Assembly: GCF_014635345.1 (NCBI RefSeq)
Contig: NZ_BMCU01000001.1
Location: forward strand, 1,054,001 to 1,118,000
DNA from: Rhodococcoides trifolii
GTDB lineage: Bacteria; Actinomycetota; Actinomycetes; Mycobacteriales; Mycobacteriaceae
DNA: 64,000 bases
Reading direction: 5' to 3'
How positions within the stretch are numbered: position 1 is the first letter of the stretch; every line of letters begins with the position of its first letter. The notes under the pieces were generated by a model. The model was not told where the DNA came from. It did not search any database and worked only from the letters and a program-made list of their open reading frames with translations. Of this stretch, positions 1 through 64,000 are shown one piece after another. The translations under genes and the position numbers were made by a program.

Positions 1-1883
1 TCGGCGCAACCGACATGCATCTCGAAAACATCGTTGCGGCAGGCGAATTCCCGGTTCCGATCGACCTCGAAACGCTGCTGCACCCGGCGACGGACCACTC
101 GGTGCTGGCCGACGGTCCCCTCGGCACCGGTATGTTGCCGTCCGCGAGCGACGCCGTATCCGGAACGTGTATCGCTGCAGTCTCTCCGGCGGGTCGCCGA
201 ACCGTCGACGGGTCCACCACGCGCGTCCTGGTACACGCCGGCACCGACGCGATGACCTTGGTGTCGCAGCCGACGACGGTCGACGTGTCGTCGCATCGTC
301 CACACGTCGCCGGGGTCGCCGTGCCGATCGAGGAGCACATCGACGACATCGTCGACGGATACCGAGCCGGAGTATCGGTGATCCGCAGTCGCGAGAACGA
401 GATTCGCAAGCTTCTGGACACCGCCGCAGCAACCGAGTTCCGGCGGGTGGTCCGACCCACCGCGGTGTACGGGGCGTTCCTCGATGCCTCGACCCACCCG
501 CGGTACCTCACCGGACCGGCCGAGCGACGCCGGCTGTTCGAGATGCTGCCGCCCACCTTTACGGGCGGAGACGCTGCGCGGAGCCTGGAGTTGCAGGCGT
601 TGTGCGACGGCGACGTCCCGCGGTTCGTCGGCCCGGCCGCAGACACGACGCTGCGCGCGGGCGGTCAGGTGGTCAGGGCAGCGTCCACCGACACGGCTCT
701 CGCCCGCGCCCAACGCTGTCTCGACCGGACGATCCGTACGAATCCCGTTGCCGCAGAGCATGTCATCCGGTCCGCGATCGCCGGTGTGGTCGAGTCCGTC
801 CAACCGAGGTCCGTCCGCATTCGCGGTGACGATCTGCACCGCGCCCTCGTCGAGCGCGATGCCCGGCGCAGCGCCGCACGAGTGTCGCGTCGTGTCGCCG
901 CACGAGCTACGCGGGACGCGACGTCCGCCGTGCACGCCCTGCCTACAGGGTCGGGATCGACACTGGCAGCCTCGGACCCCACCCTCTATCACGGTGGGGG
1001 AGGGACGCTCTTCTCGAAGGCCAGGAGCGATCTGCACTCCGTGATCGAGGACGCCGAGCACCGGCTCGCACAATCGTCGCACGATCTGTGCCCCTACACC
1101 GGCGCTCTCGGAACGGTCTGGATGCTCCGTGAATCCGCGTGCGCCACACCGTCGGACCGGGTGCTCGCAACTCGGTTGCTGACCGCGATGGTCGAGTGCG
1201 CGGACATCGAGAACTACGACCGTCTCGACGTGGTCGGTGGCCTTGCCGGTGCCACCGCGTTGTTGGCCACCACCGACTGGGTTGCGCCGGATTTCCTCGC
1301 CCGGTGTTGCGAGCGCCTGGGGCGCCACCTGAACGAACAGGGTTCCGTTGCACGAGGTCTCGCACACGGAATCGACGGCGCCGCGTGGGCGCTGGCGCGA
1401 GGCAGCCGTGTCCTCGGCACGGACCGATACGACGGCGTCATCCACCGAGTGCTCGACAACGCGCCGACACCGATCGAGGACGGGTGGTGTTGGGGAACCG
1501 CAGGTCTCGCGATGGCGCACACCGAGATCGCACATGTGCTCGGCGAATCCGCTTCGTCCGCCAGGGCGCTCGTCGACAGTACGACGCTCCCGGTCGACGA
1601 CGACACCCTGTGTCACGGCGGCGCGGGGACCGTCCTGGCGCTGCGGCACATCGCCGCCCTGACCGGTGACGAGGATCGTCATCGCGTACGCGCCGCCGAG
1701 CTACATGACCGGATCGTTCGTCGCGGCTACGCCACGGGCCACAGCCACCACGTCGGCGCGCTCGGATTCATGACCGGTGTTCCCGGAATTGCCCACGCAC
1801 GGCTACTGATTCAGACCGACGACGAACCGGACCCCATCGCTCTCACGGCGTCGACACGCGCTGCACGCTGCCGGGAGAACTGA
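1..1883 (+). CDS. lanM: Class II lanthipeptide synthetase LanM, C-terminal part (cut by window edge)
   Basis: Bifunctional enzyme that dehydrates Ser/Thr in a precursor peptide and then adds Cys thiols to form (methyl)lanthionine. The reading frame is open to base 3, where it encodes GATDMHLEN, a LanM dehydratase (DUF4135) motif followed by PIDLETLLHP, so the N-terminal ~40% lies outside the window. The C-terminal third is a LanC-like cyclase: GWCWGTAGLAMAH (about 1480-1520) gives the first zinc Cys and LCHGGAGT (about 1605-1630) gives the Cys-His pair. Its precursor peptide is not in the window and probably lies upstream. The 3' end overlaps the convergent kinase gene by 73 bp. It lies next to a separate class V pathway but does not belong to it by family. 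Confidence 0.93.
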   Translation, partial: GATDMHLENIVAAGEFPVPIDLETLLHPATDHSVLADGPLGTGMLPSASDAVSGTCIAAVSPAGRRTVDGSTTRVLVHAGTDAMTLVSQPTTVDVSSHRPHVAGVAVPIEEHIDDIVDGYRAGVSVIRSRENEIRKLLDTAAATEFRRVVRPTAVYGAFLDASTHPRYLTGPAERRRLFEMLPPTFTGGDAARSLELQALCDGDVPRFVGPAADTTLRAGGQVVRAASTDTALARAQRCLDRTIRTNPVAAEHVIRSAIAGVVESVQPRSVRIRGDDLHRALVERDARRSAARVSRRVAARATRDATSAVHALPTGSGSTLAASDPTLYHGGGGTLFSKARSDLHSVIEDAEHRLAQSSHDLCPYTGALGTVWMLRESACATPSDRVLATRLLTAMVECADIENYDRLDVVGGLAGATALLATTDWVAPDFLARCCERLGRHLNEQGSVARGLAHGIDGAAWALARGSRVLGTDRYDGVIHRVLDNAPTPIEDGWCWGTAGLAMAHTEIAHVLGESASSARALVDSTTLPVDDDTLCHGGAGTVLALRHIAALTGDEDRHRVRAAELHDRIVRRGYATGHSHHVGALGFMTGVPGIAHARLLIQTDDEPDPIALTASTRAARCREN

Positions 1884-3010
1884 CACCGAACCCGGAAGAG
1901 GTCCCCCTCTGCTCCCGCGACGAAGGTCCCGCCGGCGGCCTCGACACGCTCACGCATGTTGATCAGACCGCTACCGGGACGAGTGGTGTCCACCCCGGAA
2001 CGTGCCCCGTCGTTGACGATCTCCACGACTGCGCCGTCCACGGTGATGGTGCACTCGGTGGCCTCCGGTGCGTGCGCGAGGACGTTGGTCACCGCTTCCC
2101 GCACCACCCACGCTGCGCTGCGCGCACTCGTCTCGTCCAGGTCCGCGCCGCCGTCCCCGTCGACTTCCGCGAGAATCGACGCGGACCTGAGCAGCATCAG
2201 AGCGTCGTCGAGTTCGGTCCCGATCGCGATGTCGCGGTAGCCCCGCACGAGGGCGCGCATGTCGTCGAGCGAACGTTGCGCGAGTGCGCGGGTATCACGC
2301 ACGTGATCGTCCTTTTCGTCGATGTCGGCTGTGGCCAGGGCCAATTCGGACTTGAGGGCGATCGAGGAGAGCGACCGGCCCATCACGTCGTGCAGATCGC
2401 GGGCGAAGCGGGTGCGCTCCTGTTCCAGGGTCAGCACGGCGATGGTCTGCCGGGCGCCGTCGAGTTCGCGCACGATGCCGAGCACCCAGAGGGACAGCCG
2501 GACGAACACCAGGTTGAAGAACATCGACCCGGCGAAGAAGAACAGCGCCGCCGGCTGACCGGTCAGAGCCAGGCACAGCGGAACGGCGACCACCGACGCG
2601 AGAACGCCACGTGTGGTCGAGACGAGCGCGAAGGCGAACGCGACACAGATGACGATCAGCGTCGACTGCCACACCAGACCCCGGTACGCACTCACGCCGA
2701 TCACGGCCGACACGGCGCCGACGGCGAGCGCTGCGGCCGCGTAGATCCACACGCTGCGGCGGAACGCGCGTGTCGGTTTCACGTCGGCACGAGAGGCGCG
2801 CACGATCAGGTAGGAGAGCCCGAGAAGTGCGGCCACGGTGAGCGCGAGGCACACCCAGGTCGAGACCAGGTGAAACCGCAGCTCGCTACGTCCGATCAGG
2901 GTCGCGATGTCTCCCCAGGCGAGGATGAGCAGCGTCGCTGCGACGTAGAGCCCGCCGAGGTTGAGATAGCGCCGCTCGGGACGTTCACCCGGGACATTTC
3001 TCATGTTCAT
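1811..3010 (-). CDS. Two-component sensor histidine kinase, NarL/DesK-like family
   Basis: Membrane sensor kinase of 399 residues. About five or six hydrophobic segments fill residues 20-180. A HisKA_3 dimerisation helix follows, with RFARDLHDVMG giving phospho-acceptor His207, then an ATPase domain with an N-box (REAVTNVLAH) and a G-box (GSGLINMRER). It should phosphorylate the regulator encoded at 3344-3949. Start codon 3010 (MNMRN) or 3004 are both possible. The gene lies downstream of its regulator on the same strand but is separated from it by an oppositely oriented small gene. Its position between two RiPP systems suggests control of bacteriocin production or immunity; that is inference. 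Confidence 0.9.
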   Translation of the reverse strand: MNMRNVPGERPERRYLNLGGLYVAATLLILAWGDIATLIGRSELRFHLVSTWVCLALTVAALLGLSYLIVRASRADVKPTRAFRRSVWIYAAAALAVGAVSAVIGVSAYRGLVWQSTLIVICVAFAFALVSTTRGVLASVVAVPLCLALTGQPAALFFFAGSMFFNLVFVRLSLWVLGIVRELDGARQTIAVLTLEQERTRFARDLHDVMGRSLSSIALKSELALATADIDEKDDHVRDTRALAQRSLDDMRALVRGYRDIAIGTELDDALMLLRSASILAEVDGDGGADLDETSARSAAWVVREAVTNVLAHAPEATECTITVDGAVVEIVNDGARSGVDTTRPGSGLINMRERVEAAGGTFVAGAEGDLFRVRCQFSRQRAARVDAVRAMGSGSSSV

Positions 3011-3101
3011 CTCCTGACCTTGTGCACTAACCGAACGCCCCGCGCACGAGAAAAGTGGACAGCACGAACCCGGTCGTCACCTCAACGAAAGGAAAGTTGC
3101 C

Positions 3102-3338
3102 ATGTCGCACTTCACCAAGGACGTCATGAAGTTCGGACCCGCCCCCACGCTGGCGCGCGAGATCCCCGTGACCATCGCCAACCTGCTGTTCTCGATTCTC
3201 GCCGTTGCCGTCATCATCGCCGTGCAGGGCGGTGTGGACGCGGTCGTGATCGTGGCCGCCGTCGTGCTCGTCGGGTACTCGCTCGGCCGTACGGCCTACG
3301 TCGCTCTCCGCGGTCAGCGGACGGCCGGCCACAGCTGA
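3102..3338 (+). CDS. Small membrane protein, 78 aa, embedded between response regulator and kinase genes
   Basis: Family not recognised. The protein has a short polar N-terminus (MSHFTKDVMKFGPAP), two hydrophobic segments (about residues 24-40 and 46-60) and a basic tail (RTAYVALRGQR), so a two-helix hairpin membrane protein is likely. A good ribosome site (AAAGGAAAG) precedes the ATG. The gene is divergent from the kinase (91 bp apart) and nearly abuts the regulator 3' end (5 bp). The placement suggests a target of the two-component system or an accessory to it, possibly immunity; neither is shown by the sequence. Confidence 0.7.
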   Translation: MSHFTKDVMKFGPAPTLAREIPVTIANLLFSILAVAVIIAVQGGVDAVVIVAAVVLVGYSLGRTAYVALRGQRTAGHS

Positions 3339-3343
3339 GGCCG

Positions 3344-3949
3344 TCACGCCCAACCCTTCTCGACCGCCAACCGTGCAGCTTCGTGACGGTTGCGGGCCCC
3401 GAGCGTGGACATCGCGGAGGACAGGTAGTTCCGTACCGTACCCACCGCCAAGTGCAGCTCCTTCGCGATGTCCGCCACCGGAGTGCCGGGGAGAACCAAC
3501 TTGAGCACCTCGATCTCACGGGGGCTCAGCGGGTTCTCCGGCGCGGCGATCACTGACGCGGCGAGCTGCGGATCGACGTAGGACTGGCCGCCGGCAACCC
3601 GCACGATGATGTCGGACAACTCGTTCACCGCGGTGGACTTCGTGACATATCCACTGGCTCCCGCGGACATCGCCTCACGCATGGTCGAGGCGGTCACGCT
3701 GGCCGTCAGAATGATCACCTTGACTCCCAGAGGCGCCAACTCGGCGCACGCCTCGATGCCGGTCATGATCGGCATGTCCGCGTCGAGCAGCGCGATGTCG
3801 GGAGTGTGGGCCTTGGCGAGCGAGACGGCCTCGGCGCCGTTCGCGGCACCACCCACCACCGACAGGCCCGGCCGCAGATTCAACAGTTCGACGAGAGCCG
3901 ACCGAATGGTCACCTCGTCGTCCGCAACGACGATTCGTAGATCCCCCAC
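3344..3949 (-). CDS. Response regulator, NarL/LuxR family
   Basis: DNA-binding response regulator of 201 residues. The receiver domain carries acidic residues Asp10/Asp11, phospho-acceptor Asp56 (ALLDADMP), the switch Thr near 83 (ILTAS) and Lys near 105 (YVTKS). The C-terminal LuxR helix-turn-helix is seen at LSPREIEVLKLV and VADIAKELHLAVGTVRNYLS. The start is GTG (MGDLRIVVADDE). It is the cognate partner of the kinase at 1811-3010. The architecture matches DesR/LiaR-type membrane-stress regulators. Promoter sequence must lie in 3950-4020, immediately beside the strong hairpin at 4022-4054. Confidence 0.92.
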   Translation of the reverse strand: MGDLRIVVADDEVTIRSALVELLNLRPGLSVVGGAANGAEAVSLAKAHTPDIALLDADMPIMTGIEACAELAPLGVKVIILTASVTASTMREAMSAGASGYVTKSTAVNELSDIIVRVAGGQSYVDPQLAASVIAAPENPLSPREIEVLKLVLPGTPVADIAKELHLAVGTVRNYLSSAMSTLGARNRHEAARLAVEKGWA

Positions 3950-4021
3950 GCCAGTGAACTCGTTTCGCCTAGGAAGAGAAGAACGCTTCGAAGCTTATCG
4001 CCCCGAAGCAGTCTCGGCCGG

Positions 4022-4054
4022 AAACCCCGCACACACCCCTCGTGTGCGGGGTTT
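4022..4054 (+). terminator. Strong intrinsic terminator or attenuator
   Basis: A 13-bp perfect stem (AAACCCCGCACAC pairs with GTGTGCGGGGTTT) with a 7-nt loop is followed by a T-rich tract (TTTTTTCTG) on the plus strand, a canonical rho-independent terminator. No plus-strand gene ends close by; the nearest is the small membrane protein ending at 3338. It either ends a long 3' UTR antisense to the regulator gene or attenuates a leader of the class V operon that starts at 4240. Confidence 0.8.
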
Positions 4055-4173
4055 TTTCTGTTCCTGCCGCGCATGACATTTCGCACCCGAGATCAGTGAT
4101 CCAACACCTGCAAAGGACGTCACTTCGACACTGCCGCACCTGCTTTCGGTCGAGCAATATCGATGTCAGCACA

Positions 4174-4220
4174 GAGACGACGAACCACCGAGACGACGAA
4201 CCACAGAGACGACGAACCAC
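4174..4220 (+). repeat. Three tandem direct repeats of GAGACGACGAACCAC
   Basis: Three identical 15-bp units begin at 4174, 4190 and 4206, so the period is 16 bp (about 1.5 helical turns). They end 20 bp before the GTG start of the first class V gene. A matching 16-mer (ACAGAGACGACGAACC) occurs once more near 50472. Candidate operator iterons for the operon, or a small dispersed repeat. Confidence 0.75.
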
Positions 4221-4239
4221 CGAACGAAAGGACGAGGTC

Positions 4240-5271
4240 GTGACGATCGCAGACGTGGACACCGCACTGGTGTCGGAACTGATCGGTAAGGCGGACATCG
4301 TCACGCCGATGACGATCCGCGCCGGCGTCCGGACGGGATTGTTCGACGCCCTCGCCGCAGGACCGCGTGACGCCGTCGCCGTGACCTGCGCCATCGGAGG
4401 CGACCGCCGCGGAGTGCAGGTGGCCCTGGACCACCTCGTCCACGAAGGCCTCATCGACGCCGACACGACGGGCACCTCGCTCACCACCTACTCCTTGACT
4501 CCGCTCGGCCGGCTGCTCACTGCCGAGCATCACGAGCTCGGGGTGCGGGACCTGCTCGACACCTCGACTCTGGTGGGTCGCAACGAAGTGGCCCTGACCG
4601 ACTTCCATCACACCGTCCTCACCGGACGTCCCGCCTCGGAGGCATCGACCGGCCGCACGCTGTGGCAGGAAATCGACGACGAGGAGGGATGCGTCGACGC
4701 CTTCGAGTGGGACGAACCGGGATTCGCCGCGGAGTCCGTTCTCGGATCCGACGTGTGGAACGACGTCGAGACCGTCGTCGATCTCGGCGGCAACACCGGA
4801 TCGCTGCTGCTGGCCCTGCTGACGCGATACCCGCATCTGCGCGGCACCGTCCTCGACTTCCCGGTCTTCGCCGACCGTGCGCGCACCCGCGCCGTCGAAC
4901 GTGGACTCGGTGACCGACTCCGCGGCGCCCACGGCAGCTTCTTCGACCCGCTTCCCGTCGGACACGACGTGTACCTGCTCTCCGCCGTCCTCGCCGATTG
5001 GAACGACGACGACGCGACGGCGATCCTTCGCCGCGCGGCCGAGGCCGCCGGCGACCACGGCCTTGTGGTCGTCGCCGAAGTTCACCTGATCGCCGACGGC
5101 ACCCTCGCGCCCACCACCTCGGTCGCCGTCCGGATCGAAGGATCGGTCACCCGGCCCGACCGCACGGCCGACGACGTCGCCGAGCTCATCCGCCGCGCCG
5201 GATTGCAGATCGAGTCGTCCGACACCTCGGCTGCGGACCGGTCCCTCTTCATCGGGAGAAATGCATCATGA
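4240..5271 (+). CDS. SAM-dependent methyltransferase of the class V lanthipeptide operon
   Basis: Class I methyltransferase of 343 residues with the architecture of small-molecule O-methyltransferases: an N-terminal winged-helix dimerisation domain (VTPMTIRAGVRTGLFDAL) and a Rossmann SAM-binding motif VVDLGGNTG near residue 178. The frame is open to 4042, but that would read through a terminator and the repeat array. GTG at 4240 has GAAAGGA at 4226-4232 with 7-nt spacing, so it is the chosen start. It overlaps the kinase gene by ATGA. In lexapeptide and cacaoidin pathways a methyltransferase dimethylates the peptide N-terminus; the same job is inferred here. Confidence 0.85.
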   Translation: MTIADVDTALVSELIGKADIVTPMTIRAGVRTGLFDALAAGPRDAVAVTCAIGGDRRGVQVALDHLVHEGLIDADTTGTSLTTYSLTPLGRLLTAEHHELGVRDLLDTSTLVGRNEVALTDFHHTVLTGRPASEASTGRTLWQEIDDEEGCVDAFEWDEPGFAAESVLGSDVWNDVETVVDLGGNTGSLLLALLTRYPHLRGTVLDFPVFADRARTRAVERGLGDRLRGAHGSFFDPLPVGHDVYLLSAVLADWNDDDATAILRRAAEAAGDHGLVVVAEVHLIADGTLAPTTSVAVRIEGSVTRPDRTADDVAELIRRAGLQIESSDTSAADRSLFIGRNAS

Positions 5272-6329
5272 CCGACATCCTCGAGCACTTCCACGCGATC
5301 TCGCACGAGCACGCGCTGGGAACCGCACCCCGCACCGCCGGCGACCGACTCTTCGGTCGCAACGCCAACTACCGCATCACAACCGACACCGGCGACTACT
5401 TCATCAAGAAGCTCCAATTCTCAGACGCCGCAATCAAAATGGAGAACTGCCTCGCCTACGACAGCTTCGTCTCGCGCCACCCCGCAGCGGGATTGCCTCG
5501 CTCGCCGCGGATCCTCGCGGTCAACGCAGAACTGGGCATCATCGTTCAGGACTTTCTGCCACACGCGGAGAACGGCAGCACGCTGATGGTCGAGGAACGC
5601 TTCGCCACCACCGTCGCAGCAGACATCGGCCGCTCGATCGCCGGTCTGCACGCCCGGCCCACGTTCGGAGTGCCCGATCGCGACGACCGACCCACGCCGG
5701 CACCGTCGACGACTCTGCTGGCCGGCATTCCGCACCGCCACCTCCGGCATCTCACCGGCGGCGAGCTGCAGGCGTACGGACTCCTCCAAGCCGACGCCAC
5801 GCTGTGCGCGGCACTCGCCGACCTCGCCCGGACGTCGAACTCGGTCGACAGGACTCCCATCCACGGTGATCTCCGCGTCGATCAGATCCTCGTCGACGAC
5901 CGCACCTGGATCGTCGACTGGGAAGAATTCGGCACCGGAGACCCGGCACGTGACACCGGATCGTTCCTGGGTGAGTGGCTCTACCGCGCCGTCCTGGACA
6001 TCCCCACCAGCCGCGGCGGCGGGGCCGCCATGAACCGGGCCGAGGGCGCCGCCGCGGTGGTCCGTCGCGGACACGAGAAGGCGCAGCTGTTGGCACCCAT
6101 CGCCCGCGCGTTCTGGTCCGCATACCGCGGGGCACGCGACGTCGACGACGAGTTCGTGGCGCGCACAGGACAATTCGCCGGCTGGCATCTGCTCGACCGC
6201 CTCGTCGCGGGCGCCGCCACCAACGCCGTGCTGCCCGCGATCCATCGCGCCGCCGCGGGAGTGGGACGCTCCGCCGTTCTGAATCCCGCAGGTGTGCACC
6301 GCTTCCTCGGATTGGAGGACCTGTCATGA
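5268..6329 (+). CDS. lanK: APH-fold kinase, class V lanthipeptide LanK
   Basis: Aminoglycoside-phosphotransferase-fold protein of 353 residues that should phosphorylate precursor Ser/Thr, so that the HopA1-like partner can eliminate phosphate to dehydro residues. The N-lobe Lys lies in YFIKKLQF. The catalytic loop is IHGDLRVDQIL (about 5857-5890) and the metal-binding motif is IVDWEEFGTGDPARD. The loop has Gln where most APH proteins have Asn. ATG at 5268 overlaps the upstream stop; the longer frame from 4998 is antisense-like filler and was discarded. Pairing with the HopA1-like gene directly downstream marks the class V system. Confidence 0.88.
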   Translation: MTDILEHFHAISHEHALGTAPRTAGDRLFGRNANYRITTDTGDYFIKKLQFSDAAIKMENCLAYDSFVSRHPAAGLPRSPRILAVNAELGIIVQDFLPHAENGSTLMVEERFATTVAADIGRSIAGLHARPTFGVPDRDDRPTPAPSTTLLAGIPHRHLRHLTGGELQAYGLLQADATLCAALADLARTSNSVDRTPIHGDLRVDQILVDDRTWIVDWEEFGTGDPARDTGSFLGEWLYRAVLDIPTSRGGGAAMNRAEGAAAVVRRGHEKAQLLAPIARAFWSAYRGARDVDDEFVARTGQFAGWHLLDRLVAGAATNAVLPAIHRAAAGVGRSAVLNPAGVHRFLGLEDLS

Positions 6330-7297
6330 CGACCACTCGCTGGGACAGCCGCATCCGGATCGACACCGAGGCAGTCATCGCCACCGTCGACGGTGAGAGC
6401 GTATCGGCGCCCGACCTCCGTCAGCTCGAGTCCGACCTCGGCCGCCGCCTTTACGAACGCCTGCACGTCGGCTGGCCGATCGGCCGAAACTCGTTGTCGC
6501 GCATCGATCGTGACCCGGCCACCGAGAGCGCGATCGCCGACCGTCTCCCGCGCCGCGAGATTTCGCTTCCCGTGACCGACGTTCGCGTCGACGGCGATCG
6601 CACCACCGGGTCCGTCATGGGCGCGCGGGTACTGCTGGACTCTCCCGAGCCCGTGTTGCGTATCTCGGACAGCTGGCCGGCGCTGTCGCCGGGTTTCTAC
6701 ATGGTGTTCGGCGACGAGCGACCACGAGCGACGGGTCGGGACGCCCTCTGGCGGGTCTACCTCGCGGCCGACGGCATCGACGCCGCGCTCGACGACTTCG
6801 CACTCGCCGTCGGATACCTGCGGACACACGGTCGCAGATGGCAGGCCAAGATCGCGTCGACCCCGGCGGTCTACCCCCGCACCGACGCTGTGACCGTGTA
6901 CCTCGACCACACCGACCGCCATCATGCGAGCATGCTCGCCGACCTTGTCGGATCCGTCACCGGACGCTGGAACCGCGTGTCGGCCTTCGTGACCGAGCTC
7001 GCGCCCGGTGTCGGATTCGCCCAGGAACCGGCCGACCCGGATCCGACCCGACGCGGCTTGAGCTACGGCCAGCACCGCGCGTCGATCGTGGCCCGCGCCG
7101 CCCTGACCCCCGGCCTCGACCTCGCCGCGGCACTCTCCGCGGCCGGCGTCGACCCAGTCGAGTACTGGCGCAACAGTGTTGCCGACAAACACGGTGTTAC
7201 CGAAAAACACCTTGTTGCCGACAAGCACAGTGCGCCGGCAACCCCCACACTTCTCGCCGCGCCCGCGGCGAGTGGCTCCGGACACCGTGTCCGGTAG
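6326..7297 (+). CDS. lanY: HopA1-like phospho-Ser/Thr lyase, class V lanthipeptide LanY
   Basis: Protein of 323 residues in the HopA1 effector-like family, the proposed lyase that removes phosphate from pSer/pThr to give Dha/Dhb in class V lanthipeptides and thioamitides. Recognisable blocks are LYERLHVGWPIGRNSLSR, PGFYMVFGDE, WRVYLAADG, WQAKIASTPAVYPRTDAVTVYL and GLSYGQHRASIVA. GGAGG at 6314-6318 supports ATG at 6326. The C-terminus departs from the family: an 18-bp repeat encodes three VADKH-type units, then a low-complexity Ala/Pro tail. The gene ends 20 bp before the first precursor. Confidence 0.88.
   Translation: MTTTRWDSRIRIDTEAVIATVDGESVSAPDLRQLESDLGRRLYERLHVGWPIGRNSLSRIDRDPATESAIADRLPRREISLPVTDVRVDGDRTTGSVMGARVLLDSPEPVLRISDSWPALSPGFYMVFGDERPRATGRDALWRVYLAADGIDAALDDFALAVGYLRTHGRRWQAKIASTPAVYPRTDAVTVYLDHTDRHHASMLADLVGSVTGRWNRVSAFVTELAPGVGFAQEPADPDPTRRGLSYGQHRASIVARAALTPGLDLAAALSAAGVDPVEYWRNSVADKHGVTEKHLVADKHSAPATPTLLAAPAASGSGHRVR
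7178..7231 (+). repeat. 18-bp in-frame tandem repeat in lanY 3' end
   Basis: Three 18-bp units (7178-7195, 7196-7213, 7214-7231) encode VADKHG, VTEKHL and VADKHS. Units 1 and 3 are near-identical; unit 2 has diverged. The repeat is lower in GC than its surroundings and sits at the end of the conserved HopA1-like domain, so it is an added C-terminal extension that may vary in length between strains. Confidence 0.75.
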
Positions 7298-7317
7298 CAA
7301 ACAAGGAAGGAATCATC

Positions 7318-7461
7318 ATGAGCAACAAAGACATCCTGGACGGCTTCGACTCCTACGCCACGCCCGAGGAGATCGCCGACACCAACGCCGGTGACGCACC
7401 TGCCACCACCGTTCCGTGCTCGGCGCTCGCCTCGATCACCACCGCCGAACTCGGCTGCTGA
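7318..7461 (+). CDS. lanA1: Class V lanthipeptide precursor A, copy 1 (47 aa)
   Basis: Precursor with acidic leader MSNKDILDGFDSYATPEEIA and predicted 18-residue core TTVPCSALASITTAELGC after ...GDAPA. The FDSYATPEEI block resembles, from memory, the leader of the cacaoidin precursor, and [S/T][S/T]xPC followed by a C-terminal Cys matches its core plan. Thr1/Cys5 could form an N-terminal methyllanthionine and Thr13/Cys18 an AviMeCys ring. The ribosome site GAAGGAATCATC is shared among the first three precursor copies. The protein is identical to copy 3 (7699-7842), but the DNA differs at seven synonymous positions. Confidence 0.93.
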   Translation: MSNKDILDGFDSYATPEEIADTNAGDAPATTVPCSALASITTAELGC

Positions 7462-7510
7462 GCAACACCTTCCGCACACCCACCGAACAAACCACTCGAA
7501 AGGAATCATC

Positions 7511-7660
7511 ATGAGCGAGAACACCAAGGACATCCTGGACGGCTTCGACTCCTACGCCACGCCCGAGGAGATCACCGACACCAACGCCGCCGACACCCCG
7601 GCCACCACCATCCCGTGCTCGGCCCTGGCGTCCTACGCCTCCGCCAAACTCACCTGCTGA
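7511..7660 (+). CDS. lanA2: Class V lanthipeptide precursor B, copy 1 (49 aa)
   Basis: Second precursor type. The leader MSENTKDILDGFDSYATPEE is two residues longer than type A, and the predicted core is TTIPCSALASYASAKLTC. It keeps Thr1, Thr2, Pro4, Cys5, Ser6, Ser10 and Cys18, and Ser13 replaces Thr13, so the C-terminal ring would be AviCys rather than AviMeCys. Position 15 is Lys where type A has Glu. AAAGGAATCATC precedes the ATG. It lies 49 bp downstream of copy A1. Confidence 0.93.
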   Translation: MSENTKDILDGFDSYATPEEITDTNAADTPATTIPCSALASYASAKLTC

Positions 7661-7698
7661 CCGTCCCCTCCACCGCAGCACCAGCGAAAGGAATCATC

Positions 7699-7842
7699 AT
7701 GAGCAACAAGGATATCCTCGACGGCTTCGACTCCTACGCCACGCCGGAGGAGATCGCCGACACCAACGCCGGCGACGCACCCGCCACCACCGTTCCGTGC
7801 TCCGCGCTCGCCTCGATCACCACCGCCGAACTCGGCTGCTGA
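7699..7842 (+). CDS. lanA3: Class V lanthipeptide precursor A, copy 2 (47 aa)
   Basis: Encodes a protein identical to the peptide at 7318-7461. Seven third-position changes and no amino-acid change separate the two genes, which indicates an old duplication held by purifying selection on both leader and core. The same GAAAGGAATCATC ribosome site lies upstream. With the next gene it forms the second A-B pair, so the array arose by duplication of a two-gene unit. The longer frame from 7615 is not needed and runs back into the previous gene. Confidence 0.93.
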   Translation: MSNKDILDGFDSYATPEEIADTNAGDAPATTVPCSALASITTAELGC

Positions 7843-7895
7843 GCACACCCCTCGCATCACCCTCCATCGGAAAAGAACACGAAAGGAACACCGAA

Positions 7896-8045
7896 ATGAA
7901 CGAGAACACCAAGGACATCCTCGACGGCTTCGACTCCTACGCGACGCCCGAGGAGATCACTGACACCAACGCCGCCGACACCCCGGCCACCACTATCCCG
8001 TGCTCGGCCCTGGCGTCCTACGCCTCCGCCAAGCTGACGTGCTGA
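7896..8045 (+). CDS. lanA4: Class V lanthipeptide precursor B, copy 2 (49 aa)
   Basis: Same as precursor B copy 1 except Ser2 to Asn in the leader. Seven other differences in the DNA are synonymous, and the predicted core TTIPCSALASYASAKLTC is unchanged. Its ribosome site (GAAAGGAACACCGAA) differs slightly from the other three. It closes the precursor array and is followed by a long imperfect hairpin (8083-8142) before the tailoring genes. Confidence 0.93.
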   Translation: MNENTKDILDGFDSYATPEEITDTNAADTPATTIPCSALASYASAKLTC

Positions 8046-8082
8046 TCGGGTACTGACCGCGCGAAATCCCATCGCTTCGATG

Positions 8083-8142
8083 CCGCCGACCGTCGCCGTG
8101 CCCTGCTTCATACGAACGCAGGCATGGACGGCGGGACGGCGG
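8083..8142 (+). terminator. Imperfect intra-operon hairpin after the precursor genes
   Basis: GC-rich arms (CCGCCGACCGTCGCCG... and ...GGACGGCGGGACGGCGG) flank a TTCATACGAAC loop closed by CTGC/GCAG. There is no T-tract. In many lanthipeptide operons such a structure lets precursor mRNA accumulate above the enzyme mRNA by partial termination or 3' protection. That role is inferred here from position and foldability. Confidence 0.5.
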
Positions 8143-8186
8143 CACCGGGCGGGGATCGCTGACACCCACTACGAGCGAGGACTGCC

Positions 8187-9182
8187 ATGACCACCCCGAC
8201 GATCCGACTCTCCGCCTACAGCCCCTACTCCGGCCCGCACGTGCAGGACGCGGCCTGGTGGGTCGCACTCGGCGCGTCCCTCGGACTCGAGCGGGTCTGG
8301 TTCGGCCAGCAGTCCTCCGTCTCCGTGCTCGGCGGCGTCGGATACGCCGCCGGCCGAGGCCACCGCGTTCCCGTCGGCTCGGCCGTCACCCTTCTTCCCA
8401 CCACGACACCGTTCGCGTCCGCACTCGAGTTGCGTTCGCTCGCACAGCTCTCCGGCTCGACGGTGTCCGCCTACTTCTCGCCGGGATACCCGGCGATCCA
8501 GCACGCGCTCGACGGCCGCCGCTGGCCGAGCCCGCTCACCGCGACGCGAGAGTTCTTCGCGGCGCTGCGCGGTCTGCTCGCCGGCGCCGACGTCAGCGAG
8601 CGCGGCGACTACTACTCCACCACCTTCACCAGCCCCGCCGAGGACGTCACGTCGTCCGTCGAACTCGGACTCGGCGTCCTGCGGCCCGCGATGGCGCGGC
8701 TCGCCGGCGAGATCGCCGACGGCGCGGTGACCTGGCTGTCGTCGCCCGACTACCTGAGCGAGGTACTCGTGCCCGCGCTGCACGACGGCGCTGATTCCGC
8801 GCACCGGGCCGCACCGCGCGTGGTGGCCACTCTGCACGCCGGCGTCGGCGTGGACCCGGCGGACGCGGTCCAGGTGGTACGCACCGGAATCGGACCGCAC
8901 CTGTCGGCGCCGCACTATCGAGACATGTTGACGCGCAGCGGTCTTCAGCTCGACGGACCGGTGACCGATGCCGACGTCCGAGCGGTGATCGACCGTCGTC
9001 TGTTCGTCGTCGGTGACGCGCTCGACGTCGCCGCCCGCGCGGCGGAACTCGCCGACGCCGGGGCCGACGAGGTCAGTGTGGTTCTGCATGACGCGCCCGG
9101 TGCCACCCGCGACGACATCCGGCGGGCATGGACCGATGTGGCGTCGGCGGCCCACCGTTCGACCGAAAGGACAGCAGCATGA
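8187..9182 (+). CDS. LLM-class F420-dependent reductase, LanJ(C)-like
   Basis: Luciferase-like TIM-barrel oxidoreductase of 331 residues (APYSG-type start, LERVWFGQQSS, GSAVTLLPTTTP, YFSPGYPAIQHAL). In class V pathways (LxmJ of lexapeptide) this family uses F420H2 to reduce dehydroalanine to D-alanine. Conserved core Ser6 and Ser10 in all four precursors are natural substrates after dehydration. ATG at 8187 follows GAGCGAGGA. It overlaps the decarboxylase gene by ATGA, so it is translationally coupled to it. Function in peptide tailoring rests on family plus context. Confidence 0.82.
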   Translation: MTTPTIRLSAYSPYSGPHVQDAAWWVALGASLGLERVWFGQQSSVSVLGGVGYAAGRGHRVPVGSAVTLLPTTTPFASALELRSLAQLSGSTVSAYFSPGYPAIQHALDGRRWPSPLTATREFFAALRGLLAGADVSERGDYYSTTFTSPAEDVTSSVELGLGVLRPAMARLAGEIADGAVTWLSSPDYLSEVLVPALHDGADSAHRAAPRVVATLHAGVGVDPADAVQVVRTGIGPHLSAPHYRDMLTRSGLQLDGPVTDADVRAVIDRRLFVVGDALDVAARAAELADAGADEVSVVLHDAPGATRDDIRRAWTDVASAAHRSTERTAA

Positions 9183-9706
9183 ATCTCACCATCGTCGTCA
9201 CCGGCGCCGTCAGTTCGGCGTTCATGCCGTACTGGGCCAACTGGATTCGGATGCAGCGCCCCGACATCGCGACGCACTACCTGCTCACACCGTCGGCGGA
9301 GAAATTCGTCAGCGCCGACGCCATCCGCACCGTCAGCGGGGGCGACGTCGACACCGACTCCTGGCAGGGTCTCACCGATCCGCTGCACGTCACCCTCGGC
9401 GACTGGATGGACGCCATGGTCGTCTACCCCTGCACCCTCAACTACTTCTCGCGATTGGCTCTCGGCGTGGTCGACTCCCCGTCGCTGCTGGCGCACGCGT
9501 GCACCGACATCCCCGTCGTGGTCGCGCCGTCGCTCCCACCCGGCGCGTACGAGAACGAGCCGTACCGGATGCACCGTGCGGCGCTCGAAGACCGCGACGA
9601 CGTGCTGATCGTGGAGCCCACCCCCACCCGCAGTGCCAGTTCACCGCGTCCGGCGTACGGCGCTGCGCCGATGCCCGATTGCATCCAGAGGATCGATGCC
9701 GCATGA
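9179..9706 (+). CDS. lanD: LanD-type flavoprotein peptidyl-cysteine decarboxylase
   Basis: HFCD flavoprotein of 175 residues that should oxidatively decarboxylate the C-terminal Cys of the precursors to an enethiolate, the precursor of Avi(Me)Cys. Visible motifs: VTGAVSS at the FMN site, active-site His in DPLHVTLGDW, PCTLNYFSRLALG in place of the usual PASANT region, and PSLPPGAYENEPYRMHRAAL at the substrate clamp (PxMNxxMW in other members). All four precursors end in Cys, as this enzyme needs. GAAAGGA lies 7 nt before the ATG; the gene overlaps both neighbours by 4 bp. Confidence 0.88.
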   Translation: MNLTIVVTGAVSSAFMPYWANWIRMQRPDIATHYLLTPSAEKFVSADAIRTVSGGDVDTDSWQGLTDPLHVTLGDWMDAMVVYPCTLNYFSRLALGVVDSPSLLAHACTDIPVVVAPSLPPGAYENEPYRMHRAALEDRDDVLIVEPTPTRSASSPRPAYGAAPMPDCIQRIDAA

Positions 9707-10614
9707 GTACCGACACGCTCACCCCTGGTCCGTTCGACGCGGCGGTGTCCTACGGCACCGCGATCCGGACCACCCACATCGAGCCGGCGCGGCGGGGTCG
9801 GTGGCAGTGGACGCGCACCGCACCGCTCGAGCGGCACCGGTTCTCCTCCGGGCTGTTCACCGTTCCGCCCGCGACAGCGCGTGCATCCGGTCCGGGGCCG
9901 CGCTTCGCGGTCGGTGCCGGCGACACCGGCCGCCGGGCGTACGCGCTCCCGGCCGGGGAGTCCCTGGCGTCGGTCGTGTTGTCCGGGACCGCGTCGGACC
10001 GGGACTGGCCCGCGGTCTACCGACAATGGGGAATGTTGTTGGCGTCCCTGCACTCTCGCGGCGCCACTACGCTCGACACCGCCCCACCGGCTCGCGCACG
10101 AGTGCAAGAATGGTGGGCGCACCCGACGCCGGAAGACACCCGTCGGGCGACGGCGCGCCGGTCGTTCCTCGACGCCCTGACGGACTCGGCACGCGAACAC
10201 CTCGACGACCTTCTGGCCGTCGACCTCGCGGCCGCGCGCGTGCTGGTGCACGGCTGGGCGGGCCTCGGTCTGAGTGTTCAGGACGCCGCGGGCGACGTGG
10301 TGGTTCTCCTCGGTGAGGACGTGGGTTGCGCGCCGGGTGAATACGACCTCGGGGCCTTGATCGCGCAGTCCGTCGAGCTGGCAGTGTTCTCCCCGCCCGG
10401 GACCGCCCCGTCGCCCACTCTCGTCCGCGATGCGCTGCTCGACGGATACGACCGTCCCGCCGACCGGCAGGCGCTGGCCGATCACACCATCGAGCACGTG
10501 GTGCGGCACGTCGCCGACTTCGCCCAGTTCTCCGACTTCGACGACGGCGAGCTTCCTCGGTGGGCCGCGTTGGTGAACTGGTTGGACGCGGGCCGCAGGA
10601 GGCTGACCGAGTGA
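9703..10614 (+). CDS. Degenerate APH-fold protein (putative pseudokinase) of the class V operon
   Basis: Protein of 303 residues with a weak APH-like layout. Where an active kinase has HGDLxxxN, this has VLVHGWAGLGLSVQD; where it has the DxE metal site it has LGEDVGCAPGEYDLG. The catalytic Asp is Trp, so phosphotransfer looks unlikely. Between an LanD and a peptidase in an LanK/LanY operon, it may be a scaffold or leader-binding subunit, or fill the slot of the poorly understood third class V protein (LanX-like). Fold assignment is from pattern only. The ATG overlaps the upstream stop. Confidence 0.65.
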   Translation: MSTDTLTPGPFDAAVSYGTAIRTTHIEPARRGRWQWTRTAPLERHRFSSGLFTVPPATARASGPGPRFAVGAGDTGRRAYALPAGESLASVVLSGTASDRDWPAVYRQWGMLLASLHSRGATTLDTAPPARARVQEWWAHPTPEDTRRATARRSFLDALTDSAREHLDDLLAVDLAAARVLVHGWAGLGLSVQDAAGDVVVLLGEDVGCAPGEYDLGALIAQSVELAVFSPPGTAPSPTLVRDALLDGYDRPADRQALADHTIEHVVRHVADFAQFSDFDDGELPRWAALVNWLDAGRRRLTE

Positions 10615-12554
10615 TCGTGTCGGACGTCCATTGCCGCAACGGGATCCGCTCGATCGTCCTCGATCGTCCGGGTAGCTCGGCCGTCGAGATCGCATCGGTC
10701 GTGCGCGCAGGGTCACGTCACGACCCGCCGGGCAGGATCGGCACCGCGCACCTCACCGAGCACCTCCTCACCGTCGGTGCCGACGACGTCTCGCGCGGGG
10801 TGGAATCTGTCGGCGGCTCGTTCGCGGCGACCACCCACCCCGATCACATGCAGTTCGTGACCACCGCGCCGGCGGGCCTGTGGAACGACCTGCTCCTCGC
10901 CGATGTGAATCGCGTACACGGTCGAATGATGCTGCAGAAGAGCGATATCGACGCCCAACGGGTGGCGGTGGCCGAGGAGATTCGGGCCGCCGCCGCGTCA
11001 CCGTCCCCCTGGCCGGGCATGACCGGGGCGCTCCACGGCGGCGACGACGCCCTCGGTCACGACGGCTTCGGCGAGATCGCCGATCTGGACCGGATCGATC
11101 TGGCGGTGTGCACCCGATTCGTGAGCGCCGTCGTGCGCCCGGAACGCGCCGTGATCGTCGTGGCGTTGGACGTCTCGTCCGCGGGCGGTCCGGCGCGCAT
11201 CCTCGACGTCGTCGACAGCGTGCAGCCCGCCCCCGCCCCCGCCCCCGTCGCCGCCGCGGGCCCGGTCCGCGACGCCTACCCGACCAGCACGCTGGGCAGC
11301 CCGCACACGGCGACCGGTAGCGGAGTCACCGCCACCTGGTGCGGATGGAGCGTCCCCGGCCTGTCCCGTTCGACCCGTGACCATCTTCGGTGGTTCGGCG
11401 CGGCGGCGGTCCTCGAACAACGTTGTGCAGGATACCGATTCGGCCGCTCCGGAGTCGGACACGTCGGCGACCGGGAAACCCTCGCGGTGGCAGGGGGGTC
11501 CGTCGAGAATATCCTCGAGCTCCTGGAGGCTCCCGTCACTGTGTCCGAGCACGAACACGCACGTCGTCGGTTACGCGGCGCCGCAGTGGACTTCGAGCAC
11601 GACCCGGCGTCGATCGCCCGACTGGCTGCCTTCACGGACGCTCCGACGGTCCGGTGCCCTAGTCTCGATCGCAGCGACCTCGACCACGCGCTCGCCCGGC
11701 TGCGGTCGACGACCCCCGCCGTGGTCACACCCGATCCCGACGCCCCCGTCGACAGATCGGCGAGGCCGAGTTCCGCGCAGGCGCCGCAGTCGACCCGTCG
11801 ACGACCGATCGAATTCGTACACAACACGATCGGATCGACAGCCCGCCGGCTGAATGTGTGCGGTCCGCACGCGGCAGCGCTCGAGATGGACGGTCCCACT
11901 TACGTCTGTGTCCGAACCCCGGCGCCGTTCCGTTCCCCCCTGTGGGAGAGAGTGACCGACTTCTCCGGGCATCGGTACGCCACCCGAACCCAGTCGACCG
12001 AGCAGCTGGCGCACGCACTGGACCACCTGCCCGACACGGTCTCCGAACTCGCCGCCGTCGGCGCCGACGCCGGTGCGGCGTTGCGTCGCCGCGTTGCCCC
12101 GCATCGAGGCGACGGGATATCGACACGAGCGGGCGCGGCGCGCTGGCTCGCCCTCGGCGCACTCAACTCGGTCCACCGGATTGCCCTCGGCCACGCACCG
12201 ATCGTGCGGGTGCTGCGACTTCCGACGCGTCCGCATCCGACCGTTCAGCTCGTCGGGGACCCCGGGATCGACCTGCACACCCTCGTCGACGGGTGGACCC
12301 CCGCGGAGCTCGACCGGACGAGGACGTTCTGCGCCGGCCAGGCCCTGAGCGCGACCGCGACCGGCCGCGACACCGCGGACCTGCTGCTGACGTTGCTCTG
12401 CAACGACATTCGCGTCGACGGGGACCCCGTCGAAAGCTTCGCCTCGTCGCTGCTCACCACCGGCGACGGGGAGATTCGCGCCGCCGCGCACCGCGTGCTG
12501 GAGATGACAAACGTCATGTCGGCCGGGTGCGGAACCTCCGGGCAACTGTCGTGA
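10611..12554 (+). CDS. M16-family zinc metallopeptidase, probable leader peptidase
   Basis: Protein of 647 residues. The inverted zinc motif HLTEH (His47, Glu50, His51) is followed 71-72 residues later by EE at 122-123, matching M16 (insulinase/PqqF-like) geometry, so the N-terminal half looks catalytic. The C-terminal half should be the inactive M16-like domain that closes the chamber. GTG at 10611 has AGGAGG at 10597-10602 with 8-nt spacing and overlaps the upstream stop. Removal of the precursor leaders (before ...PA/TT) is the inferred job. Confidence 0.8.
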   Translation: MIVSDVHCRNGIRSIVLDRPGSSAVEIASVVRAGSRHDPPGRIGTAHLTEHLLTVGADDVSRGVESVGGSFAATTHPDHMQFVTTAPAGLWNDLLLADVNRVHGRMMLQKSDIDAQRVAVAEEIRAAAASPSPWPGMTGALHGGDDALGHDGFGEIADLDRIDLAVCTRFVSAVVRPERAVIVVALDVSSAGGPARILDVVDSVQPAPAPAPVAAAGPVRDAYPTSTLGSPHTATGSGVTATWCGWSVPGLSRSTRDHLRWFGAAAVLEQRCAGYRFGRSGVGHVGDRETLAVAGGSVENILELLEAPVTVSEHEHARRRLRGAAVDFEHDPASIARLAAFTDAPTVRCPSLDRSDLDHALARLRSTTPAVVTPDPDAPVDRSARPSSAQAPQSTRRRPIEFVHNTIGSTARRLNVCGPHAAALEMDGPTYVCVRTPAPFRSPLWERVTDFSGHRYATRTQSTEQLAHALDHLPDTVSELAAVGADAGAALRRRVAPHRGDGISTRAGAARWLALGALNSVHRIALGHAPIVRVLRLPTRPHPTVQLVGDPGIDLHTLVDGWTPAELDRTRTFCAGQALSATATGRDTADLLLTLLCNDIRVDGDPVESFASSLLTTGDGEIRAAAHRVLEMTNVMSAGCGTSGQLS

Positions 12555-12598
12555 ACTCGCACTACCCGCAGCAGTCCGACCGACGAAGGATGGGAAAC

Positions 12599-13558
12599 AT
12601 GACTACAGCACCCGCCCCGGACGTGGTCGTGGCGTCCGGCATCGACTACCACTACGACGAATATCACGCCGTCCGCAACGTGTCGCTGACGGTTCGCCGC
12701 GGGGAGATCTTCGCCCTGCTGGGCACCAACGGTGCCGGCAAGACCACCACTCTCGAACTGCTGCAGGGCTTTCGGGGCCGCACGTCGGGGGACCTGACGG
12801 TCTTCGGCGTGGACCCGCACGCGGACCCGGCGACGGTGCGTGCACGGACCGGCGTCGTGCTGCAAGAGTCCGGTCACTTCGGTGAGATCACCGTGCGCGC
12901 CGAGCTGACGATGTGGGCGTCGCTGTCCTCGCGAACCGACTCCGTCGACCGTGTTCTCGACCTCGTCGAGCTCACGCACCGGAGCGACAGTCGCATCGAC
13001 TCCCTGTCCGGCGGGGAACGCCGCCGCCTGGACCTCGCCATGGCCATCTGGGGGAGCCCGGAACTGATCGTTCTCGACGAACCGACCACCGGTCTGGACC
13101 CCGAGTCGCGCCGCACCCTGTGGGGACTCGTGGAGCGTCTGCGCGACGAGGGAACGACGATCATCCTCACCACCCACTACCTCGAAGAGGCGGAGGAGTT
13201 GGCCGACGTCGTCGCGATCATGCACCAAGGCGCTCTGGCCGTACACGGCACGCTCGACGAGGTCCTCGCGTCGCGTCCGTCGCGAATTCAGGTCGACGTC
13301 CGGCCGGCCGACGGTGAGGCGCTGATGGCGTCGGCTCCCGAGGGTGTTCACGCATCGTGGGACACCCGCCGGCGGCCCTCGGATCCCACTCTTCGTGTGC
13401 TCGAGATCGTTGCGTCGGACCAGCAGAAGGCACTCACCTGGACGCTCGGCACGGCGGACCGTCTCGGCCTCGACCTCGGTCCGCTGCGCGCCAACCCTGC
13501 CTCGCTCGACGAGGTCTTCCACCACGTCAGGAACGCCACACAGGAGGTAACGGCATGA
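12599..13558 (+). CDS. ABC exporter ATP-binding protein (lantibiotic/drug type)
   Basis: ATPase of 319 residues, DrrA/CcmA-like: Walker A GTNGAGKTTT, Q-loop LQESG, signature LSGGERRRLDLA, Walker B ELIVLDEPTTGLDP, H-loop LTTHYLEEAEELAD. The C-terminal ~90 residues form the regulatory extension common in ABC-2 exporter ATPases. ATG at 12599 is favoured by GAAGGA at 12585-12590; an in-frame ATG at 12590 overlaps that site. It works with the permease encoded 4 bp into its 3' end. Likely exports the mature peptides or gives self-immunity. Confidence 0.9.
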   Translation: MTTAPAPDVVVASGIDYHYDEYHAVRNVSLTVRRGEIFALLGTNGAGKTTTLELLQGFRGRTSGDLTVFGVDPHADPATVRARTGVVLQESGHFGEITVRAELTMWASLSSRTDSVDRVLDLVELTHRSDSRIDSLSGGERRRLDLAMAIWGSPELIVLDEPTTGLDPESRRTLWGLVERLRDEGTTIILTTHYLEEAEELADVVAIMHQGALAVHGTLDEVLASRPSRIQVDVRPADGEALMASAPEGVHASWDTRRRPSDPTLRVLEIVASDQQKALTWTLGTADRLGLDLGPLRANPASLDEVFHHVRNATQEVTA

Positions 13559-14367
13559 CCACCACGGAGGATCGCCGCATGCAGACGGCGCCCGCACCCA
13601 CCCGCCGACTTTCCGGGTGGGCACGGACCCGCCGGATGACCGCCTTCGAGACCGGCATGATCTTCCGTCAGCGCAACACCCTGCTGGCGACGGTGCTGGC
13701 ACCCGTGTTCGTCCTGTTCTTCCCGGTGATCTCGCCGCCCACGGAAGACGCCGCATGGACCATCCTGATGGCACCGATGACCGTGCTCGTGTTGGTGTTC
13801 TCGGTGTACATCAACGGCGCGACGATCGTGGCCGCACGACGCGAGAACCAGGTGCTCAAGAGGTTGCGGACCAGCGAGCTCACCACGACGCAACTGCTGG
13901 TGTCCATGACAGCTCCGCTCGTCGGGCTCGGAATCGTGCAGGTGGGCATCGTGCTCGGGGGAGTGAAGCTGCTCGGCGGTCCACTCCCGGCCCACCCCGC
14001 GGTCATCGTCACGGCGGCGCTCGCGACGGCGCTGCTCTCCGTGGTCGCCGGTGTCGCCATCGGTTCCATGTCGCCGAACAGCGAACGGGTGCAGTACGCG
14101 GTGATGCCGCTCCTTCTGCTCGCGGCCATCGGCTCGAACCTGCTGATGTCGCCCGGTGTCGACCCGGAGGTGCGCGGTTACCTGCTGTTCGCTCCGTTCA
14201 CCGGGGCGGTGGATCTGGTCGCACGTTCGGCCGAGGCGCAGCCGATGCTGCCGACGCCGCCGCTTCCTGTGTCGCCCATCGTGTTCGACCTCGGCATCAC
14301 CGGTTTCTGGATCGCCGCCTTCGCCCTGATTGCCGCAGCCACGTGGCGTTGGGAACCGCGCCGATAA
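13555..14367 (+). CDS. ABC-2 type exporter permease
   Basis: Membrane protein of 270 residues with about six hydrophobic segments, including ATVLAPVFVLFFPVI, ILMAPMTVLVLVFSVYI, PLVGLGIVQVGIVL and AALATALLSVVAGVAIG. The RENQVLKRLRTSE block after the second helix is typical of ABC-2 permeases. GGAGGTAACGGC precedes the ATG, which overlaps the ATPase stop. It forms the export or immunity transporter with 12599-13558 and is the last gene of the class V operon; a 12-bp perfect hairpin follows 18 bp later. Confidence 0.88.
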   Translation: MTTTEDRRMQTAPAPTRRLSGWARTRRMTAFETGMIFRQRNTLLATVLAPVFVLFFPVISPPTEDAAWTILMAPMTVLVLVFSVYINGATIVAARRENQVLKRLRTSELTTTQLLVSMTAPLVGLGIVQVGIVLGGVKLLGGPLPAHPAVIVTAALATALLSVVAGVAIGSMSPNSERVQYAVMPLLLLAAIGSNLLMSPGVDPEVRGYLLFAPFTGAVDLVARSAEAQPMLPTPPLPVSPIVFDLGITGFWIAAFALIAAATWRWEPRR

Positions 14368-14385
14368 GGGGCACTGCCGGACAGC

Positions 14386-14414
14386 TACCGCCCAGTCGAT
14401 AAGACTGGGCGGTA
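14386..14414 (+). terminator. Perfect 12-bp hairpin at end of class V operon
   Basis: TACCGCCCAGTC and GACTGGGCGGTA pair perfectly around a GATAA loop. There is no T-tract. The last base of the hairpin is the first base of the ATG (14414) of the next gene, so it can both end the RiPP operon and sequester the start region of the hydrolase. A dimeric-protein operator is an alternative reading. Confidence 0.6.
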
Positions 14415-15043
14415 TGCCATTCTTCGACGGGGCCCGAGGGCGAGTCCACTACCGCACGTGGAACGCCGCAGAACCCCATGCCGACCTCGTGTTCCTGCAC
14501 GGCCGCGGCCAGCACAGCGGGAACTACCACCGCTTCGCGGGCCTGCTCGCCGCCCGCGGGATCTCCACGTGGGCGCTCGATCTGTACGCCCATGGCCTGT
14601 CCGAGGGCGACGCGGAGGGTCTCGACGCCGACCCGATCGTCACCCTGGACGGCCTGGTGGCCGACGCGGCGCATCTCGCGACTCTCCCGGACTCGGGCCG
14701 GCCGCTGGCCTTGATGGGGCATTCGCTGGGAACGGCCACCGCCGTGCCGCTTCTGGCACGGACACCGACCGTCTTCTCCTCGGCGGTGTTCTGCGCTCTC
14801 CCGACCAGGCTGGTGGACCCGGACACTCTTGCCGGAGCGGACGCCACGGGTGTGCCGATCCTCGTGGTTCACGGCGTCGACGATCGCATGGTCCCGATCG
14901 ACCCGGTGCGGTCGCTGGTGGGGGAGCGGACCGGCGCGCAGTTCGTCGGATACGACGACGCCGGCCACGATCTGCTGCACGAGAAGGTGCATGCGACCGT
15001 GACCGGCGACGTGGCCGATCACATTCTGCGTTACGCCCCGTAG
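14414..15043 (+). CDS. Alpha/beta hydrolase (monoacylglycerol lipase-like)
   Basis: Serine hydrolase of 209 residues. Catalytic triad: Ser in MGHSLGTA, Asp in VHGVDDRMVP, His in DDAGHDLLHE; the oxyanion region is FLHGRGQHSGNY. The Hydrolase_4 layout suggests a lysophospholipase or monoglyceride lipase. ATG at 14414 is the natural start because the frame upstream is permease 3' sequence and no better ribosome site exists; it may be translated from a very short leader. The 3' end overlaps the convergent fadD by 13 bp. No clear link to the RiPP operon. Confidence 0.8.
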   Translation: MPFFDGARGRVHYRTWNAAEPHADLVFLHGRGQHSGNYHRFAGLLAARGISTWALDLYAHGLSEGDAEGLDADPIVTLDGLVADAAHLATLPDSGRPLALMGHSLGTATAVPLLARTPTVFSSAVFCALPTRLVDPDTLAGADATGVPILVVHGVDDRMVPIDPVRSLVGERTGAQFVGYDDAGHDLLHEKVHATVTGDVADHILRYAP

Positions 15044-16821
15044 ATCCCGGCGATGTCCTTCGCGTGCTCTTCGTGAATGACGTTGCGCTTGAGCTTCATC
15101 GTGGGAGTGAGCTCACCGGTTTCGATGGTGAAGTCGACGTCGAGGATCGTGTACTTCTTGATCCCCTCGGCGCTGGAGACCTTCTTGTTCGCCGTGGCGA
15201 CTGCAGCGTCGATCTCGGCGATCAGATCCTTGTTGGTCTTCACGTCGGCCATCGAGGTGTCGGCCGGGAGATCATGACGTTGGAGCCAACCGGGCATCGC
15301 TTCCGGGTCGAGCGTGATGAGCGCGCCGATGAACGGCTTCGCGTCGCCGACCACCAGGCACTGGCTGACCAGCGGATGCGCCCGGATCGAATCCTCGAGG
15401 CCGGCCGGTGCGACGTTCTTGCCGCCGGCGGTGACGATGATTTCCTTCTTGCGACCGGTGATGGTGACGAAGCCGTCCTCGTCGATGTCGCCGAGGTCAC
15501 CGGTGTGGAACCACCCGTCGACGATGGACTCCGAGGTCGCCTTCTCGTTGTGCCAGTAGCCGTCGAACACCACCGGGCCCTTGAGCAGTAGCTCACCGTC
15601 CTCGCCGACCTTGACCGAGTGACCCTCGATCGGGCGACCCACCGATCCGATCTTCTGCTTCTCGGTGGTGTTGACCGTGACGGCCGCGCTGGTCTCGGTG
15701 AGCCCGTACCCCTCGTACACCGGGACGCCGATGCCCCGGAAGAAGTGGCCGAGCCGAGCGCCGAGCGGTCCACCGCCCGAGACCGCGCGATCACAGTTGC
15801 CGCCGAGGGCCGCGCGCAATTTGGAGTAGACGAGCCTGTCGAACACGGCGTGCTTGGCCTTGAGCACCAGTCCGGCGCCGCCCTTGTCCTGCGCCTCACT
15901 CCACTCGATCGCGGTGGCGGCTGCCTGATCGAAGATCTTGCCCTTGCCGCCGTCGTGTGCCTTCTGCTTGGCCGAGTTGTAGACCTTCTCGAACACGCGG
16001 GGGACCGACAGGATGAAGTTCGGCTTGAAGTCGCCGAACTGCTCGACGAGCGTCGTGGTGTCGGAGGTGTGCGCCACCGTCACCCTGGACTCGAAGGATC
16101 CGAACGAGATGGCGCGGGCGAACACGTGCGCGAGCGGCAGGAACATCAAGGTCCGTTGACCCTCGTGCATCGAATCGTGCAGTGCCACTTGGGTTGCCGC
16201 GACCTCAGCCGCGAAGTTGGCGTGCGTGAGCTGGACGCCCTTGGGTCGCCCGGTGGTACCGGAGGTGTAGATGAGGGTGGCGGGGGACGACGCACGAACC
16301 TGTCGACGACGCGTGTGCAGGTCCTCGTCGCTCACTTCGGCTCCGCGAGTGGTCAATTCGTCGAGCGCTCCACCGTCGAACATCAGCGTCTCGCGGAGGT
16401 CCGCTGCCGACTCGGTGACGTCCTTCATCTTCTCCTGATGATCGGGCGTCTCGAGCACGAGCAACTTGGTTGCCGAGTCTTCGAGGATCCACTGGGCCTG
16501 ATCGGCGGACGACGTCTCGTAGATCGACACCGTGCAACCGCCGGCGGCCCAGATGGCGTAGTCCAGCACCACCCACTCGTAGCGGGTTCCGGAGAGGATG
16601 CCGACGCGGTCACCGAGCTCGACACCCGACGCCATCAAGCCTTTCGCGACGGCCGTGACTTCGGTCGCGAACTGCTTCGCGGTGACGTCGGTCCAGGTGC
16701 TGCCCTCGCGCTTCTGAAAGGCGACCCAGTCGGGACGTTCCTTTTCGTACACGAACACGGAGTTGGCCATAGAAACGTCGTCGGGAACGGTGTACGACGC
16801 GGGAACGGAGTATTCGCGCAC
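15031..16821 (-). CDS. fadD15: Long-chain fatty-acid--CoA ligase, FadD15-like
   Basis: AMP-dependent acyl-CoA synthetase of 596 residues, activating long-chain fatty acids with ATP and CoA. Motifs: P-loop LIYTSGTTGRPKG, YEGYGLTETSA, WFHTGDLGDIDEDGF, ITGRKKEIIVTAGGKNVAP, and the C-terminal Lys region MKLKRN. The N-terminal MREYSVPASYTV and length match mycobacterial FadD15-type enzymes. It is divergently transcribed from the helicase over a 163-bp gap that must hold both promoters. Confidence 0.92.
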   Translation of the reverse strand: MREYSVPASYTVPDDVSMANSVFVYEKERPDWVAFQKREGSTWTDVTAKQFATEVTAVAKGLMASGVELGDRVGILSGTRYEWVVLDYAIWAAGGCTVSIYETSSADQAQWILEDSATKLLVLETPDHQEKMKDVTESAADLRETLMFDGGALDELTTRGAEVSDEDLHTRRRQVRASSPATLIYTSGTTGRPKGVQLTHANFAAEVAATQVALHDSMHEGQRTLMFLPLAHVFARAISFGSFESRVTVAHTSDTTTLVEQFGDFKPNFILSVPRVFEKVYNSAKQKAHDGGKGKIFDQAAATAIEWSEAQDKGGAGLVLKAKHAVFDRLVYSKLRAALGGNCDRAVSGGGPLGARLGHFFRGIGVPVYEGYGLTETSAAVTVNTTEKQKIGSVGRPIEGHSVKVGEDGELLLKGPVVFDGYWHNEKATSESIVDGWFHTGDLGDIDEDGFVTITGRKKEIIVTAGGKNVAPAGLEDSIRAHPLVSQCLVVGDAKPFIGALITLDPEAMPGWLQRHDLPADTSMADVKTNKDLIAEIDAAVATANKKVSSAEGIKKYTILDVDFTIETGELTPTMKLKRNVIHEEHAKDIAGIYGA

Positions 16822-16984
16822 TGTGTGTGCCTTCCAGTAGCAGCCAGTTGTATGTGTATTCCATCACACGGTCTGCTCCGAGTGGACGGAAGGTTGCTTC
16901 CGGATTGTCCGTTTTATCCGATTGTGATTCGGCCTGTCGGTTCTCGGGTCGAGAGGTGTCGTCGCTGGACTAGACTCGGGCGCG

Positions 16985-18736
16985 ATGACCCCCTCCGACA
17001 CGAACACAGATCCGCATCTCGAGCAGCCAGTCGACGAGACGCCGGGCGCCGAGTCGACCCCCGATGCGCTCACCTTCTCGAGCCTCGGGATCGACGACCG
17101 CGTTCTGCGGGCGTTGACCGACGTCGGCTACGAAACGCCGTCACCCATTCAGGCGGCCACCATTCCGCCGTTGATGGCGGGCAACGACGTCGTGGGTCTG
17201 GCGCAGACCGGAACCGGCAAGACCGCGGCGTTCGCCGTGCCCATCCTCTCGCGCCTCGACGTCTCGAACCGGGTGCCACAGGCTCTCGTGTTGGCGCCCA
17301 CGCGCGAGCTCGCGCTGCAGGTGGCCGAGGCGTTCGGGAAGTACGCCACGCACATCCCCGGTCTGCACGTGCTCCCCATCTACGGCGGTCAGGCGTACGG
17401 GGTGCAGCTGTCAGGCCTGCGCCGCGGCGCGCAGATCATCGTCGGTACGCCCGGTCGCGTCATCGACCACCTCGAGAAGGGCACGCTCGACCTGTCGAAG
17501 CTCGAGTATCTCGTGCTCGACGAGGCCGACGAGATGCTCAAGATGGGCTTCCAAGAAGACGTCGAACGCATTCTGTCGGACACTCCCGAGTACAAGCAGG
17601 TTGCCCTTTTCTCGGCCACGATGCCGTCGAGCATCCGCAAGATCTCCAAGCAGTACATGCACGACCCGGTCGAGATCACCGTCAAGACCACCACGTCCAC
17701 GGCGCCGAACATCACCCAGCGCTACGTGCAGGTCTCGCACCAGCGCAAGCTCGACGCCCTCACCCGAATCTTCGAGGTCGAAGACTTCGAGGCGATGATC
17801 ATCTTCGTCCGCACCAAGCAGGCCACCGAGGATCTCGCGGAACGCCTTCGCGCGCGGGGCTTCTCGGCCGCAGCAATCAACGGTGACATCGTGCAGGCTC
17901 AGCGCGAGCGCACCATCGGACAGCTCAAGAACGGTCAGCTCGACGTGCTCGTGGCCACCGACGTCGCCGCTCGCGGTCTCGACGTCGACCGCATCTCGCA
18001 CGTCGTCAACTACGACATCCCGCACGACACCGAGTCGTACGTGCACCGCATCGGCCGTACCGGCCGCGCGGGCCGCGCGGGCCAGGCGTTGCTGTTCGTC
18101 GCGCCGCGAGAGCGGCACCTCCTGCGCGCCATCGAGAAGGCGACCAAGCAGCCGCTGACCGAGATGCACCTCCCGAGCGTCGACGACGTCAACGCACAGC
18201 GCGTCTCGAAGTTCGCCGACTCCATCACCGCGAGCCTTGCCTCGCCGTCGATTGCGTTGTTCCGCAGGCTCATCGAGGACTACGAGCGCGAGCACGACGT
18301 GCCGCTGGCCGACATCGCAGCAGCCCTGGCCACCCAGTCGCGCGACGGTGACGCGTTCCTGATGGCACCGGAACCGCCTCCGCAGGAACGCGTTCCGTAC
18401 GAGAAGGGCCCGAAGCGCGAGCGTCCCGCGCGCAAGTTCGACGATCGCGGTGACGAGGGTCCGCGGAAGCCGCGGCAGGGTGATCAGAACCTGGTCGCGT
18501 ACCGCATCAGCGTCGGCAAGCGCCACCGCGTGGTGCCGGGTGCCATCGTCGGAGCCATCGCGAACGAGGGCGGCTTGCGACGCAGCGACTTCGGCCACAT
18601 CAGTATCCGGCCGGACCACAGCATCGTCGAGCTCCCGGCCGACATGTCGAAGGAAACGCTGGAAGCATTGCGGCGCACCAGGATCAGCGGAGTCTTGATC
18701 CAGTTGCAGCCAGATCATGGTCCACGCCGACACTGA
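16985..18736 (+). CDS. deaD: DEAD-box ATP-dependent RNA helicase, DeaD/CsdA type
   Basis: RNA helicase of 583 residues for ribosome assembly and mRNA remodelling, usually cold-induced. Q-motif FSSLGIDDRVLRAL...GYETPSPIQ, Walker A AQTGTGKTAA, PTRELALQ, VLDEADEML, SAT, and HRIGRTGRAGRAG are all present. The C-terminus carries a DbpA-like RNA-binding domain (ISVGKRHRVVPGAIVGAIA) after a charged linker. The stop lies 20 bp inside the next gene, so the GGDEF-EAL protein is probably translationally coupled. Confidence 0.95.
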   Translation: MTPSDTNTDPHLEQPVDETPGAESTPDALTFSSLGIDDRVLRALTDVGYETPSPIQAATIPPLMAGNDVVGLAQTGTGKTAAFAVPILSRLDVSNRVPQALVLAPTRELALQVAEAFGKYATHIPGLHVLPIYGGQAYGVQLSGLRRGAQIIVGTPGRVIDHLEKGTLDLSKLEYLVLDEADEMLKMGFQEDVERILSDTPEYKQVALFSATMPSSIRKISKQYMHDPVEITVKTTTSTAPNITQRYVQVSHQRKLDALTRIFEVEDFEAMIIFVRTKQATEDLAERLRARGFSAAAINGDIVQAQRERTIGQLKNGQLDVLVATDVAARGLDVDRISHVVNYDIPHDTESYVHRIGRTGRAGRAGQALLFVAPRERHLLRAIEKATKQPLTEMHLPSVDDVNAQRVSKFADSITASLASPSIALFRRLIEDYEREHDVPLADIAAALATQSRDGDAFLMAPEPPPQERVPYEKGPKRERPARKFDDRGDEGPRKPRQGDQNLVAYRISVGKRHRVVPGAIVGAIANEGGLRRSDFGHISIRPDHSIVELPADMSKETLEALRRTRISGVLIQLQPDHGPRRH

Positions 18737-20927
18737 GTCCCGCGGCAGAGCGGTCTGGCTTCGTGCTTTCGCGCTGACCGTCGTGGTCGCCGTTCTCGCG
18801 ACCGTCGCGCACCAGTTCGACCTTCGCTGGGCCTTGTCCGGGGTCTGCGGAGCGCTGGCCACCGTAGCCGTCGTCGTCGGCGTTCGCCGGCATCGGCCGC
18901 CCAGCACCTCGCCGTGGTGGTTCGTCGTCGGTGCGTTGTCGTCGTTCACCATCGCCGTCTTCGTGTTCAGGTTCGGGACCCTCGATGCGTCCGACGTCTG
19001 CAGGGTCGTCGGCTACTCCGTCCTCGGAGTCGGACTCGTCGTGTGGCTGACGGCGCTTCGGCGCCGCGACGACGTCGACCCGCTCCTCGACGGAGTGCTG
19101 GTCTCAATGTCGGTGATGCTCTTGACCTGGGTTGTCGTACTGTCCCCCATACTCGCCCGCACGGAGTCGACCCTGTCGACGGTGCAGAGTCTGTACCCGG
19201 CGATCGATGCGGCCATGGTCTCGCTGGTGGTGTATCTGTCCACGTCGGCGCGCGGCGTCAACCGGTCGCTGCGGTGGATGACGTACGGATTCATGCTGTT
19301 CTTCGTCGGTGACATGGCGAACGCGCTGATCGGCGGTGCTGTTCTCGACGTCACTCCCGTCATTCGCACGGTCGGCTACAGCGCCGGCATTCTCGCGGTC
19401 GGTGCGGCGGCGCTCGATCGGTCCATGGTGCACATCTCGCCGATGCCGCTGGCCGCGCCGGGTCGCTCCCCGGAACGCGGCGCACTGTTCGTCATCGTTC
19501 TGGTGACGTGTTCGGTGTTTCCCGTCGTGCTCACCGCAGCCAATCACGCGGATCTCGTGATCCGGTCGATTCTGTTGTCGCTCGTCCTGATCGGCACCTT
19601 CACCCGCGGCGAGCGGGCGCTGCGTGCGGTCAAGGCGGCCAAGGACAGGGCCCGGTACGACGCCAGTCACGACGCGCTCACCGGTCTGCTCAACCGCAGC
19701 GTCCTGCCGGACGTCGCCGCGCATGTCGGCGCGTCACCGGCACCGGTCACGGTGCTCTTCGTCGACCTCGACAACTTCAAGTTCGTCAACGATTCGTACG
19801 GTCATGCCGTCGGCGACGAGCTGATCCGTGAAGTCGCGTCGCGCATTCTGACCGTGGTGGGCAGCCACGACGACGTCATCCGGTATGCGGGAGACGAATT
19901 CGTCGTCACCACCGACCTCGAGCGAGGCCGCATCGACGACCTCGCGCATCGGCTCATGGACGCGATCGCCCGGCCCTTCACGTCCAGTGCCGCGACGTTC
20001 AACGTCACCGCGACCATCGGGGTGTCGACGGCCGAATTCGTCACCGACGTCGCCGATCTGACGGCGCTGATAGCCGATGCGGACACGGCCATGTACTACG
20101 CGAAAGCGCGCGGACCGAACCGAGTGGCGTTCTTCGACGCGCCCCTTCGAGAGCTGTCCACCGCGACGACGAGGACCGCGACGGCCTTGCGCGGGGCGCG
20201 CGCTCGCGGCGAACTCGAGGTGCACTACCAGCCGATCGTGGCCACCGGGACTCGACGGACCGTCGTGTACGAGGCGTTGGTGCGTTGGCGTCGCGACGGC
20301 GAGTTGATCACGCCCGATCACTTCGTTCCCATCGCCGAGTCGATCGACCTGATCGGTGAGATCGGTGAATTCGTTCTCGATCGCGCGGTCGGAGATCTGG
20401 CGTCGCTGCAGGCGATCGGAGGGGCCGACGTGACCATGTCGGTGAACGTCTCGGCCGTGCAGCTGCGTGACCCGTCGTTGCCGGATATGGTGCGCGACAT
20501 CCTTTCTCGCCACGGTGTGCACGGATCCGAGCTGTCTCTGGAAGTCACCGAAACGGCGCTTCTCGGTGATGCCGAGTCGGCGGACTCCGTTGTCCGGCGG
20601 CTGAAGGAACAGGACATCCTGATCGTCCTCGACGACTTCGGCGTCGGCTTCTCGTCGCTTTCTCGCCTGCACCGGTTGCCGATCGATGTCGTCAAGATCG
20701 ACAAGTCGTTCGTCGCCGACACCGAGCAGGGCACCGCCGCCGGCACCCTGTTGGCTGCCATCGGCGCCATGCTCGACACTCTGGGAATTCTCAGCGTCGC
20801 CGAGGGCGTGGAGACCGAAAAACAACTGGCTGTGGTCGAGCAGGTCGGCTGCCGATTCGCGCAGGGCTACCTGTTCGGACGACCTCAGCCCCTCGACTAC
20901 TGGTCGACCGTGTCGGCTGTGCGCTGA
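18717..20927 (+). CDS. Membrane GGDEF-EAL cyclic-di-GMP enzyme, paralog 1
   Basis: Protein of 736 residues. The N-terminal ~290 residues hold about eight hydrophobic segments of an unclassified MASE-like sensor. The GGDEF domain has DLDNFKFVND and YAGDEF (AGDEF variant, near residue 391). The EAL domain has YEALVRW (near 519), NVSAVQL, LEVTETALL, DDFGVGFSSL, KIDKSFV and EGVETE. All catalytic residues look intact for both synthesis and hydrolysis of c-di-GMP. It shares layout and many blocks with 22466-24709. Confidence 0.92.
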   Translation: MVHADTESRGRAVWLRAFALTVVVAVLATVAHQFDLRWALSGVCGALATVAVVVGVRRHRPPSTSPWWFVVGALSSFTIAVFVFRFGTLDASDVCRVVGYSVLGVGLVVWLTALRRRDDVDPLLDGVLVSMSVMLLTWVVVLSPILARTESTLSTVQSLYPAIDAAMVSLVVYLSTSARGVNRSLRWMTYGFMLFFVGDMANALIGGAVLDVTPVIRTVGYSAGILAVGAAALDRSMVHISPMPLAAPGRSPERGALFVIVLVTCSVFPVVLTAANHADLVIRSILLSLVLIGTFTRGERALRAVKAAKDRARYDASHDALTGLLNRSVLPDVAAHVGASPAPVTVLFVDLDNFKFVNDSYGHAVGDELIREVASRILTVVGSHDDVIRYAGDEFVVTTDLERGRIDDLAHRLMDAIARPFTSSAATFNVTATIGVSTAEFVTDVADLTALIADADTAMYYAKARGPNRVAFFDAPLRELSTATTRTATALRGARARGELEVHYQPIVATGTRRTVVYEALVRWRRDGELITPDHFVPIAESIDLIGEIGEFVLDRAVGDLASLQAIGGADVTMSVNVSAVQLRDPSLPDMVRDILSRHGVHGSELSLEVTETALLGDAESADSVVRRLKEQDILIVLDDFGVGFSSLSRLHRLPIDVVKIDKSFVADTEQGTAAGTLLAAIGAMLDTLGILSVAEGVETEKQLAVVEQVGCRFAQGYLFGRPQPLDYWSTVSAVR

Positions 20928-22243
20928 CTCGGGGTATCCCGCCCGCGTAGTGAGGCGCCGGCCGTCTCCGTGACGAACTTCAGCGCGATCAGACCGATCA
21001 GGCATGCGCCCATCATGTAGAACGCAGGCACCAAATCGTTTCCGGTCTTCTCCACCAGCCACTCGTTCGCGGCGGGGGCGGTGCCGCCGAACAGGGACGT
21101 CGACACGTTGTACGCGATCGCGAAACCGGCGAATCGCACGTGTGTGGGGAACATGGCCGGGAAGGTCGCCGAGATCGTCGAGAGCTGCAGCACGTACAGC
21201 AGGCCCAGTACGACGAACGCGAGGATGGCCCAGCCGAAGTTCACGCTCATCAACATGTACATCGGGATGGCGAAGACGAACAATCCGAGCATCGACACCA
21301 GCCACAGCGGTTTACGGCCGACGCGGTCCGACAGTGCGCCGGAGAACGGGATGACGACCATCATCGCCAACTGGCCGATGATCACCAACCACAGCGACGA
21401 CGTGCTGGACAACCCGATACGCGTCTCGAGGTACGTCGGCATGTAGCTGAGCAGGGTGTAGTTGGTGACGTTGAGCGCGACCACCAGTCCGCCCAGGGTG
21501 AGGATCGGCTTCCAGTACTGCCGTATCAGCTCACTGAACTGCGTTTTGGTCTCGTGCTCGACACCGCCCTCTTCTTCGAGTTCGAGGAAGACAGGGGTGT
21601 CCTCGAGCTTCGAGCGCATGTACAGCCCGATCAGGCCCAGAGGGAGCGCGACGAAGAACGGCAGACGCCAACCCCATGTCGCCATGAATGCGTCCGTCGA
21701 CAGCAGGTCGACGAACAGAACGACGATCGCACCCAGCGAAAAGCCCAGCAGCGTGCCGAATTCGAGGAAGCTGCCGAAGAATCCACGCTTCTTGTCCGGG
21801 GAGTACTCGGCCATGAACGTCGCCGCGCCGCCGTACTCGCCGCCGGTGGAGAAGCCTTGAATCATGCGCAAAATAACCAACAGCAGCGGTGACCAGAAGC
21901 CGATCGAGTCGTAGCTCGGAATCGCGCCCAGGAGGAAGGTCGCGCCCGCCATCATGACGATGGTCAGGGCGAGCACCTGACGTCGACCCAGACGATCGCC
22001 GAGCGGGCCCCACACGAGACCGCCGATGGGCCGGACGAGGAAAGACACGGCGAAGACGCCCAGAGTGAGCAACGTCGCCGATTCCAGGTCACCGGGGAAG
22101 AACGAGTTGGCGATGTACGTGGCGGTGTAGGCGTAGACGCCGTAGTCGAACCATTCGGTGGCGTTCCCCATGGCCGACGCGCCGATGGCGCGCTTGAGAA
22201 CTGCTGGTGGAACCTCGTTTTCGGCGAGTTGGTGCGATGTCAC
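20897..22243 (-). CDS. MHS-family MFS metabolite:H+ symporter (ProP/KgtP-like)
   Basis: Twelve-helix transporter of 448 residues for proton-coupled uptake of an organic acid or compatible solute. Family motifs: GNATEWFDYGVYAY at the start, GDRLGRRQVL in loop 2-3, RMIQGFSTGGEYGG, and SDRVGRKPLWL in loop 8-9. The frame runs back to 22753, but GTG at 22243 follows GGGAG with 8-nt spacing and begins VTSHQLAENEVP just before the first family block, so it is chosen. The 3' end overlaps the convergent GGDEF-EAL gene by 31 bp. Substrate unknown. Confidence 0.88.
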   Translation of the reverse strand: MTSHQLAENEVPPAVLKRAIGASAMGNATEWFDYGVYAYTATYIANSFFPGDLESATLLTLGVFAVSFLVRPIGGLVWGPLGDRLGRRQVLALTIVMMAGATFLLGAIPSYDSIGFWSPLLLVILRMIQGFSTGGEYGGAATFMAEYSPDKKRGFFGSFLEFGTLLGFSLGAIVVLFVDLLSTDAFMATWGWRLPFFVALPLGLIGLYMRSKLEDTPVFLELEEEGGVEHETKTQFSELIRQYWKPILTLGGLVVALNVTNYTLLSYMPTYLETRIGLSSTSSLWLVIIGQLAMMVVIPFSGALSDRVGRKPLWLVSMLGLFVFAIPMYMLMSVNFGWAILAFVVLGLLYVLQLSTISATFPAMFPTHVRFAGFAIAYNVSTSLFGGTAPAANEWLVEKTGNDLVPAFYMMGACLIGLIALKFVTETAGASLRGRDTPSQRTADTVDQ

Positions 22244-22465
22244 GATGGTTCTCCCTGTCTGTCGAGACCTTTCATGCTTACGCACCGCGAGCGGTCGAGC
22301 ACGAATCGATGTGACAGGAGTGAACTGTTCGTGATCAGTTCGTGACCGGTGGCGGTCACTCCCGGCTCGGCTCGGCTCAATACCTCCCCACGAAAAGAGC
22401 GCATCCCGAATAATGGCCTGGGCGGGGTATTCAATGGGAAATGCGATGCTCCAGGAAGTGGGCTG

Positions 22466-24709
22466 GTGACCGAGACGGTCGATGCGCGAGACGACGCCGC
22501 GCGCGGTCCAAACAGGGGTGCGCGCACCTTCGTAATTCAGGTCGTCTCGGTGGCACTTGCTCTCGCCCTTGCGTCCGAGGTGGCCAGACTTCTTGGTGTC
22601 GGCTCCCTGTTCATCGGAGTCGTCGTCTTTGGGTCGGTGATCGCTGTCGCTGCCGGGATCGCACGCAACAGGCCGCGGGAACCGGTCATGTGGTGGTTCG
22701 TCGCCACCGCCCTCCTGATGTATCTGGGTGCGTTCGTGACCGGCGTCTGCCACTGGGGGTCCTCAGGGGTTGTGGCCCTGCCCGACGTCTTCCGGCTGGT
22801 CGGATACGTCGCCATGACGGTTGGCCTGATCTGGTGGATCGCGAACCGTCGGACGCAGCTGGACATGACTCCCCTGATCGACGGTGTTCTGATCTCCCTC
22901 GGTGTCCTACTGGTGACCTGGGTGCTCTTCCTTTCCCCCGTGCTGTCGCTGACCGGAACGCCCGAGCCGGCCATCCCCGCCGGTTTCTATCCGGCGTTCA
23001 ACGCCGGGATGCTCACTCTGACCATGTATCTCGTCGTCGCTTCGCGCGGTACCAACAGGTCCGTGCTGTGGATGTCGGTGGGATTCGCAGTGTTCTTCGT
23101 CGGAGACATGGCTGCCGCGGTCGCCGTCGGTGGCGGTCCCTATCCGCCCGCATGGCTGTACGACATCACGTTCGGGGTCGGTGTGGTGTCGTTCGCTGCG
23201 GCCGCATGCAACCGGTCTATGACAGCGGTGGCGGATCTACCGCTTCCCGCTCTCGCGCGCACCGGCGGGCGAGGGGCGGCGTTGCTGGCGCTCCTGGTGA
23301 CCTGCGCGCTCGTACCGCTCCTGATCACGGCGACCACGCGTGCCGACCTGGTCTTCCGGACGGTCATTCTGATGCTGGTCGTCCTCGTGACGTTTCTGCG
23401 TGGGGAGCGGGCACTGCGTCGCGCTCAGCGCAGCGAGGACCGTGCTCGTCACGACGCCGGGCACGATTCGCTGACCGGGCTGCCCAATCGAGCCGCCCTT
23501 GGGAGCTATGTGGCAGCGGGGGACTCCACGGTCCTGTTCGTAGATCTCGACAACTTCAAGATCGTGAACGACTCCTACGGTCACCGAGTGGGCGACGATC
23601 TGATCGCCGCGGCGGCATCTCGCATTCGAACCGCTGTGGCACCCGGCGATACTGTCGTGCGGTACTCGGGGGACGAATTCGTCGTGGTCACCGACCTCGA
23701 TCGAGCTTCATCGGAATCGTTGGCGCGCAATATTATCGACAGCGTGAGTCGGCCGTTCGCCCTCGGACCCATCATCCTCTATGTCACGGCCGCGGTCGGA
23801 ATCGCGCGGGGTGCGACGAAGGCCGGTCCGGGTGGGCTCGACGACGTGATCCGCGAGGCCGACACCGCGATGTACTACGCCAAGAAGCGGGGTGCGGGCG
23901 CGCTGTCCTATTTCGACGAGTCACTGCGCCACACGGCGATGCGGGAGCTCGCCGTTGCCACAGCCCTGCGCGGCGCCGTCGCCCGCGGGGAGTTCGAGGT
24001 CTACTACCAGCCCATCGTGGCCACTCGGTCACGCCGGACGCTGGTCTTCGAGGCGCTCCTGCGGTGGCATCACGACGGTGTTCTCGTCTCGCCGGGCGAC
24101 TTCGTTCCTGTTGCCGAGTCGACGAACATCATCGAGGAGATCGGTGCCTGGGTTCTCGACACCGCGATCGCCGATCTGGCGCGTCTTCGCGCAGACGGTC
24201 ACCCCGACGTGTCGATGTCGGTCAACGTCTCCGCGAAACAGCTTCGCGACGACAGTCTTCCGGGGTTGGTGCGTGAGACTCTGGCCAAGCACGGCGTCAA
24301 CGGTGATTGCCTGGGCTTGGAAGTGACAGAGAGCATGCTCGTCGACGACGCACAGAAAGCGGAATCGGTCCTCGTCGCCCTCGCCGCTCAGGGAGTACTC
24401 GTCGTCCTCGACGATTTCGGAACGGGATACTCCTCGCTGAGTCGGTTGAGAAACATGCCGATTTCGGTGCTCAAGATCGACAAGTCGTTCGTGGCGGAGA
24501 TCGGTCACGCCCCCTCGGCGCTGTCGCTGCTCGCCGCCATCACCTCGATGGCCGAGGCCATGTCTATTACTGCCGTCGCCGAGGGCGTCGAGACCGAGCA
24601 GCAGATGGCGGTCATCACCGAGATGGGGTGCACGTTCGCTCAGGGGTTCCTGTTCGGCCGGCCCGCACCGCTCGACACGTGGTTGTCGGCTCAGAACCGC
24701 CAGCGATAG
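22466..24709 (+). CDS. Membrane GGDEF-EAL cyclic-di-GMP enzyme, paralog 2
   Basis: Protein of 747 residues, the same architecture as 18717-20927: eight or so membrane segments, then GGDEF (DLDNFKIVND, YSGDEF near residue 401) and EAL (FEALLRW near 529, NVSAKQL, LEVTESMLV, DDFGTGYSSL, KIDKSFV, EGVETE). Catalytic residues look intact. GTG at 22466 with AGGAAG 7 nt upstream is preferred to the ATG at 22349. Divergent from the symporter. The two paralogs flank one transporter, so local duplication is likely. Confidence 0.9.
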   Translation: MTETVDARDDAARGPNRGARTFVIQVVSVALALALASEVARLLGVGSLFIGVVVFGSVIAVAAGIARNRPREPVMWWFVATALLMYLGAFVTGVCHWGSSGVVALPDVFRLVGYVAMTVGLIWWIANRRTQLDMTPLIDGVLISLGVLLVTWVLFLSPVLSLTGTPEPAIPAGFYPAFNAGMLTLTMYLVVASRGTNRSVLWMSVGFAVFFVGDMAAAVAVGGGPYPPAWLYDITFGVGVVSFAAAACNRSMTAVADLPLPALARTGGRGAALLALLVTCALVPLLITATTRADLVFRTVILMLVVLVTFLRGERALRRAQRSEDRARHDAGHDSLTGLPNRAALGSYVAAGDSTVLFVDLDNFKIVNDSYGHRVGDDLIAAAASRIRTAVAPGDTVVRYSGDEFVVVTDLDRASSESLARNIIDSVSRPFALGPIILYVTAAVGIARGATKAGPGGLDDVIREADTAMYYAKKRGAGALSYFDESLRHTAMRELAVATALRGAVARGEFEVYYQPIVATRSRRTLVFEALLRWHHDGVLVSPGDFVPVAESTNIIEEIGAWVLDTAIADLARLRADGHPDVSMSVNVSAKQLRDDSLPGLVRETLAKHGVNGDCLGLEVTESMLVDDAQKAESVLVALAAQGVLVVLDDFGTGYSSLSRLRNMPISVLKIDKSFVAEIGHAPSALSLLAAITSMAEAMSITAVAEGVETEQQMAVITEMGCTFAQGFLFGRPAPLDTWLSAQNRQR

Positions 24710-25266
24710 TCCCCGAGCGGCAGCGAATTGACGGTGTGCACCGTCCACTTCCCGCTCTCGTTGCTGAGCGTGCTGACGCCCGCGTTCACGATGCGAGGCG
24801 ACGGTCGCCGTAGCACCGAATCGAGAATCGCCCGGATGACACCACCGTGCGCGACGACCACCAGGGCGCCCGTCGGATGCTCGTCGGCGAGCGCGTCCAA
24901 GCGCGATCGTCCCCGCTCGATCAGGTCGCTGCGCGGTTCCATTCCGGGGTAGCGGCCGTCGGGCCAGTACGAGTACGCCTCGAAGTCGCTGAGACCCTCG
25001 GCCTCCCCGAAGTGTCGTTCGGCCAGGTCGTCGAACGTCGCGCTACGGCTCAGTCCGATCGAGGCGCCGATGATGTCCGCGGTTTCGCTGGCGCGGGACA
25101 AGGGCGAGCTGACCAGCAGATCCCACCGGGATCGTCCGAGTTCGTTCGCCGCCTCCAGCGCTTGCTCCCGCCCGTACTCGTTCAGCGGGATGTCGGACGA
25201 TCCCTGAAGACGACCGCGGGCGTTCCAGTCGGTTTCTCCGTGTCGGACCAGCGCGACGAAAGTCAT
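24691..25266 (-). CDS. Histidine phosphatase (phosphoglycerate mutase-like)
   Basis: Protein of 191 residues of the histidine phosphatase superfamily. The phospho-acceptor His lies in LVRHGETDWNARGRLQG; the second Arg in SSPLSRASETA; Glu in FDDLAERHFGEAEG; the second His in VVVAHGGVIRAIL. Members act as cofactor-dependent phosphoglycerate mutases, glucosyl-3-phosphoglycerate phosphatase or alpha-ribazole phosphatase; the sequence does not fix which. The 3' end overlaps the convergent GGDEF-EAL gene by 19 bp. Confidence 0.88.
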   Translation of the reverse strand: MTFVALVRHGETDWNARGRLQGSSDIPLNEYGREQALEAANELGRSRWDLLVSSPLSRASETADIIGASIGLSRSATFDDLAERHFGEAEGLSDFEAYSYWPDGRYPGMEPRSDLIERGRSRLDALADEHPTGALVVVAHGGVIRAILDSVLRRPSPRIVNAGVSTLSNESGKWTVHTVNSLPLGDYRWRF

Positions 25267-25357
25267 AATGAGGGGTAAGCCTACGGAACGGCGGAGGCCA
25301 GGTTACCGGGGAGTACGGTCACAAGTATCGGTCAGAGTGGACTGGAAAGAGGCTGAC

Positions 25358-26536
25358 ATGAATTTGGCATTGACGGAAGACGAAGTCGCGTTCCGCGACG
25401 AGATGCGGACGTTCTTCAGAAACAAGATCCCCGCGGATCTGCGCGAGCGGAACGCCAGTGGCGCGAACCCGCAGGGTCGCGAGGACATGATCACCACGAT
25501 GCGCATCCTCAACGAGCACAACTTGGCGACGCCGCACTGGCCCACCTCGTGGGGCGGCCGTGACTGGACGCCGATGCAGCATCACATCTGGCTCGACGAG
25601 CTGCAGCTGGCGTCGGTGCCCGAGCCCCTGGCGTTCAACGCGTCGATGGTCGGACCCGTCATCGCCACCTTCGGTTCGGAGGAGCAGAAGCAGAAGTTCC
25701 TTCCGCCGACGGCCAACCTCGACATATGGTGGTGCCAGGGCTTCTCCGAGCCCGAAGCGGGATCGGACCTCGCGTCGTTGCGCACCACTGCCATTCGGGA
25801 CGGCGTAGAGTACGTCATCAACGGGCAGAAGACGTGGACCACGCTGGGGCAGTACGCCGACTGGATCTTCGTCCTCGCTCGCACCAACCCGGACGCTCCG
25901 AAGAAGCAGGCCGGAATCTCGTTCATCCTGGTCGATCTGAAGACCCCGGGCATCGAGATGCGTCCCATCAAGCTCATCGACGGCAGCGTCGAGGTCAACG
26001 AGGTGTGGTTCGAGGACGTGCGCGTCCCGGTGGAGAACCTCGTCGGCGAGGAGAACGCCGGCTGGACCTACGCGAAGTTCCTCCTGAGCAATGAGCGCAC
26101 CGGGATCACTCGTCTCGGCTGGACCAAGACCAAACTGGCACAGGCAAAGAAGCTGGCCGGGGAGACCAAGGTCGGTTCGGGCACGCTGCTCGACGATCCG
26201 ATCTTCGCCTCACGATTCGCCGAACTGGAGAATCAGGCGTTGACACTGGAGCTCACCCAGCTGCGCATCGTCGCCGATTACGATGCGGGCAAGGAGAATC
26301 CGGCATCGTCGGTCCTGAAGCTCCGTGGCAGCGAACTGCAGCAGGCGGCGACGGAGATTCTTGCCGACGTGGCAGGGCCCGATTCGTTGCCGTTCGATGC
26401 GGGTGACGATTCGCCGTCCCCGGCGTGGGCGCAACGCGCGACGCCCACCTACCTGAACTTCCGTAAGACGTCGATCTACGGCGGTTCCAACGAGATTCAG
26501 CGCACCATCATCGCATCCGGCATTCTGGGCCTGTAG
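25358..26536 (+). CDS. Acyl-CoA dehydrogenase, FadE family (subunit 1)
   Basis: Flavoprotein of 392 residues that introduces an alpha-beta double bond in an acyl-CoA. Motifs: WCQGFSEPEAGSDLASL (FAD/substrate), TWTTLGQYADWIFVLART, and YGGSNEIQRTIIASGILGL at the C-terminus. The frame opens at 25268, but ATG at 25358 (MNLALTEDEVAFRDEM) follows GAAAGAGG and begins exactly at the family N-terminus. It is 13 bp from a second acyl-CoA dehydrogenase gene; such pairs form alpha2beta2 enzymes in Mycobacteriales, often for steroid side chains. Substrate not determinable. Confidence 0.92.
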   Translation: MNLALTEDEVAFRDEMRTFFRNKIPADLRERNASGANPQGREDMITTMRILNEHNLATPHWPTSWGGRDWTPMQHHIWLDELQLASVPEPLAFNASMVGPVIATFGSEEQKQKFLPPTANLDIWWCQGFSEPEAGSDLASLRTTAIRDGVEYVINGQKTWTTLGQYADWIFVLARTNPDAPKKQAGISFILVDLKTPGIEMRPIKLIDGSVEVNEVWFEDVRVPVENLVGEENAGWTYAKFLLSNERTGITRLGWTKTKLAQAKKLAGETKVGSGTLLDDPIFASRFAELENQALTLELTQLRIVADYDAGKENPASSVLKLRGSELQQAATEILADVAGPDSLPFDAGDDSPSPAWAQRATPTYLNFRKTSIYGGSNEIQRTIIASGILGL

Positions 26537-26549
26537 GAGAACGAGCGAC

Positions 26550-27677
26550 ATGCAATTCGATTTCGACGACGAACAGAAGTTGTTGCGCGACACCGTCCGC
26601 GAAGTACTCTCCCGCAGCTACGACCTCGAGAAGCGCAAGACGACCCTTGAGACGGACCTGGGGTGGAGCGAGTCGGTGTGGAAGCAGTTCGCGGAGCTCG
26701 GCCTGTTGGGTCTGAGCTTTGCCGAGGACGACGGCGGCATGGGCGCCGGTCCGGTGGAGACCCTGGCCGTGATGACCGAGATCGGTCGACGACTTGCGCC
26801 CGAACCGCTGCTCGACGCGGTTCTCATTCCCGGCGGGCTCATCTCCGAGGTCGGCTCGACCGAGCAGCGCCAGCGCGTCCTGACCGCGGTGGCGGAAGGG
26901 CAACTGCTCTTGGCGTTCGCCAATTCCGAGCCCGGATCACGCTGGCCTGCACAGGCTTCCACCACCAAAGCCGCTGAAGACGGTGGCTCGTGGTCGATTT
27001 CCGGAGTGAAGAACCCGGTCCTGCACGGTGATTGCGCCGGTACCTTCGTAGTCAGTGCCGCCCTGCCCGACGGCGGCGTTGGCTTGTTCCTGGTGGACGC
27101 CGACGCCACCGGTCTGGTGCGCAAGAACTACCGCACCCACGACGGTCTCCGCGGCGCCTCGGTGGAGTTCACCGATGTGGCGGCCGAGGTGCTCGGCGAC
27201 GGTGGCGACGCCACTGCGGCGGTCGTTGCGGCCGACGTCCGCGCTCAGGCCGCTCTCGCGGCGGAGGCGTTGGGCGCGATGGAGGAAGCGTTGCGACTCA
27301 CCACCGATTACCTCAAGCAGCGCAAGCAGTTCGGGGTTCCGTTGGCGAAGTTCCAGGCGCTCACCTTCCGCGCCGCGGACATGTACATCCAGCTCGAGCT
27401 CGCGCGCAGCATGGTTCTCTACGCCACGATGTCGCTGGCCGACGGCAGTGTCGATCCGGTCATCGCGTCACGGGCCAAGCTGCAGATCGGTCGGTCGGCG
27501 CGGTTGATCGGCCAGGAAGCCATTCAGTTGCACGGCGGCATCGGCGTCACCGCCGAATACCCGGTGGGGCACTACACGTCTCGTCTCACCGCGATCGAGC
27601 ACACGCTCGGCAGCACGGACGATCACCTGCGCGTCATCACCGAGGCGCTGACCGATCACGAGATGCTTGGCGTGTAA
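26550..27677 (+). CDS. Acyl-CoA dehydrogenase, FadE family (subunit 2)
   Basis: Protein of 375 residues with the acyl-CoA dehydrogenase fold (FDDEQKLLRDTVREVLSRS at the N-terminus, KQRKQFGVPLAKFQALTFRAADM, AIQLHGGIGVTAEYPVGHY). It is the more divergent partner typical of heteromeric FadE pairs, where FAD and active-site residues are split between subunits. It shares an operon with 25358-26536 and is followed within 6 bp by the 16-bp hairpin terminator. Confidence 0.9.
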   Translation: MQFDFDDEQKLLRDTVREVLSRSYDLEKRKTTLETDLGWSESVWKQFAELGLLGLSFAEDDGGMGAGPVETLAVMTEIGRRLAPEPLLDAVLIPGGLISEVGSTEQRQRVLTAVAEGQLLLAFANSEPGSRWPAQASTTKAAEDGGSWSISGVKNPVLHGDCAGTFVVSAALPDGGVGLFLVDADATGLVRKNYRTHDGLRGASVEFTDVAAEVLGDGGDATAAVVAADVRAQAALAAEALGAMEEALRLTTDYLKQRKQFGVPLAKFQALTFRAADMYIQLELARSMVLYATMSLADGSVDPVIASRAKLQIGRSARLIGQEAIQLHGGIGVTAEYPVGHYTSRLTAIEHTLGSTDDHLRVITEALTDHEMLGV

Positions 27678-27682
27678 CGCAC

Positions 27683-27722
27683 GGGTGTGAAAAAGAGTCC
27701 TCCAACACTCTTTTTCACACCC
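27683..27722. terminator. Bidirectional hairpin terminator, family member 1
   Basis: GGGTGTGAAAAAGAGT and ACTCTTTTTCACACCC form a 16-bp perfect stem with loop CCTCCAAC. The A/T runs inside the arms provide a T-tract on either strand. It separates two convergent genes, and the stop of the minus-strand gene (TGA) lies inside the arm. A smaller hairpin GCCGC-GAA-GCGGC follows at 27725-27737. Related elements at 38084-38123 and 60097-60138. Confidence 0.85.
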
Positions 27723-28668
27723 GAGCCGCGAAGCGGCACACATTGGTCGCGATCTCGCGTACCCGGCCTACGAACGTGTCGCGCGTGACCCCCGACGAGT
27801 GCGGGGTCATGATCACGTTCGTCAGGTCGGCGAACCGCAGTCGGCTCGGCTCGCCGCGGCCGTGAGGGTCGGGGTAGGAGTACCAGACATCGACGGCGGC
27901 GCCTGCGATCGTCTCGGTGGACAACGCGTCGAACAGAGCGTCTTCATCAACTACGGGACCACGGGCGACGTTGATCAGGATCCCGTCGGGGCCGAGTGCA
28001 TGTAGTTCGGACGTGCCGATCATCCCGCGGGTCATCGAGTTGAGCGGTGTCGAGACCACCACCACGTCGGATTCGGTCATCAGGCAAATCAACCCGCTCG
28101 TGTCCGACGCCCACCGCAGCCCGTCGACCTCGGCGTCGACCGTGCCGCGTCCGGTGACCGCAGCGCCGTCACACCCGAAGGGGCGCAACAACTCCCACGT
28201 TCGCCGGCCGATGTTGCCGAATCCCACGAACCCGATGCGTGCGCCCCGCAGGGTGCGTGGCTGCGGAATCAGGTCGTCGTACACCGACGTCGCCCAGACG
28301 CCCGACCGCAACGACCGGTCCTGCTGAATCAGACCACGCCTGAGCAGAACCGCGACGGACACGACGTACTCCGCGATGGAGTCCTCGTGGTGCGAGGTGG
28401 TGAGCACCGACGTGTCCGAGCCCAGCGCGTCGAACGCGATCTTGTCGGTCCCCGCACCCGCGACGTGGACCAGGGCCAATCCGCGTCCCGCCTCGGCCAT
28501 GGCCGGCGTCACGCGTCCCCCGACGTAGACGTCGGCGTCCACGAGGTCCGCAGCGATCGCGTCCTCGTCGAAGCGGCGGTGCCACGAGACCGTCGCGTCC
28601 TCGGGCACCAGCGACTCGAACAACCCTCTGTGCGGCAGTAGGTTTCGGTCGCCCACGACGATCTTCAT
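27715..28668 (-). CDS. D-2-hydroxyacid dehydrogenase family protein (DVWY subfamily)
   Basis: NAD(P)-dependent oxidoreductase of 317 residues. Rossmann motif [10 protein letters not shown], substrate Arg in [12 protein letters not shown], and catalytic His in MTPHSSG are present. The usual catalytic Glu position reads [12 protein letters not shown], so the Glu of the His-Glu relay is missing, as in formate-dehydrogenase-like branches. ATG at 28668 overlaps the GudD stop (ATGA), so it is the last gene of the dpp-gudD operon. The longer frame to 29040 is not used. A role in oxidising or reducing a sugar-acid-derived 2-hydroxy/2-oxo acid is inferred. Confidence 0.85.
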
Positions 28669-30014
28669 CGAGACCGCACCAACGCGGGTCGTTTGCTGTC
28701 GAACGTCCAGTCGGGGATCAGATACTGCATACCGACGGCGTCGTCGCGCGACCCGAGACCTTCGCGCTGATAGAGCTCGTGAGCCGCCTCGACTCGCTCC
28801 ATGTCCAGTTCGACGCCGAGACCGGCCTTGCTGCCGGTCGCGGGGTCGGGGACCGTCAGGTAACCGTCGACGATCGGGAAGGGTTCGGTCGTGATGCGCT
28901 GCCCGTCCTGCCAGATCCAGTGCGTGTCGATCGCGGTCACGGTGCCGGGCGCGGCGGCCGCGACGTGGGTGAACATCGCGAGCGATACGTCGAAGTGGTT
29001 GTTGGAGTGCGATCCCCACGTCAGGCCCCACGCGTCGCACAGCTGGGCGACGCGGACGGAGCCGTTCATGGTCCAGAAGTGCGGGTCGGCGAGGGGGATG
29101 TCGACAGCGCCGGAACGGATGGTGTGCCCCATCTCGCGCCAGTCGGTGGCGATCATGTTGGTGGCGGTGGGAAGGCCGGTGGCCCTCTTGAATTCGCTCA
29201 TGACCTCGCGTCCGGAGAACGACCCTTCCGGTCCGACGGGGTCCTCGGCGTAGGCCAGCACGTCACGTAGTCCGCGGCAGGTCTCGATCGCGTCCTTCAG
29301 CAACCAGCCTCCGTTCGGGTCCAGCGTGATGCGCGCCGTCGGGAAGCGTTCTGCGAGCGCTCGGACCGCCAGTGCTTCCTCGGCGGCGGGCAGAACGCCT
29401 CCCTTGAGCTTGAAGTCCTGGAATCCGTAGCGGGCCTGAGCGGCTTCCGCCAGCGCTACCACGGCGTCCGGAGTCAACGCTTCCTGATGGCGCAGACGCA
29501 TCCAGTCGTCGCTCTCGTCGTTGCCGCTCACGTAGTCCAAGCCGGTCTTGTTCCGGTCGCCGACGAAGAACAGGTAGCCGAGAGCCTGCACCTTGTCCCG
29601 CTGCTGTCCGGTTCCGAGAAGAGCTGCGACACTGACCCCGAGGTACTGCCCGAGCAGGTCGAGCAACGCCGACTCGACGGCCGTCTCGGCGTGCACCGCG
29701 ATGCGGAGGTCGAAGGTCTGGGCGCCGCGACCGCCCGAGTCGCGGTCCGCGAACGCGGCGTGCATCGATGCGAGTATCGCGTTGTGGTCGCCGATGGTCC
29801 GGCCCACCACGAACGCGCGAGCGTCGTCGAGCGTCCGCCGGATGGGCTCCCCGCCCGGCACCTCGCCGACACCGACGCGTCCGTCGGAGTCGGTCAGGAT
29901 CACCAGGTTTCGGGTGAAGAACGGCGCGTGCGCACCGCTGAGGTTGAGCAGCATGCTGTCTCGGCCTGCCACGGGTACGACCCGCATGGTCGACACCACC
30001 GGTGTTGCGTTCAT
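28665..30014 (-). CDS. gudD: Glucarate dehydratase (enolase superfamily)
   Basis: Enzyme of 449 residues that dehydrates D-glucarate or L-idarate to 5-dehydro-4-deoxy-D-glucarate. Enolase-superfamily residues are visible: KLKGGV (catalytic Lys), TLDPNGGW (Asp ligand), YAEDPVGPE (Glu), [14 protein letters not shown] (Asn/Asp), and the catalytic His in GSHSNNHFD. Length matches GudD. AAAGGTG precedes the ATG at 30014. It lies downstream of an oligopeptide-type ABC importer and a TauE-like protein in one operon. A second, more distant homolog is encoded at 39095-40363. Confidence 0.9.
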
Positions 30015-30025
30015 GGATTCACCTT

Positions 30026-30748
30026 TCACAGTAGGAACAGTTGTTGGCCGACCAGGACGACGGCGCCGGCGGCCGACACCACGATGGACGTGCGACGCAT
30101 CCGCTCCCGGTCCAGAACCCGGTTGACGAATCGTGATGCGACGTAACCGAGTACGGCCACGGGGACGAGGATCAGGAACATCTCCGCGGTGTCCCGGTGA
30201 ACTGCACCGGTCACCGCGAGAACGATCAGCGACATGATCGACCCGACCAGAAAGAACGCACTCATGGTGCCGCGCAAATTGGCTCCGACACTGCGCTGCA
30301 TCACCAGCGCCATCGGTGGACCGCCGATCGAGGTGGCCGTCCCGAACAGACCCGACGCTGCCCCTGCGACCACGAGGTTGCGTCGGTGCGGCCTGGGAGC
30401 CCAGCCGACGGATGCGGCGGCGACGCCGCCGAGAACGACGCACGCGAGAAGGATGGCCAGTCCTCGTGGGGGTAACAGCAGGAGGATGCCGGCTCCGGCG
30501 AGGGTGCCCGGAACTCGGCCGACCAGGGCCCACCCGGTGCCGCGGAGGTCGATGCTGCTGCGTTCCTTCACCACGACCACCAGCGTCAGCACCGTCGCGA
30601 GCATGATGATGATTCCGGGTACCAACGTCGGATCGACCAGGGCCACAACGGGAGCCGCGAGCATCCCCATCCCGAAGCCGATCGACGCCTGCATGCAGGA
30701 CGCCGCGAACACCGCGACGGCCACGATCGTGAACTGGACCGCGGTCAC
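30026..30748 (-). CDS. TauE/SafE-family membrane transporter
   Basis: Integral membrane protein of 240 residues with about seven or eight hydrophobic segments and the two family repeats ([20 protein letters not shown] near the N-terminus and [19 protein letters not shown] in the second half). The family exports or imports sulfoacetate, sulfite or other organic anions. GTG at 30748 overlaps the DppF stop and is chosen over an upstream frame to 30859. Its location between dppF and gudD suggests carboxylate anion transport linked to aldarate use; the substrate is not determinable. Confidence 0.82.
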
Positions 30749-31755
30749 CCGACCGCGACCGGTACACCGAGGTCGACCGCCCCGCGTGGGTGGTAGCACT
30801 CGGCCACGTGGTCGGGCGAGGACGGGTCGACGGCCACCGGAGGTGTCGCCGACGCGCACACGTCGGTGGCGTGACGGCAGCGCGTGCGGAATCGGCAGCC
30901 CGACGGCGGGTTCAGCGGAGACGGCACCTCACCTTCGAGGATGATCTTCGTCCGTCGCGACGTCGGGTCCAGCGTCGGAGCGGCGGACATCAGGGCTTCG
31001 GTGTACGGGTGCGACGGCCGGTCGAACACGTCCTCGGTCTCGCCGGTCTCGACGATGCGGCCGAGGTACATCACGGCCACGCGATTGGCGACGTGGCGCA
31101 CCACGGACAGGTCGTGGGAGATGAACACGTAAGCGATGCCGAGTTGCTTCTGCAAGTCGCCCAACAGGTTCAGTACCTGAGCCTGCACCGACAGGTCCAG
31201 CGCCGACACGGGTTCGTCGCAGATGACGACCTTCGGGTCGAGTGCCAGAGCACGGGCGATGCCGAGGCGCTGACGCTGACCGCCCGAGAACTCCTGCGGG
31301 AATCGGTGCTCGTCGCTCGGGCGCAGGCCGACGAGGTGCAGCAGCTCGCGCACACGGGCGGCGCGGTCGCGCTTGGTGCGGTAGAGGTCCTTGTGGGTGC
31401 GCCACGGCTCGGAGATGATGTCGGCGGCGGACATTCGCGAGTTCAAGGATGCGTAGGGATCCTGGAACACCATCTGTACGCGCCGGCGCAGCGCCAGCAG
31501 ATCCTTGCCCTTGAGCGAGAACGGGTCGACGCCGTCCCATGCGAGGGTGCCGCCGTTCGGGCGCTCGAGCATCATCAGGGTGCGCGCCAACGTCGACTTG
31601 CCGCAACCGGATTCGCCGACCAGGCCGAGAGTTTCGCCTGCGTGGAGGTCGAGGTCGATGCCGTCCAGCGCTTTGAGCTTGTTGTTACCGTTCTTCGCCG
31701 CGGGAACGGTGAACGTCTTGGTCAGACCACGAACGGTCAGAAGTTGTTCAGGCAT
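30745..31755 (-). CDS. dppF: Oligopeptide-type ABC importer ATP-binding protein DppF
   Basis: ATPase of 336 residues. Walker [15 protein letters not shown]-loop [10 protein letters not shown], signature [16 protein letters not shown], Walker [19 protein letters not shown]-loop [12 protein letters not shown]. The C-terminal extension with [14 protein letters not shown] is the Cys-rich region that binds an Fe-S cluster in Dpp/Opp ATPases. It pairs with DppD, with which it overlaps by 8 bp, to power the permeases encoded upstream. Confidence 0.93.
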
Positions 31756-32788
31756 GGCTGGTTTCCTCCATCGTGGCGACGTCGTCGCTGAAGTGGCACG
31801 CCGCGAATCGGTCGGGCCCCACCGCGGTCAACGGCGGTCTGGTGTCGATGCAGATTTGGCTCACCAACGGGCATCGATCCTGATAGACGCAGCCGGTCGG
31901 TACCGATTTCAGATCGGGCGGGGTACCGCCGATCGACTTCAGGTCGTGGCCGCGGGTCACGCCGACGGGTACCGAGTCGAGCAGACCCTTGGTGTACGGA
32001 TGTCGAGGATCCGCGAACACCTCGGCGACCCGCCCGGTCTCGACCACCGTGCCGGCGTACATGACGGCAACGCGGTCGGCTTCCTCGGAGACGAGTGCGA
32101 GATCGTGCGTGATCAGCACCACGGCCATGTCGTGTTCGGTCCGAAGGCCTTTGAGCAACGTCATGATCTGCGCCTGCACCGTCACGTCGAGTGCGGTGGT
32201 GGGTTCGTCGGCGAGAAGGACCGACGGACTCAACGCCACGGCCATCGCGATCAACAGTCGCTGGCGCATACCGCCGGAGAACTGGTGGGGATAGGAGTCG
32301 ACGCGGGATTCCGGCTCGGGGATCCCGACGCGTCGCATCAGCGAAATTGCCTCCACCTTGGCCTCTTTCGCGGACAGGCCTCGATGGATGCGGAAGGACT
32401 CACCCAGTTGCGTCCCGACGGTGTAGACGGGGTTCAGAGCGGTCAGCGCGTCCTGAAACACGATGGCCAGTTCGGTGGCGGCGAGGGTGCGGCGTGTCTT
32501 GGCGGATGCGGAGACCAGATCGACCTCCCCCAGGACGACGGACCCCGAGGTGATGTCGGCGATGGGTTCGAGCAGACCGACGACGGCCTGTGCCGTCATC
32601 GACTTGCCGCACCCGGATTCGCCCAGCAGCGCCAGAGTTTCGCCGCGGACGGCGACGAAGGAGACGCCGTCGACGGCGCGGAGGACGCCCGACGGTGTGC
32701 GGATGTCGACGGTCAGACCGCTGACGTCGAGGGCGATGCGGGCTTGGTCGCCGACGGCTGATGTGTGGACCGCTGCGGGAGCGCTCAT
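31748..32788 (-). CDS. dppD: Oligopeptide-type ABC importer ATP-binding protein DppD
   Basis: ATPase of 346 residues. Walker [14 protein letters not shown]-loop VFQDALTALNPVY, signature QFSGGMRQRLLIAMAV, Walker B SVLLADEPTTALDVTVQ, H-loop ITHDLALVSEEA, and the C-terminal Cys block TGCVYQDRCPLVSQIC. ATG at 32788 overlaps the DppC stop (ATGA); the longer frame to 33520 is an out-of-phase read of the permease gene. One of two non-identical ATPases of the transporter. Confidence 0.93.
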   Translation of the reverse strand: MSAPAAVHTSAVGDQARIALDVSGLTVDIRTPSGVLRAVDGVSFVAVRGETLALLGESGCGKSMTAQAVVGLLEPIADITSGSVVLGEVDLVSASAKTRRTLAATELAIVFQDALTALNPVYTVGTQLGESFRIHRGLSAKEAKVEAISLMRRVGIPEPESRVDSYPHQFSGGMRQRLLIAMAVALSPSVLLADEPTTALDVTVQAQIMTLLKGLRTEHDMAVVLITHDLALVSEEADRVAVMYAGTVVETGRVAEVFADPRHPYTKGLLDSVPVGVTRGHDLKSIGGTPPDLKSVPTGCVYQDRCPLVSQICIDTRPPLTAVGPDRFAACHFSDDVATMEETSHA

Positions 32789-33768
32789 TTCGATGCCTTT
32801 CTGCGGAATGCGAGGCGAGCCCGCTGCGTGCGAGGGAGGGTCAGGCGCCAGCGCTGCGCGGGGTCGGTGGCGATACGCGCCCACGCGGCGAGGATGGTTG
32901 CCGACACCGTGGTGACGACGATCGCGAGACCGGGGAAGAACGAGAGCCACCATGCGGACTGGAGGTAGGTCCGGCCCTGGGAGACCATCAGTCCCCAGCT
33001 GATGTCCGGCGGCTGAATGCCGATGCCGAGGAACGACAGTGACGATTCGGCGAGCATGACGTAGCAGAAGTCCAGTGTCGCGACGGTGAGAAGTGTCGGA
33101 AGCAGAATCGGGAAGACGTGTCGCCAGATGACGGCCCCGCTCTTGGCTCCGAACGTACGAGCAGCGTCGACGAACAACCTGCTCTGGAGCTCGGCCGATT
33201 CGGCGCGAGCGGTGCGAAGGTAGATCGGGATGCGCGTGACGGCCAGGACCAGAACGATGTTCGCGGCGCTGGGGGAGAAGACGTAGAGCACCACGACGGC
33301 CATGAGCAACGACGGAAAGCTCATGATGACGTCGGCGATGCGCATCGCCGTCGTCTCGCGCCAGCCGCGGTGGTAGCCGGCCCACATACCGATGACGGAA
33401 CCGACGATGCAGGAGACGAGTACCGCCGGAACGGCCACCGACAGGGTGGTGCGGGAGGCGACGATGAGGCGTGCGAACATGCTGCGCCCCAACGGGTCCG
33501 TGCCGAGGACGTTCATCCACCCGGTGTCGAGTGTGAACGGCCGGAGGTTCGATCGGTCGAGGTCCTGGTCGGTGGCTGCGTCGCCGATCATCATCGGTCC
33601 GAAGATCGCGGCCAGGAACACGAGGACCAGGATTCCCGCGGCCACGGTGGCGACCCGGTCACGCAACAGCAGCTTCCACAGTGGGTGGGAGTTCTTGGAG
33701 TCGACGGGCTGAATCGGTGAAACGTCCGGCGCTTCCGTTGTTTTCGGCGGTTCGAAGTCGAGTGACAT
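32785..33768 (-). CDS. dppC: Oligopeptide-type ABC importer permease DppC
   Basis: Permease of 327 residues: an N-terminal cytoplasmic stretch, one helix (VATVAAGILVLVFLAAIFGP), then the OppC-type core with the EAA-like loop (DAARTFGAKSGAVIWRHVFP) that contacts the ATPases. GTDPLGRSMFARLIVASRTTLSVA is a DppC hallmark. It lies 13 bp downstream of dppB and overlaps dppD. Confidence 0.92.
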   Translation of the reverse strand: MSLDFEPPKTTEAPDVSPIQPVDSKNSHPLWKLLLRDRVATVAAGILVLVFLAAIFGPMMIGDAATDQDLDRSNLRPFTLDTGWMNVLGTDPLGRSMFARLIVASRTTLSVAVPAVLVSCIVGSVIGMWAGYHRGWRETTAMRIADVIMSFPSLLMAVVVLYVFSPSAANIVLVLAVTRIPIYLRTARAESAELQSRLFVDAARTFGAKSGAVIWRHVFPILLPTLLTVATLDFCYVMLAESSLSFLGIGIQPPDISWGLMVSQGRTYLQSAWWLSFFPGLAIVVTTVSATILAAWARIATDPAQRWRLTLPRTQRARLAFRRKASK

Positions 33769-33781
33769 GATCGTGGGCCTC

Positions 33782-34711
33782 CTAGACCTTCGCCGTGTCG
33801 CGAACGCGGGCGTCGAGCAGCGCGTAACAGGCGTCGATGACGATGTTGAGGATGAAGATGCTGACCGCGGTGAGGAGCACGGCCGCTTGGAGCACCGCGA
33901 AATCGCGCTGCAGGATGGCGTCGATCATCAACTTTCCGATACCGGGCCAGCCGAAGATCGCTTCGACGACGACGGCGCCGTTCACGAGACCGACCATGAG
34001 GTCGCCGGCGACGGTGAGCGCGGGTGCGGCAGCGTTACGCAGGGCGTGATGAGTCACGACGCGAAGTTCCCCCGCGCCTTTGCTTCTCGCGAGCCGCACG
34101 TACGGGGCGGACAGGGCCGAGACCATCGCGCCGCGCACCACCTGCGTGAGCACGCCGAGCGGCCGGATGAGCAGCGTGGCGATCGGCAGGACCCAGGAGA
34201 GGATGCCGCTGTCGACGCCCGAGGTGGGCAACCAGCCGAACAGGATCGCGAAGACGTAGACGCCCATGATCGCGAACCAGAAGTCGGGGATGCTCGCGGC
34301 CGTCATCGAGAGGAGGCTCGAGATCCGGTCGGCCAGGGAATTGGGACGGTACGCCGCCCAGCACCCGATGATCACGGCGCCGAGGATGGCGAGGAACATG
34401 GTCGCGAAGGCGAGTTGCAGGGTGGCGGGGAAGGCGCGAAGCGCCATCGTCGACGCTTCCTCACCGGTGCGGAGCGAGTCCCCGAAGTCGAGGTGGATCA
34501 CGCCGCTGAGGTAGTCGAACAATTGGGTCAGGACGGGCTGGTCGAATCCGTTGGTGGCCCGGAATGCTTCGCGCTGAGCCTGTGTCGCGGACTCGGGCAG
34601 GTACAGGCTGGTCGGGTCACCGGTGAGCCGGGCCAGGAAGAAGACCCCGATCAGGACCACCAGGAGCGGGACGAGGCTGGTGTAGATCCGACGGCGGAGG
34701 AATCTGAACAT
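33782..34711 (-). CDS. dppB: Oligopeptide-type ABC importer permease DppB
   Basis: Permease of 309 residues with six hydrophobic segments. MFRFLRRRIYTSLVPLLVVL at the N-terminus, the periplasmic-facing LDFGDSLRTGE motif, and the coupling loop YVRLARSKGAGELRVVTHHALRNA identify DppB/OppB. It is 8 bp downstream of dppA. Confidence 0.92.
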   Translation of the reverse strand: MFRFLRRRIYTSLVPLLVVLIGVFFLARLTGDPTSLYLPESATQAQREAFRATNGFDQPVLTQLFDYLSGVIHLDFGDSLRTGEEASTMALRAFPATLQLAFATMFLAILGAVIIGCWAAYRPNSLADRISSLLSMTAASIPDFWFAIMGVYVFAILFGWLPTSGVDSGILSWVLPIATLLIRPLGVLTQVVRGAMVSALSAPYVRLARSKGAGELRVVTHHALRNAAAPALTVAGDLMVGLVNGAVVVEAIFGWPGIGKLMIDAILQRDFAVLQAAVLLTAVSIFILNIVIDACYALLDARVRDTAKV

Positions 34712-34719
34712 CGCTGGCC

Positions 34720-36300
34720 TCAGTTCGTTTCGGTGGTGTCGGCGCGGGTCATGGCGGCGAGGTGCATTTCGTCCACGGTCGCGGAGTTGGGGGTGTAGTC
34801 GACCGTCTCGGCCTTCGCGAGAACGCCGTTCATGTGCGCGATGAACGCCATCTGCATGATTTCCTTCGGTTCGTCGGCGAACAGTTGTGCGTACGCGTCC
34901 TGGCGTTCCTCACCGGTTTTCGCGGCCGCCTCGTTCACTCGGGCATCGAATGCCGGTGTTCCGCCGGCGCTCTGGAAGCCGTCGCTACGCATGTACTGAT
35001 CGGCGGTGAAGGCGGCGTCACCGGCCTGGTTGCCGTGCTGAATCACCAGCAGGTAGGGACCGACCTTCGGGAACGGTCGTTCCTGGTACTCGGCGGTACC
35101 CGCGGAGTCCGTCATCTCGATCGAGACGTTCAACCCGATCTCGGACAACGAGTTCTGGATGACTTCGAGGGTCTCGTTCACCTTGGGGAACTGTCCTGTG
35201 CGGCCGATCATGCGGATCTCGGCGTCGACGGGGACACCGTCGGCGCGCGCTTCCTCGATCAACTGCTGCGCTTTCTCGGGGTCGTACGGCCAGGGCTTCA
35301 TCTCTTCGTTGAATCCGATGACGCCCTTCGAGATCAATTGTTCTGCAGGCGAACCCATGCCGCGGAACAAGGCTTTGACGATGCCGTCGCGATTGACCGA
35401 ATAATTGATCGCCTGACGAACACGGATGTCGTCCAGTGGCGGCTCCTCGAGCTGAATGCGCACCGCGGTGGTCTCGTTGTTGGGGTACGCGACACCGAGG
35501 TCGCCTGCTCCGTCCTCGGGACCGAGGCCGACTGCGATCTCGGCTTCGCCGTTGGCGACCATCGAGGCGCGGACGCTTCCCTCGCTGCGCCACTGGTAGA
35601 CGGCGCGGGCGTAGTCGGGCGCGGTCCCCCAGTAGGTCTCGTTGCGGACGAGGGACAGGCGTTGGCCGGCGTTCCAGTAGTCGATGGCGTACGGGCCGGT
35701 GCCGACGGGTTCGCGGACGCGCTCGGTCAGGCTGGTGGTGCGTGGAAGCATCTCGACGAAGGACACGCGCAGCGGGAGGATGGGGTCGGGCTCCGGAGAC
35801 GCGACGGTGAGGGTGAGGGGGTCGACGACGTTCACGTCCAGATCTGCGTCACCGAAGACGTAGCCCTCGACGTTGCATCCCAGATCGGAGTTGACGGTCC
35901 GTTCGATGGAATGCGCGGCGTCCTGTGCCTCGAACGGCGTGCCGTCGCTGAAGGTGACACCGGGGCGCAGTCTGAAGGTCCACTCGGTGTCGGACGTCCG
36001 CTCCCAGGACTCCGCGAGCAGAGGCTCGAGGTCGCCGGTGGTGGGGTTGCGTTCCATCAGGGGCTCGGTGATGTTGGACCGAACGACGACGCCCACCGAC
36101 GTGAGCGAGACGTCGCACGCTTCGAGCGTGGGCGGTTCCTCCTGCAGGACGATGCGTAGCGTGTTCGAGTCCGCTGCCGACCCCTGGTTGGAGTTGGCTA
36201 CCGAGCATCCGACGGCAAGAGCCGAAACGGACAGTGCCGCAACGAAAGTCGTTGCAACGCGGCGTCGGTTCCCCCGCTCGGTCGGTGGTGCAGGGCTCAT
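34720..36300 (-). CDS. dppA: Solute-binding lipoprotein DppA/OppA type (SBP family 5)
   Basis: Extracytoplasmic receptor of 526 residues. A signal peptide with lipobox LAVGC gives lipidated Cys32. Family 5 features: LRIVLQEEPPTLEACD, SDTEWTFRLRPGVTFSDGTPF, RQAINYSVNRDGIVKALFRG, PYDPEKAQQLIEEA. Family members bind peptides, nickel, or plant-derived sugars and opines. Because the operon continues with gudD and a hydroxyacid dehydrogenase, the ligand may be a carboxylated sugar conjugate rather than a peptide; that is inference. Confidence 0.92.
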   Translation of the reverse strand: MSPAPPTERGNRRRVATTFVAALSVSALAVGCSVANSNQGSAADSNTLRIVLQEEPPTLEACDVSLTSVGVVVRSNITEPLMERNPTTGDLEPLLAESWERTSDTEWTFRLRPGVTFSDGTPFEAQDAAHSIERTVNSDLGCNVEGYVFGDADLDVNVVDPLTLTVASPEPDPILPLRVSFVEMLPRTTSLTERVREPVGTGPYAIDYWNAGQRLSLVRNETYWGTAPDYARAVYQWRSEGSVRASMVANGEAEIAVGLGPEDGAGDLGVAYPNNETTAVRIQLEEPPLDDIRVRQAINYSVNRDGIVKALFRGMGSPAEQLISKGVIGFNEEMKPWPYDPEKAQQLIEEARADGVPVDAEIRMIGRTGQFPKVNETLEVIQNSLSEIGLNVSIEMTDSAGTAEYQERPFPKVGPYLLVIQHGNQAGDAAFTADQYMRSDGFQSAGGTPAFDARVNEAAAKTGEERQDAYAQLFADEPKEIMQMAFIAHMNGVLAKAETVDYTPNSATVDEMHLAAMTRADTTETN

Positions 36301-36664
36301 GGTGTCCTCCGGTGACTGTCGGGGTCCGCCCGGCGAGGGTGCGCTGGGTCGACGGTGCTGTGACGACCGTCGGTAGAGGGGCTGTCTGTGACGGTAACCA
36401 CACGGTAGGAGTCGGGGTTGGGGTCGTCAACCGGACATTTCGGTCCTCGGCGCCGTAAATTGCTGGTACGCAGCTCCGTAGGCGGGGCGGATGATCTTGG
36501 TCTCGCTCCCTGACCTGGGGAACGTGTGACCGGCCGGCTCACGACATGCGGTATGGCTGCTTCTCGATACCGTTTCGGTATCGGTCCATGTTATTTACGT
36601 GTTGGACAGGTATTCACGCTGCGGCTTAGCGTACCTGTATGACTTCACGCACGAGGACTGCCGA
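36301..36664. promoter_or_regulatory. Divergent regulatory region, dppA operon / hydroxyacid dehydrogenase operon
   Basis: A 364-bp gap between divergent starts with no credible ORF. It holds the 19-bp palindrome at 36565-36583 and a weaker one (GTGACCGGCCGGCTCAC-like, about 36526-36542). AT content rises near 36585-36610 (CATGTTATTTACG), a likely -10 area for the rightward operon. No riboswitch-like conserved structure was recognised. Confidence 0.6.
36565..36583. promoter_or_regulatory. 19-bp palindromic operator candidate
   Basis: CGATACCG-TTT-CGGTATCG is a perfect palindrome with 8-bp arms and a 3-bp centre. It contains ATAC-N7-GTAT (T-N11-A), the LysR-type binding form, 82 bp upstream of the rightward start. 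A second palindrome of identical design lies at 42991-43009. The LysR at 38128-39018 is the obvious candidate ligand. Confidence 0.6.
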
Positions 36665-37678
36665 ATGACCGTCGACACCGCGCCGTCGAACGCGAACAAC
36701 GCTGCGGCACAACAGATTCACGGTCAAGTTCTTCAGGTGGGACCGCTGAAGCCGTCGCTGTCCGCCACTCTCGGCGATGCATACGGTGCATCGATCCTGC
36801 CGACCGACGCCACTCGTGCGGACTTTCTCGCCGCGCACGGCAACGACGTGACCGCCGTCGTGACGTCCGGGCGCACAGGCGTCGACGCCGAGCTGATGGA
36901 CGCGCTGCCGTCCCTCGGAGCGATCGTGCACTTCGGAGTCGGTTACGACACAACGGATGTCGCACGTGCGAAGGAGCGCGGTATCGGCGTCAGCAACACG
37001 CCCGACGTCCTGACCGACTGTGTCGCCGACATCGCACTCGGACTGCTGATCGACGTGATGCGCGGACTGTCCTTCGCGGATCGCTTCGTCCGCGCCGGCC
37101 GCTGGCCTGTCGAGGGCAACGTGCCCCTCACCCGCCGGGTCTCCGGAAAGCGGGTCGGAATCGTCGGACTCGGACGGATCGGAAGCGCGATCGCAACACG
37201 TCTGGATGGCTTCGGATGCGTTGTCTCGTATCACAACCGCAGCGAGATCGACGGATCTCCGTACGCGTACGCCGAGTCGGTCACCGCTCTGGCCGCGGAC
37301 GTCGACGTGCTCGTCGTCGCGGCGTCGGGTGGAGCGGGTACCGAAAAGCTCGTGGACCGTGAGGTTCTCGAAGCGCTCGGTCCCGACGGATACCTCGTGA
37401 ACGTCGCGCGGGGCAGCGTGGTCGACGAGGACGCGCTGGTGGACCTGCTGACTCGCGGCCAACTGGCGGGCGCCGGCCTCGACGTGTTCGCACACGAACC
37501 CGACGTACCGCCGGCGCTGCTCGAACTCGACTCGGTCGTCCTGCTCCCGCACCTGGCCAGCGGCACCGTCGAGACACGGGCCGCCATGGAGGCGTTGACC
37601 CTCGAGAATCTCGACGAGTTCCTCGCGGCCGGAACGCTGACCACCCCCGTACTCCCCCCACGACAGGCGACCTCATGA
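36665..37678 (+). CDS. D-2-hydroxyacid dehydrogenase (hydroxypyruvate/glyoxylate reductase-like)
   Basis: NAD(P)-dependent dehydrogenase of 337 residues. Complete catalytic set: Rossmann GIVGLGRIGSAIA, Arg in LVNVARGSVVDED, Glu in LDVFAHEPDVPP, and His in LLPHLASGT. GxGYDTTDVARAKERGIGVSNTPDVLTD places it with GhrB-like reductases. ATG at 36665 follows GAGGA with 6-nt spacing, better than the frame opening at 36599. It overlaps the universal stress gene by ATGA. It may reduce glyoxylate, hydroxypyruvate or tartronate semialdehyde arising from aldarates. Confidence 0.88.
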   Translation: MTVDTAPSNANNAAAQQIHGQVLQVGPLKPSLSATLGDAYGASILPTDATRADFLAAHGNDVTAVVTSGRTGVDAELMDALPSLGAIVHFGVGYDTTDVARAKERGIGVSNTPDVLTDCVADIALGLLIDVMRGLSFADRFVRAGRWPVEGNVPLTRRVSGKRVGIVGLGRIGSAIATRLDGFGCVVSYHNRSEIDGSPYAYAESVTALAADVDVLVVAASGGAGTEKLVDREVLEALGPDGYLVNVARGSVVDEDALVDLLTRGQLAGAGLDVFAHEPDVPPALLELDSVVLLPHLASGTVETRAAMEALTLENLDEFLAAGTLTTPVLPPRQATS

Positions 37679-38070
37679 CCATCGTTCTCAGTTACATTCC
37701 TACCCCGGAGGGCCTCGGCGCCTTGCCTTTCGGCTTCACCGAAGCTCGGCTCCGCGAGACCGATGTCGTGGTGATTCCCGACGGTGACGCTGCCGATCGC
37801 GCAGACTTCGACGCCAACGTGCAGTCGGCCCGCGAGGAAGCGAACGCACTGGACGTGAAGTACCGAGTCTCGATCGGTGACGGCGATCGTACCCATGCCG
37901 ACAACCTCATCGATGCGTCCTACGACGCAGGCGCCAGCTTGCTCGTCATCGGTATGCGGCGACGCTCACCGGTCGGAAAGCTGTTGATGGGAAGCGTCGT
38001 TCAGCGCGTCCTTCTGGACGCACACTGCCCCGTGGCCGCCATCAAGCCGCCGGTGGGCGCGCCGCATTAG
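37675..38070 (+). CDS. Universal stress protein, UspA family
   Basis: Protein of 131 residues with the single-domain Usp fold: MTIVLSYIPTPEG at beta-1 and the ATP-binding motif GMRRRSPVGKLLMGS(x)QRVL near the C-terminus. Its first strand is short compared with typical 140-150 residue members. It is translationally coupled to the upstream dehydrogenase and ends just before a hairpin terminator. Role in the aldarate cluster is unknown. Confidence 0.85.
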   Translation: MTIVLSYIPTPEGLGALPFGFTEARLRETDVVVIPDGDAADRADFDANVQSAREEANALDVKYRVSIGDGDRTHADNLIDASYDAGASLLVIGMRRRSPVGKLLMGSVVQRVLLDAHCPVAAIKPPVGAPH

Positions 38071-38083
38071 TGCGCTTCGCACA

Positions 38084-38123
38084 CGGGCGCGAAAAGAAGT
38101 GTCAGGACGCTCTTTTTCACACC
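38084..38123. terminator. Hairpin terminator, family member 2 (degenerate)
   Basis: CGGGCGCGAAAAGAA and TCTTTTTCACACCCG form an imperfect stem of the same family as 27683-27722 and 60097-60138, between convergent usp and lysR genes. A neighbouring small hairpin GTGCG-CTT-CGCAC (38070-38082) matches the side hairpin next to member 1. Confidence 0.65.
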
Positions 38124-38127
38124 CGAC

Positions 38128-39018
38128 CTACACACGCAGCTCGGTCAGCACGTCCGACATCAGCCGATGCAGCGCCGGGTTGGCATTGTCTGCGCGCCAG
38201 GCTGCGTTCATCTGCACCGGGTTGTCCCGGATCGCCGTGACCGGCCGAAAGACGACGCCTTCCGGTTGCATCGTCTGTGACGACGCCGGCACCAGCGCGA
38301 TGCCGAGGCCGGACTTCACCAGCACCAGCATCGTGTGAATCTGGGTCACGTACTGCACGTAGCGGGGTGACGCGCCCACGATCGTGAAGATGCTGATCAA
38401 CAGCTCGTGAAAATAGCGGGCGTCCACCGGGGAGTACATCACCACGGCCTGGTCGTCGAAGTCGTCCACGGTCAGCTCGTCGGCGTCCGCCAGGGGATGC
38501 CCGACGGGCAGAGCGGCGATCAGGGGTTCGTGATGGACAGGCCGGGTCGCGATGCCCGGACGGGTCAGGATCGGTCGGATCAAACCGAGGTCGAGTTCTC
38601 CGTTCGTCAACGCTTCCAGCTGTACGGCCGAGACCATCTCCCGTAGAACGAGTTTGACGTCGGGAAGTCTCTCCCGCGCGGCGGTGAGCAGTTGGGGCAG
38701 CACCGCATGGGCGGATGCTCCGGTGAAGCCCACCACGACTGTGCCGAGGTCGCCGGCGGGGACCCGGCGCACCGTGAGGACGGCACCTTCCGACAGGTTC
38801 AGAATTCGGCGGGCGTCGGGGAGGAACGCCGCGCCCGCCGCAGTCAGCGTCACGGACCGCGACGTTCGGTCGATCAACTGCACGCCCAGTTCGCTCTCGA
38901 GCTGCTGGATCTGGCGGCTCAGCGGCGGCTGCGTCATGTGCAGGCGCTCGGCGGCGCGGCCGAAGTGCAGTTCCTCGGCGACTGCGATGAAGCAGGACAA
39001 CCGGGCTAAAGAGAACAC
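38128..39018 (-). CDS. LysR-type transcriptional regulator
   Basis: Regulator of 296 residues: winged HTH (FIAVAEELHFGRAAERLHMTQPPLSRQIQQLE) followed by a periplasmic-binding-like effector domain (GDLGTVVVGFTGASAHAVLP, LLALVPASS-type end). Start GTG at 39018. It is encoded just after the second GudD-like gene, between two aldarate operons, and two LysR-shaped palindromes (36565, 42991) lie upstream of those operons, so control by an aldarate intermediate is likely. Confidence 0.9.
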   Translation of the reverse strand: MFSLARLSCFIAVAEELHFGRAAERLHMTQPPLSRQIQQLESELGVQLIDRTSRSVTLTAAGAAFLPDARRILNLSEGAVLTVRRVPAGDLGTVVVGFTGASAHAVLPQLLTAARERLPDVKLVLREMVSAVQLEALTNGELDLGLIRPILTRPGIATRPVHHEPLIAALPVGHPLADADELTVDDFDDQAVVMYSPVDARYFHELLISIFTIVGASPRYVQYVTQIHTMLVLVKSGLGIALVPASSQTMQPEGVVFRPVTAIRDNPVQMNAAWRADNANPALHRLMSDVLTELRV

Positions 39019-39036
39019 GAGGGCAGGCTACGCCTG

Positions 39037-39082
39037 CCTGTGCGCCGATAAGTACCTCATGGGGTACTTATCGGCGCACAGG
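39037..39082. repeat. Perfect 20-bp inverted repeat between gudD2 and lysR
   Basis: Arms CCTGTGCGCCGATAAGTACC (39037-39056) and its exact complement (39063-39082) flank the loop TCATGG. A second hairpin GGCAGG-CTACG-CCTGCC overlaps its left side (39022-39038). There is no T-tract. Probably ends the kgsadh-kdgD-gudD2 transcript, but an arm length this perfect also suits a REP-like element or protein site. Confidence 0.7.
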
Positions 39083-39094
39083 TGCCGAAGGCGC

Positions 39095-40363
39095 CTACCA
39101 ACGCGGACTGGTGTTCTCGAACGTCGCATCGATGCTCTTCATGTACCCGGTGTCGTCTCGATCGCGAATACCGCAGTCCAGGTACTGCTGATGAAGCGCA
39201 GCCAGGGCGTCCTCGTCGATCTCGACGCCCAGACCGGGCGACGTGGGAACCGGTACGGCGCCGTCGACGAATCCGATTGCGCCGGGCTCGATCACGTCTT
39301 CGCTCTTCCACGGCCAGTGCGTGTCGCACGCGTACGTGAGGTTCGGTGTGGCGGCGGCCAGGTGCACCATGGCCGCGAGCGAGATGCCGAGGTGCGAGTT
39401 CGAATGCATCGACAGGCCGAAGCCGAAGGTGTCGCAGATCCCGGCGAGCAGTCGCGAACGCTGCAGACCTCCCCAGTAGTGGTGGTCGGAGAGGACCACG
39501 CCGACCGAGTTCTTGCGCACCGCTGGTTCGAGATGGTCGAACGCGACCACACACATGTTGGTGGCCAACGGCATCTTCGCTTCCCGCGCCACCTCGGCCA
39601 TTCCGTCGAGTCCGGGCGTGGGGTCCTCGAGGTACTCGACGATGCCGTTCAGTTCCGACGCGACCCGAATCGAGGTGTCGACGGTCCATGCCGCATTGGG
39701 ATCGAGCCGCAGCGGCAGGTCCGGGAACGCGGCCCGCAGCGCTTTGATGCCGGCGATCTCCTCGTCGGGCGGAAACACGCCACCTTTGACCTTGATGGCG
39801 CCGAAGCCGTACTCGGCGATCATCTTCCGAGCTTGACGCACCAGACCTTCGGGGTCGAGTGCTTCGCCCCAGCTGTCCGCCTCGGCGCCGGGGTGGCCGG
39901 CCCACTTGTAGAACAGGTACGCGCTGAAGGGAACTGCGTCGCGCACCGCGCCGCCGAGAAGGTCGGAGACGGGCCGACCCGTCGCCTTGCCCTGCACGTC
40001 CAGACACGCGACCTCGAACGGCGAGAACACCCGATCGGTGGTGCTCGCGGTGGTGATCATTCCGGCGACGCCGTCACCCCCGGTCACCGAGAGCGTGTCC
40101 AGCGTGGCCTCGATCGCCGCACGCATGGAACCGAGTGCGAAGACGTCGAGCCCGACGATGGCCTCGGCGGCCGCTTCCAGCCGCGTCAGATGTGCTGTGT
40201 CGGCGTACGTCTCACCGAGTCCGACCAGTCCACCGTCCGTATCGAGCTGGATGATGGCACGTAGGGCGTAGGGCTGGTGCACACCGACGGTGTTCAGCAG
40301 TGGCGGATCGACGAACGCGACCGGCGTGATCCGTGCACCCGTGATGCGCACGGGTGCGGTCAT
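39095..40363 (-). CDS. Enolase-superfamily sugar-acid dehydratase (glucarate dehydratase-related)
   Basis: Protein of 422 residues from the mandelate racemase/glucarate dehydratase group. Visible active-site blocks: IKVKGGVFPPDEE, RLDPNAAW, YLEDPTPG, LATNMCVVAFDHLEPAV, LSMHSNSHLGISLAAMVH. It differs from GudD at 28665-30014 around the substrate loop (AYLFYKWAGHPG), so it may act on galactarate, idarate or another aldarate. ATG overlaps the kdgD stop (ATGA). It shares an operon with the two downstream pathway enzymes. Confidence 0.87.
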   Translation of the reverse strand: MTAPVRITGARITPVAFVDPPLLNTVGVHQPYALRAIIQLDTDGGLVGLGETYADTAHLTRLEAAAEAIVGLDVFALGSMRAAIEATLDTLSVTGGDGVAGMITTASTTDRVFSPFEVACLDVQGKATGRPVSDLLGGAVRDAVPFSAYLFYKWAGHPGAEADSWGEALDPEGLVRQARKMIAEYGFGAIKVKGGVFPPDEEIAGIKALRAAFPDLPLRLDPNAAWTVDTSIRVASELNGIVEYLEDPTPGLDGMAEVAREAKMPLATNMCVVAFDHLEPAVRKNSVGVVLSDHHYWGGLQRSRLLAGICDTFGFGLSMHSNSHLGISLAAMVHLAAATPNLTYACDTHWPWKSEDVIEPGAIGFVDGAVPVPTSPGLGVEIDEDALAALHQQYLDCGIRDRDDTGYMKSIDATFENTSPRW

Positions 40364-41298
40364 GACTGAGCAGCGCCGACGGCGAGCGAGTCGGCGAGAA
40401 CAGCGCGGCCGGCTGCGACGATGGCCTCGAGTTCGAGCTGGTGCGCGGGGGAGATGTCGACGAGCGGTGCGCGCACCGGACCAGCGTCGACTCCCTCCAT
40501 GGTGACGCCCGCTTTGATCAGCGAGACTGCATACCCGGGTACCTCGTCGCGCAGACGGACCAGTGGGTGGAAGAAGCTGCGCAGCAACGCTTCCGTGAGC
40601 TCGATGTTCTCGGTTTCGAGCGAGTCGTAGAACGCGAGGGCCAGCTCGGGCGCGAAGGCGAACGTCGCCGAGGAGTACAGCGGAACACCGATGGCGCGGT
40701 ACGCCTGCTGCGACACCTCTGCGGTGGGAAGACCGTTGAAGAACAGGAAAGGCTTGCCCGACGGTTCCAGCGCGTCCTTGACGGCGCGAACGATCCGGGC
40801 GACCTTGTCCAGATCGCCTGTGCCGTCCTTGAATCCGATGACGGTGGGGAACTGTGCGACCTCGATGGCCGAGTTCTCGTCGTAGCGAGCGTTGCTGCGG
40901 TTGTAGACGATGACAGGGAGGTCCGTGGCGTCGGCGACTGCGCGGGTGTAGTCGACCAGTCCGGCCTGAGGCATCGTCACGAGGTAGGGCGGAAGCAACA
41001 GAATTCCGTCGGCGCCGTTGTCCTTCGCTGCGCGGGCGAAGATCTTGGCCTGGGCGAGCGATCCGCCCGCACCCGCGAAGACGGGGACCCGGCCGGCGAC
41101 GACCTCGACGGCGGTGGCGACGATACTGCCGAACTCTTCCGCCTCCAGGGCGTGGAATTCTCCTGTGCCACAGGCGATGAAGACTCCACCAGGTCCGGCG
41201 TCGACTCCCTTCGCGATGTGTTCGGTCAAGCGGGCGTAATCGACGTCACCGGTCGCGGTGAACGGGGTGACGGGGAAGAACAGGACGCCGTCGAGCAT
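40360..41298 (-). CDS. kdgD: 5-dehydro-4-deoxyglucarate dehydratase (decarboxylating)
   Basis: DapA-family aldolase-fold enzyme of 312 residues that converts 5-dehydro-4-deoxyglucarate to 2,5-dioxopentanoate, CO2 and water. The Schiff-base Lys lies in VIGFKDGTGDLDKV and the catalytic Tyr in VIVYNRSNARY; FIACGTGEFHALEAEEF is a KdgD hallmark of the family. It is the second step after either GudD homolog. Start ATG at 41298, 29 bp downstream of the aldehyde dehydrogenase gene. Confidence 0.92.
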   Translation of the reverse strand: MLDGVLFFPVTPFTATGDVDYARLTEHIAKGVDAGPGGVFIACGTGEFHALEAEEFGSIVATAVEVVAGRVPVFAGAGGSLAQAKIFARAAKDNGADGILLLPPYLVTMPQAGLVDYTRAVADATDLPVIVYNRSNARYDENSAIEVAQFPTVIGFKDGTGDLDKVARIVRAVKDALEPSGKPFLFFNGLPTAEVSQQAYRAIGVPLYSSATFAFAPELALAFYDSLETENIELTEALLRSFFHPLVRLRDEVPGYAVSLIKAGVTMEGVDAGPVRAPLVDISPAHQLELEAIVAAGRAVLADSLAVGAAQS

Positions 41299-41327
41299 TT
41301 CGGACTCCTACGAGAGGGGGTGGGTGA

Positions 41328-42935
41328 TCAGGACTGGCTGAGGGTGCCGTCGACACGGCGCCAAATGTGGTCGGGGTTGCCGTCGGCGATGGCAGACGGG
41401 AGAAGCGCGGACGGAACGTCCTGGTACGCGACCGGGCGGAGGAAGCGCTCGATGGCAAGCGATCCGACCGATGTGGTGCGCGAGTCCGACGTCGCCGGGA
41501 ACGGTCCACCGTGAACCATGGCGTGACCCACCTCGACACCGGTCGGCCAGCCGTTGAACAGGATTCGGCCCGCCCGTAGTTCGAGGACGTGCAGCAGACG
41601 CGCGGCCTCGTCGTGGTCGGCGTCGTCCGTGTGGATGGTGGCGGTCAGCTGACCTTCCAGGTGGGCTGCCACGGAGCGGACCTGATCGGTATCGGTGCAG
41701 CGCACGATGAGGGACGACGACCCGAATACTTCCTGCTGCAACACCTCCGACGCGAGGAAGGACTCGGCGTCGGTGGTGAACAGCGCCGCCGAGCAGGCGT
41801 TCGGCGCCTGCGTGTCGCCGCCGCGGGCGACGACGGTGGCCGGCCCGTCCAGTGCCGCAACACCGTCGGCGTAACTGGTTGCGATGTTGGGCGTCAGCAT
41901 GGTCGTCGGGGTGGACTCGGAGACGGCGTCACGCGCTGCCGCGGTGAACGCGTCCAGGCCCGGTCCGTCGACTGCGATCACCAGTCCGGGGTTGGTGCAG
42001 AACTGTCCCGACCCGAGGGTGAGCGACGCGACGAATGCCTTGCCGAGTTCCTCACCGCGTGTGCGCAGTGCCGCATCGAGCGGGAACACCGGATTGATCG
42101 AACTCATCTCGGCGTAGACCGGGATGGGCTCCGGCCGAGATGCCGCAGCGGCGACGAGAGCCGTTCCGCCCGAACGTGATCCGGTGAAGCCGACCGCCTT
42201 GATGCGGGGATCGGTGACCAGCGCAGTCCCGAGTCCGCGGCCCGATCCGAACAGCAGGGAGAACGTTCCTGCCGGCATGCCGGTGGCCGCGACGGCGTCG
42301 GTGATCGCGCGTCCGACGAGTTCGGAGGTTCCCGGGTGGGCGTCGTGCGCCTTGACGATGACAGGACATCCGGCTGCGAGGGCGGATGCGGTGTCGCCGC
42401 CGGCGACCGAGAAGGCGAGGGGGAAGTTGCTGGCGCCGAACACGACGACCGGACCCAACGGAATCTTGCGCTGACGGATGTCGGCGCGGGGCAGGGGAGC
42501 GCGGTCGGGTTGCGCGGGGTCGATGCGGGCGCCGTTCCACCCTCCGTCGCGCAGCACCGAGGCGAACAACCGAAGCTGCCCGGACGTGCGGCCCACTTCA
42601 CCGGTGATGCGGCCGACAGGGAGCCCGGATTCGCGGACGGCACGCTGGATCAGGGTGTCGCCGAGGTCTTCGAGGTTCGAGGCGATGGCCTCGAGGAAGG
42701 TGGCGCGGTGCTCGGACGTTGTCGATCGGTACTCGTCGAAGGCATCGGCGGCGGCCGCGCAGGCCGCGTCGACGTCGGCGTCGCCACCGTGTCCGAACGG
42801 GGGATCGATTTCGTCGCCCGTGCTCGGATCGATGGCTCTGATCTGGGTGCCTGTGCCGGCGACGAACGAGCCGGCGATGATCAGCTCACCCGTCAGCGAA
42901 TCGGTGGTCGGCGCGGTTGCAGTCGGCGGTGTCAT
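41328..42935 (-). CDS. 2,5-dioxovalerate (alpha-ketoglutarate semialdehyde) dehydrogenase
   Basis: NADP-type aldehyde dehydrogenase of 535 residues; the last step of the pathway, giving 2-oxoglutarate. Motifs: [26 protein letters not shown] split over the cofactor cleft, [12 protein letters not shown], Glu in [10 protein letters not shown], and the nucleophile Cys in [11 protein letters not shown]. The divergent FxGS-type region matches the KGSADH-III/ FrcDH-like branch. ATG at 42935 or GTG at 42944 could start it; neither has a clear ribosome site. First gene of its operon. Confidence 0.88.
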
Positions 42936-42990
42936 AGCGATCACGTTAGGACCGCAACTGATTCATGTCCAAGACCATTTCTGGACTCTT

Positions 42991-43009
42991 CGATTCAACA
43001 ATTGAATCG
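42991..43009. promoter_or_regulatory. 19-bp palindromic operator candidate
   Basis: CGATTCAA-CAA-TTGAATCG is a perfect palindrome with 8-bp arms and a 3-bp centre, 56 bp upstream of the aldehyde dehydrogenase ATG. It shares size, CGAT/ATCG ends and a T-N11-A core with 36565-36583, so the same regulator may bind both. Confidence 0.6.
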
Positions 43010-43111
43010 ACGCGGTCATGTGCACGATCCGGACAAATCCGGTAGGTAAGGTAACGATTTTGAAAGGGCCGCGATACTCCGGACACGAGATGGTCCAGGG
43101 GTGGAGGCGTC

Positions 43112-43744
43112 ATGAGAGTTCGTACTTCGTTGATTGTTGCGGTCGCGTCGGTGATTGCACTGACCGCGTGCGGCGGGACGACGGGAGGGTCCCCGCAGGC
43201 TTCCGCGCCTACTTCGTCGGCGACCGTTTCGGCAGCGACCGTCCCGACCGAGACCGTCCCGACCGAGACCGTCCCGATGGAGACCGTCGCGACACCGACT
43301 GTCGTGACCAAGACCGTCACCGTGCCGGTGCCGCCGTCGATCACGAGCGCGTCCACATGTCCCGGGCCGGTCAACCGAGGTACCGGCGCGTCGGCCTTCG
43401 AGGGGAGCTGGCGACGCCACGCAAGTCAGCTCGTCTTGCAGCGGGATACCGCGACCAGCGCGCTCATGATGGGCGCGAGCGCGGTGGACAGCGAGAACTG
43501 GCGCGTCGACTGGACTCACGACGAGTGCGACAGTCGCAAGGTGGTCGTGACGTTGCTCGAGCGGACCGCTCTGTACGGGACAGGGGTGGACGGCGAACTG
43601 GACGAGGGCAAAACGTTCGGGCTCGAGTTCGGTACCAGTTCGATCGGTACCTCGGTCATCGTGACGACCGGTCTCGGTGACGATCCCGGTGTGTACACAT
43701 GGTGCGGTGCCGACTCCGGGCCCGTCCCCGAATGCGGCGCATGA
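43112..43744 (+). CDS. Putative secreted lipoprotein with TVPTE repeats
   Basis: Protein of 210 residues with no recognised family. Signal peptide and lipobox LTAC give lipidated Cys20. Residues ~35-70 hold a Thr/Val/Pro repeat (TVPTE, TVPTE, TVPME, then TVTVPVPP) encoded by 15-bp DNA repeats at about 43235-43300, a likely cell-wall-spanning linker. The C-terminal ~130 residues contain four Cys and look like a small globular domain. GGAGG precedes the ATG. It is convergent with the TspO-like gene, 1 bp apart. Confidence 0.75.
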   Translation: MRVRTSLIVAVASVIALTACGGTTGGSPQASAPTSSATVSAATVPTETVPTETVPMETVATPTVVTKTVTVPVPPSITSASTCPGPVNRGTGASAFEGSWRRHASQLVLQRDTATSALMMGASAVDSENWRVDWTHDECDSRKVVVTLLERTALYGTGVDGELDEGKTFGLEFGTSSIGTSVIVTTGLGDDPGVYTWCGADSGPVPECGA

Positions 43745-43745
43745 G

Positions 43746-44525
43746 TCAGGAACCGGCGGGTGCGACTCTCCGTGCTCGGACCGTTCCGACGGCAACGATG
43801 GCTGCGGCGATCACAGCAGCCCATCCCGTCGTGGTGTTGATCAGCTCCCCGGTGAGGCGGCCCTGCGCGATCCAGCCGAGTCCCCAGACGATGGACAGCA
43901 TGGGGGCGATGCGGCCACGCCCCACGACGGCGACGAACAGCCCGATCACCGCGGCCACGGCCAACACGATCACGGACCACGAGGTTGCGCCGGCCGTGAT
44001 TCCGAGGTCGACGAGCCACGCCGTCGTGTTCGCGATCGTCGCTACGGACACCCAACCGAGGTAGAGCCCCATCGTTCCGTCGGTTACCACGGCGTCGACT
44101 CGATCGGTGGACCGCACGCGGCGCATCAGGAAGAAGACGTACGCGATCGACGCGAGCAGAACGGCGATGACGGCAACGGACAGCCACAGCACGCCGGCTT
44201 GAACGACAAGAATCCATGCTGCATTCAGAATCATCGTGATCGCGATCGGAATCCCGAGTAGCCGATGTCGATCGTTCGTCTTCTGCGACGGGAGGAATTG
44301 CCAGACCGTGTACGCCACGAAGCCGAGATAGATGACCGACCATATCGAGAAGGCAGGGCCGGCCGGTGCCACGAGCGTGGACGTGGCGCTGAGCGCACCA
44401 CCCGCTGCTTCGGCGATCGGAGTTCCGACGAACGCACCGGATCCGATCGCCGAGCCGACGATGGCGATCACCGCGCTGACGGCAACTGTTATCTGGCGGG
44501 TGGTGTCGGACGGGTTCCAGCTCAT
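43746..44525 (-). CDS. TspO/MBR-like (tryptophan-rich sensory) membrane protein
   Basis: Membrane protein of 259 residues with about seven hydrophobic segments. PAGPAFSIWSVIYLGFVAYTVWQ is the characteristic block of the longer TspO-related 'tryptophan-rich sensory protein' family in actinobacteria; later helices carry AAWILVVQAG and LYLGWVSVATIANTTAW. Function in tetrapyrrole or stress sensing is family-level knowledge. An 18-bp palindrome (44541-44558) lies 15 bp upstream of the start. Confidence 0.7.
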   Translation of the reverse strand: MSWNPSDTTRQITVAVSAVIAIVGSAIGSGAFVGTPIAEAAGGALSATSTLVAPAGPAFSIWSVIYLGFVAYTVWQFLPSQKTNDRHRLLGIPIAITMILNAAWILVVQAGVLWLSVAVIAVLLASIAYVFFLMRRVRSTDRVDAVVTDGTMGLYLGWVSVATIANTTAWLVDLGITAGATSWSVIVLAVAAVIGLFVAVVGRGRIAPMLSIVWGLGWIAQGRLTGELINTTTGWAAVIAAAIVAVGTVRARRVAPAGS

Positions 44526-45040
44526 GTCGCCTCCTCGATATGTTCAGTCTGCTGAACACATCGTATCAGCGGCGCGCGGGCTTTTCTGTACACAAGCCGT
44601 CCCTGACGACGGGAAACCGTCGAAACTGCGTACTCGAGTACGGATAGCCACCTCGGCGAGATAAAAGTCTGAAAGTTTTTTACACGAGGGCAAACGGCCG
44701 ACCGACACGCAACGGCGCTTTATCACTGGATTACCCCGCTGGGTGTTGCTGGACGATCTTTGCTGCAGTCGCGCCAAAGCTGCTGTAGCAGAACGTAATC
44801 AAAGGTTACGCCCAAAACGCCGTGTCTCCGATGACTGCGTGCAACCATTGTTGGAGCACAGAAGCACCGTTCCAGTAACGGATGTGAAGCCATTCTTTCC
44901 TGTAACACGGAAGTAATGGTCGAACGAAGTACCGACCGAGACCGTCTAGAAGACCGGCGGCCGACGTTTCCGCCCGAGCTCTCTGGCGGCAATCCCCTCT
45001 TTTGCCCGCACCAGGGCATCGACTCGATGGAGCCATTTTG
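44526..45040. promoter_or_regulatory. Intergenic region, TspO-like gene / SipW operon
   Basis: A 515-bp gap, the longest in the window, with visibly lower GC. It contains the palindrome at 44541-44558, a T-rich stretch near 44670-44685 (AAGTTTTTTACACG), CTGCT-GT-AGCAG near 44780, and CGTAA-N7-TTACG (44794-44810). No credible ORF was found on either strand. It most likely carries the promoter and operators of the SipW operon, with a long 5' leader. Confidence 0.55.
44541..44558. promoter_or_regulatory. Palindromic operator candidate upstream of TspO-like gene
   Basis: TGTTCAG-TCTG-CTGAACA, 7-bp perfect arms with a 4-bp spacer, 15 bp before the ATG of the minus-strand gene. The shape suits a TetR- or MarR-type dimer. 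No such regulator gene is adjacent. Confidence 0.5.
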
Positions 45041-45592
45041 ATGAACAAGACCACCAAGGGCGCGTTGGCCGCCGGCGCAGCTGCTGTCCTCCTGCTCGGA
45101 GGAGCCGGCAGCTTCGCGCTGTGGCAGGACCAGGAAACGGTGAACGAAGGAACCATCACCGCCGGCATTCTGGACATCGCCCCTCTCGCCGCCGGTCAGT
45201 GGTTCGACGTGTCCCCGGACCAGACCCGTGTCGCTATCGATCCGGCCGGAGCGTTCCGCATGGTGCCCGGCGACGTCCTCGAGTACAACGCGACGTTCAC
45301 CGTCACCGCCACCGGCAAGAACCTCACCGCCACCATCAACGGCGTTCCGGGCACCGTCGTCTACGGCGGCGGATTGACCGCTACCAACGCGCCGGTCGTC
45401 ACCACGGCCACCATCGGGACAACGACGCTGGCCAACAACGCGATCACCAGCGCCGACACCGGCAAGACCGTGTCCGTGAAGTCCACCCTCACCTTCGACA
45501 AGGCGACCGGCGGGCAGATCGGTCAGAACGGCACCGTGAACTTGGCGAGCTACCAGGTCGCAGTCCAGCAGACTCGTCCCGGCCAGCCCTGA
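45041..45592 (+). CDS. Exported protein with SipW-type alternate signal peptide (1)
   Basis: Protein of 183 residues. The N-terminus KGALAAGAAAVLLLGGAGSFALW ends in an aromatic-rich cleavage zone (SFALWQDQET), the TasA/CalY-like alternate signal cleaved by Ser-His SipW peptidases; I recall the RER_14450 exported family of Rhodococcus looking like this. The mature part is a beta-rich domain with no Cys. GGAG lies 8 nt before the ATG. First of five coupled genes with two dedicated signal peptidases. A fibre or matrix subunit is a reasonable inference. Confidence 0.82.
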   Translation: MNKTTKGALAAGAAAVLLLGGAGSFALWQDQETVNEGTITAGILDIAPLAAGQWFDVSPDQTRVAIDPAGAFRMVPGDVLEYNATFTVTATGKNLTATINGVPGTVVYGGGLTATNAPVVTTATIGTTTLANNAITSADTGKTVSVKSTLTFDKATGGQIGQNGTVNLASYQVAVQQTRPGQP

Positions 45593-45612
45593 GCGGTCTT
45601 GTCCGTCCTGCG

Positions 45613-46218
45613 ATGAGCGCTCACAGCCGAAAGCCTGCGTTCCCGACCAAACGGGTGCTCCTCGGCGCAACAGCCGCGGCGGTGGCTGCAGTGATCTTCG
45701 GATCGGTGCAGACCACCGGCGCGCTGTGGCGCGATTCGGGGGTGCGGGCGGCCGGTGTGGTCACGGCAGCAACGTTCTCTCTGTCGCCGGGGGTCGGGAC
45801 CGATCCCAACTTCACATTCACCGACCTGGCGAAGCCGAACATCACCGTCGGTGATTTCGTGCAGAAACCGCTGACGATCGCCAACACCGGTACTGCCAGA
45901 AACGGGTTGACCTATTTTCTGTCCAAAGCCGGTCCGTCGGTTACTGCGGGCCCGGGTGTCACGATCACGTTGAGTGGAACCGTAGTGCCCACGACTGCAT
46001 CGTGCACCGATACCAATACCCCGACCGGAACCGCGGCGTTCACGACGTTCGACACGGCGTCCACGACGACCGCGGCGACCAGTTCACCGCGCACGCTCGC
46101 CAAGGGTGCATCCGAGATTTGGTGCATCAGGAGCACTCTCAAATCAGTTGTCACGGTGACGCCGCCTGCATCGTCTACCTTCACCATCGCCTTCGCGTTC
46201 CGAGCGGACCAGAAATGA
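45613..46218 (+). CDS. Exported protein with SipW-type alternate signal peptide (2)
   Basis: Protein of 201 residues. After a basic start (HSRKPAFPTKR), a hydrophobic helix ends VQTTGALWRDSG, matching the W-D type alternate cleavage zone. The mature part is Thr-rich, with FTDLAKPNITVGDFVQKPLTIANTGT resembling the TasA/camelysin strand pattern, and two Cys (SCTD, IWCIR) that may form a disulfide. ATG at 45613 is the first in frame after the previous stop. It overlaps the peptidase gene by 4 bp. Confidence 0.78.
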   Translation: MSAHSRKPAFPTKRVLLGATAAAVAAVIFGSVQTTGALWRDSGVRAAGVVTAATFSLSPGVGTDPNFTFTDLAKPNITVGDFVQKPLTIANTGTARNGLTYFLSKAGPSVTAGPGVTITLSGTVVPTTASCTDTNTPTGTAAFTTFDTASTTTAATSSPRTLAKGASEIWCIRSTLKSVVTVTPPASSTFTIAFAFRADQK

Positions 46219-46802
46219 CATACGTTCAAGAAGAGCCCACCACCACCGAACCGGACGAGTCGACCGGTCCGATGTGGTGGCTCGCGCGCATCGTCTCGAT
46301 GATGCTCCTGTTCTTCTTCGTGGCCATTCTTCTTGCGGCCGTCGTCATTCCGAAGGTCGGCGGCGCCATGCCGTACACGATTCTGACCTCGTCCATGGAA
46401 CCGCTCTACCCTCCCGGCACCCTCGTCGTGGTTCGGGAGACCGATGCCGATGCCCTGGTCGCCGGGACGGTCGTGACGTACCAGATCCGTTCGGGCGAAC
46501 CCGATGTGATCACGCACCGCATCATCTCGGCTGGGATCGACAAGGACGGCAAGCGCACCTACACGACCCAGGGTGACAACAACCCGCAGCCCGACGAGAA
46601 CGGGGTCCTGCCCGCGCAGATTCGCGGAACGCTCTGGTACCACATTCCGTATCTCGGCTACGTCAACAACTGGCTTACCGGGGAGAAGCGCACCTGGGTC
46701 GTGGGCATTGCTGCCGGCGGGCTGTTTCTCTTCGCTGCAACACAATTCGTCTCTGCCGGCGTGGACCGACGGCGACGCGGCGGGCGGCACGCGGCCCCAT
46801 GA
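46215..46802 (+). CDS. sipW: Signal peptidase I, SipW (ER/archaeal Ser-His) type
   Basis: Membrane peptidase of 195 residues that cleaves alternate signal peptides of the flanking exported proteins. One N-terminal helix (IVSMMLLFFFVAILLAAVVI), nucleophile Ser60 in ILTSSMEPLYPPG, and His101 in VITHRII where ordinary bacterial enzymes have Lys; TQGDNNPQPD is box E. A second helix (VVGIAAGGLFLFAA) near the C-terminus is typical of SipW. ATG overlaps the upstream stop. Confidence 0.9.
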   Translation: MTYVQEEPTTTEPDESTGPMWWLARIVSMMLLFFFVAILLAAVVIPKVGGAMPYTILTSSMEPLYPPGTLVVVRETDADALVAGTVVTYQIRSGEPDVITHRIISAGIDKDGKRTYTTQGDNNPQPDENGVLPAQIRGTLWYHIPYLGYVNNWLTGEKRTWVVGIAAGGLFLFAATQFVSAGVDRRRRGGRHAAP

Positions 46803-47371
46803 GCTCTGTTCGCACACTGCTGTGCAGCGCCCGCGTGCGGGCGCTGCTTTCACTCGGCATGGTCCTCGGACTCGGAGCCGTCGGCACGCTCGCCGCGTGG
46901 TCCGCGGCGCCCGTCACGACATCAGGAGTCTTCACCACCGGTGTCATCGACATCCAGCTGAACGGCAACCAGGGGGCCACGTCGACAACCCCATACGTAT
47001 TCTCGCCGACCAACTCAGTGGTCCCGGGTGCGAGCGTCGCGGTGGTGTTGCCCGTGCAGAACAAAGGGACGGTTCCCTTCACCTACACGACGTCGGTGAT
47101 CGGTGAAAACACCGCCGGAAAGGCGTATCAGTTGACTGCGCTGTACGGCGGAAGTACGGCCGACGGTAAGAGCTGCACCGGCGGCAGCGCGACAACTCCG
47201 ACCACCGTTGCGTTGACGACATCGGTTTCCATCGGCGGCTCGCGAGGGCTCGCCGTCGGATCGGCTTCGGACAATATCTGTCTGCAGTTCGCGCTGCCGA
47301 TCACGACGACAGGCGTGGCGACAGGCGACGTCGGCAACGTCCTGTTCACGTTCTTGGCGACGTCCACATGA
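46799..47371 (+). CDS. Exported protein with SipW-type alternate signal peptide (3)
   Basis: Protein of 190 residues. Signal-like N-terminus RALLSLGMVLGLGAVGTLAAW followed by SAAPVTTSG. The mature portion (FTTGVIDIQLNG, PVQNKGTVPFTYTTSVIGENTAGKAY) follows the TasA-like strand order, with Cys pair SCTGG and NICLQ. It overlaps the genes on both sides by 4 bp, between the two signal peptidases. Third predicted substrate of this locus. Confidence 0.8.
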   Translation: MSSVRTLLCSARVRALLSLGMVLGLGAVGTLAAWSAAPVTTSGVFTTGVIDIQLNGNQGATSTTPYVFSPTNSVVPGASVAVVLPVQNKGTVPFTYTTSVIGENTAGKAYQLTALYGGSTADGKSCTGGSATTPTTVALTTSVSIGGSRGLAVGSASDNICLQFALPITTTGVATGDVGNVLFTFLATST

Positions 47372-48888
47372 CACGGTCCCGCGGACGTCTTCAGGAGGCA
47401 GCCCTCACGGTCGGTGCGCTGCTAGGACTGCTGTGCATCGTCGCTGCGATGGCAGCCATGCTGTTCGGCATCACTCCGCTGGTCTTCCGATCGGGATCCA
47501 TGTCGCCGACCATCACCACCGGTTCGGTCGCACTCGGTCGCGACATCCCCGCCACCGAGGTACGCGTCGGCGACATCGTCAGTGTCGATCGTGCAGACGG
47601 TTCCCGCCTCACGCACCGCGTCCAGTCGGTCGACTCCGTCGCCGGCAACTCCGCGACGTTGACGTTGAAGGGCGACGCGAACGAGTCGGCCGATCCGACG
47701 CCCTACGTCGTCACGACCGTGACCGACGTGATCGCCCACGTTCCGTACCTTGGATACTTCGTCGCGTGGCTGAGCACTCCGTTCGCCTGGGCGACTGGAG
47801 CCGTGCTGGCTGTATCGCTGATGTGGATAGCGTTCCGCCCGGACTCGTCGAGCTCACCACGCGGGTCGCCGCGTCACGGCCGGCACGCGAAGTCGAAGAA
47901 TCCCCCGGTGGTCGTGCCGATCGTGCTCGTCGCTGTGGTTGCTTCGGTTGTGGGAGTGGGGTTCTCCCGTTCGGATATGACTGCGGCTGCCGGAACCGAC
48001 ACTGCATACGGCCGAGCGGCAGTGACCGTGGGGTTCCTGCCCGGCCCGCCCACGTTCACGTGCGCGAACAGGGCTATCACCGGTGTCGACTTGTCGTTCA
48101 CCAGCAACGATTCCCGTTTCACCTACGAAGTTCGTTACACGGGAGGGATGACTACCGCGGTCAGAGGTCCGGCCGCGGTTGGAACAAACTTCACTGTCAC
48201 ACCACCGGTATTGAATCTGGGTCTGGGTACCACCACAGCGACGCTCGTCGCGAAGTACAACTCGTTCGTCAGCGCCCCGTTGACTCGTGCGTTCACCACG
48301 ACCGTCGTGCTCACCGGTTGCGCACCCGCCGGCTCGACGTCATCGGGCGCCGCCAGCCAGTCGGCCCGTGTCGCCCAAGCACCGGCTGCCAGTGCGTCCA
48401 CCACGACCCCGAGCACGACGACCTTGAGCACGACGACCCCGAGCGCGACGACAGCCACGTCCCCCACGACAACGTCAACTGCAGCACCCACGCCCACAAC
48501 GACGCCGGCTACCACCACCCCGGCGGTGACGACACCGCCCACAACCACAACCACCACCCCACCCCCACCGACGACAACCTCGACGCCCCCACCCCCCGCC
48601 GACGCCTTCATCCCCGCCGGCTCGTCGAGGACCAGCGGTACCAACACCGCCTCCATCGCCGACGGCCAACTGACCGTCACCGACGGGACGGGAAATACCG
48701 TTTATCAAAGACCAGTCACATCCAGCCAGCGCTACGGCACCGGCATCGTCTGGTCGAGCACCGGTGACCTCTACGCACTCTCCGATACCGCTGGGCCGGT
48801 GCGGATTTCGCCGGCGTCGGACGGAACCTGGTCGTCGGCGTCGGTCGATACCTCGGCGTTGCCCGCGGACATCGCCGCACTTGTCTGA
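47368..48888 (+). CDS. SipW-type signal peptidase fused to an extracellular Thr/Pro-rich stalk protein
   Basis: Protein of 506 residues with two apparent parts. Residues 1-160 are a SipW-like peptidase: helix, Ser44 in FRSGSMSPTI, His83 in RLTHRVQS, KGDANESADP, then a second helix. A third helix (VVVPIVLVAVVASVVGVGF, ~residue 190) precedes a beta-rich segment with a Cys pair (TCANR, TGCAP), a ~85-residue Ser/Thr/Pro stalk, and a final ~95-residue domain. No LPXTG-type sortase signal is visible. A self-anchoring peptidase-adhesin is one reading. Confidence 0.8.
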   Translation: MTRSRGRLQEAALTVGALLGLLCIVAAMAAMLFGITPLVFRSGSMSPTITTGSVALGRDIPATEVRVGDIVSVDRADGSRLTHRVQSVDSVAGNSATLTLKGDANESADPTPYVVTTVTDVIAHVPYLGYFVAWLSTPFAWATGAVLAVSLMWIAFRPDSSSSPRGSPRHGRHAKSKNPPVVVPIVLVAVVASVVGVGFSRSDMTAAAGTDTAYGRAAVTVGFLPGPPTFTCANRAITGVDLSFTSNDSRFTYEVRYTGGMTTAVRGPAAVGTNFTVTPPVLNLGLGTTTATLVAKYNSFVSAPLTRAFTTTVVLTGCAPAGSTSSGAASQSARVAQAPAASASTTTPSTTTLSTTTPSATTATSPTTTSTAAPTPTTTPATTTPAVTTPPTTTTTTPPPPTTTSTPPPPADAFIPAGSSRTSGTNTASIADGQLTVTDGTGNTVYQRPVTSSQRYGTGIVWSSTGDLYALSDTAGPVRISPASDGTWSSASVDTSALPADIAALV

Positions 48889-48939
48889 CCTCGGGTGTAG
48901 AAACGAGCGAGACGTACCCGCGACGACGAGGAGAACACC

Positions 48940-49455
48940 GTGGACCACACCGGTCTGTTGATCGACGCTTTCGACCGCATCAGGGAGGTCGTGCACGCCA
49001 CGCTGGACGACCTCGACGAGAAAGCACTGACCTACCGGCCCGACGCGGACGCCAACTCGATCGCGTGGTTGATCTGGCATCTCACGCGCGTGCAGGACGA
49101 TCACGTCGCCGGTGTTGCGGAGACTCCGCAGGTCTGGGAGAACGATGGCTGGGACCAGCGGTTCGACCTTCCCTTCCCGAGCGGGCAGATCGGGTACGGG
49201 CAGTCGTCGGACGACGTCGCCGCCGTGACCACCGATGCGGAACTGCTGCTCGGCTATCACGACGCGGTGCACGCCGCCACGGTTGCGTACGTGAAAACGT
49301 TGAGTGCGGAGGATCTCGACCGGGTGGTCGACGAGAACTGGGATCCGCCCGTCACCTTGTCGGTGCGCTTGGTCAGCGTGGTGTCCGACGACCTACAGCA
49401 CGCAGGCCAAGCTGCGTACGTCCGTGGGCTTTTCGAGCGACGTCAGGGCAGCTGA
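48940..49455 (+). CDS. DinB/DUF664-like protein (mycothiol-dependent transferase family)
   Basis: Protein of 171 residues with the four-helix DinB fold; metal ligand candidates in IAWLIWHLTRVQDDH and VVSDDLQHAGQAAYVRG. Family members use mycothiol or other thiols in transfer and isomerisation reactions in actinobacteria. Start GTG at 48940 follows GAGGAGAACACC. It lies 51 bp after the SipW operon but encodes a cytosolic protein, so the link is probably incidental. The 3' end overlaps the convergent asparaginase by 13 bp. Confidence 0.8.
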   Translation: MDHTGLLIDAFDRIREVVHATLDDLDEKALTYRPDADANSIAWLIWHLTRVQDDHVAGVAETPQVWENDGWDQRFDLPFPSGQIGYGQSSDDVAAVTTDAELLLGYHDAVHAATVAYVKTLSAEDLDRVVDENWDPPVTLSVRLVSVVSDDLQHAGQAAYVRGLFERRQGS

Positions 49456-50384
49456 CCCGGCACCACTTCGCCGCACAGTTCGTCGAAGCGGTCGACGTCG
49501 TCTCCGGCGATCAACGCGGCCAACAGAATTCGTGTCTGGCTCGGTCGCAGGAAGCATGTTCCGTGGGCGCCGGCCGCCGCTAGGTCGCTGCCACCGCCGC
49601 CGCCGCCGTAGGTCGTGACGACCGAACCGTGAGGGACGCGCGTCGACAGTGCAATCACAACCCCGGCATCGGCCGCGTCCCGAACGGCAAGTGTCACATC
49701 CGAATTGGTGTTGCCCGCGCCGAGTGCTTCGAGAACCACGCCCTTCGCACCGGCCGCTACGACCGCGTCGAGCGCAACGCGGTCGACTCCCGGGTACAGC
49801 GCGACGATGTCGACGCGCATATCGCCGATCGACCGCGCGGACAGCACCGTGCGCGGGGTGGCCGCCTTTGCCGGACGCGATCCGAATGCCGCGACACCCT
49901 CGGTGTCGATCTTGACGGTTCCTCGAGCGGGAAACAGGTGGCCGTCGAAGGCGATCAGGACACCCCGGCCCCGCAGAACGGGATCGTGCGCCGCGGCGAT
50001 CGCGAACTCGAGGTTCGCGGGCCCGTCCGCATCGGGGTGGTCGGATGTGCGCTGCGCCCCGGTGAACACGACCGTGCGGGCATCGGCGTGAAAGAGGTCG
50101 ACGAGAAATGCGCATTCCTCCATCGAATCCGTTCCGTGCAGAACGACGACGCCGTCGATGGACGGATCTCCCAAAGCTGTCTCTACCGCCGACCGTACGA
50201 CGTCGAAGTCGCGCAACGACATTGCGGCACTGTCGACGGACATGATGTCGAGAATCCGAATGTCGGCTACCGACGACAGTGAACCGACGGTGTCGGTTCC
50301 GGTCACGGTGGGTGTGCTGACGCCGACGGCGTTCGACGTGCTGGAAATGGTTCCACCCGTCGTCACCACGGCTATGTTCGGCAC
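49443..50384 (-). CDS. ansA: L-asparaginase
   Basis: Enzyme of 313 residues hydrolysing asparagine to aspartate and ammonia. Both asparaginase signatures are visible: VVTTGGTISSTSN with the nucleophilic Thr and GVVVLHGTDSMEECAF with the second catalytic Thr-Asp. No signal peptide, so the cytoplasmic type. Upstream it faces two palindromes at 50418-50468 that may be its control sites. Confidence 0.92.
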   Translation of the reverse strand: MPNIAVVTTGGTISSTSNAVGVSTPTVTGTDTVGSLSSVADIRILDIMSVDSAAMSLRDFDVVRSAVETALGDPSIDGVVVLHGTDSMEECAFLVDLFHADARTVVFTGAQRTSDHPDADGPANLEFAIAAAHDPVLRGRGVLIAFDGHLFPARGTVKIDTEGVAAFGSRPAKAATPRTVLSARSIGDMRVDIVALYPGVDRVALDAVVAAGAKGVVLEALGAGNTNSDVTLAVRDAADAGVVIALSTRVPHGSVVTTYGGGGGGSDLAAAGAHGTCFLRPSQTRILLAALIAGDDVDRFDELCGEVVPGQLP

Positions 50385-50417
50385 CTGTTCACCCTAGTGC
50401 CCGGGCCCGTCTCACCC

Positions 50418-50468
50418 GACCCAATGTCACATTCGGTCCATATACGCGACCCAGTGTCACACTGGGTC
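50418..50468. repeat. Two 21-bp palindromes, 30 bp apart
   Basis: Unit 1 (50418-50438) is a near-palindrome and unit 2 (50448-50468) a perfect one, both centred on TGTCACA with GACCCA/GGTC ends. They share about 18 of 21 bases and are spaced by almost three helical turns. They lie 34 bp upstream of the ansA start and just after the FprB-like gene on the same strand. Either cooperative operators for ansA or a dispersed intergenic repeat. Confidence 0.65.
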
Positions 50469-50486
50469 CAAACAGAGACGACGAAC

Positions 50487-51953
50487 CTACCGCCCGATCC
50501 GCTCCGCCAACCGCGCCCGCAGCGACGCCTTCGACGCCCGCGCCGGCGCATCGGCGATCAACGCGTCGACGGTCTGCTCGGCGTCGAGCTTGTTGTCGCC
50601 GATCCCGCCGGTGGCGCCGCGCTTCGCCCATCCGACGACATACGTTCCGGGGACCGGTGTGCCGGACGCATCGACGACACGTCCGTCGACATTGCGAATG
50701 GTGCCGGTCTCGGGATCGAAGGGGAGGCCGGGCAGCTCCGAACCGCGGTATCCGATTGCCCTCAGCGTAAGTTGTGCCGGAACGCTCACCACGTCGCCGC
50801 CGATAGAGATGTCGACGGACTCGACTCGGTCGGAGCCGGTCAGGGCGACGGGAGATGCACCGAACGCGAACACGATTCGTCGACCGTCGGTGGGCAGCGA
50901 GTCGAGCGAGACCACGGGGGCACCGGCCAGTGCCGACGCAGGAGCCGACAACGGGAGGCCGTTGATCGCGTCGACCGATCCGGCCACGGCAACCTCGACA
51001 CCCGGTCGGACGACGAGCGCCTGGCATTCGGAGCGCGTGAACGCAGCGAATTCAGGACCCCGGCGTGCCAAGACGATCACTTCACGCACGCGATGTGACC
51101 GCAAGGCGCGCAGGGCATGTGGCGCGATATCGGTGCCCACCAAGCTGTCCGGGTCGGAGGTGAGGATGCGGGCCGCGTCGAGCGCGACGTTCCCGTTGCC
51201 CACGATCACGACGCGATCGATCCCGGTGAGGTCGATGACGTCCGCGGCGACATCGGGGTGGCCGGTGTACCAACCGACGAGAGTGCGGGCACTCATCGAC
51301 CCGGTGAGCTCGGCGCCGGGTACGTCGAAGGTGCGGTCGACGTCGGCGCCCACCGCGTAGACGACGGCGTCGAATTTGTCTGCCAGAGAGGCGGGTTCGA
51401 CGTCTGCACCGACGTGCACGCCGAGCTTCATGGTGACGCGGGGGTGCACGAACAGCGACCGGAAGTGCTCACCGATGCGGCGGGTCCCCTGGTGGTCGGG
51501 CGCCACGCCGAACCGTGCCAGACCGCCGGGAGTCCGCAACCGGTCGTAGAACGTGACGCGTGCGTCGGAGGTGCGCAGTATCGCCTGTGCTGCATAGCAA
51601 GCGGCGGGTCCGGTGCCCACGACGGCCACGGAGATGCGGCCGATGTCGTGGACGTTGGGCGGGGGAAACTTGGGTGCGTACCAGAGATGGTCGGCGGCTC
51701 GGTCGCGGTAGTAATCGGCGTTCAGTTCGGCGTAGATCACCTGGTCCGGCGCGAGCCGGGAGACGCGGGTGATCGCGTCGACCGGGCACGCATCGGCACA
51801 GGCGCCGCAGTCGATGCACGACCGCGGGTCGATGAACAACAGATCGGTCTTACCGAAGTCGGGCTCGTCCGGTGTCGGATGAATGCAGTTGACCGGGCAA
51901 ACCGACAGACATGATGCGTCGTTGCAACAGTTCTGGGTGATCGCAAATGCCAT
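50487..51953 (-). CDS. fprB: Ferredoxin--NADP reductase with N-terminal ferredoxin domain (FprB-like)
   Basis: Protein of 488 residues. The first ~75 residues are a 7Fe/8Fe-type ferredoxin (CCNDASCLSVCPVNC and CIDCGACADACPVDAI). The rest is an adrenodoxin-reductase-like flavoprotein with FAD motif VAVVGTGPAACYAA and NADPH motif VVIVGNGNVALDAAR. It moves electrons between NADPH and oxygenases. It is 7 bp downstream of the diiron oxygenase gene, and a P450 lies further upstream on the same strand, so it may serve either. Confidence 0.92.
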   Translation of the reverse strand: MAFAITQNCCNDASCLSVCPVNCIHPTPDEPDFGKTDLLFIDPRSCIDCGACADACPVDAITRVSRLAPDQVIYAELNADYYRDRAADHLWYAPKFPPPNVHDIGRISVAVVGTGPAACYAAQAILRTSDARVTFYDRLRTPGGLARFGVAPDHQGTRRIGEHFRSLFVHPRVTMKLGVHVGADVEPASLADKFDAVVYAVGADVDRTFDVPGAELTGSMSARTLVGWYTGHPDVAADVIDLTGIDRVVIVGNGNVALDAARILTSDPDSLVGTDIAPHALRALRSHRVREVIVLARRGPEFAAFTRSECQALVVRPGVEVAVAGSVDAINGLPLSAPASALAGAPVVSLDSLPTDGRRIVFAFGASPVALTGSDRVESVDISIGGDVVSVPAQLTLRAIGYRGSELPGLPFDPETGTIRNVDGRVVDASGTPVPGTYVVGWAKRGATGGIGDNKLDAEQTVDALIADAPARASKASLRARLAERIGR

Positions 51954-51960
51954 CAGAGCA

Positions 51961-52866
51961 TCACAGCATGTGAAGCTTGCGGTAGTACACCGCCGCCGGC
52001 TTCGTGACCAGACCGCAATCGCTCAGGAATGCCATCAGGTGCTGGCTCGAGGTGCGCATCATCGCGTGGTGGTGCGCGTTGTTCTTCGCTTCACGCACGG
52101 CCCGCTTGACGTCGAGTCCGGCTGCTTCGTAGACGCCCTTGTTGACCATGTTCGAAACGATGATCTTGGCGGCGATGGCGATGATCAGCGCGCTGCCCTT
52201 GCGGCGGGCGAGGCTGATGCCTTCCATGTTCTCGCGCATCTGGGCGCGAGCGAAGGTCATGTGTCGCGATTCTTCGACGACGTGAATCTTGCTGGTGGTG
52301 CGCACGAGGGGGAGGACGTTCTCGCCGCGCATCCAGTCGCGCTGCATCACGTCGAGCACCTCTTCGGCGACGAGGATGCCGCCGTAGGCGGTCTCGGACG
52401 AGGCGATGGTCTTGAATCCGCGGCCCAGGAAGCGGCTGAACGGGCGGGGGAGGTATCCCTTCACACCCATCTTCTTGCATGCACGGGCAAACATGATCGA
52501 GTGGCGGCACTCGTCGGCGATCTCGGTCAGCGCGAAGTGGAAGTCGGACTTCGACGCGTCCTCGCAGTACTGATCGCGCAACACCATCTGCTGCAGGATC
52601 ATCTCGAACCAGATGCCGGTACTCATGATCGAGCAGACCTCGTGACGCGTCAGCGTGACGCGCTGCTCCTCGGTCATCTCTTTCCAGTACTCGGTCCCGT
52701 AGAGCGTGCTCCACTCGGGATTGAGTCCGTACTGCGCGGGATCGAGGTCGGCGTCCCAATCGACCTCCGTCGACGGGTCGTACGACAGCTTCTCTACCGA
52801 ATCCAGCAACCGGGCGGATACGTCCTCGGTCTCCATGGAGTCGGTCGGGGCGAATGTGCTGGTCAT
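51961..52866 (-). CDS. AurF-like diiron oxygenase
   Basis: Protein of 301 residues from the p-aminobenzoate N-oxygenase (AurF)/ferritin-like diiron family. Iron-binding blocks: TRHEVCSIMSTGIWFEMIL, LTEIADECRHSIMFA (ExxxH-type) and IHVVEESRHMTFAR (EExxRH). Such enzymes oxidise aromatic amines or fatty acids. Its electron source is probably the reductase encoded immediately downstream. The substrate is not determinable. Confidence 0.85.
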   Translation of the reverse strand: MTSTFAPTDSMETEDVSARLLDSVEKLSYDPSTEVDWDADLDPAQYGLNPEWSTLYGTEYWKEMTEEQRVTLTRHEVCSIMSTGIWFEMILQQMVLRDQYCEDASKSDFHFALTEIADECRHSIMFARACKKMGVKGYLPRPFSRFLGRGFKTIASSETAYGGILVAEEVLDVMQRDWMRGENVLPLVRTTSKIHVVEESRHMTFARAQMRENMEGISLARRKGSALIIAIAAKIIVSNMVNKGVYEAAGLDVKRAVREAKNNAHHHAMMRTSSQHLMAFLSDCGLVTKPAAVYYRKLHML

Positions 52867-52935
52867 CGTCTCGGTCCCTTCGTCGCAGTAACTGTGACCG
52901 AGATTATCAGCAACTTGGCGTAACAGACAACCATT

Positions 52936-54318
52936 TCATTTGCGAACCATCTTGCGACGGGGCGTCACGGTCACTTCGAAGCCGCTCGGCATCAGGGTGA
53001 GCCGCTCGTTCAGTTCGAGGCGATACCCGGGATCGGGACGCAGATCGTACCTCTGCAGGATCTTGCCGAGGATCAAAACGGCCTCGTGTACTGCGAACTG
53101 TCGACCGATGCAGGCGCGCTCACCCGTGCCGAACGGTTTGTAGGCGTGTGCGGGCCGAGATCGCACCCGACTGGGTTCGAATCGGTCGGGATCGAACTCG
53201 TCGGTGTTCTCGCCCCACACCGGGTCGCGGTGCAGTCCCGGCAGGAACACCAGTGCCCACTCGCCGGCGCGCATCTCGTACCGGCCGCCGATCGTGGTGT
53301 CTTCTCGGGCCTGCCGCCCGAAGGCCGGGGCCGTCGGCCACAACCGCAAGGTCTCGTCGAGCACCCGCCGCACGTAGCGCAGTTTGGCCACCTGGTCGTA
53401 CGCCGGCCGGTCGACCGATCCCCACACGGAGTCCACCTCCTCCCGCGCCCGAGCCAACACCTCCGGATTCTGCGAGAGGTAGTAGAGCGCCAACGACAGT
53501 GCCCCCGAGGTGGTTTCGTGACCCGCAACCAGGAAGGTCACCAGCTGATACCGGATGTTCTGCTCGTCGATGGCCAGCTCCGGATGGTCCTGAGCCGCGC
53601 GCAGCATCAACTCGAGGAGGTCGTTCGGGTGCGGCTCGGGGGAGACCCGCCGGGTGGCGATGACGTCGTCGACCAGGTCGAGCACGTATTTCTCGTCCGA
53701 CGCGTTCTGCCGTGCTCCCCGGGCGGTGATCATGCGGCCCACCCGACTCTGGGAGAGCAGTCCCGACTTCTGCGCGAACGCCAACGCGCGCACCATCGCG
53801 GAGACGAACGGGTGGACGTCCGAATTCTCGAAGGAGTGGAACCCGTACCCCATCGCGGTGCGGCCGATGGTTTCCAGCGTCAGTCGGGTCATGTCCGCGG
53901 ACACGTCGACGGCATCCTTGTTCGCCCACCACCCCTCCAGTTCGGCGAACACGTCCAGCATGACGTCGTGGTAGGAGTGCATGGCCGACTTGGTGAACGC
54001 GGGGGCCAGCAGAGCGTGTGCCTTGGCCCAGTTGGGTTCCTCGTTGAACGCGGTGAACAGACCGTCCCCGCCGAGGCCGCGTAGAGCGGAGATCGCCGGG
54101 TTCACGTACTTGGAGAAGCGCTTCTCGTCGCACAGCTCGCCCGCAAGGTCTGCACCCGAGACGATGACGACTCGCTGACCCAGAATTTTGCGCTCGAAGA
54201 TCGGTCCCAGTTCGGAGGCGTAGCGAAGCGAATCGCGCACGGCCGTCGTCTGCGAGGCGCCGATGACGTCGCCCACCAGAGGCAGGCGGCGAGGTGGGTG
54301 GGGCAGCGTCGTGGTCAC
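52936..54318 (-). CDS. Cytochrome P450, CYP102 (P450-BM3 heme-domain)-like, stand-alone
   Basis: Heme monooxygenase of 460 residues. I-helix AGHETTSGALS, ExxR ETLR, heme loop FGTGERACIGRQFAVHEA with Cys403. Blocks such as ELCDEKRFSKYVNPAI, GDGLFTAFNEEPNWAKAHALLAPAF and LTLMPSGFEVTVTPRR track the P450-BM3 heme domain closely, a fatty-acid hydroxylase, but the C-terminal reductase is absent. It is divergent from a TetR gene, as P450-BM3 is from BM3R1-type control. Confidence 0.92.
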   Translation of the reverse strand: MTTTLPHPPRRLPLVGDVIGASQTTAVRDSLRYASELGPIFERKILGQRVVIVSGADLAGELCDEKRFSKYVNPAISALRGLGGDGLFTAFNEEPNWAKAHALLAPAFTKSAMHSYHDVMLDVFAELEGWWANKDAVDVSADMTRLTLETIGRTAMGYGFHSFENSDVHPFVSAMVRALAFAQKSGLLSQSRVGRMITARGARQNASDEKYVLDLVDDVIATRRVSPEPHPNDLLELMLRAAQDHPELAIDEQNIRYQLVTFLVAGHETTSGALSLALYYLSQNPEVLARAREEVDSVWGSVDRPAYDQVAKLRYVRRVLDETLRLWPTAPAFGRQAREDTTIGGRYEMRAGEWALVFLPGLHRDPVWGENTDEFDPDRFEPSRVRSRPAHAYKPFGTGERACIGRQFAVHEAVLILGKILQRYDLRPDPGYRLELNERLTLMPSGFEVTVTPRRKMVRK

Positions 54319-54327
54319 AGGACCTCC

Positions 54328-54384
54328 TGTTGAACTCGTGTGCAGTAAGACGAACCTACGCCTTGTTGAACTCGTGTCAAGTAA
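54328..54384. promoter_or_regulatory. Duplicated operator between P450 and TetR genes
   Basis: TGTTGAACTCGTGT followed by two bases and AGTAA occurs twice, at 54328-54348 and 54364-54384, spaced by 36 bp. The copy nearer the TetR start sits 15 bp upstream of its ATG and the other 10 bp upstream of the P450 start, so one site covers each divergent promoter. Probable TetR binding sites for joint control. Confidence 0.72.
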
Positions 54385-54398
54385 AGTCGGCAGGACCC

Positions 54399-55001
54399 AT
54401 GACGCGACAACGACTCACGCCCGACGAGCGACGCACACAGCTGCTCACCATCGGCGCGCAGCTGTTCTCGGAGCGCCCCTACGAGGACGTGTGGATCGAG
54501 GAAGTCGCCGAACGTGCGGGCGTCTCGCGCGGGCTGATGTACCACTATTTTTCGTCCAAACGGGACTTCTTCGCCGCCATCGTCAGGGTTGCCGTGGACC
54601 GGATCCTCCGTGACACCGAGCCGGATCCTGCTCTGCCCGTGCAGGATCAGATCACCCACGGACTCGACGCGTACCTGACGTTCGTCCGCGAGAACCAACC
54701 GAGCGTCCGCGCCCTCAACCGCGGCGAACTCTCTGCCGACACCGAGATCAGAGACATGGTCGACGCCGAACTCGCCGAACAGCAGCGACGCATCCTGGTT
54801 GCCCTGGGATCGGGGCCGGGGCAGGACGCCGTGCTCGAGGCATCGATCCACGGATGGATCGCCTTCGTGCGCGCCGTCGTCGTCGACTGGATCGAGACCG
54901 ACGCACTCACCGAGGACCAGGTCCGCGACCTGTGTCTGCGCGCTCTGAACGGACTCATCGGCACCGGGTCGATCGACACCGTGGATGTCGGTGCGTCGTG
55001 A
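54399..55001 (+). CDS. TetR-family transcriptional regulator
   Basis: Repressor of 200 residues: N-terminal HTH (QLLTIGAQLFSERPYEDVWIEEVAERAGVSRGLMYHYFSSKRDFF) and an all-helical ligand domain. ATG at 54399 (MTRQRLTPDERRTQ) starts exactly at the family N-terminus; the longer frame from 54294 would read through the operators. Divergent from the P450. Fatty acids or other P450 substrates are plausible inducers, by analogy with BM3R1. Confidence 0.9.
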   Translation: MTRQRLTPDERRTQLLTIGAQLFSERPYEDVWIEEVAERAGVSRGLMYHYFSSKRDFFAAIVRVAVDRILRDTEPDPALPVQDQITHGLDAYLTFVRENQPSVRALNRGELSADTEIRDMVDAELAEQQRRILVALGSGPGQDAVLEASIHGWIAFVRAVVVDWIETDALTEDQVRDLCLRALNGLIGTGSIDTVDVGAS

Positions 55002-55014
55002 CAGCATCACGCGC

Positions 55015-55542
55015 ATGATCACGACCTGGCCCGCCCACTGGCCGGCGGAGGCGCGGCACATCGCCCGAGCGGTGTCGACGGCGCTCGATGCAGTGCAGGA
55101 CGACGACGCCGACGCATTCGCCGAGGCCACCGCCGAACTCGCTGAGCTTCCGTACGGTCACGCCGAGGCGGTGCACTCGGCCATCATCCGCAACCTGCTC
55201 GAAGACACCCACGCGGGCGGGCTCTCCGGTGAGGACGCGCAGGCGCTCGTGCTCGACGTCGTTGCTGCACATCAGGATTGGGACGAGTCCCTCGACCGCA
55301 CCGCGCTCATCATGGTTGTTCTCGGTGCGCTGGGCGTCGACATCGACCCCGGCTTCTTCGCCGGCGACAACCAGGACCCCGAGGACCTGCCCGAGATTCC
55401 CCGCCTCACCGCCACGGACAGTGCGCGTCACTCGAGCCTCGTCATCGAGAGCCTGCTGACGAAGATCGAGAGCACCGCCGCGCCCTACATCCGCTCGGCG
55501 ATCGAGGAGATCGCGCGGGCCGAGACGGTCGAGATGCCGTGA
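55015..55542 (+). CDS. Conserved hypothetical protein, acidic helical
   Basis: Protein of 175 residues with no recognised family. It is acidic and mostly helical, with repeated Asp/Glu-rich turns (DDDADAFAEATAELAELP, DNQDPEDLPEIP) and no membrane segment or Cys. ATG at 55015 or at 54985 (inside the TetR gene) could start it; neither has a strong ribosome site. It lies 13 bp after the TetR gene and may be cotranscribed with it. Confidence 0.6.
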   Translation: MITTWPAHWPAEARHIARAVSTALDAVQDDDADAFAEATAELAELPYGHAEAVHSAIIRNLLEDTHAGGLSGEDAQALVLDVVAAHQDWDESLDRTALIMVVLGALGVDIDPGFFAGDNQDPEDLPEIPRLTATDSARHSSLVIESLLTKIESTAAPYIRSAIEEIARAETVEMP

Positions 55543-55656
55543 CGGTGTGAACGGATCCAGACCGGTTGTGAAGGATTTGCCGTGGCTAGCGCGGTCGATG
55601 CTTCACAAGCGGACCGCGCCCATCACCCGATTGACCAACGTTCCCGGGCAGTACAC

Positions 55657-56082
55657 CTAAAGGAACTGCCCCTTCACGAACCCGGCCAGGATCACGGCCA
55701 ACCCGCCGACCTCGCCGACGATCAGCGCCACCATGAATGCGTGGGTGCCGCGGACCGGATGCCGGAACTGGTTGTCGGTGTCGCGAAGAATCCCGTGCAC
55801 CACGTATCCGACGATCGCTCCCGCGAAGAACGCGATCACCACCAGGGCCGCCGTCAAGTCGACCGCCGCCGGCCAGGCGCTGAACTGCACCAGCGCCGCA
55901 AGAACGAGCGTCGCAAACGAATACATCAGCGCAGCCCGGTGCGCGATGTCGACATACGCGTGCGCTTGCGCCGTCTCGGAGGTCGCCATCTGCTGGTACT
56001 TCCAGATGCCGAGCACCAGCGCCCAGAGCAGTATCAGCCCCGACAGCAGCAGAACGACCTTGGTGTCGATGCCCAGCTCCAT
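55657..56082 (-). CDS. Four-helix membrane protein, unknown function
   Basis: Protein of 141 residues with four hydrophobic segments (VVLLLSGLILLWALVLGIW, MYSFATLVLAALVQF, TAALVVIAFFAGAIVGYVV, ALIVGEVGGLAVILAGFV). No family recognised. ATG at 56082 (MELGID) is chosen; an ATG at 56103 would add MGGYGNP and would share its CATG with the start of the divergent phosphoribosyltransferase gene. Confidence 0.7.
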   Translation of the reverse strand: MELGIDTKVVLLLSGLILLWALVLGIWKYQQMATSETAQAHAYVDIAHRAALMYSFATLVLAALVQFSAWPAAVDLTAALVVIAFFAGAIVGYVVHGILRDTDNQFRHPVRGTHAFMVALIVGEVGGLAVILAGFVKGQFL

Positions 56083-56101
56083 CGGGTTACCGTATCCACC
56101 C

Positions 56102-56578
56102 ATGCGCGAAGTGCTCACATGGGAACTGTTCGGTACGGCCTCGCGGGAGCTCGCACAGTCCATCGTCGACAGTGGATTCCGCCCTGACATCGTGATCGCC
56201 ATCGCGCGTGGAGGCCTGCTTCCGGCCGGTGCGATCGCGTACGCGATGGGCGTCAAAGCCGCCGGCACGCTCAACGTCGAGTTCTACAGCGACATCGAGG
56301 AGACGCTTCCCGACCCGGTCGTGCTCGAACCGCTCCTCGATACGAACGCGATCAAGAACAAGAAACTGCTCGTGGTCGACGACGTCGCCGACTCCGGGCG
56401 CACCCTCGCCCTCGTGGTCGACTTGTTGCGTGAGCACACCGACGAGATCCGGTCGGCCGTCATCTACACCAAGCCTGCGTCCGTCATCGCGCCCGACTAT
56501 TCCTGGCGCGAGACGGATCTCTGGATCAACTTTCCGTGGTCGACGTTGCCGGAGATCGAGGCTGTCAGCCGACCCTGA
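56102..56578 (+). CDS. Phosphoribosyltransferase family protein
   Basis: Protein of 158 residues with the type I PRTase fold: PDIVIAIARGGLLPAGAIAYAMG and the PRPP-binding loop KLLVVDDVADSGRTLALVV. Size and the WINFPW ending resemble xanthine/hypoxanthine-like PRTases of actinobacteria. ATG at 56102 (MREVLTWELFG) matches the family start; earlier frame is antisense to the membrane protein. Base specificity not determinable. Confidence 0.85.
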   Translation: MREVLTWELFGTASRELAQSIVDSGFRPDIVIAIARGGLLPAGAIAYAMGVKAAGTLNVEFYSDIEETLPDPVVLEPLLDTNAIKNKKLLVVDDVADSGRTLALVVDLLREHTDEIRSAVIYTKPASVIAPDYSWRETDLWINFPWSTLPEIEAVSRP

Positions 56579-57587
56579 TCAGCACCTTCCCCGTCACCCC
56601 GTCCTCCACGGCCTGGTGCGCCGCCGCGGTGTCGGCCAGCGAGAACTCGTGCAGCGGAAGCCCACTCGATTCGCCGACAGTCAACGCCCCCGCTGCCACG
56701 GCGGCCGCGACGTCTTCTTTCGCGGCCTCGAGCGCCACCGAACCGACGGTGTACAGCAGAACGAACTGAAACCTGGTGTTGAGCACCATGTTCGGTCGGA
56801 TGTCGACGGTGAAGGTGTCGCCACCGTTGTTCGCGTAGATCGCCACGACGCCGCGGGTGGCCAGTACAGCCGCGTTCAGCTCGGCGTTCTGGCTCGGTGC
56901 TACCTCGACCACCAGGTCGACTCCGTTCGGCGCGATCTCGCGAATGCGGGCCGCGGCGTCCTCGGTCTTGTAGTTCACCACGTGATGGGCACCCGCCGAC
57001 GTCGCGAGCGCACCCTTCTCCGGGCCACTGACGGTGGTGATCACCGTGGCGCCCGACCAGACGGCCAGCTCGATCGCGGAATGGCCGACCGCTCCTGCTC
57101 CGCCGGCGACGAGCACCGTCTTGCCGTCCAAGGCGCCGGGATGCAGGCGTGACGGCCCGTCCTCTGACACCGTCAGAGCGCGATGCGCGGTCACTGCGGG
57201 GACGCCGAGGGATGCGCCGAGTTCGAAGCTCGCCTCGTCGGGCAGTCGCACGACACGCTCTGCCGGAACCACCGTGAACTCTTGCGCGGTTCCGGTGGGC
57301 CGCTCGTGCTGAGCGAGCAGCAACCACACCCGGTCGCCGACACCGAGGCCCGAAACCTCGTCGCCGACAGCGTCCACCGTTCCGGCGGCGTCCTGGCCGG
57401 GAACGACCTCGTCGAACGCCGGCTTCTGGCCGGGGCCTGCACCGGTGCGCGACTTCCAGTCGGTCGGGTTGACCCCCGCGACGGCAATACGCACTCGAAC
57501 TTCACCCGCGCCCGGTTCGCCCGGTTCCCGATCCACCAAGGTCAGTACGGAGGGATCGCCGGTCTCGGAGTAGATGATTGCCTTCAT
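56565..57587 (-). CDS. NADPH:quinone oxidoreductase (MDR family)
   Basis: Medium-chain dehydrogenase/reductase of 340 residues, zeta-crystallin-like: AVAGVNPTDWKSRTG, FDEVVPGQDAAGTVDAVG, and the Rossmann motif TVLVAGGAGAVGHSAIELA. No zinc-binding Cys set, as in quinone reductases. ATG at 57587 (MKAIIYSETG) is the family start; the frame that continues to 58634 is antisense to the next gene. The 3' end overlaps the convergent PRTase by 14 bp. Confidence 0.9.
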   Translation of the reverse strand: MKAIIYSETGDPSVLTLVDREPGEPGAGEVRVRIAVAGVNPTDWKSRTGAGPGQKPAFDEVVPGQDAAGTVDAVGDEVSGLGVGDRVWLLLAQHERPTGTAQEFTVVPAERVVRLPDEASFELGASLGVPAVTAHRALTVSEDGPSRLHPGALDGKTVLVAGGAGAVGHSAIELAVWSGATVITTVSGPEKGALATSAGAHHVVNYKTEDAAARIREIAPNGVDLVVEVAPSQNAELNAAVLATRGVVAIYANNGGDTFTVDIRPNMVLNTRFQFVLLYTVGSVALEAAKEDVAAAVAAGALTVGESSGLPLHEFSLADTAAAHQAVEDGVTGKVLIRVG

Positions 57588-57653
57588 ATCAAGGCCAACA
57601 AGGACCGGGCAGTTCTCTGTTCCCCGGCGCGATTCTCTGTTTGACTCGGCTGC

Positions 57654-58412
57654 ATGCTGCTCCGGTCGCGACTGGTGAACTCGGCCGTCGCCTTTGCCCT
57701 CGCGTGCCTGGTGATGATCACCCTGCACGAGCTCGCGCACGCCGCGGTGGCGCTCCTGCAGGGAAACAGTCCGACGCTCGGCGCGTTCAGCGTCGACCCG
57801 CACGCCACCACCGACGGCGAACGCATCGCTACGGCTCTCGGCGGCCCGCTCTTCAGCCTGGTCAGCGGCGTCGTGGTGCTGACCCTGCCGACCTCTCGGC
57901 TCCCTGCGTTCTGGGGCCTGGCCGTGTTGTGGTTCGGGTTGCTGAGCGTCCAGGAGTTCTCCGGCTATCTGATCACCGGTCCGTTCGCGGGCGTCGGCGA
58001 CATCGGTCAGGCGCTCGAACTCTCGAACGCACCGGCCTATGTCGGGTGGATCGGATTCGTCGTCGGGTGGGCCATCACCTACGTCGTCGGCCGCATCGCG
58101 GTCCGTCGGCTGATCACCTTCACCGACTCGGACACCGCACTTGCACCGCAGCTTCGTGAGCTGGGTCTGTTCGCGTGGCTCACGGGCGTGGTGATCGTGC
58201 TGATTCTCAGCCTCGGTCTGTTCGACGGCGGTGGCGACGGCCCGTTCGAGGCTCTGGGGCTGATCGCGTCGGGCATCTTCTTGATCTTCGTACGGTTGTT
58301 CATGACCGAGGGGATGCGCTCGTCCGGGGCGCCCGTCCGTTTCGGCGTTCCTGCCGTCGGAATGGTCGCTCTGATCGTCGTCGCACTGGCACGACAAATT
58401 CTCTTCCGCTAG
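57654..58412 (+). CDS. M50-like membrane metallopeptidase
   Basis: Membrane protein of 252 residues with about six helices. HELAH within the first helix (VMITLHELAHAAVALLQG) is the zinc HExxH of site-2-type intramembrane proteases; ALGGPLFSLVSG is the NPDG-region counterpart but lacks a clear Asp ligand motif, so activity is uncertain. Divergent from the quinone reductase by 66 bp. Confidence 0.7.
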   Translation: MLLRSRLVNSAVAFALACLVMITLHELAHAAVALLQGNSPTLGAFSVDPHATTDGERIATALGGPLFSLVSGVVVLTLPTSRLPAFWGLAVLWFGLLSVQEFSGYLITGPFAGVGDIGQALELSNAPAYVGWIGFVVGWAITYVVGRIAVRRLITFTDSDTALAPQLRELGLFAWLTGVVIVLILSLGLFDGGGDGPFEALGLIASGIFLIFVRLFMTEGMRSSGAPVRFGVPAVGMVALIVVALARQILFR

Positions 58413-58458
58413 CGGCAAATTCACCGGCCGTTCATCCCGGTCGCCATACACTCGGCCC

Positions 58459-60084
58459 ATGTCCGACCATTCCCTGTCCCGCCGCGGCTTCCTCCGCACC
58501 TCTTCGATCGCAGCGGGTGTGGGTGTCGTCGCGACGCTTCCCGCTCGGGCCAACGCCGCCGGTGCGGTGTTCCGGCACGGAGTGGCGTCCGGCGACCCGA
58601 CTCCCGATGCCGTCATCCTGTGGACCCGCCTCACCCCGACCGACGACGCTATCCCCGGCTCGGGTCAGGGCCCGGACGCTGCGGTCGGGTGGGCGGTCTC
58701 CACCAACGCTGCGATGTCGTCGACCGTGGCGTCGGGGACCGTCACCGCATCCGCGGCGTCGGACCACACCGTGAAGATAGACGTCGACGGCCTGTTGCCG
58801 GACACCACGTACTTCTACCGGTTCACCGCCGTCGGGCAGAGTTCGCCGGTCGGCACCACGCATACCGCGCCGGCCGACGACGCCGATGTCGAGCAGATGC
58901 GTTTCGGCGTGGTGTCGTGCTCGAACTGGGAGTCGGGGTATTTCGGGGCGTATCGCCATCTGGCGCAGCGCACGGATCTGGACGCGATCATCCACCTCGG
59001 CGATTACATCTACGAGTACAAGACGGGCGGCTTCGCCGGGAAGTACGGCGTCATCCGCACGCACGATCCGGTGCACGAGATCGTCACCCTCGCCGACTAC
59101 CGAATCAGGCACGCGCAGTACAAGACCGACCCCGATCTACAGGCTGCGCACCTCGGTGTCCCGTGGATCTGCACGTGGGACGACCACGAATCCGCCAACG
59201 ATGCGTACGACGGCGGCGCGGAGAATCATCAGCCGGCCACCGAGGGCGACTGGGCCACGCGCAAGGCCAATTCGGTTCAGGCGTACTACGAGTGGATGCC
59301 CGTCCGCGCGGCCGGGTCCTCGACCAACCGGCATCTCTACCGCCGGCTGCGGTTCGGGACGCTCATGGAGCTGTCGATGCTCGACCTGCGGACGTACCGG
59401 TCGAAGCAGGTGATGCCGTACCAGGGGCGTGAGGTCGATTCGCCCAACCGCACCATCACGGGCGCCGAGCAGATGAGTTGGCTGACAGGCGGTTTGGTGT
59501 CCTCGCCGACGCAGTGGAAGATCGTCGGCAACCCGGTGATGATCACCCCGACGCTGATCCCGCCGCTCGACCCGCAGACCACCGAGGCGCTCACGCAGTT
59601 GCTCGGCCTGCCCGCGGCGGGGGTGTCCTACAACGCCGATCCGTGGGACGGGTACACCGCGGACCGCGCCCGGTTGCTCGATGCGTTGCGTACCAACAAC
59701 ATCGACAACACGGTGTTCATCACCGGCGACATCCACTCGTCCTGGGCGTGCGATCTGCCCGTCGACGCGGCCAACTATCCTGCGGCCGGAACCGTCGCGA
59801 CCGAGTTGGTCGTCACGTCCGTGACCTCGTCGAACATCGACGATCTGACCAAGACTCCGGAACACACCGTGGGGCGGGTGGCGGAGGAAGCGTTCAAGGC
59901 CCTCAACCATCACGTGAAGTACGTCGACCTCGACACGCACGGCTACGGGGTGTTCGAGGTGTCGAAAACCGCTGCCCGGATGGACCATTGGTACCTCACG
60001 GCGAAGGAGGATCCGAACTCCGGCATCTACCTCGGTGCCAGCTACCGGGTGGAGTCGGGCTCGCAGCGGGTGACGCCGGCATAG
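58459..60084 (+). CDS. phoD: Alkaline phosphatase PhoD, Tat-exported
   Basis: Secreted phosphodiesterase/phosphatase of 541 residues. Twin-arginine signal SRRGFLRTSSIAAG with a cleavage zone near ANA. Catalytic blocks: VSCSNWESGYFGAYRHLA, IHLGDYIYEY, CTWDDHESAN, and FITGDIHSSW, covering the Fe/Ca-binding residues of PhoD. It releases phosphate from organic esters outside the cell. A perfect hairpin terminator follows. Confidence 0.94.
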   Translation: MSDHSLSRRGFLRTSSIAAGVGVVATLPARANAAGAVFRHGVASGDPTPDAVILWTRLTPTDDAIPGSGQGPDAAVGWAVSTNAAMSSTVASGTVTASAASDHTVKIDVDGLLPDTTYFYRFTAVGQSSPVGTTHTAPADDADVEQMRFGVVSCSNWESGYFGAYRHLAQRTDLDAIIHLGDYIYEYKTGGFAGKYGVIRTHDPVHEIVTLADYRIRHAQYKTDPDLQAAHLGVPWICTWDDHESANDAYDGGAENHQPATEGDWATRKANSVQAYYEWMPVRAAGSSTNRHLYRRLRFGTLMELSMLDLRTYRSKQVMPYQGREVDSPNRTITGAEQMSWLTGGLVSSPTQWKIVGNPVMITPTLIPPLDPQTTEALTQLLGLPAAGVSYNADPWDGYTADRARLLDALRTNNIDNTVFITGDIHSSWACDLPVDAANYPAAGTVATELVVTSVTSSNIDDLTKTPEHTVGRVAEEAFKALNHHVKYVDLDTHGYGVFEVSKTAARMDHWYLTAKEDPNSGIYLGASYRVESGSQRVTPA

Positions 60085-60096
60085 GCACTGCGTGCT

Positions 60097-60138
60097 CGGG
60101 CGTGAAAAAGAGTCCCCCAGCACTCTTTTTCACGCCCG
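60097..60138. terminator. Bidirectional hairpin terminator, family member 3
   Basis: CGGGCGTGAAAAAGAGT and ACTCTTTTTCACGCCCG form a 17-bp perfect stem with an 8-nt loop CCCCCAGC, between convergent phoD and hydrolase genes. The hydrolase stop codon lies inside the right arm. Compared with 27683-27722 the one arm base that differs (T to C) is compensated on the other arm. Confidence 0.88.
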
Positions 60139-60984
60139 TGTGCGAAGCGCCTCCACGATGTGCCCCCGCACCATCTCCCACGCCGGGGACCGCGGATCCG
60201 CGAGCTCCCCGTGTCCGGCGCTCTGGATCACCCGGACGGTCGCGGGATCGCCGAGCCGCGTCGCGGCGGCGACGTAGTTCAGGCTCTGGCGCACCGAGAC
60301 GGTTCGGTCCGCTTCACCGTGAAACGCGGTGAGCGGCAACCCGATCGGAAGGTGATCGATGGGGGAGGCGATGCGGTATCGGTCGGGCACCTCGTCCGGT
60401 CCGCCGCCGAGCAGGCCGCGCAGAAACTGGTCCTTTCCGTTCGTCACGGCGAGCATCAGGTCGAACACCCCGGCCATCGTCGTCGCACCGTGAATCCGCA
60501 CGGACGGGTTCGCGCCCGGCGCCCCGGGGCCGAAGGTGTGGCGTCCGGCCAGCCACGCCGCGAGGTGCCCGCCCGCGGAGTGCCCGGCCACGTGCACGCG
60601 ATCGAGGTCGAGCCGTCCACCCGACTGCGCCTGCACCCGCGTCGGCAGCGCTTCGGTTGCGTCGTCGACGTCGGCCAAGGTCATGGGCCACCCACCGGTG
60701 CCGCCGACGCGTCGGTACTCGATGTTCCACACCGCGATCCCGCTGCGCACCAACGATTGTGCCAGCAGGCCCGTGTAATCCAGGTCGTACTTCTGCAACC
60801 ATCCGCCGCCGTGGATCATCACCACGACAGGCAACGAGGAACCGGTGTGCGGCAGATACAGATCGCCGAACTGCGACGGGTCCGCCCCGTACCGAATGCG
60901 AAGGGGATAGCGAACGGGTGCGTCGGCCGCAACGCCGAGGGCTACCAGAACTGCCGCAGCCCCGAATGCGCGACGATTCAACAC
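60130..60984 (-). CDS. Alpha/beta hydrolase, secreted esterase/lipase (HSL-like)
   Basis: Serine hydrolase of 284 residues. Signal-like N-terminus (RRAFGAAAVLVALGVAADA), oxyanion motif IHGGGW, nucleophile Ser in AGHSAGGHLAAWLAG, Asp region HGEADRTVS and His in QSAGHGELADP. The HGGGW form matches BD-FAE/kynurenine formamidase-like esterases. Its stop codon sits in the shared terminator with phoD. Substrate unknown. Confidence 0.87.
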   Translation of the reverse strand: MLNRRAFGAAAVLVALGVAADAPVRYPLRIRYGADPSQFGDLYLPHTGSSLPVVVMIHGGGWLQKYDLDYTGLLAQSLVRSGIAVWNIEYRRVGGTGGWPMTLADVDDATEALPTRVQAQSGGRLDLDRVHVAGHSAGGHLAAWLAGRHTFGPGAPGANPSVRIHGATTMAGVFDLMLAVTNGKDQFLRGLLGGGPDEVPDRYRIASPIDHLPIGLPLTAFHGEADRTVSVRQSLNYVAAATRLGDPATVRVIQSAGHGELADPRSPAWEMVRGHIVEALRTRA

Positions 60985-61022
60985 CTGTGCGCGTTAATTC
61001 GGGCTCTGACCCGTACGAACAC

Positions 61023-61814
61023 TCACAGGAGCTTTGCTCCCGCCCGCAGGTCGTCCGCCGTCACCGAGTACAGCGCGTCGAGGTAGGCGACGGCGAAGCT
61101 GCCAGGTGCCGAATGCTGCTCGGCCGCGATGTCGGCGGCCACCGCCACGTGCACGTGCGCCGCCACGGCTGCCGTCAACGGTGACGGCGTCACGGCCAGA
61201 TACGCGGCCATCAGCGCGCCGAGCGAGCATCCGGTCCCGGTGACCTTGGTGAGCAGGGGAGTGCCGCCGGCCACCCGTACCAGCGCTTCGCCGCTGACCA
61301 CGTGATCGACGGCCCCCGACGCCGACACCACGTCCGCGCGCGCGAGCAGCCCCCGAGCGGACTCGACCGCGTCCGCCGGGTCGGCGGAGCTGTCGACGCC
61401 GCGGCCGCCCGTGCCGAGTCCGTGCAAGCCGATGATCTCCGACGCGTTCCCTCGGATCGCCGTCGGGTGGAAGGCCAGCAGCTCTTGCGCCATCGCGCCG
61501 CGCCACGGCAACCCACCGGCTCCGATGGGGTCCAGCACCCACGGGGTCGTGCCCTCCTGCGCCGCTTTCGCCGCGGAGAGGTAGGAGGTGCGCAGCGTCG
61601 GTTGCGGCGTTCCCAGGTTGATCAGCAACGCGTCCGCCACGCCCGCGAAGAGTGCGGCCTCGTCCTCGTTGTCCACCATCGCGGCGCTGGCGCCCGCGGC
61701 CAGGAGGACATTGGCGGTGAAACCCGCGGTCACGTAGTTGGTGATGCAGTGGACGAGAGGGGTCCGCGCACGCAGAGCGAGGAGGGCTTCGGCCACGTCG
61801 TCGGGATGCGTCAT
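61023..61814 (-). CDS. thiM: Hydroxyethylthiazole kinase
   Basis: Ribokinase-like enzyme of 263 residues that phosphorylates 4-methyl-5-(2-hydroxyethyl)thiazole for thiamine salvage. Motifs: VHCITNYVTAGFTANVLLAAGASAAMVD, VLDPIGAGGLPWR, IRGNASEI and the anion hole KVTGTGCSLGALMAAYL. ATG at 61814 is preferred over TTG at 61820. No thiE or thiD neighbour is seen, and no TPP riboswitch was recognised upstream. Confidence 0.92.
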   Translation of the reverse strand: MTHPDDVAEALLALRARTPLVHCITNYVTAGFTANVLLAAGASAAMVDNEDEAALFAGVADALLINLGTPQPTLRTSYLSAAKAAQEGTTPWVLDPIGAGGLPWRGAMAQELLAFHPTAIRGNASEIIGLHGLGTGGRGVDSSADPADAVESARGLLARADVVSASGAVDHVVSGEALVRVAGGTPLLTKVTGTGCSLGALMAAYLAVTPSPLTAAVAAHVHVAVAADIAAEQHSAPGSFAVAYLDALYSVTADDLRAGAKLL

Positions 61815-62041
61815 GAACAAAGTTCTACCGCGAATCGCGTCACGGCCAGGAGTCGGGTACGCTCACAGCTGCTGACTGGTCGTAGTTTTTGTGTGTTCGT
61901 GTTTCATGCACGCTCGCTGGGAACTTGTAGTTGCGAGCGCGCTTCTTGCTCCGAGGGAACTCGAAGTGGTCGCGTTCATTTCCGGCCCGGGTTCCACACG
62001 GTGTGGTTCCCGATAGTTCAGCTTGTAGTAGGGAGCACATC

Positions 62042-62242
62042 ATGACTCAGGGAACCGTCAAGTGGTTCAACGCCGAAAAGGGCTTCGGCTTCATCGCGCA
62101 GGAAGAGGGACCGGACGTCTTCGTCCATTTCTCGGAGATCCAGGGCTCGGGCTTCAAGAGCCTCGAAGAGAACCAGCGCGTCGAGTTCGAGGTCACCTCG
62201 GGCGCCAAGGGTCCTCAGGCCAGCGGAGTTCGCGCTATCTGA
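62042..62242 (+). CDS. cspA: Cold-shock protein, CspA family
   Basis: Single OB-fold RNA chaperone of 66 residues. RNP1 KGFGFI and RNP2 VFVHFS are present. Typical length and sequence ([19 protein letters not shown]). AGTAGGGAGCACATC precedes the ATG. The ~225-bp upstream gap (61815-62041) is lower in GC, with TTTTTGTGTG and a cluster of small inverted repeats, consistent with a structured cold-shock 5' UTR, though none is a recognised motif. Confidence 0.94.
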
Positions 62243-62273
62243 TCGACCGCTAGCACCACAACTTTTCTCAACC

Positions 62274-62306
62274 AAGGGTCGTCTGCCTTCACGGCAGGCG
62301 GCCCTT
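62274..62306 (+). terminator. Hairpin terminator after cspA
   Basis: AAGGGTCGTCTGCC and GGCAGGCGGCCCTT form a 14-bp stem with two G-U pairs and loop TTCAC, 32 bp after the cspA stop, followed by TGTGTCGTTTC. Probable rho-independent terminator. Confidence 0.75.
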
Positions 62307-62307
62307 G

Positions 62308-62363
62308 TGTCGTTTCGGGGTCGCAGTGTCGTTTCGGGGTCGCAGTGTCGTTTACGAGTCGCG
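62308..62363 (+). repeat. 19-bp tandem repeat between cspA and the BMP lipoprotein
   Basis: TGTCGTTTCGGGGTCGCAG occurs at 62308-62326 and 62327-62345, followed by a degenerate third copy (TGTCGTTTACGAGTCGCG, 62346-62363). It lies in the promoter region of the downstream importer operon, about 58 bp before the TTG start. Confidence 0.8.
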
Positions 62364-62420
62364 CGATCCGGAGGACAAGGTAGCGTTCGGCACAACAAAC
62401 GATCGAAATCGGAGTACGCC

Positions 62421-63503
62421 TTGACAATTTTGTCGCGCAAAACCGTCGTGTCCAGTGTCGCCTCCCTCGGGGTCGTCGCCCTCGCAGCCGGCTGCGGATC
62501 CGCCCCGGACGATTCGAGCAGTTCCGCCTCCGGAGATGCAGGTGACTTCAAGCCCTGCATGATCTCCGACACCGGCGGGTTCGACGACAAGTCGTTCAAC
62601 CAGCTCGGATTCGAAGGCCTGCAGGAGGCGTCGAAGACCCTCGGCGTCGAGCCGATCACGGTGCAGTCCAACTCGCCCACCGACTACGACCCCAACCTCA
62701 GCAACCTCGTCGACCAGGGCTGCAAGCTCATCGTGACCGTCGGCTTCAACCTCGCCGACGCCACCAAGGCCTCGGCCGAGGCCAACCCCGACGTCGAGTA
62801 CGCCATCATCGATGATTCGTCGATCGACGCGTCCAACGTCAAGCCGCTCACCTACGACACGGCGCAGTCCGCGTTCCTCGCCGGCTACGCCGCCGCGAGC
62901 TTCAGCAAGACCGGTGTCGTGGGCACCTTCGGCGGTAGCCAGTTCCCCACCGTCACCATCTTCATGGACGGTTTCGCCGACGGCGTCAACTACTTCAACC
63001 AGCAGAAGTCCAAGGCCGTACGCGTCATCGGCTGGGACGTCGCCGCGCAGAACGGTTCCTTCACCGGCGGATTCGAGGCCAACGAGGTCGCGAAGAACAC
63101 CGCACAGGGCCTCATCGACCAGAACGCCGACGTGATCTTCCCGGTCGGCGGTCCGATCTATCAGTCTGCGGCACAGGCCATTCGCGACGCCGGACGCCCC
63201 ATCGCGCTCATCGGTGCGGACGCCGACGTGTTCGAGTCCGACCCCAGCGTGGGTGACCTGCTGCTCACCTCGGTGACCAAGGGTCTGAAAGAGGGCACCA
63301 ACGAAGCCGTGACATCGGCCGGTCAGGGCAACTTCGACAACACCCCGTACATCGGCACGCTCAGCAACGACGGCGTCGGCATCGCACCGTTCCACGACTT
63401 CTCCTCGCAGGTCGATCCGGCTTTGCAGGGTGAGCTCGACACGGTCAAGGCAGGCATCGTCGACGGCTCCATCACGGTGACGTCGCCTTCTTCCCCGAAG
63501 TGA
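62421..63503 (+). CDS. BMP-family nucleoside-binding lipoprotein (PnrA/BmpA-like)
   Basis: Substrate-binding protein of 360 residues for a nucleoside/purine ABC importer. Lipobox LAAGC gives Cys25. BMP blocks: MISDTGGFDDKSFNQLGFEGL, IVTVGFNLADAT, VEYAIIDDSS, AFLAGYAAASFSKTG, and FPVGGPIYQSAAQAI. The start is TTG at 62421 with GGAG 6 nt upstream; no ATG or GTG fits between this signal peptide and the upstream repeats. Followed after 19 bp by its ATPase gene. Confidence 0.9.
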   Translation: MTILSRKTVVSSVASLGVVALAAGCGSAPDDSSSSASGDAGDFKPCMISDTGGFDDKSFNQLGFEGLQEASKTLGVEPITVQSNSPTDYDPNLSNLVDQGCKLIVTVGFNLADATKASAEANPDVEYAIIDDSSIDASNVKPLTYDTAQSAFLAGYAAASFSKTGVVGTFGGSQFPTVTIFMDGFADGVNYFNQQKSKAVRVIGWDVAAQNGSFTGGFEANEVAKNTAQGLIDQNADVIFPVGGPIYQSAAQAIRDAGRPIALIGADADVFESDPSVGDLLLTSVTKGLKEGTNEAVTSAGQGNFDNTPYIGTLSNDGVGIAPFHDFSSQVDPALQGELDTVKAGIVDGSITVTSPSSPK

Positions 63504-63522
63504 CATTGAGAACCTCGAGTCA

Positions 63523-64000
63523 ATGAACCTCGAACTCCGCGGCATCACCAAGCGTTTCGGCGCTCTGGTCGCCAACGATCACATCGATCTGTCCGTGCGC
63601 GAAGGTGAGATCCACTGCCTGCTCGGGGAGAACGGCGCCGGCAAGTCGACATTGATGAACGTCCTCAGCGGTCTGTATCGGGCCGAAGAGGGTGAGATTC
63701 TTCTCGACGGCGAGAAGGTGACGTTCGCCGGACCGGGCGAGGCGATGAACGCCGGAATCGGCATGGTGCATCAGCACTTCATGCTCATTCCGGTGTTCAC
63801 GGTCGCCGAGAACATCATCCTCGGCAACGAGAAGACCACCTTCGGTGGTCGTCTCGACCTGGGGGCCGCGCGTCAGTTGGTCCGAGACATCTCCGCGCGG
63901 TTCGGTTTCGACGTTGACCCCGATGCACTGGTCGACGACCTTCCGGTCGGTGCGCAGCAGCGTGTCGAGATCATCAAGGCACTTTCCCGCGAGGCGAAAG
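63523..64000 (+). CDS. Nucleoside/sugar-type ABC importer ATP-binding protein, N-terminal part
   Basis: The reading frame from ATG 63523 is open to the right edge, so the gene is cut by the window. It encodes MNLELRGITKRFGALVANDH, Walker A GENGAGKSTLMNVL, and Q-loop VHQHFMLIPVFTVAENIILG, the YufO/BmpB/RbsA-like tandem-ATPase family that partners BMP lipoproteins. LPVGAQQRVEIIKAL before the edge is the LSGGQ-equivalent motif. Permease genes are expected beyond the window. Confidence 0.92.
   Translation, partial: MNLELRGITKRFGALVANDHIDLSVREGEIHCLLGENGAGKSTLMNVLSGLYRAEEGEILLDGEKVTFAGPGEAMNAGIGMVHQHFMLIPVFTVAENIILGNEKTTFGGRLDLGAARQLVRDISARFGFDVDPDALVDDLPVGAQQRVEIIKALSREAK

What the first reader, a model, noticed from the sequence alone, without database searches (positions are those of the whole stretch)
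4240..14367. Complete class V lanthipeptide operon
LanK (APH fold), LanY (HopA1-like), LanD decarboxylase, LLM/F420 reductase, methyltransferase, M16 peptidase and an ABC exporter are encoded around four precursors in one coupled operon (nearly all overlaps are ATGA or GTGA). No LanB, LanC, LanM, LanL or YcaO is inside this operon. Gene content agrees with cacaoidin/lexapeptide systems (family knowledge), but the precursor set and gene order look different from those I remember.
Basis: partly seen in the sequence, partly recalled or inferred. Interest (0 to 1): 0.95.

Follow-up and report, generated by a model that had tools for sequence, protein, structure and literature searches.

The report
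Hybrid class V/class II lanthipeptide island
These genes probably build two matched short ring-bearing peptides, perhaps antibiotics, by a recently discovered pathway, and they travel together with a second, older kind of ring-peptide pathway next door, so one gene island may make a small team of peptides.

Summary
The finding is real and the class assignment holds. Window 4240-14367 is a complete class Va lanthipeptide operon. The closest characterised product is massatide A. By itself this is a new member of a family already mined in the hundreds.

Two further results make it a variant. (1) The four precursors are two types in an E-K-E-K array: an acidic ring (TAELGC) and a basic ring (SAKLTC). 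Two orthologous loci, one in another genus, also carry both types. The E core is 18 of 18 identical in the three species with only silent changes. (2) The operon is only part of a conserved island of about 17 kb. To its left, partly outside the window, lie a class II precursor, a LanM over its cut-off, regulators and a 78-residue membrane protein, in the same order in all three species. LanM lies in 3 of 22 class V loci examined.

Best reading: a hybrid island making an E/K pair of class V peptides plus a class II peptide. Cooperation between them is inferred, not shown.

The parts
1..1883 (+). C-terminal part of LanM, class II lanthionine synthetase (likely whole gene about -711 to 1883, starting left of the window; class II precursor LanA at about -886 to -722; LuxR-type regulator at about -2969 to -1050, minus strand)
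   Evidence: TIGR03897 328 bits vs cut-off 304; DUF4135 + LANC_like; the only LANC_like match in the genome; DxHxxN, KPRS, WCxG and CHG motifs kept in 3 of 3 orthologues; LanA read
1811..3010 (-). histidine kinase
   Evidence: HisKA_3; orthologues 53% and 37-41% identical in G005 and G160
3102..3338 (+). 78-aa hydrophobic protein, probably two membrane helices; candidate immunity protein
   Evidence: hydropathy and orthologues in both other islands; 59/78 and 57/78 identical residues
3344..3949 (-). LuxR-type response regulator
   Evidence: Response_reg + GerE; 86.5% and 70% identical orthologues
4240..5271 (+). SAM methyltransferase (cf. Cao4/CaoSC): predicted N,N-dimethylation
   Evidence: Methyltransf_2 + Dimerisation
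5268..6329 (+). LanK kinase
   Evidence: NF038156 over cut-off; kinase chain of 9DK1-9DK3 (9DK3 is LxmK), E 3e-42; R31, K47, D201, Q206, D217 kept
6326..7297 (+). LanY phospho-Ser/Thr lyase
   Evidence: HopA1; lyase chain of 9DK1-9DK3, E 1e-23; R143, K175, R185, Y192
7318..7461 (+). precursor A1, E type, core TTVPCSALASITTAELGC
7511..7660 (+). precursor A2, K type, core TTIPCSALASYASAKLTC
7699..7842 (+). precursor A3, E type, same protein as A1
7896..8045 (+). precursor A4, K type, same core as A2
8187..9182 (+). LanJ (LLM, F420H2-dependent reductase family)
   Evidence: Bac_luciferase 1.6e-30; F420 LLM families below cut-off; F420 gene cofD in the genome
9179..9706 (+). LanD peptidyl-Cys decarboxylase
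   Evidence: Flavoprotein; cypemycin decarboxylase 6JDD, E 2e-21
9703..10614 (+). LanX, kinase-fold AviCys cyclase
   Evidence: LanX alignment A2 hits TvaE 8JSU, E 9e-7; E225 and H269 invariant, D272 nearly so, in 12 rows
10611..12554 (+). M16 metallopeptidase, predicted leader peptidase
   Evidence: Peptidase_M16; HLTEH at residues 47-51
12599..13558 (+). ABC exporter ATPase
   Evidence: ABC_tran
13555..14367 (+). ABC-2 permease; right end of the conserved island
   Evidence: ABC2_membrane_3; synteny ends here

Best explanation
The locus is a lanthipeptide island of about 17 kb, found in different surroundings in three species, whose main part is a class Va pathway. LanK phosphorylates Ser/Thr of the 18-residue cores, LanY eliminates the phosphate, and the N-terminal (Me)Lan ring closes between Thr1 and Cys5. 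LanD decarboxylates the C-terminal Cys18, and LanX closes the Avi(Me)Cys ring onto residue 13. LanJ reduces some Dha to D-Ala, the methyltransferase dimethylates the N terminus, and the M16 peptidase and ABC exporter release the products. It makes two massatide-like peptides: an invariant one with Glu in the C-terminal ring and a variable one with Lys at the same place. The adjacent LanA/LanM adds a class II peptide. Shown here: gene identities, active-site residues, precursor architecture, conservation of both types and of the island. Inferred: every chemical step, by homology with lexapeptide, cacaoidin, massatide and rosin enzymes; antibacterial activity; shared regulation; immunity role of the 78-aa protein.
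For: Family hits. Catalytic residues: the LanY spacing R-32-K-10-R-7-Y equals CaoY R187/K219/R229/Y236 (against PMC9486802); LanX E/H/D (against RosX E220/H269/D272). The leader carries Y-17, P-2, E-12 and, in the window's E type, A-3, as in type-A class V leaders, which fixes the core start. Thr/Ser at -6 from the terminal Cys in 36 of 36 precursor C-termini (distinct within a locus) of 21 loci. Massatide core TTVPCTVASFATGYFSC with Thr1-Cys5 and Thr12-Cys17 rings (PMC11162475). Full synteny in L024 and L025. E core: 4 to 8 silent and 0 replacement codons between species; E leaders 7 to 10 of 26 replaced (Fisher p 0.03, 0.03, 0.003).
Against: No product, transcript or activity was measured. 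LanD, LanJ and MT are below the cut-offs of the named NCBIfam models. LanX alone hits APH only at E 0.009, below the Pfam cut-off, and both AlphaFold runs gave useless models (mean pLDDT 42 and 37). The LanX Glu could be E225 or E213; E225 is preferred because it is invariant in my alignment, and its distance to the His (44) is not RosX's (49). Rosin A1, made by a similar pathway, was not antibacterial, so antibiotic activity is not assured. The ring statistic rests on precursors found with a profile that includes the core, and the three islands are among its seeds.
Confidence: 0.88

Rival explanations
1. Two-peptide system: the E-ring and K-ring class V peptides act together (for example as a charge-paired complex at the target membrane), like the alpha/beta pairs of class II two-component lantibiotics.
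For: Both types in 3 of 3 islands, 2 genera. In L025 one E copy and three K copies are identical in spacer and leader (0 of 152 nt) but differ at 11 of 54 core nt (p 2e-7); the other E copy differs from the K copies at 5 of 152 and 10 of 54 (p 0.0008): conversion or duplication homogenises all but the core, so both cores are kept apart. E and K cores share type-specific silent states across species (Ser10 TCC in all K cores; AGC in 2 of 3 species' E cores), so the split probably predates the two genera. Sistertide A1/A2 rings TYEWTC/TVKDGC and locus L062 rings TYEAGC/TYKDGC show the same E/K contrast.
Against: Only 4 of 13 multi-precursor loci have both E and K at that place, and 3 of those 4 are the islands themselves. 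L063, a distant relative, has an E core alone as far as found. Sistertides were not reported to need each other in the section read. Maintenance of two cores also fits two independent products.
Confidence: 0.35
2. Two (or three) independent products: E, K and the class II peptide hit different competitors or one is a signal for the HK/RR pair; sharing an island is only shared regulation and export.
For: The class II core changes strongly between species and no similar one was recognised in G160; E is invariant while the K core changes at a rate not significantly below its leader's; the LuxR-type regulator and the response regulator lie divergently to LanA/LanM and to the class V operon.
Against: Same gene order and orientation in 3 islands with no long run of shared flanks suggests more than neighbourhood; none of the island proteins scanned is a LanT-type peptidase-exporter, so the class II peptide may depend on the class V exporter.
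Confidence: 0.45
3. The class II genes are passengers: LanM is a decayed or unrelated neighbour and only the class V operon matters.
For: LanM is the least conserved enzyme (40% and 28% identity); the G160 precursor candidate needs a TTG start and has one Cys; the G005 and G160 LanM hits are split and below the family cut-off.
Against: LanM keeps its dehydratase and zinc motifs in 3 of 3; it is at the left edge of the island in all three; 17 of 22 class V genomes have no LanM match and 2 have it elsewhere.
Confidence: 0.2
4. A thioamitide or linaridin-like cluster rather than a lanthipeptide.
For: LanK/LanY/LanD/LanX have thioamitide homologues (TvaE hit); LanD resembles the cypemycin decarboxylase.
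Against: None of the 10 operon proteins scanned hits YcaO or TfuA (no search for YcaO elsewhere in the genome was made); cores have a second, N-terminal Cys and the LxmA leader; LanK passes the class V model.
Confidence: 0.03

Closest known systems
Massatide A (mat cluster, Streptomyces leeuwenhoekii; PMC11162475)
   Same: Core opens TTVPC; rings Thr1-Cys5 and Thr12-Cys17; MatKYX, methyltransferase, peptidase, transporters, LLM reductases (sections 6, 7, 8 and 11 read)
   Different: 17 against 18 residues; two LLM reductases against one; one precursor MatA described against four of two types; no class II genes mentioned in the sections read
Sistertides/kebanetides (sis family; PMC11162475)
   Same: Two precursors with Glu or Lys in the AviMeCys ring of the sistertides, one enzyme set
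   Different: Longer cores (34 and 26 residues) with 3 or 2 Cys; here both cores are 18 residues with 2 Cys
Rosin (ros, PMC12291118, sections 5, 7 and 9 read)
   Same: K, Y, X, D, F420 reductase, M16 peptidase, multiple precursors; RosX cyclase residues
   Different: No N-methyltransferase; two M16 genes; 25-residue core in rosin A1; not antibacterial in their tests
Cacaoidin (PMC8068269 sections 5 part 1 and 7; PMC9486802 sections 4 part 1 and 7; PMC11447909 abstract)
   Same: Methyltransf_2-type N-methyltransferase, HopA1 lyase, single M16 protein
   Different: Single 23-residue core, glycosylated, three glycosyltransferases
Two-component class II lantibiotics (haloduracin, lichenicidin; named in PMC11162475)
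   Same: Two conserved peptides from one locus
   Different: There each precursor has its own LanM; here one LanKY set would serve both class V peptides and a LanM a third

Membership tests
class Va lanthipeptide | stand-alone LanK kinase | tested here: met
   NF038156 327 bits vs 315; catalytic residues
class Va lanthipeptide | HopA1-like LanY lyase | tested here: met
   PF17914 1e-24; four residues at CaoY spacing; these columns have gaps in 8 or 9 of 22 rows, and up to 2 substitutions, in my wider alignment
class Va lanthipeptide | LanX kinase-like cyclase | tested here: met
   Profile hit to TvaE, conserved E/H/D, HGD replaced by HGW; fold prediction failed, so the kinase-like fold itself is untested
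class Va lanthipeptide | LanD Cys decarboxylase | tested here: met
   PF02441 1e-12, CypD structure hit; below the CypD equivalog cut-off, 90 vs 215
class Va lanthipeptide | LxmA-type leader, core with inner Cys and C-terminal [ST]X4C | tested here: met
   NF038146 over cut-off for E type and for A2 of the K type; [ST]X4C in 36 of 36 entries from 21 loci
class Va lanthipeptide | no LanC in the operon (class Vb has one) | tested here: met
   none; the only LANC_like domain of the genome is in the neighbouring LanM
class Va lanthipeptide | lanthionine and AviCys in the product | not testable with these tools
   needs expression and mass spectrometry
class II lanthipeptide (neighbour) | LanM with DUF4135 and LanC domains | tested here: met
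   TIGR03897 over cut-off for the window's LanM; motifs in 3 of 3; G005 and G160 hits are split and below cut-off
class II lanthipeptide (neighbour) | LanA with Cys-rich C terminus before lanM | tested here: inconclusive
   clear in the window's genome and G005 (54 and 60 aa), doubtful in G160; no NCBIfam hit for the 53-aa stretch L064:16618-16779, the LanA without its first residue
two-component lantibiotic | two peptides both required for full activity | not testable with these tools
   only co-conservation shown
thioamitide | YcaO/TfuA thioamidation in the operon | tested here: not met
   no such hit among 10 operon proteins scanned

The most novel reading that the evidence does not exclude
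A natural hybrid lanthipeptide island in which two unrelated lanthionine machineries, class V LanKYXD and class II LanM, are kept together to make a three-peptide set: an invariant acidic class V peptide, a variable basic class V partner and a class II peptide that act together, protected by one small membrane immunity protein. It would be the first two-peptide system in class V and the first mixed-class one known to me (recall, plus the searches).
Probability: 0.3. Interest if true: 0.8.

Novelty: new variant of a known kind. Interest (0 to 1): 0.6.

Why it matters
A plain class V cluster would add one more to the 851 putative class Va clusters counted by others (PMC12291118). A conserved class II plus class V island with an E/K peptide pair gives a directly testable case of cooperation between lanthipeptides of different biosynthetic classes. 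It also offers an 18-residue, two-ring relative of the potent antibiotic massatide A, and a candidate immunity gene for a class V producer.

Tried and rejected
Structure prediction of LanX (two-row alignment) and LanK (single sequence) gave mean pLDDT 42 and 37; no fold search was run on them. I did not submit the 12-row LanX alignment for folding, because the tool names other fetch routes than the one those loci came by. Sigma-70 promoter scan: 0 found, 0.6 expected. No 9-12-mer shared by all three species was printed for the three intergenic regions. The only genome-contig scan (LanK) gave one locus, Rhodococcus rhodnii. The plasmid collection gave LanK/LanY only at under 60% identity (28 records each); no plasmid match to the 78-aa protein; no phage match to LanY. 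A regular expression for the leader found nothing useful and was replaced by a profile. A small-ORF listing missed the class II LanA; it was read from plain frame translations. A first, automatic LanX collection drew in wrong overlapping frames and was replaced by 12 hand-delimited rows out of 22 loci. The 108-aa minus-strand frame at 3027-3353, first taken for a gene because it matched, overlaps the 78-aa gene at 3102-3338 on the other strand and was dropped. Precursor search: 5 hits not ending in Cys were dropped before the ring count. Literature searches for a class II/class V hybrid or a two-component class V system listed nothing that named one; of those listings I saw titles and the starts of abstracts, apart from the papers named as read; subscription journals and supplements are not covered.
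Full report
What was claimed and what is there. Every named gene is there. The methyltransferase, LanK, LanY, LLM reductase, LanD, M16 peptidase and ABC exporter all hit their Pfam families. LanK passes NCBIfam's curated class V model (327 bits against 315) and both precursor types pass the LxmA leader model (copies A1 = A3 and A2 scanned, A4 not). LanK and LanY match the kinase and lyase chains of PDB 9DK1-9DK3 at E 3e-42 and 1e-23; 9DK3 is the lexapeptide kinase LxmK according to PMC12291118. Its E225 and H269 are invariant and D272 nearly so, matching the Glu/His/Asp residues shown to be needed in RosX (PMC12291118 section 9), and its kinase HGD motif reads HGW. On its own it hits APH only below the Pfam cut-off (E 0.009).

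Active sites. LanK keeps R31, K47, D201, Q206 and D217, the counterparts of LxmK R49, K66, D221, Q226 and D241 (conserved in 20 or 21 of 22 rows). LanY keeps R143, K175, R185 and Y192 with spacings 32, 10 and 7, the same as CaoY R187, K219, R229 and Y236 (PMC9486802 section 4 part 1). In my wider LanY alignment those columns have gaps in 8 or 9 of 22 rows, which I read as poor alignment of stop-to-stop frames, and up to 2 substitutions. The M16 protein has an HLTEH zinc motif. A cofD gene over its cut-off suggests that the cell can make F420 for LanJ.

Precursors. The four precursors form an E-K-E-K array inside a 178-nt repeat. Copies 1 and 3 are the same protein; copies 2 and 4 differ only in the leader's second residue. 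The leader has Tyr-17, Pro-2 and Glu-12 (and Ala-3 in the E type) if the core begins at the TT, as in type-A class V leaders (PMC9486802 section 7). The cores TTVPCSALASITTAELGC (E) and TTIPCSALASYASAKLTC (K) are close to massatide's TTVPCTVASFATGYFSC, where Thr1-Cys5 and Thr12-Cys17 are the rings (PMC11162475 section 7). A Thr or Ser six places from the end, the Avi(Me)Cys partner, is present in 36 of 36 precursor C-termini (distinct within a locus; the E core is counted three times) from 21 class V loci, the window included; 5 weak hits not ending in Cys were dropped first, and locus L034 gave no precursor ending in Cys. The window's K core has Ser there, so AviCys rather than AviMeCys is predicted. 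Thr2 fits the need of CaoSC for a dehydrated residue 2 (PMC11447909, abstract).

Relatives. A LanY search of 401 genomes of the family found 18 with a match, the window's genome included. Two loci are full orthologues: L024 (G005, same genus; 2 precursors, E and K) and L025 (G160, another genus; 5 precursors, E K K K E). The precursor profile matches 2 of 37 genomes held of the genus, 1 of 23 of G160's genus, 2 of 400 drawn from the family (G160 and G005), 4 of 397 drawn from the order, 5 of 394 drawn from the class and 1 of 186 of G994's family; the window's own genome and G005 are counted in the genus, order and class figures. In the large samples only part of the first-look candidates was scored (in the rows listed, 17 a genome at most), so these may be lower bounds. 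The extra hits in G681, G646, G994 and G1038 lie in distant class V loci (L060-L063); that in G741 is a weak core-only hit not followed up.

Why the two cores look like a pair. Between species the E core shows 4 to 8 silent and no replacement codon changes, while the E leaders have 7, 7 and 10 of 26 codons replaced (Fisher p 0.03, 0.03, 0.003). The K core has 2 to 4 of 18 replaced, not significantly slower than its leader (p 1, 1, 0.16). In L025, four of five copies (three K, one E) have identical spacers and leaders (0 of 152 nt), yet the E and K copies among them differ at 11 of 54 core nucleotides (p 2e-7); the fifth, an E copy, differs from the K copies at 5 of 152 and 10 of 54 (p 0.0008). 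So copies are being homogenised while the two cores are kept distinct. The tests treat sites as independent. Against a general rule: only 4 of 13 loci with more than one ring type carry both E and K at that place, three of them being these islands; the fourth, L062, and the published sistertides A1/A2 show the same contrast. L063 has an E-like core and no K core was found there.

The larger unit. Left of the operon lie, in order, a 639-aa LuxR-type regulator, a class II LanA (54 aa, C terminus GVPTFSCATFSCL), a LanM ending at window 1883, a histidine kinase, a 78-aa membrane protein and a response regulator. All recur in the same order and orientation in L024 and L025, except that the LanA of G160 is doubtful. 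I compared ORFs of 90 aa or more from about 14 kb left and 13 kb right of the window's island with about 17 kb on either side of the other two: outside the island nothing matched in G160 at E 1e-12, and one ORF (116 aa aligned, 38% identity, far left) matched in G005. LanM motifs are intact in 3 of 3. Of 22 class V genomes examined, LanM lies in the class V locus in 3 (these), elsewhere in 2, and has no match in 17. The 78-aa protein of the other two species is 59/78 and 57/78 identical to the window's (49/77 between those two), more than LanK, LanY, LanX or LanM, though in G005 LanD, the ABC ATPase and the response regulator are as high or higher; it was found in no other locus of the panel. 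That fits immunity to something particular to these islands.

How it probably works. By homology: phosphorylation by LanK and elimination by LanY (shown by others for CaoK/CaoY), closure of the N-terminal ring, decarboxylation by LanD and ring closure by LanX (shown by others for RosD/RosX), reduction by LanJ, dimethylation, then M16 cleavage and export. None of this was measured here.

Known or new. Class Va is well mined: 851 putative clusters are reported in PMC12291118 (section 7) and 1172 Avi(Me)Cys precursor-flavoprotein pairs in PMC11162475 (section 6). The operon is a new member. The conserved union with a LanM system and the matched E/K pair of equal-length cores were not found in the literature listings, which cover open-access full text only; those authors' supplementary tables were not seen. 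Hence new variant of a known kind.

Noticed in passing
window 1-1883 and L064:16615-19384: Class II LanA/LanM beside the class V operon; treated in the report as part of the island.
   Followed up: yes
window 3102-3338 (+): 78-aa protein, probably two membrane helices, found only in the three islands of the panel; candidate immunity gene that an annotation could miss, since a longer open frame lies on the other strand.
   Followed up: partly
window 4174-4220: Three tandem copies of GAGACGACGAACCAC at 16-nt spacing, ending about 20 nt before the operon's first start codon (read by eye); no such tandem seen by eye in the two orthologous intergenic sequences.
   Followed up: partly
L071 (Pediococcus pentosaceus plasmid pMD136), 5908-7744: LanK- and LanY-like genes on the pediocin A plasmid with a short ORF, serine hydrolase, ABC transporters and a zinc alcohol dehydrogenase; the link of pediocin A to this gene pair is already noted in PMC7794033 (passage seen).
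   Followed up: partly
L063 (G994) 2717-14707: Distant relative in another family: same enzyme order, no methyltransferase or LanM match, one 18-residue E-like core STPWCATAASVITIEIDC.
   Followed up: partly
window 18717-20927 and 22349-24709: Two neighbouring, similar-looking genes that read like GGDEF-EAL cyclic-di-GMP proteins (by eye from the translations; no family search).
   Followed up: no
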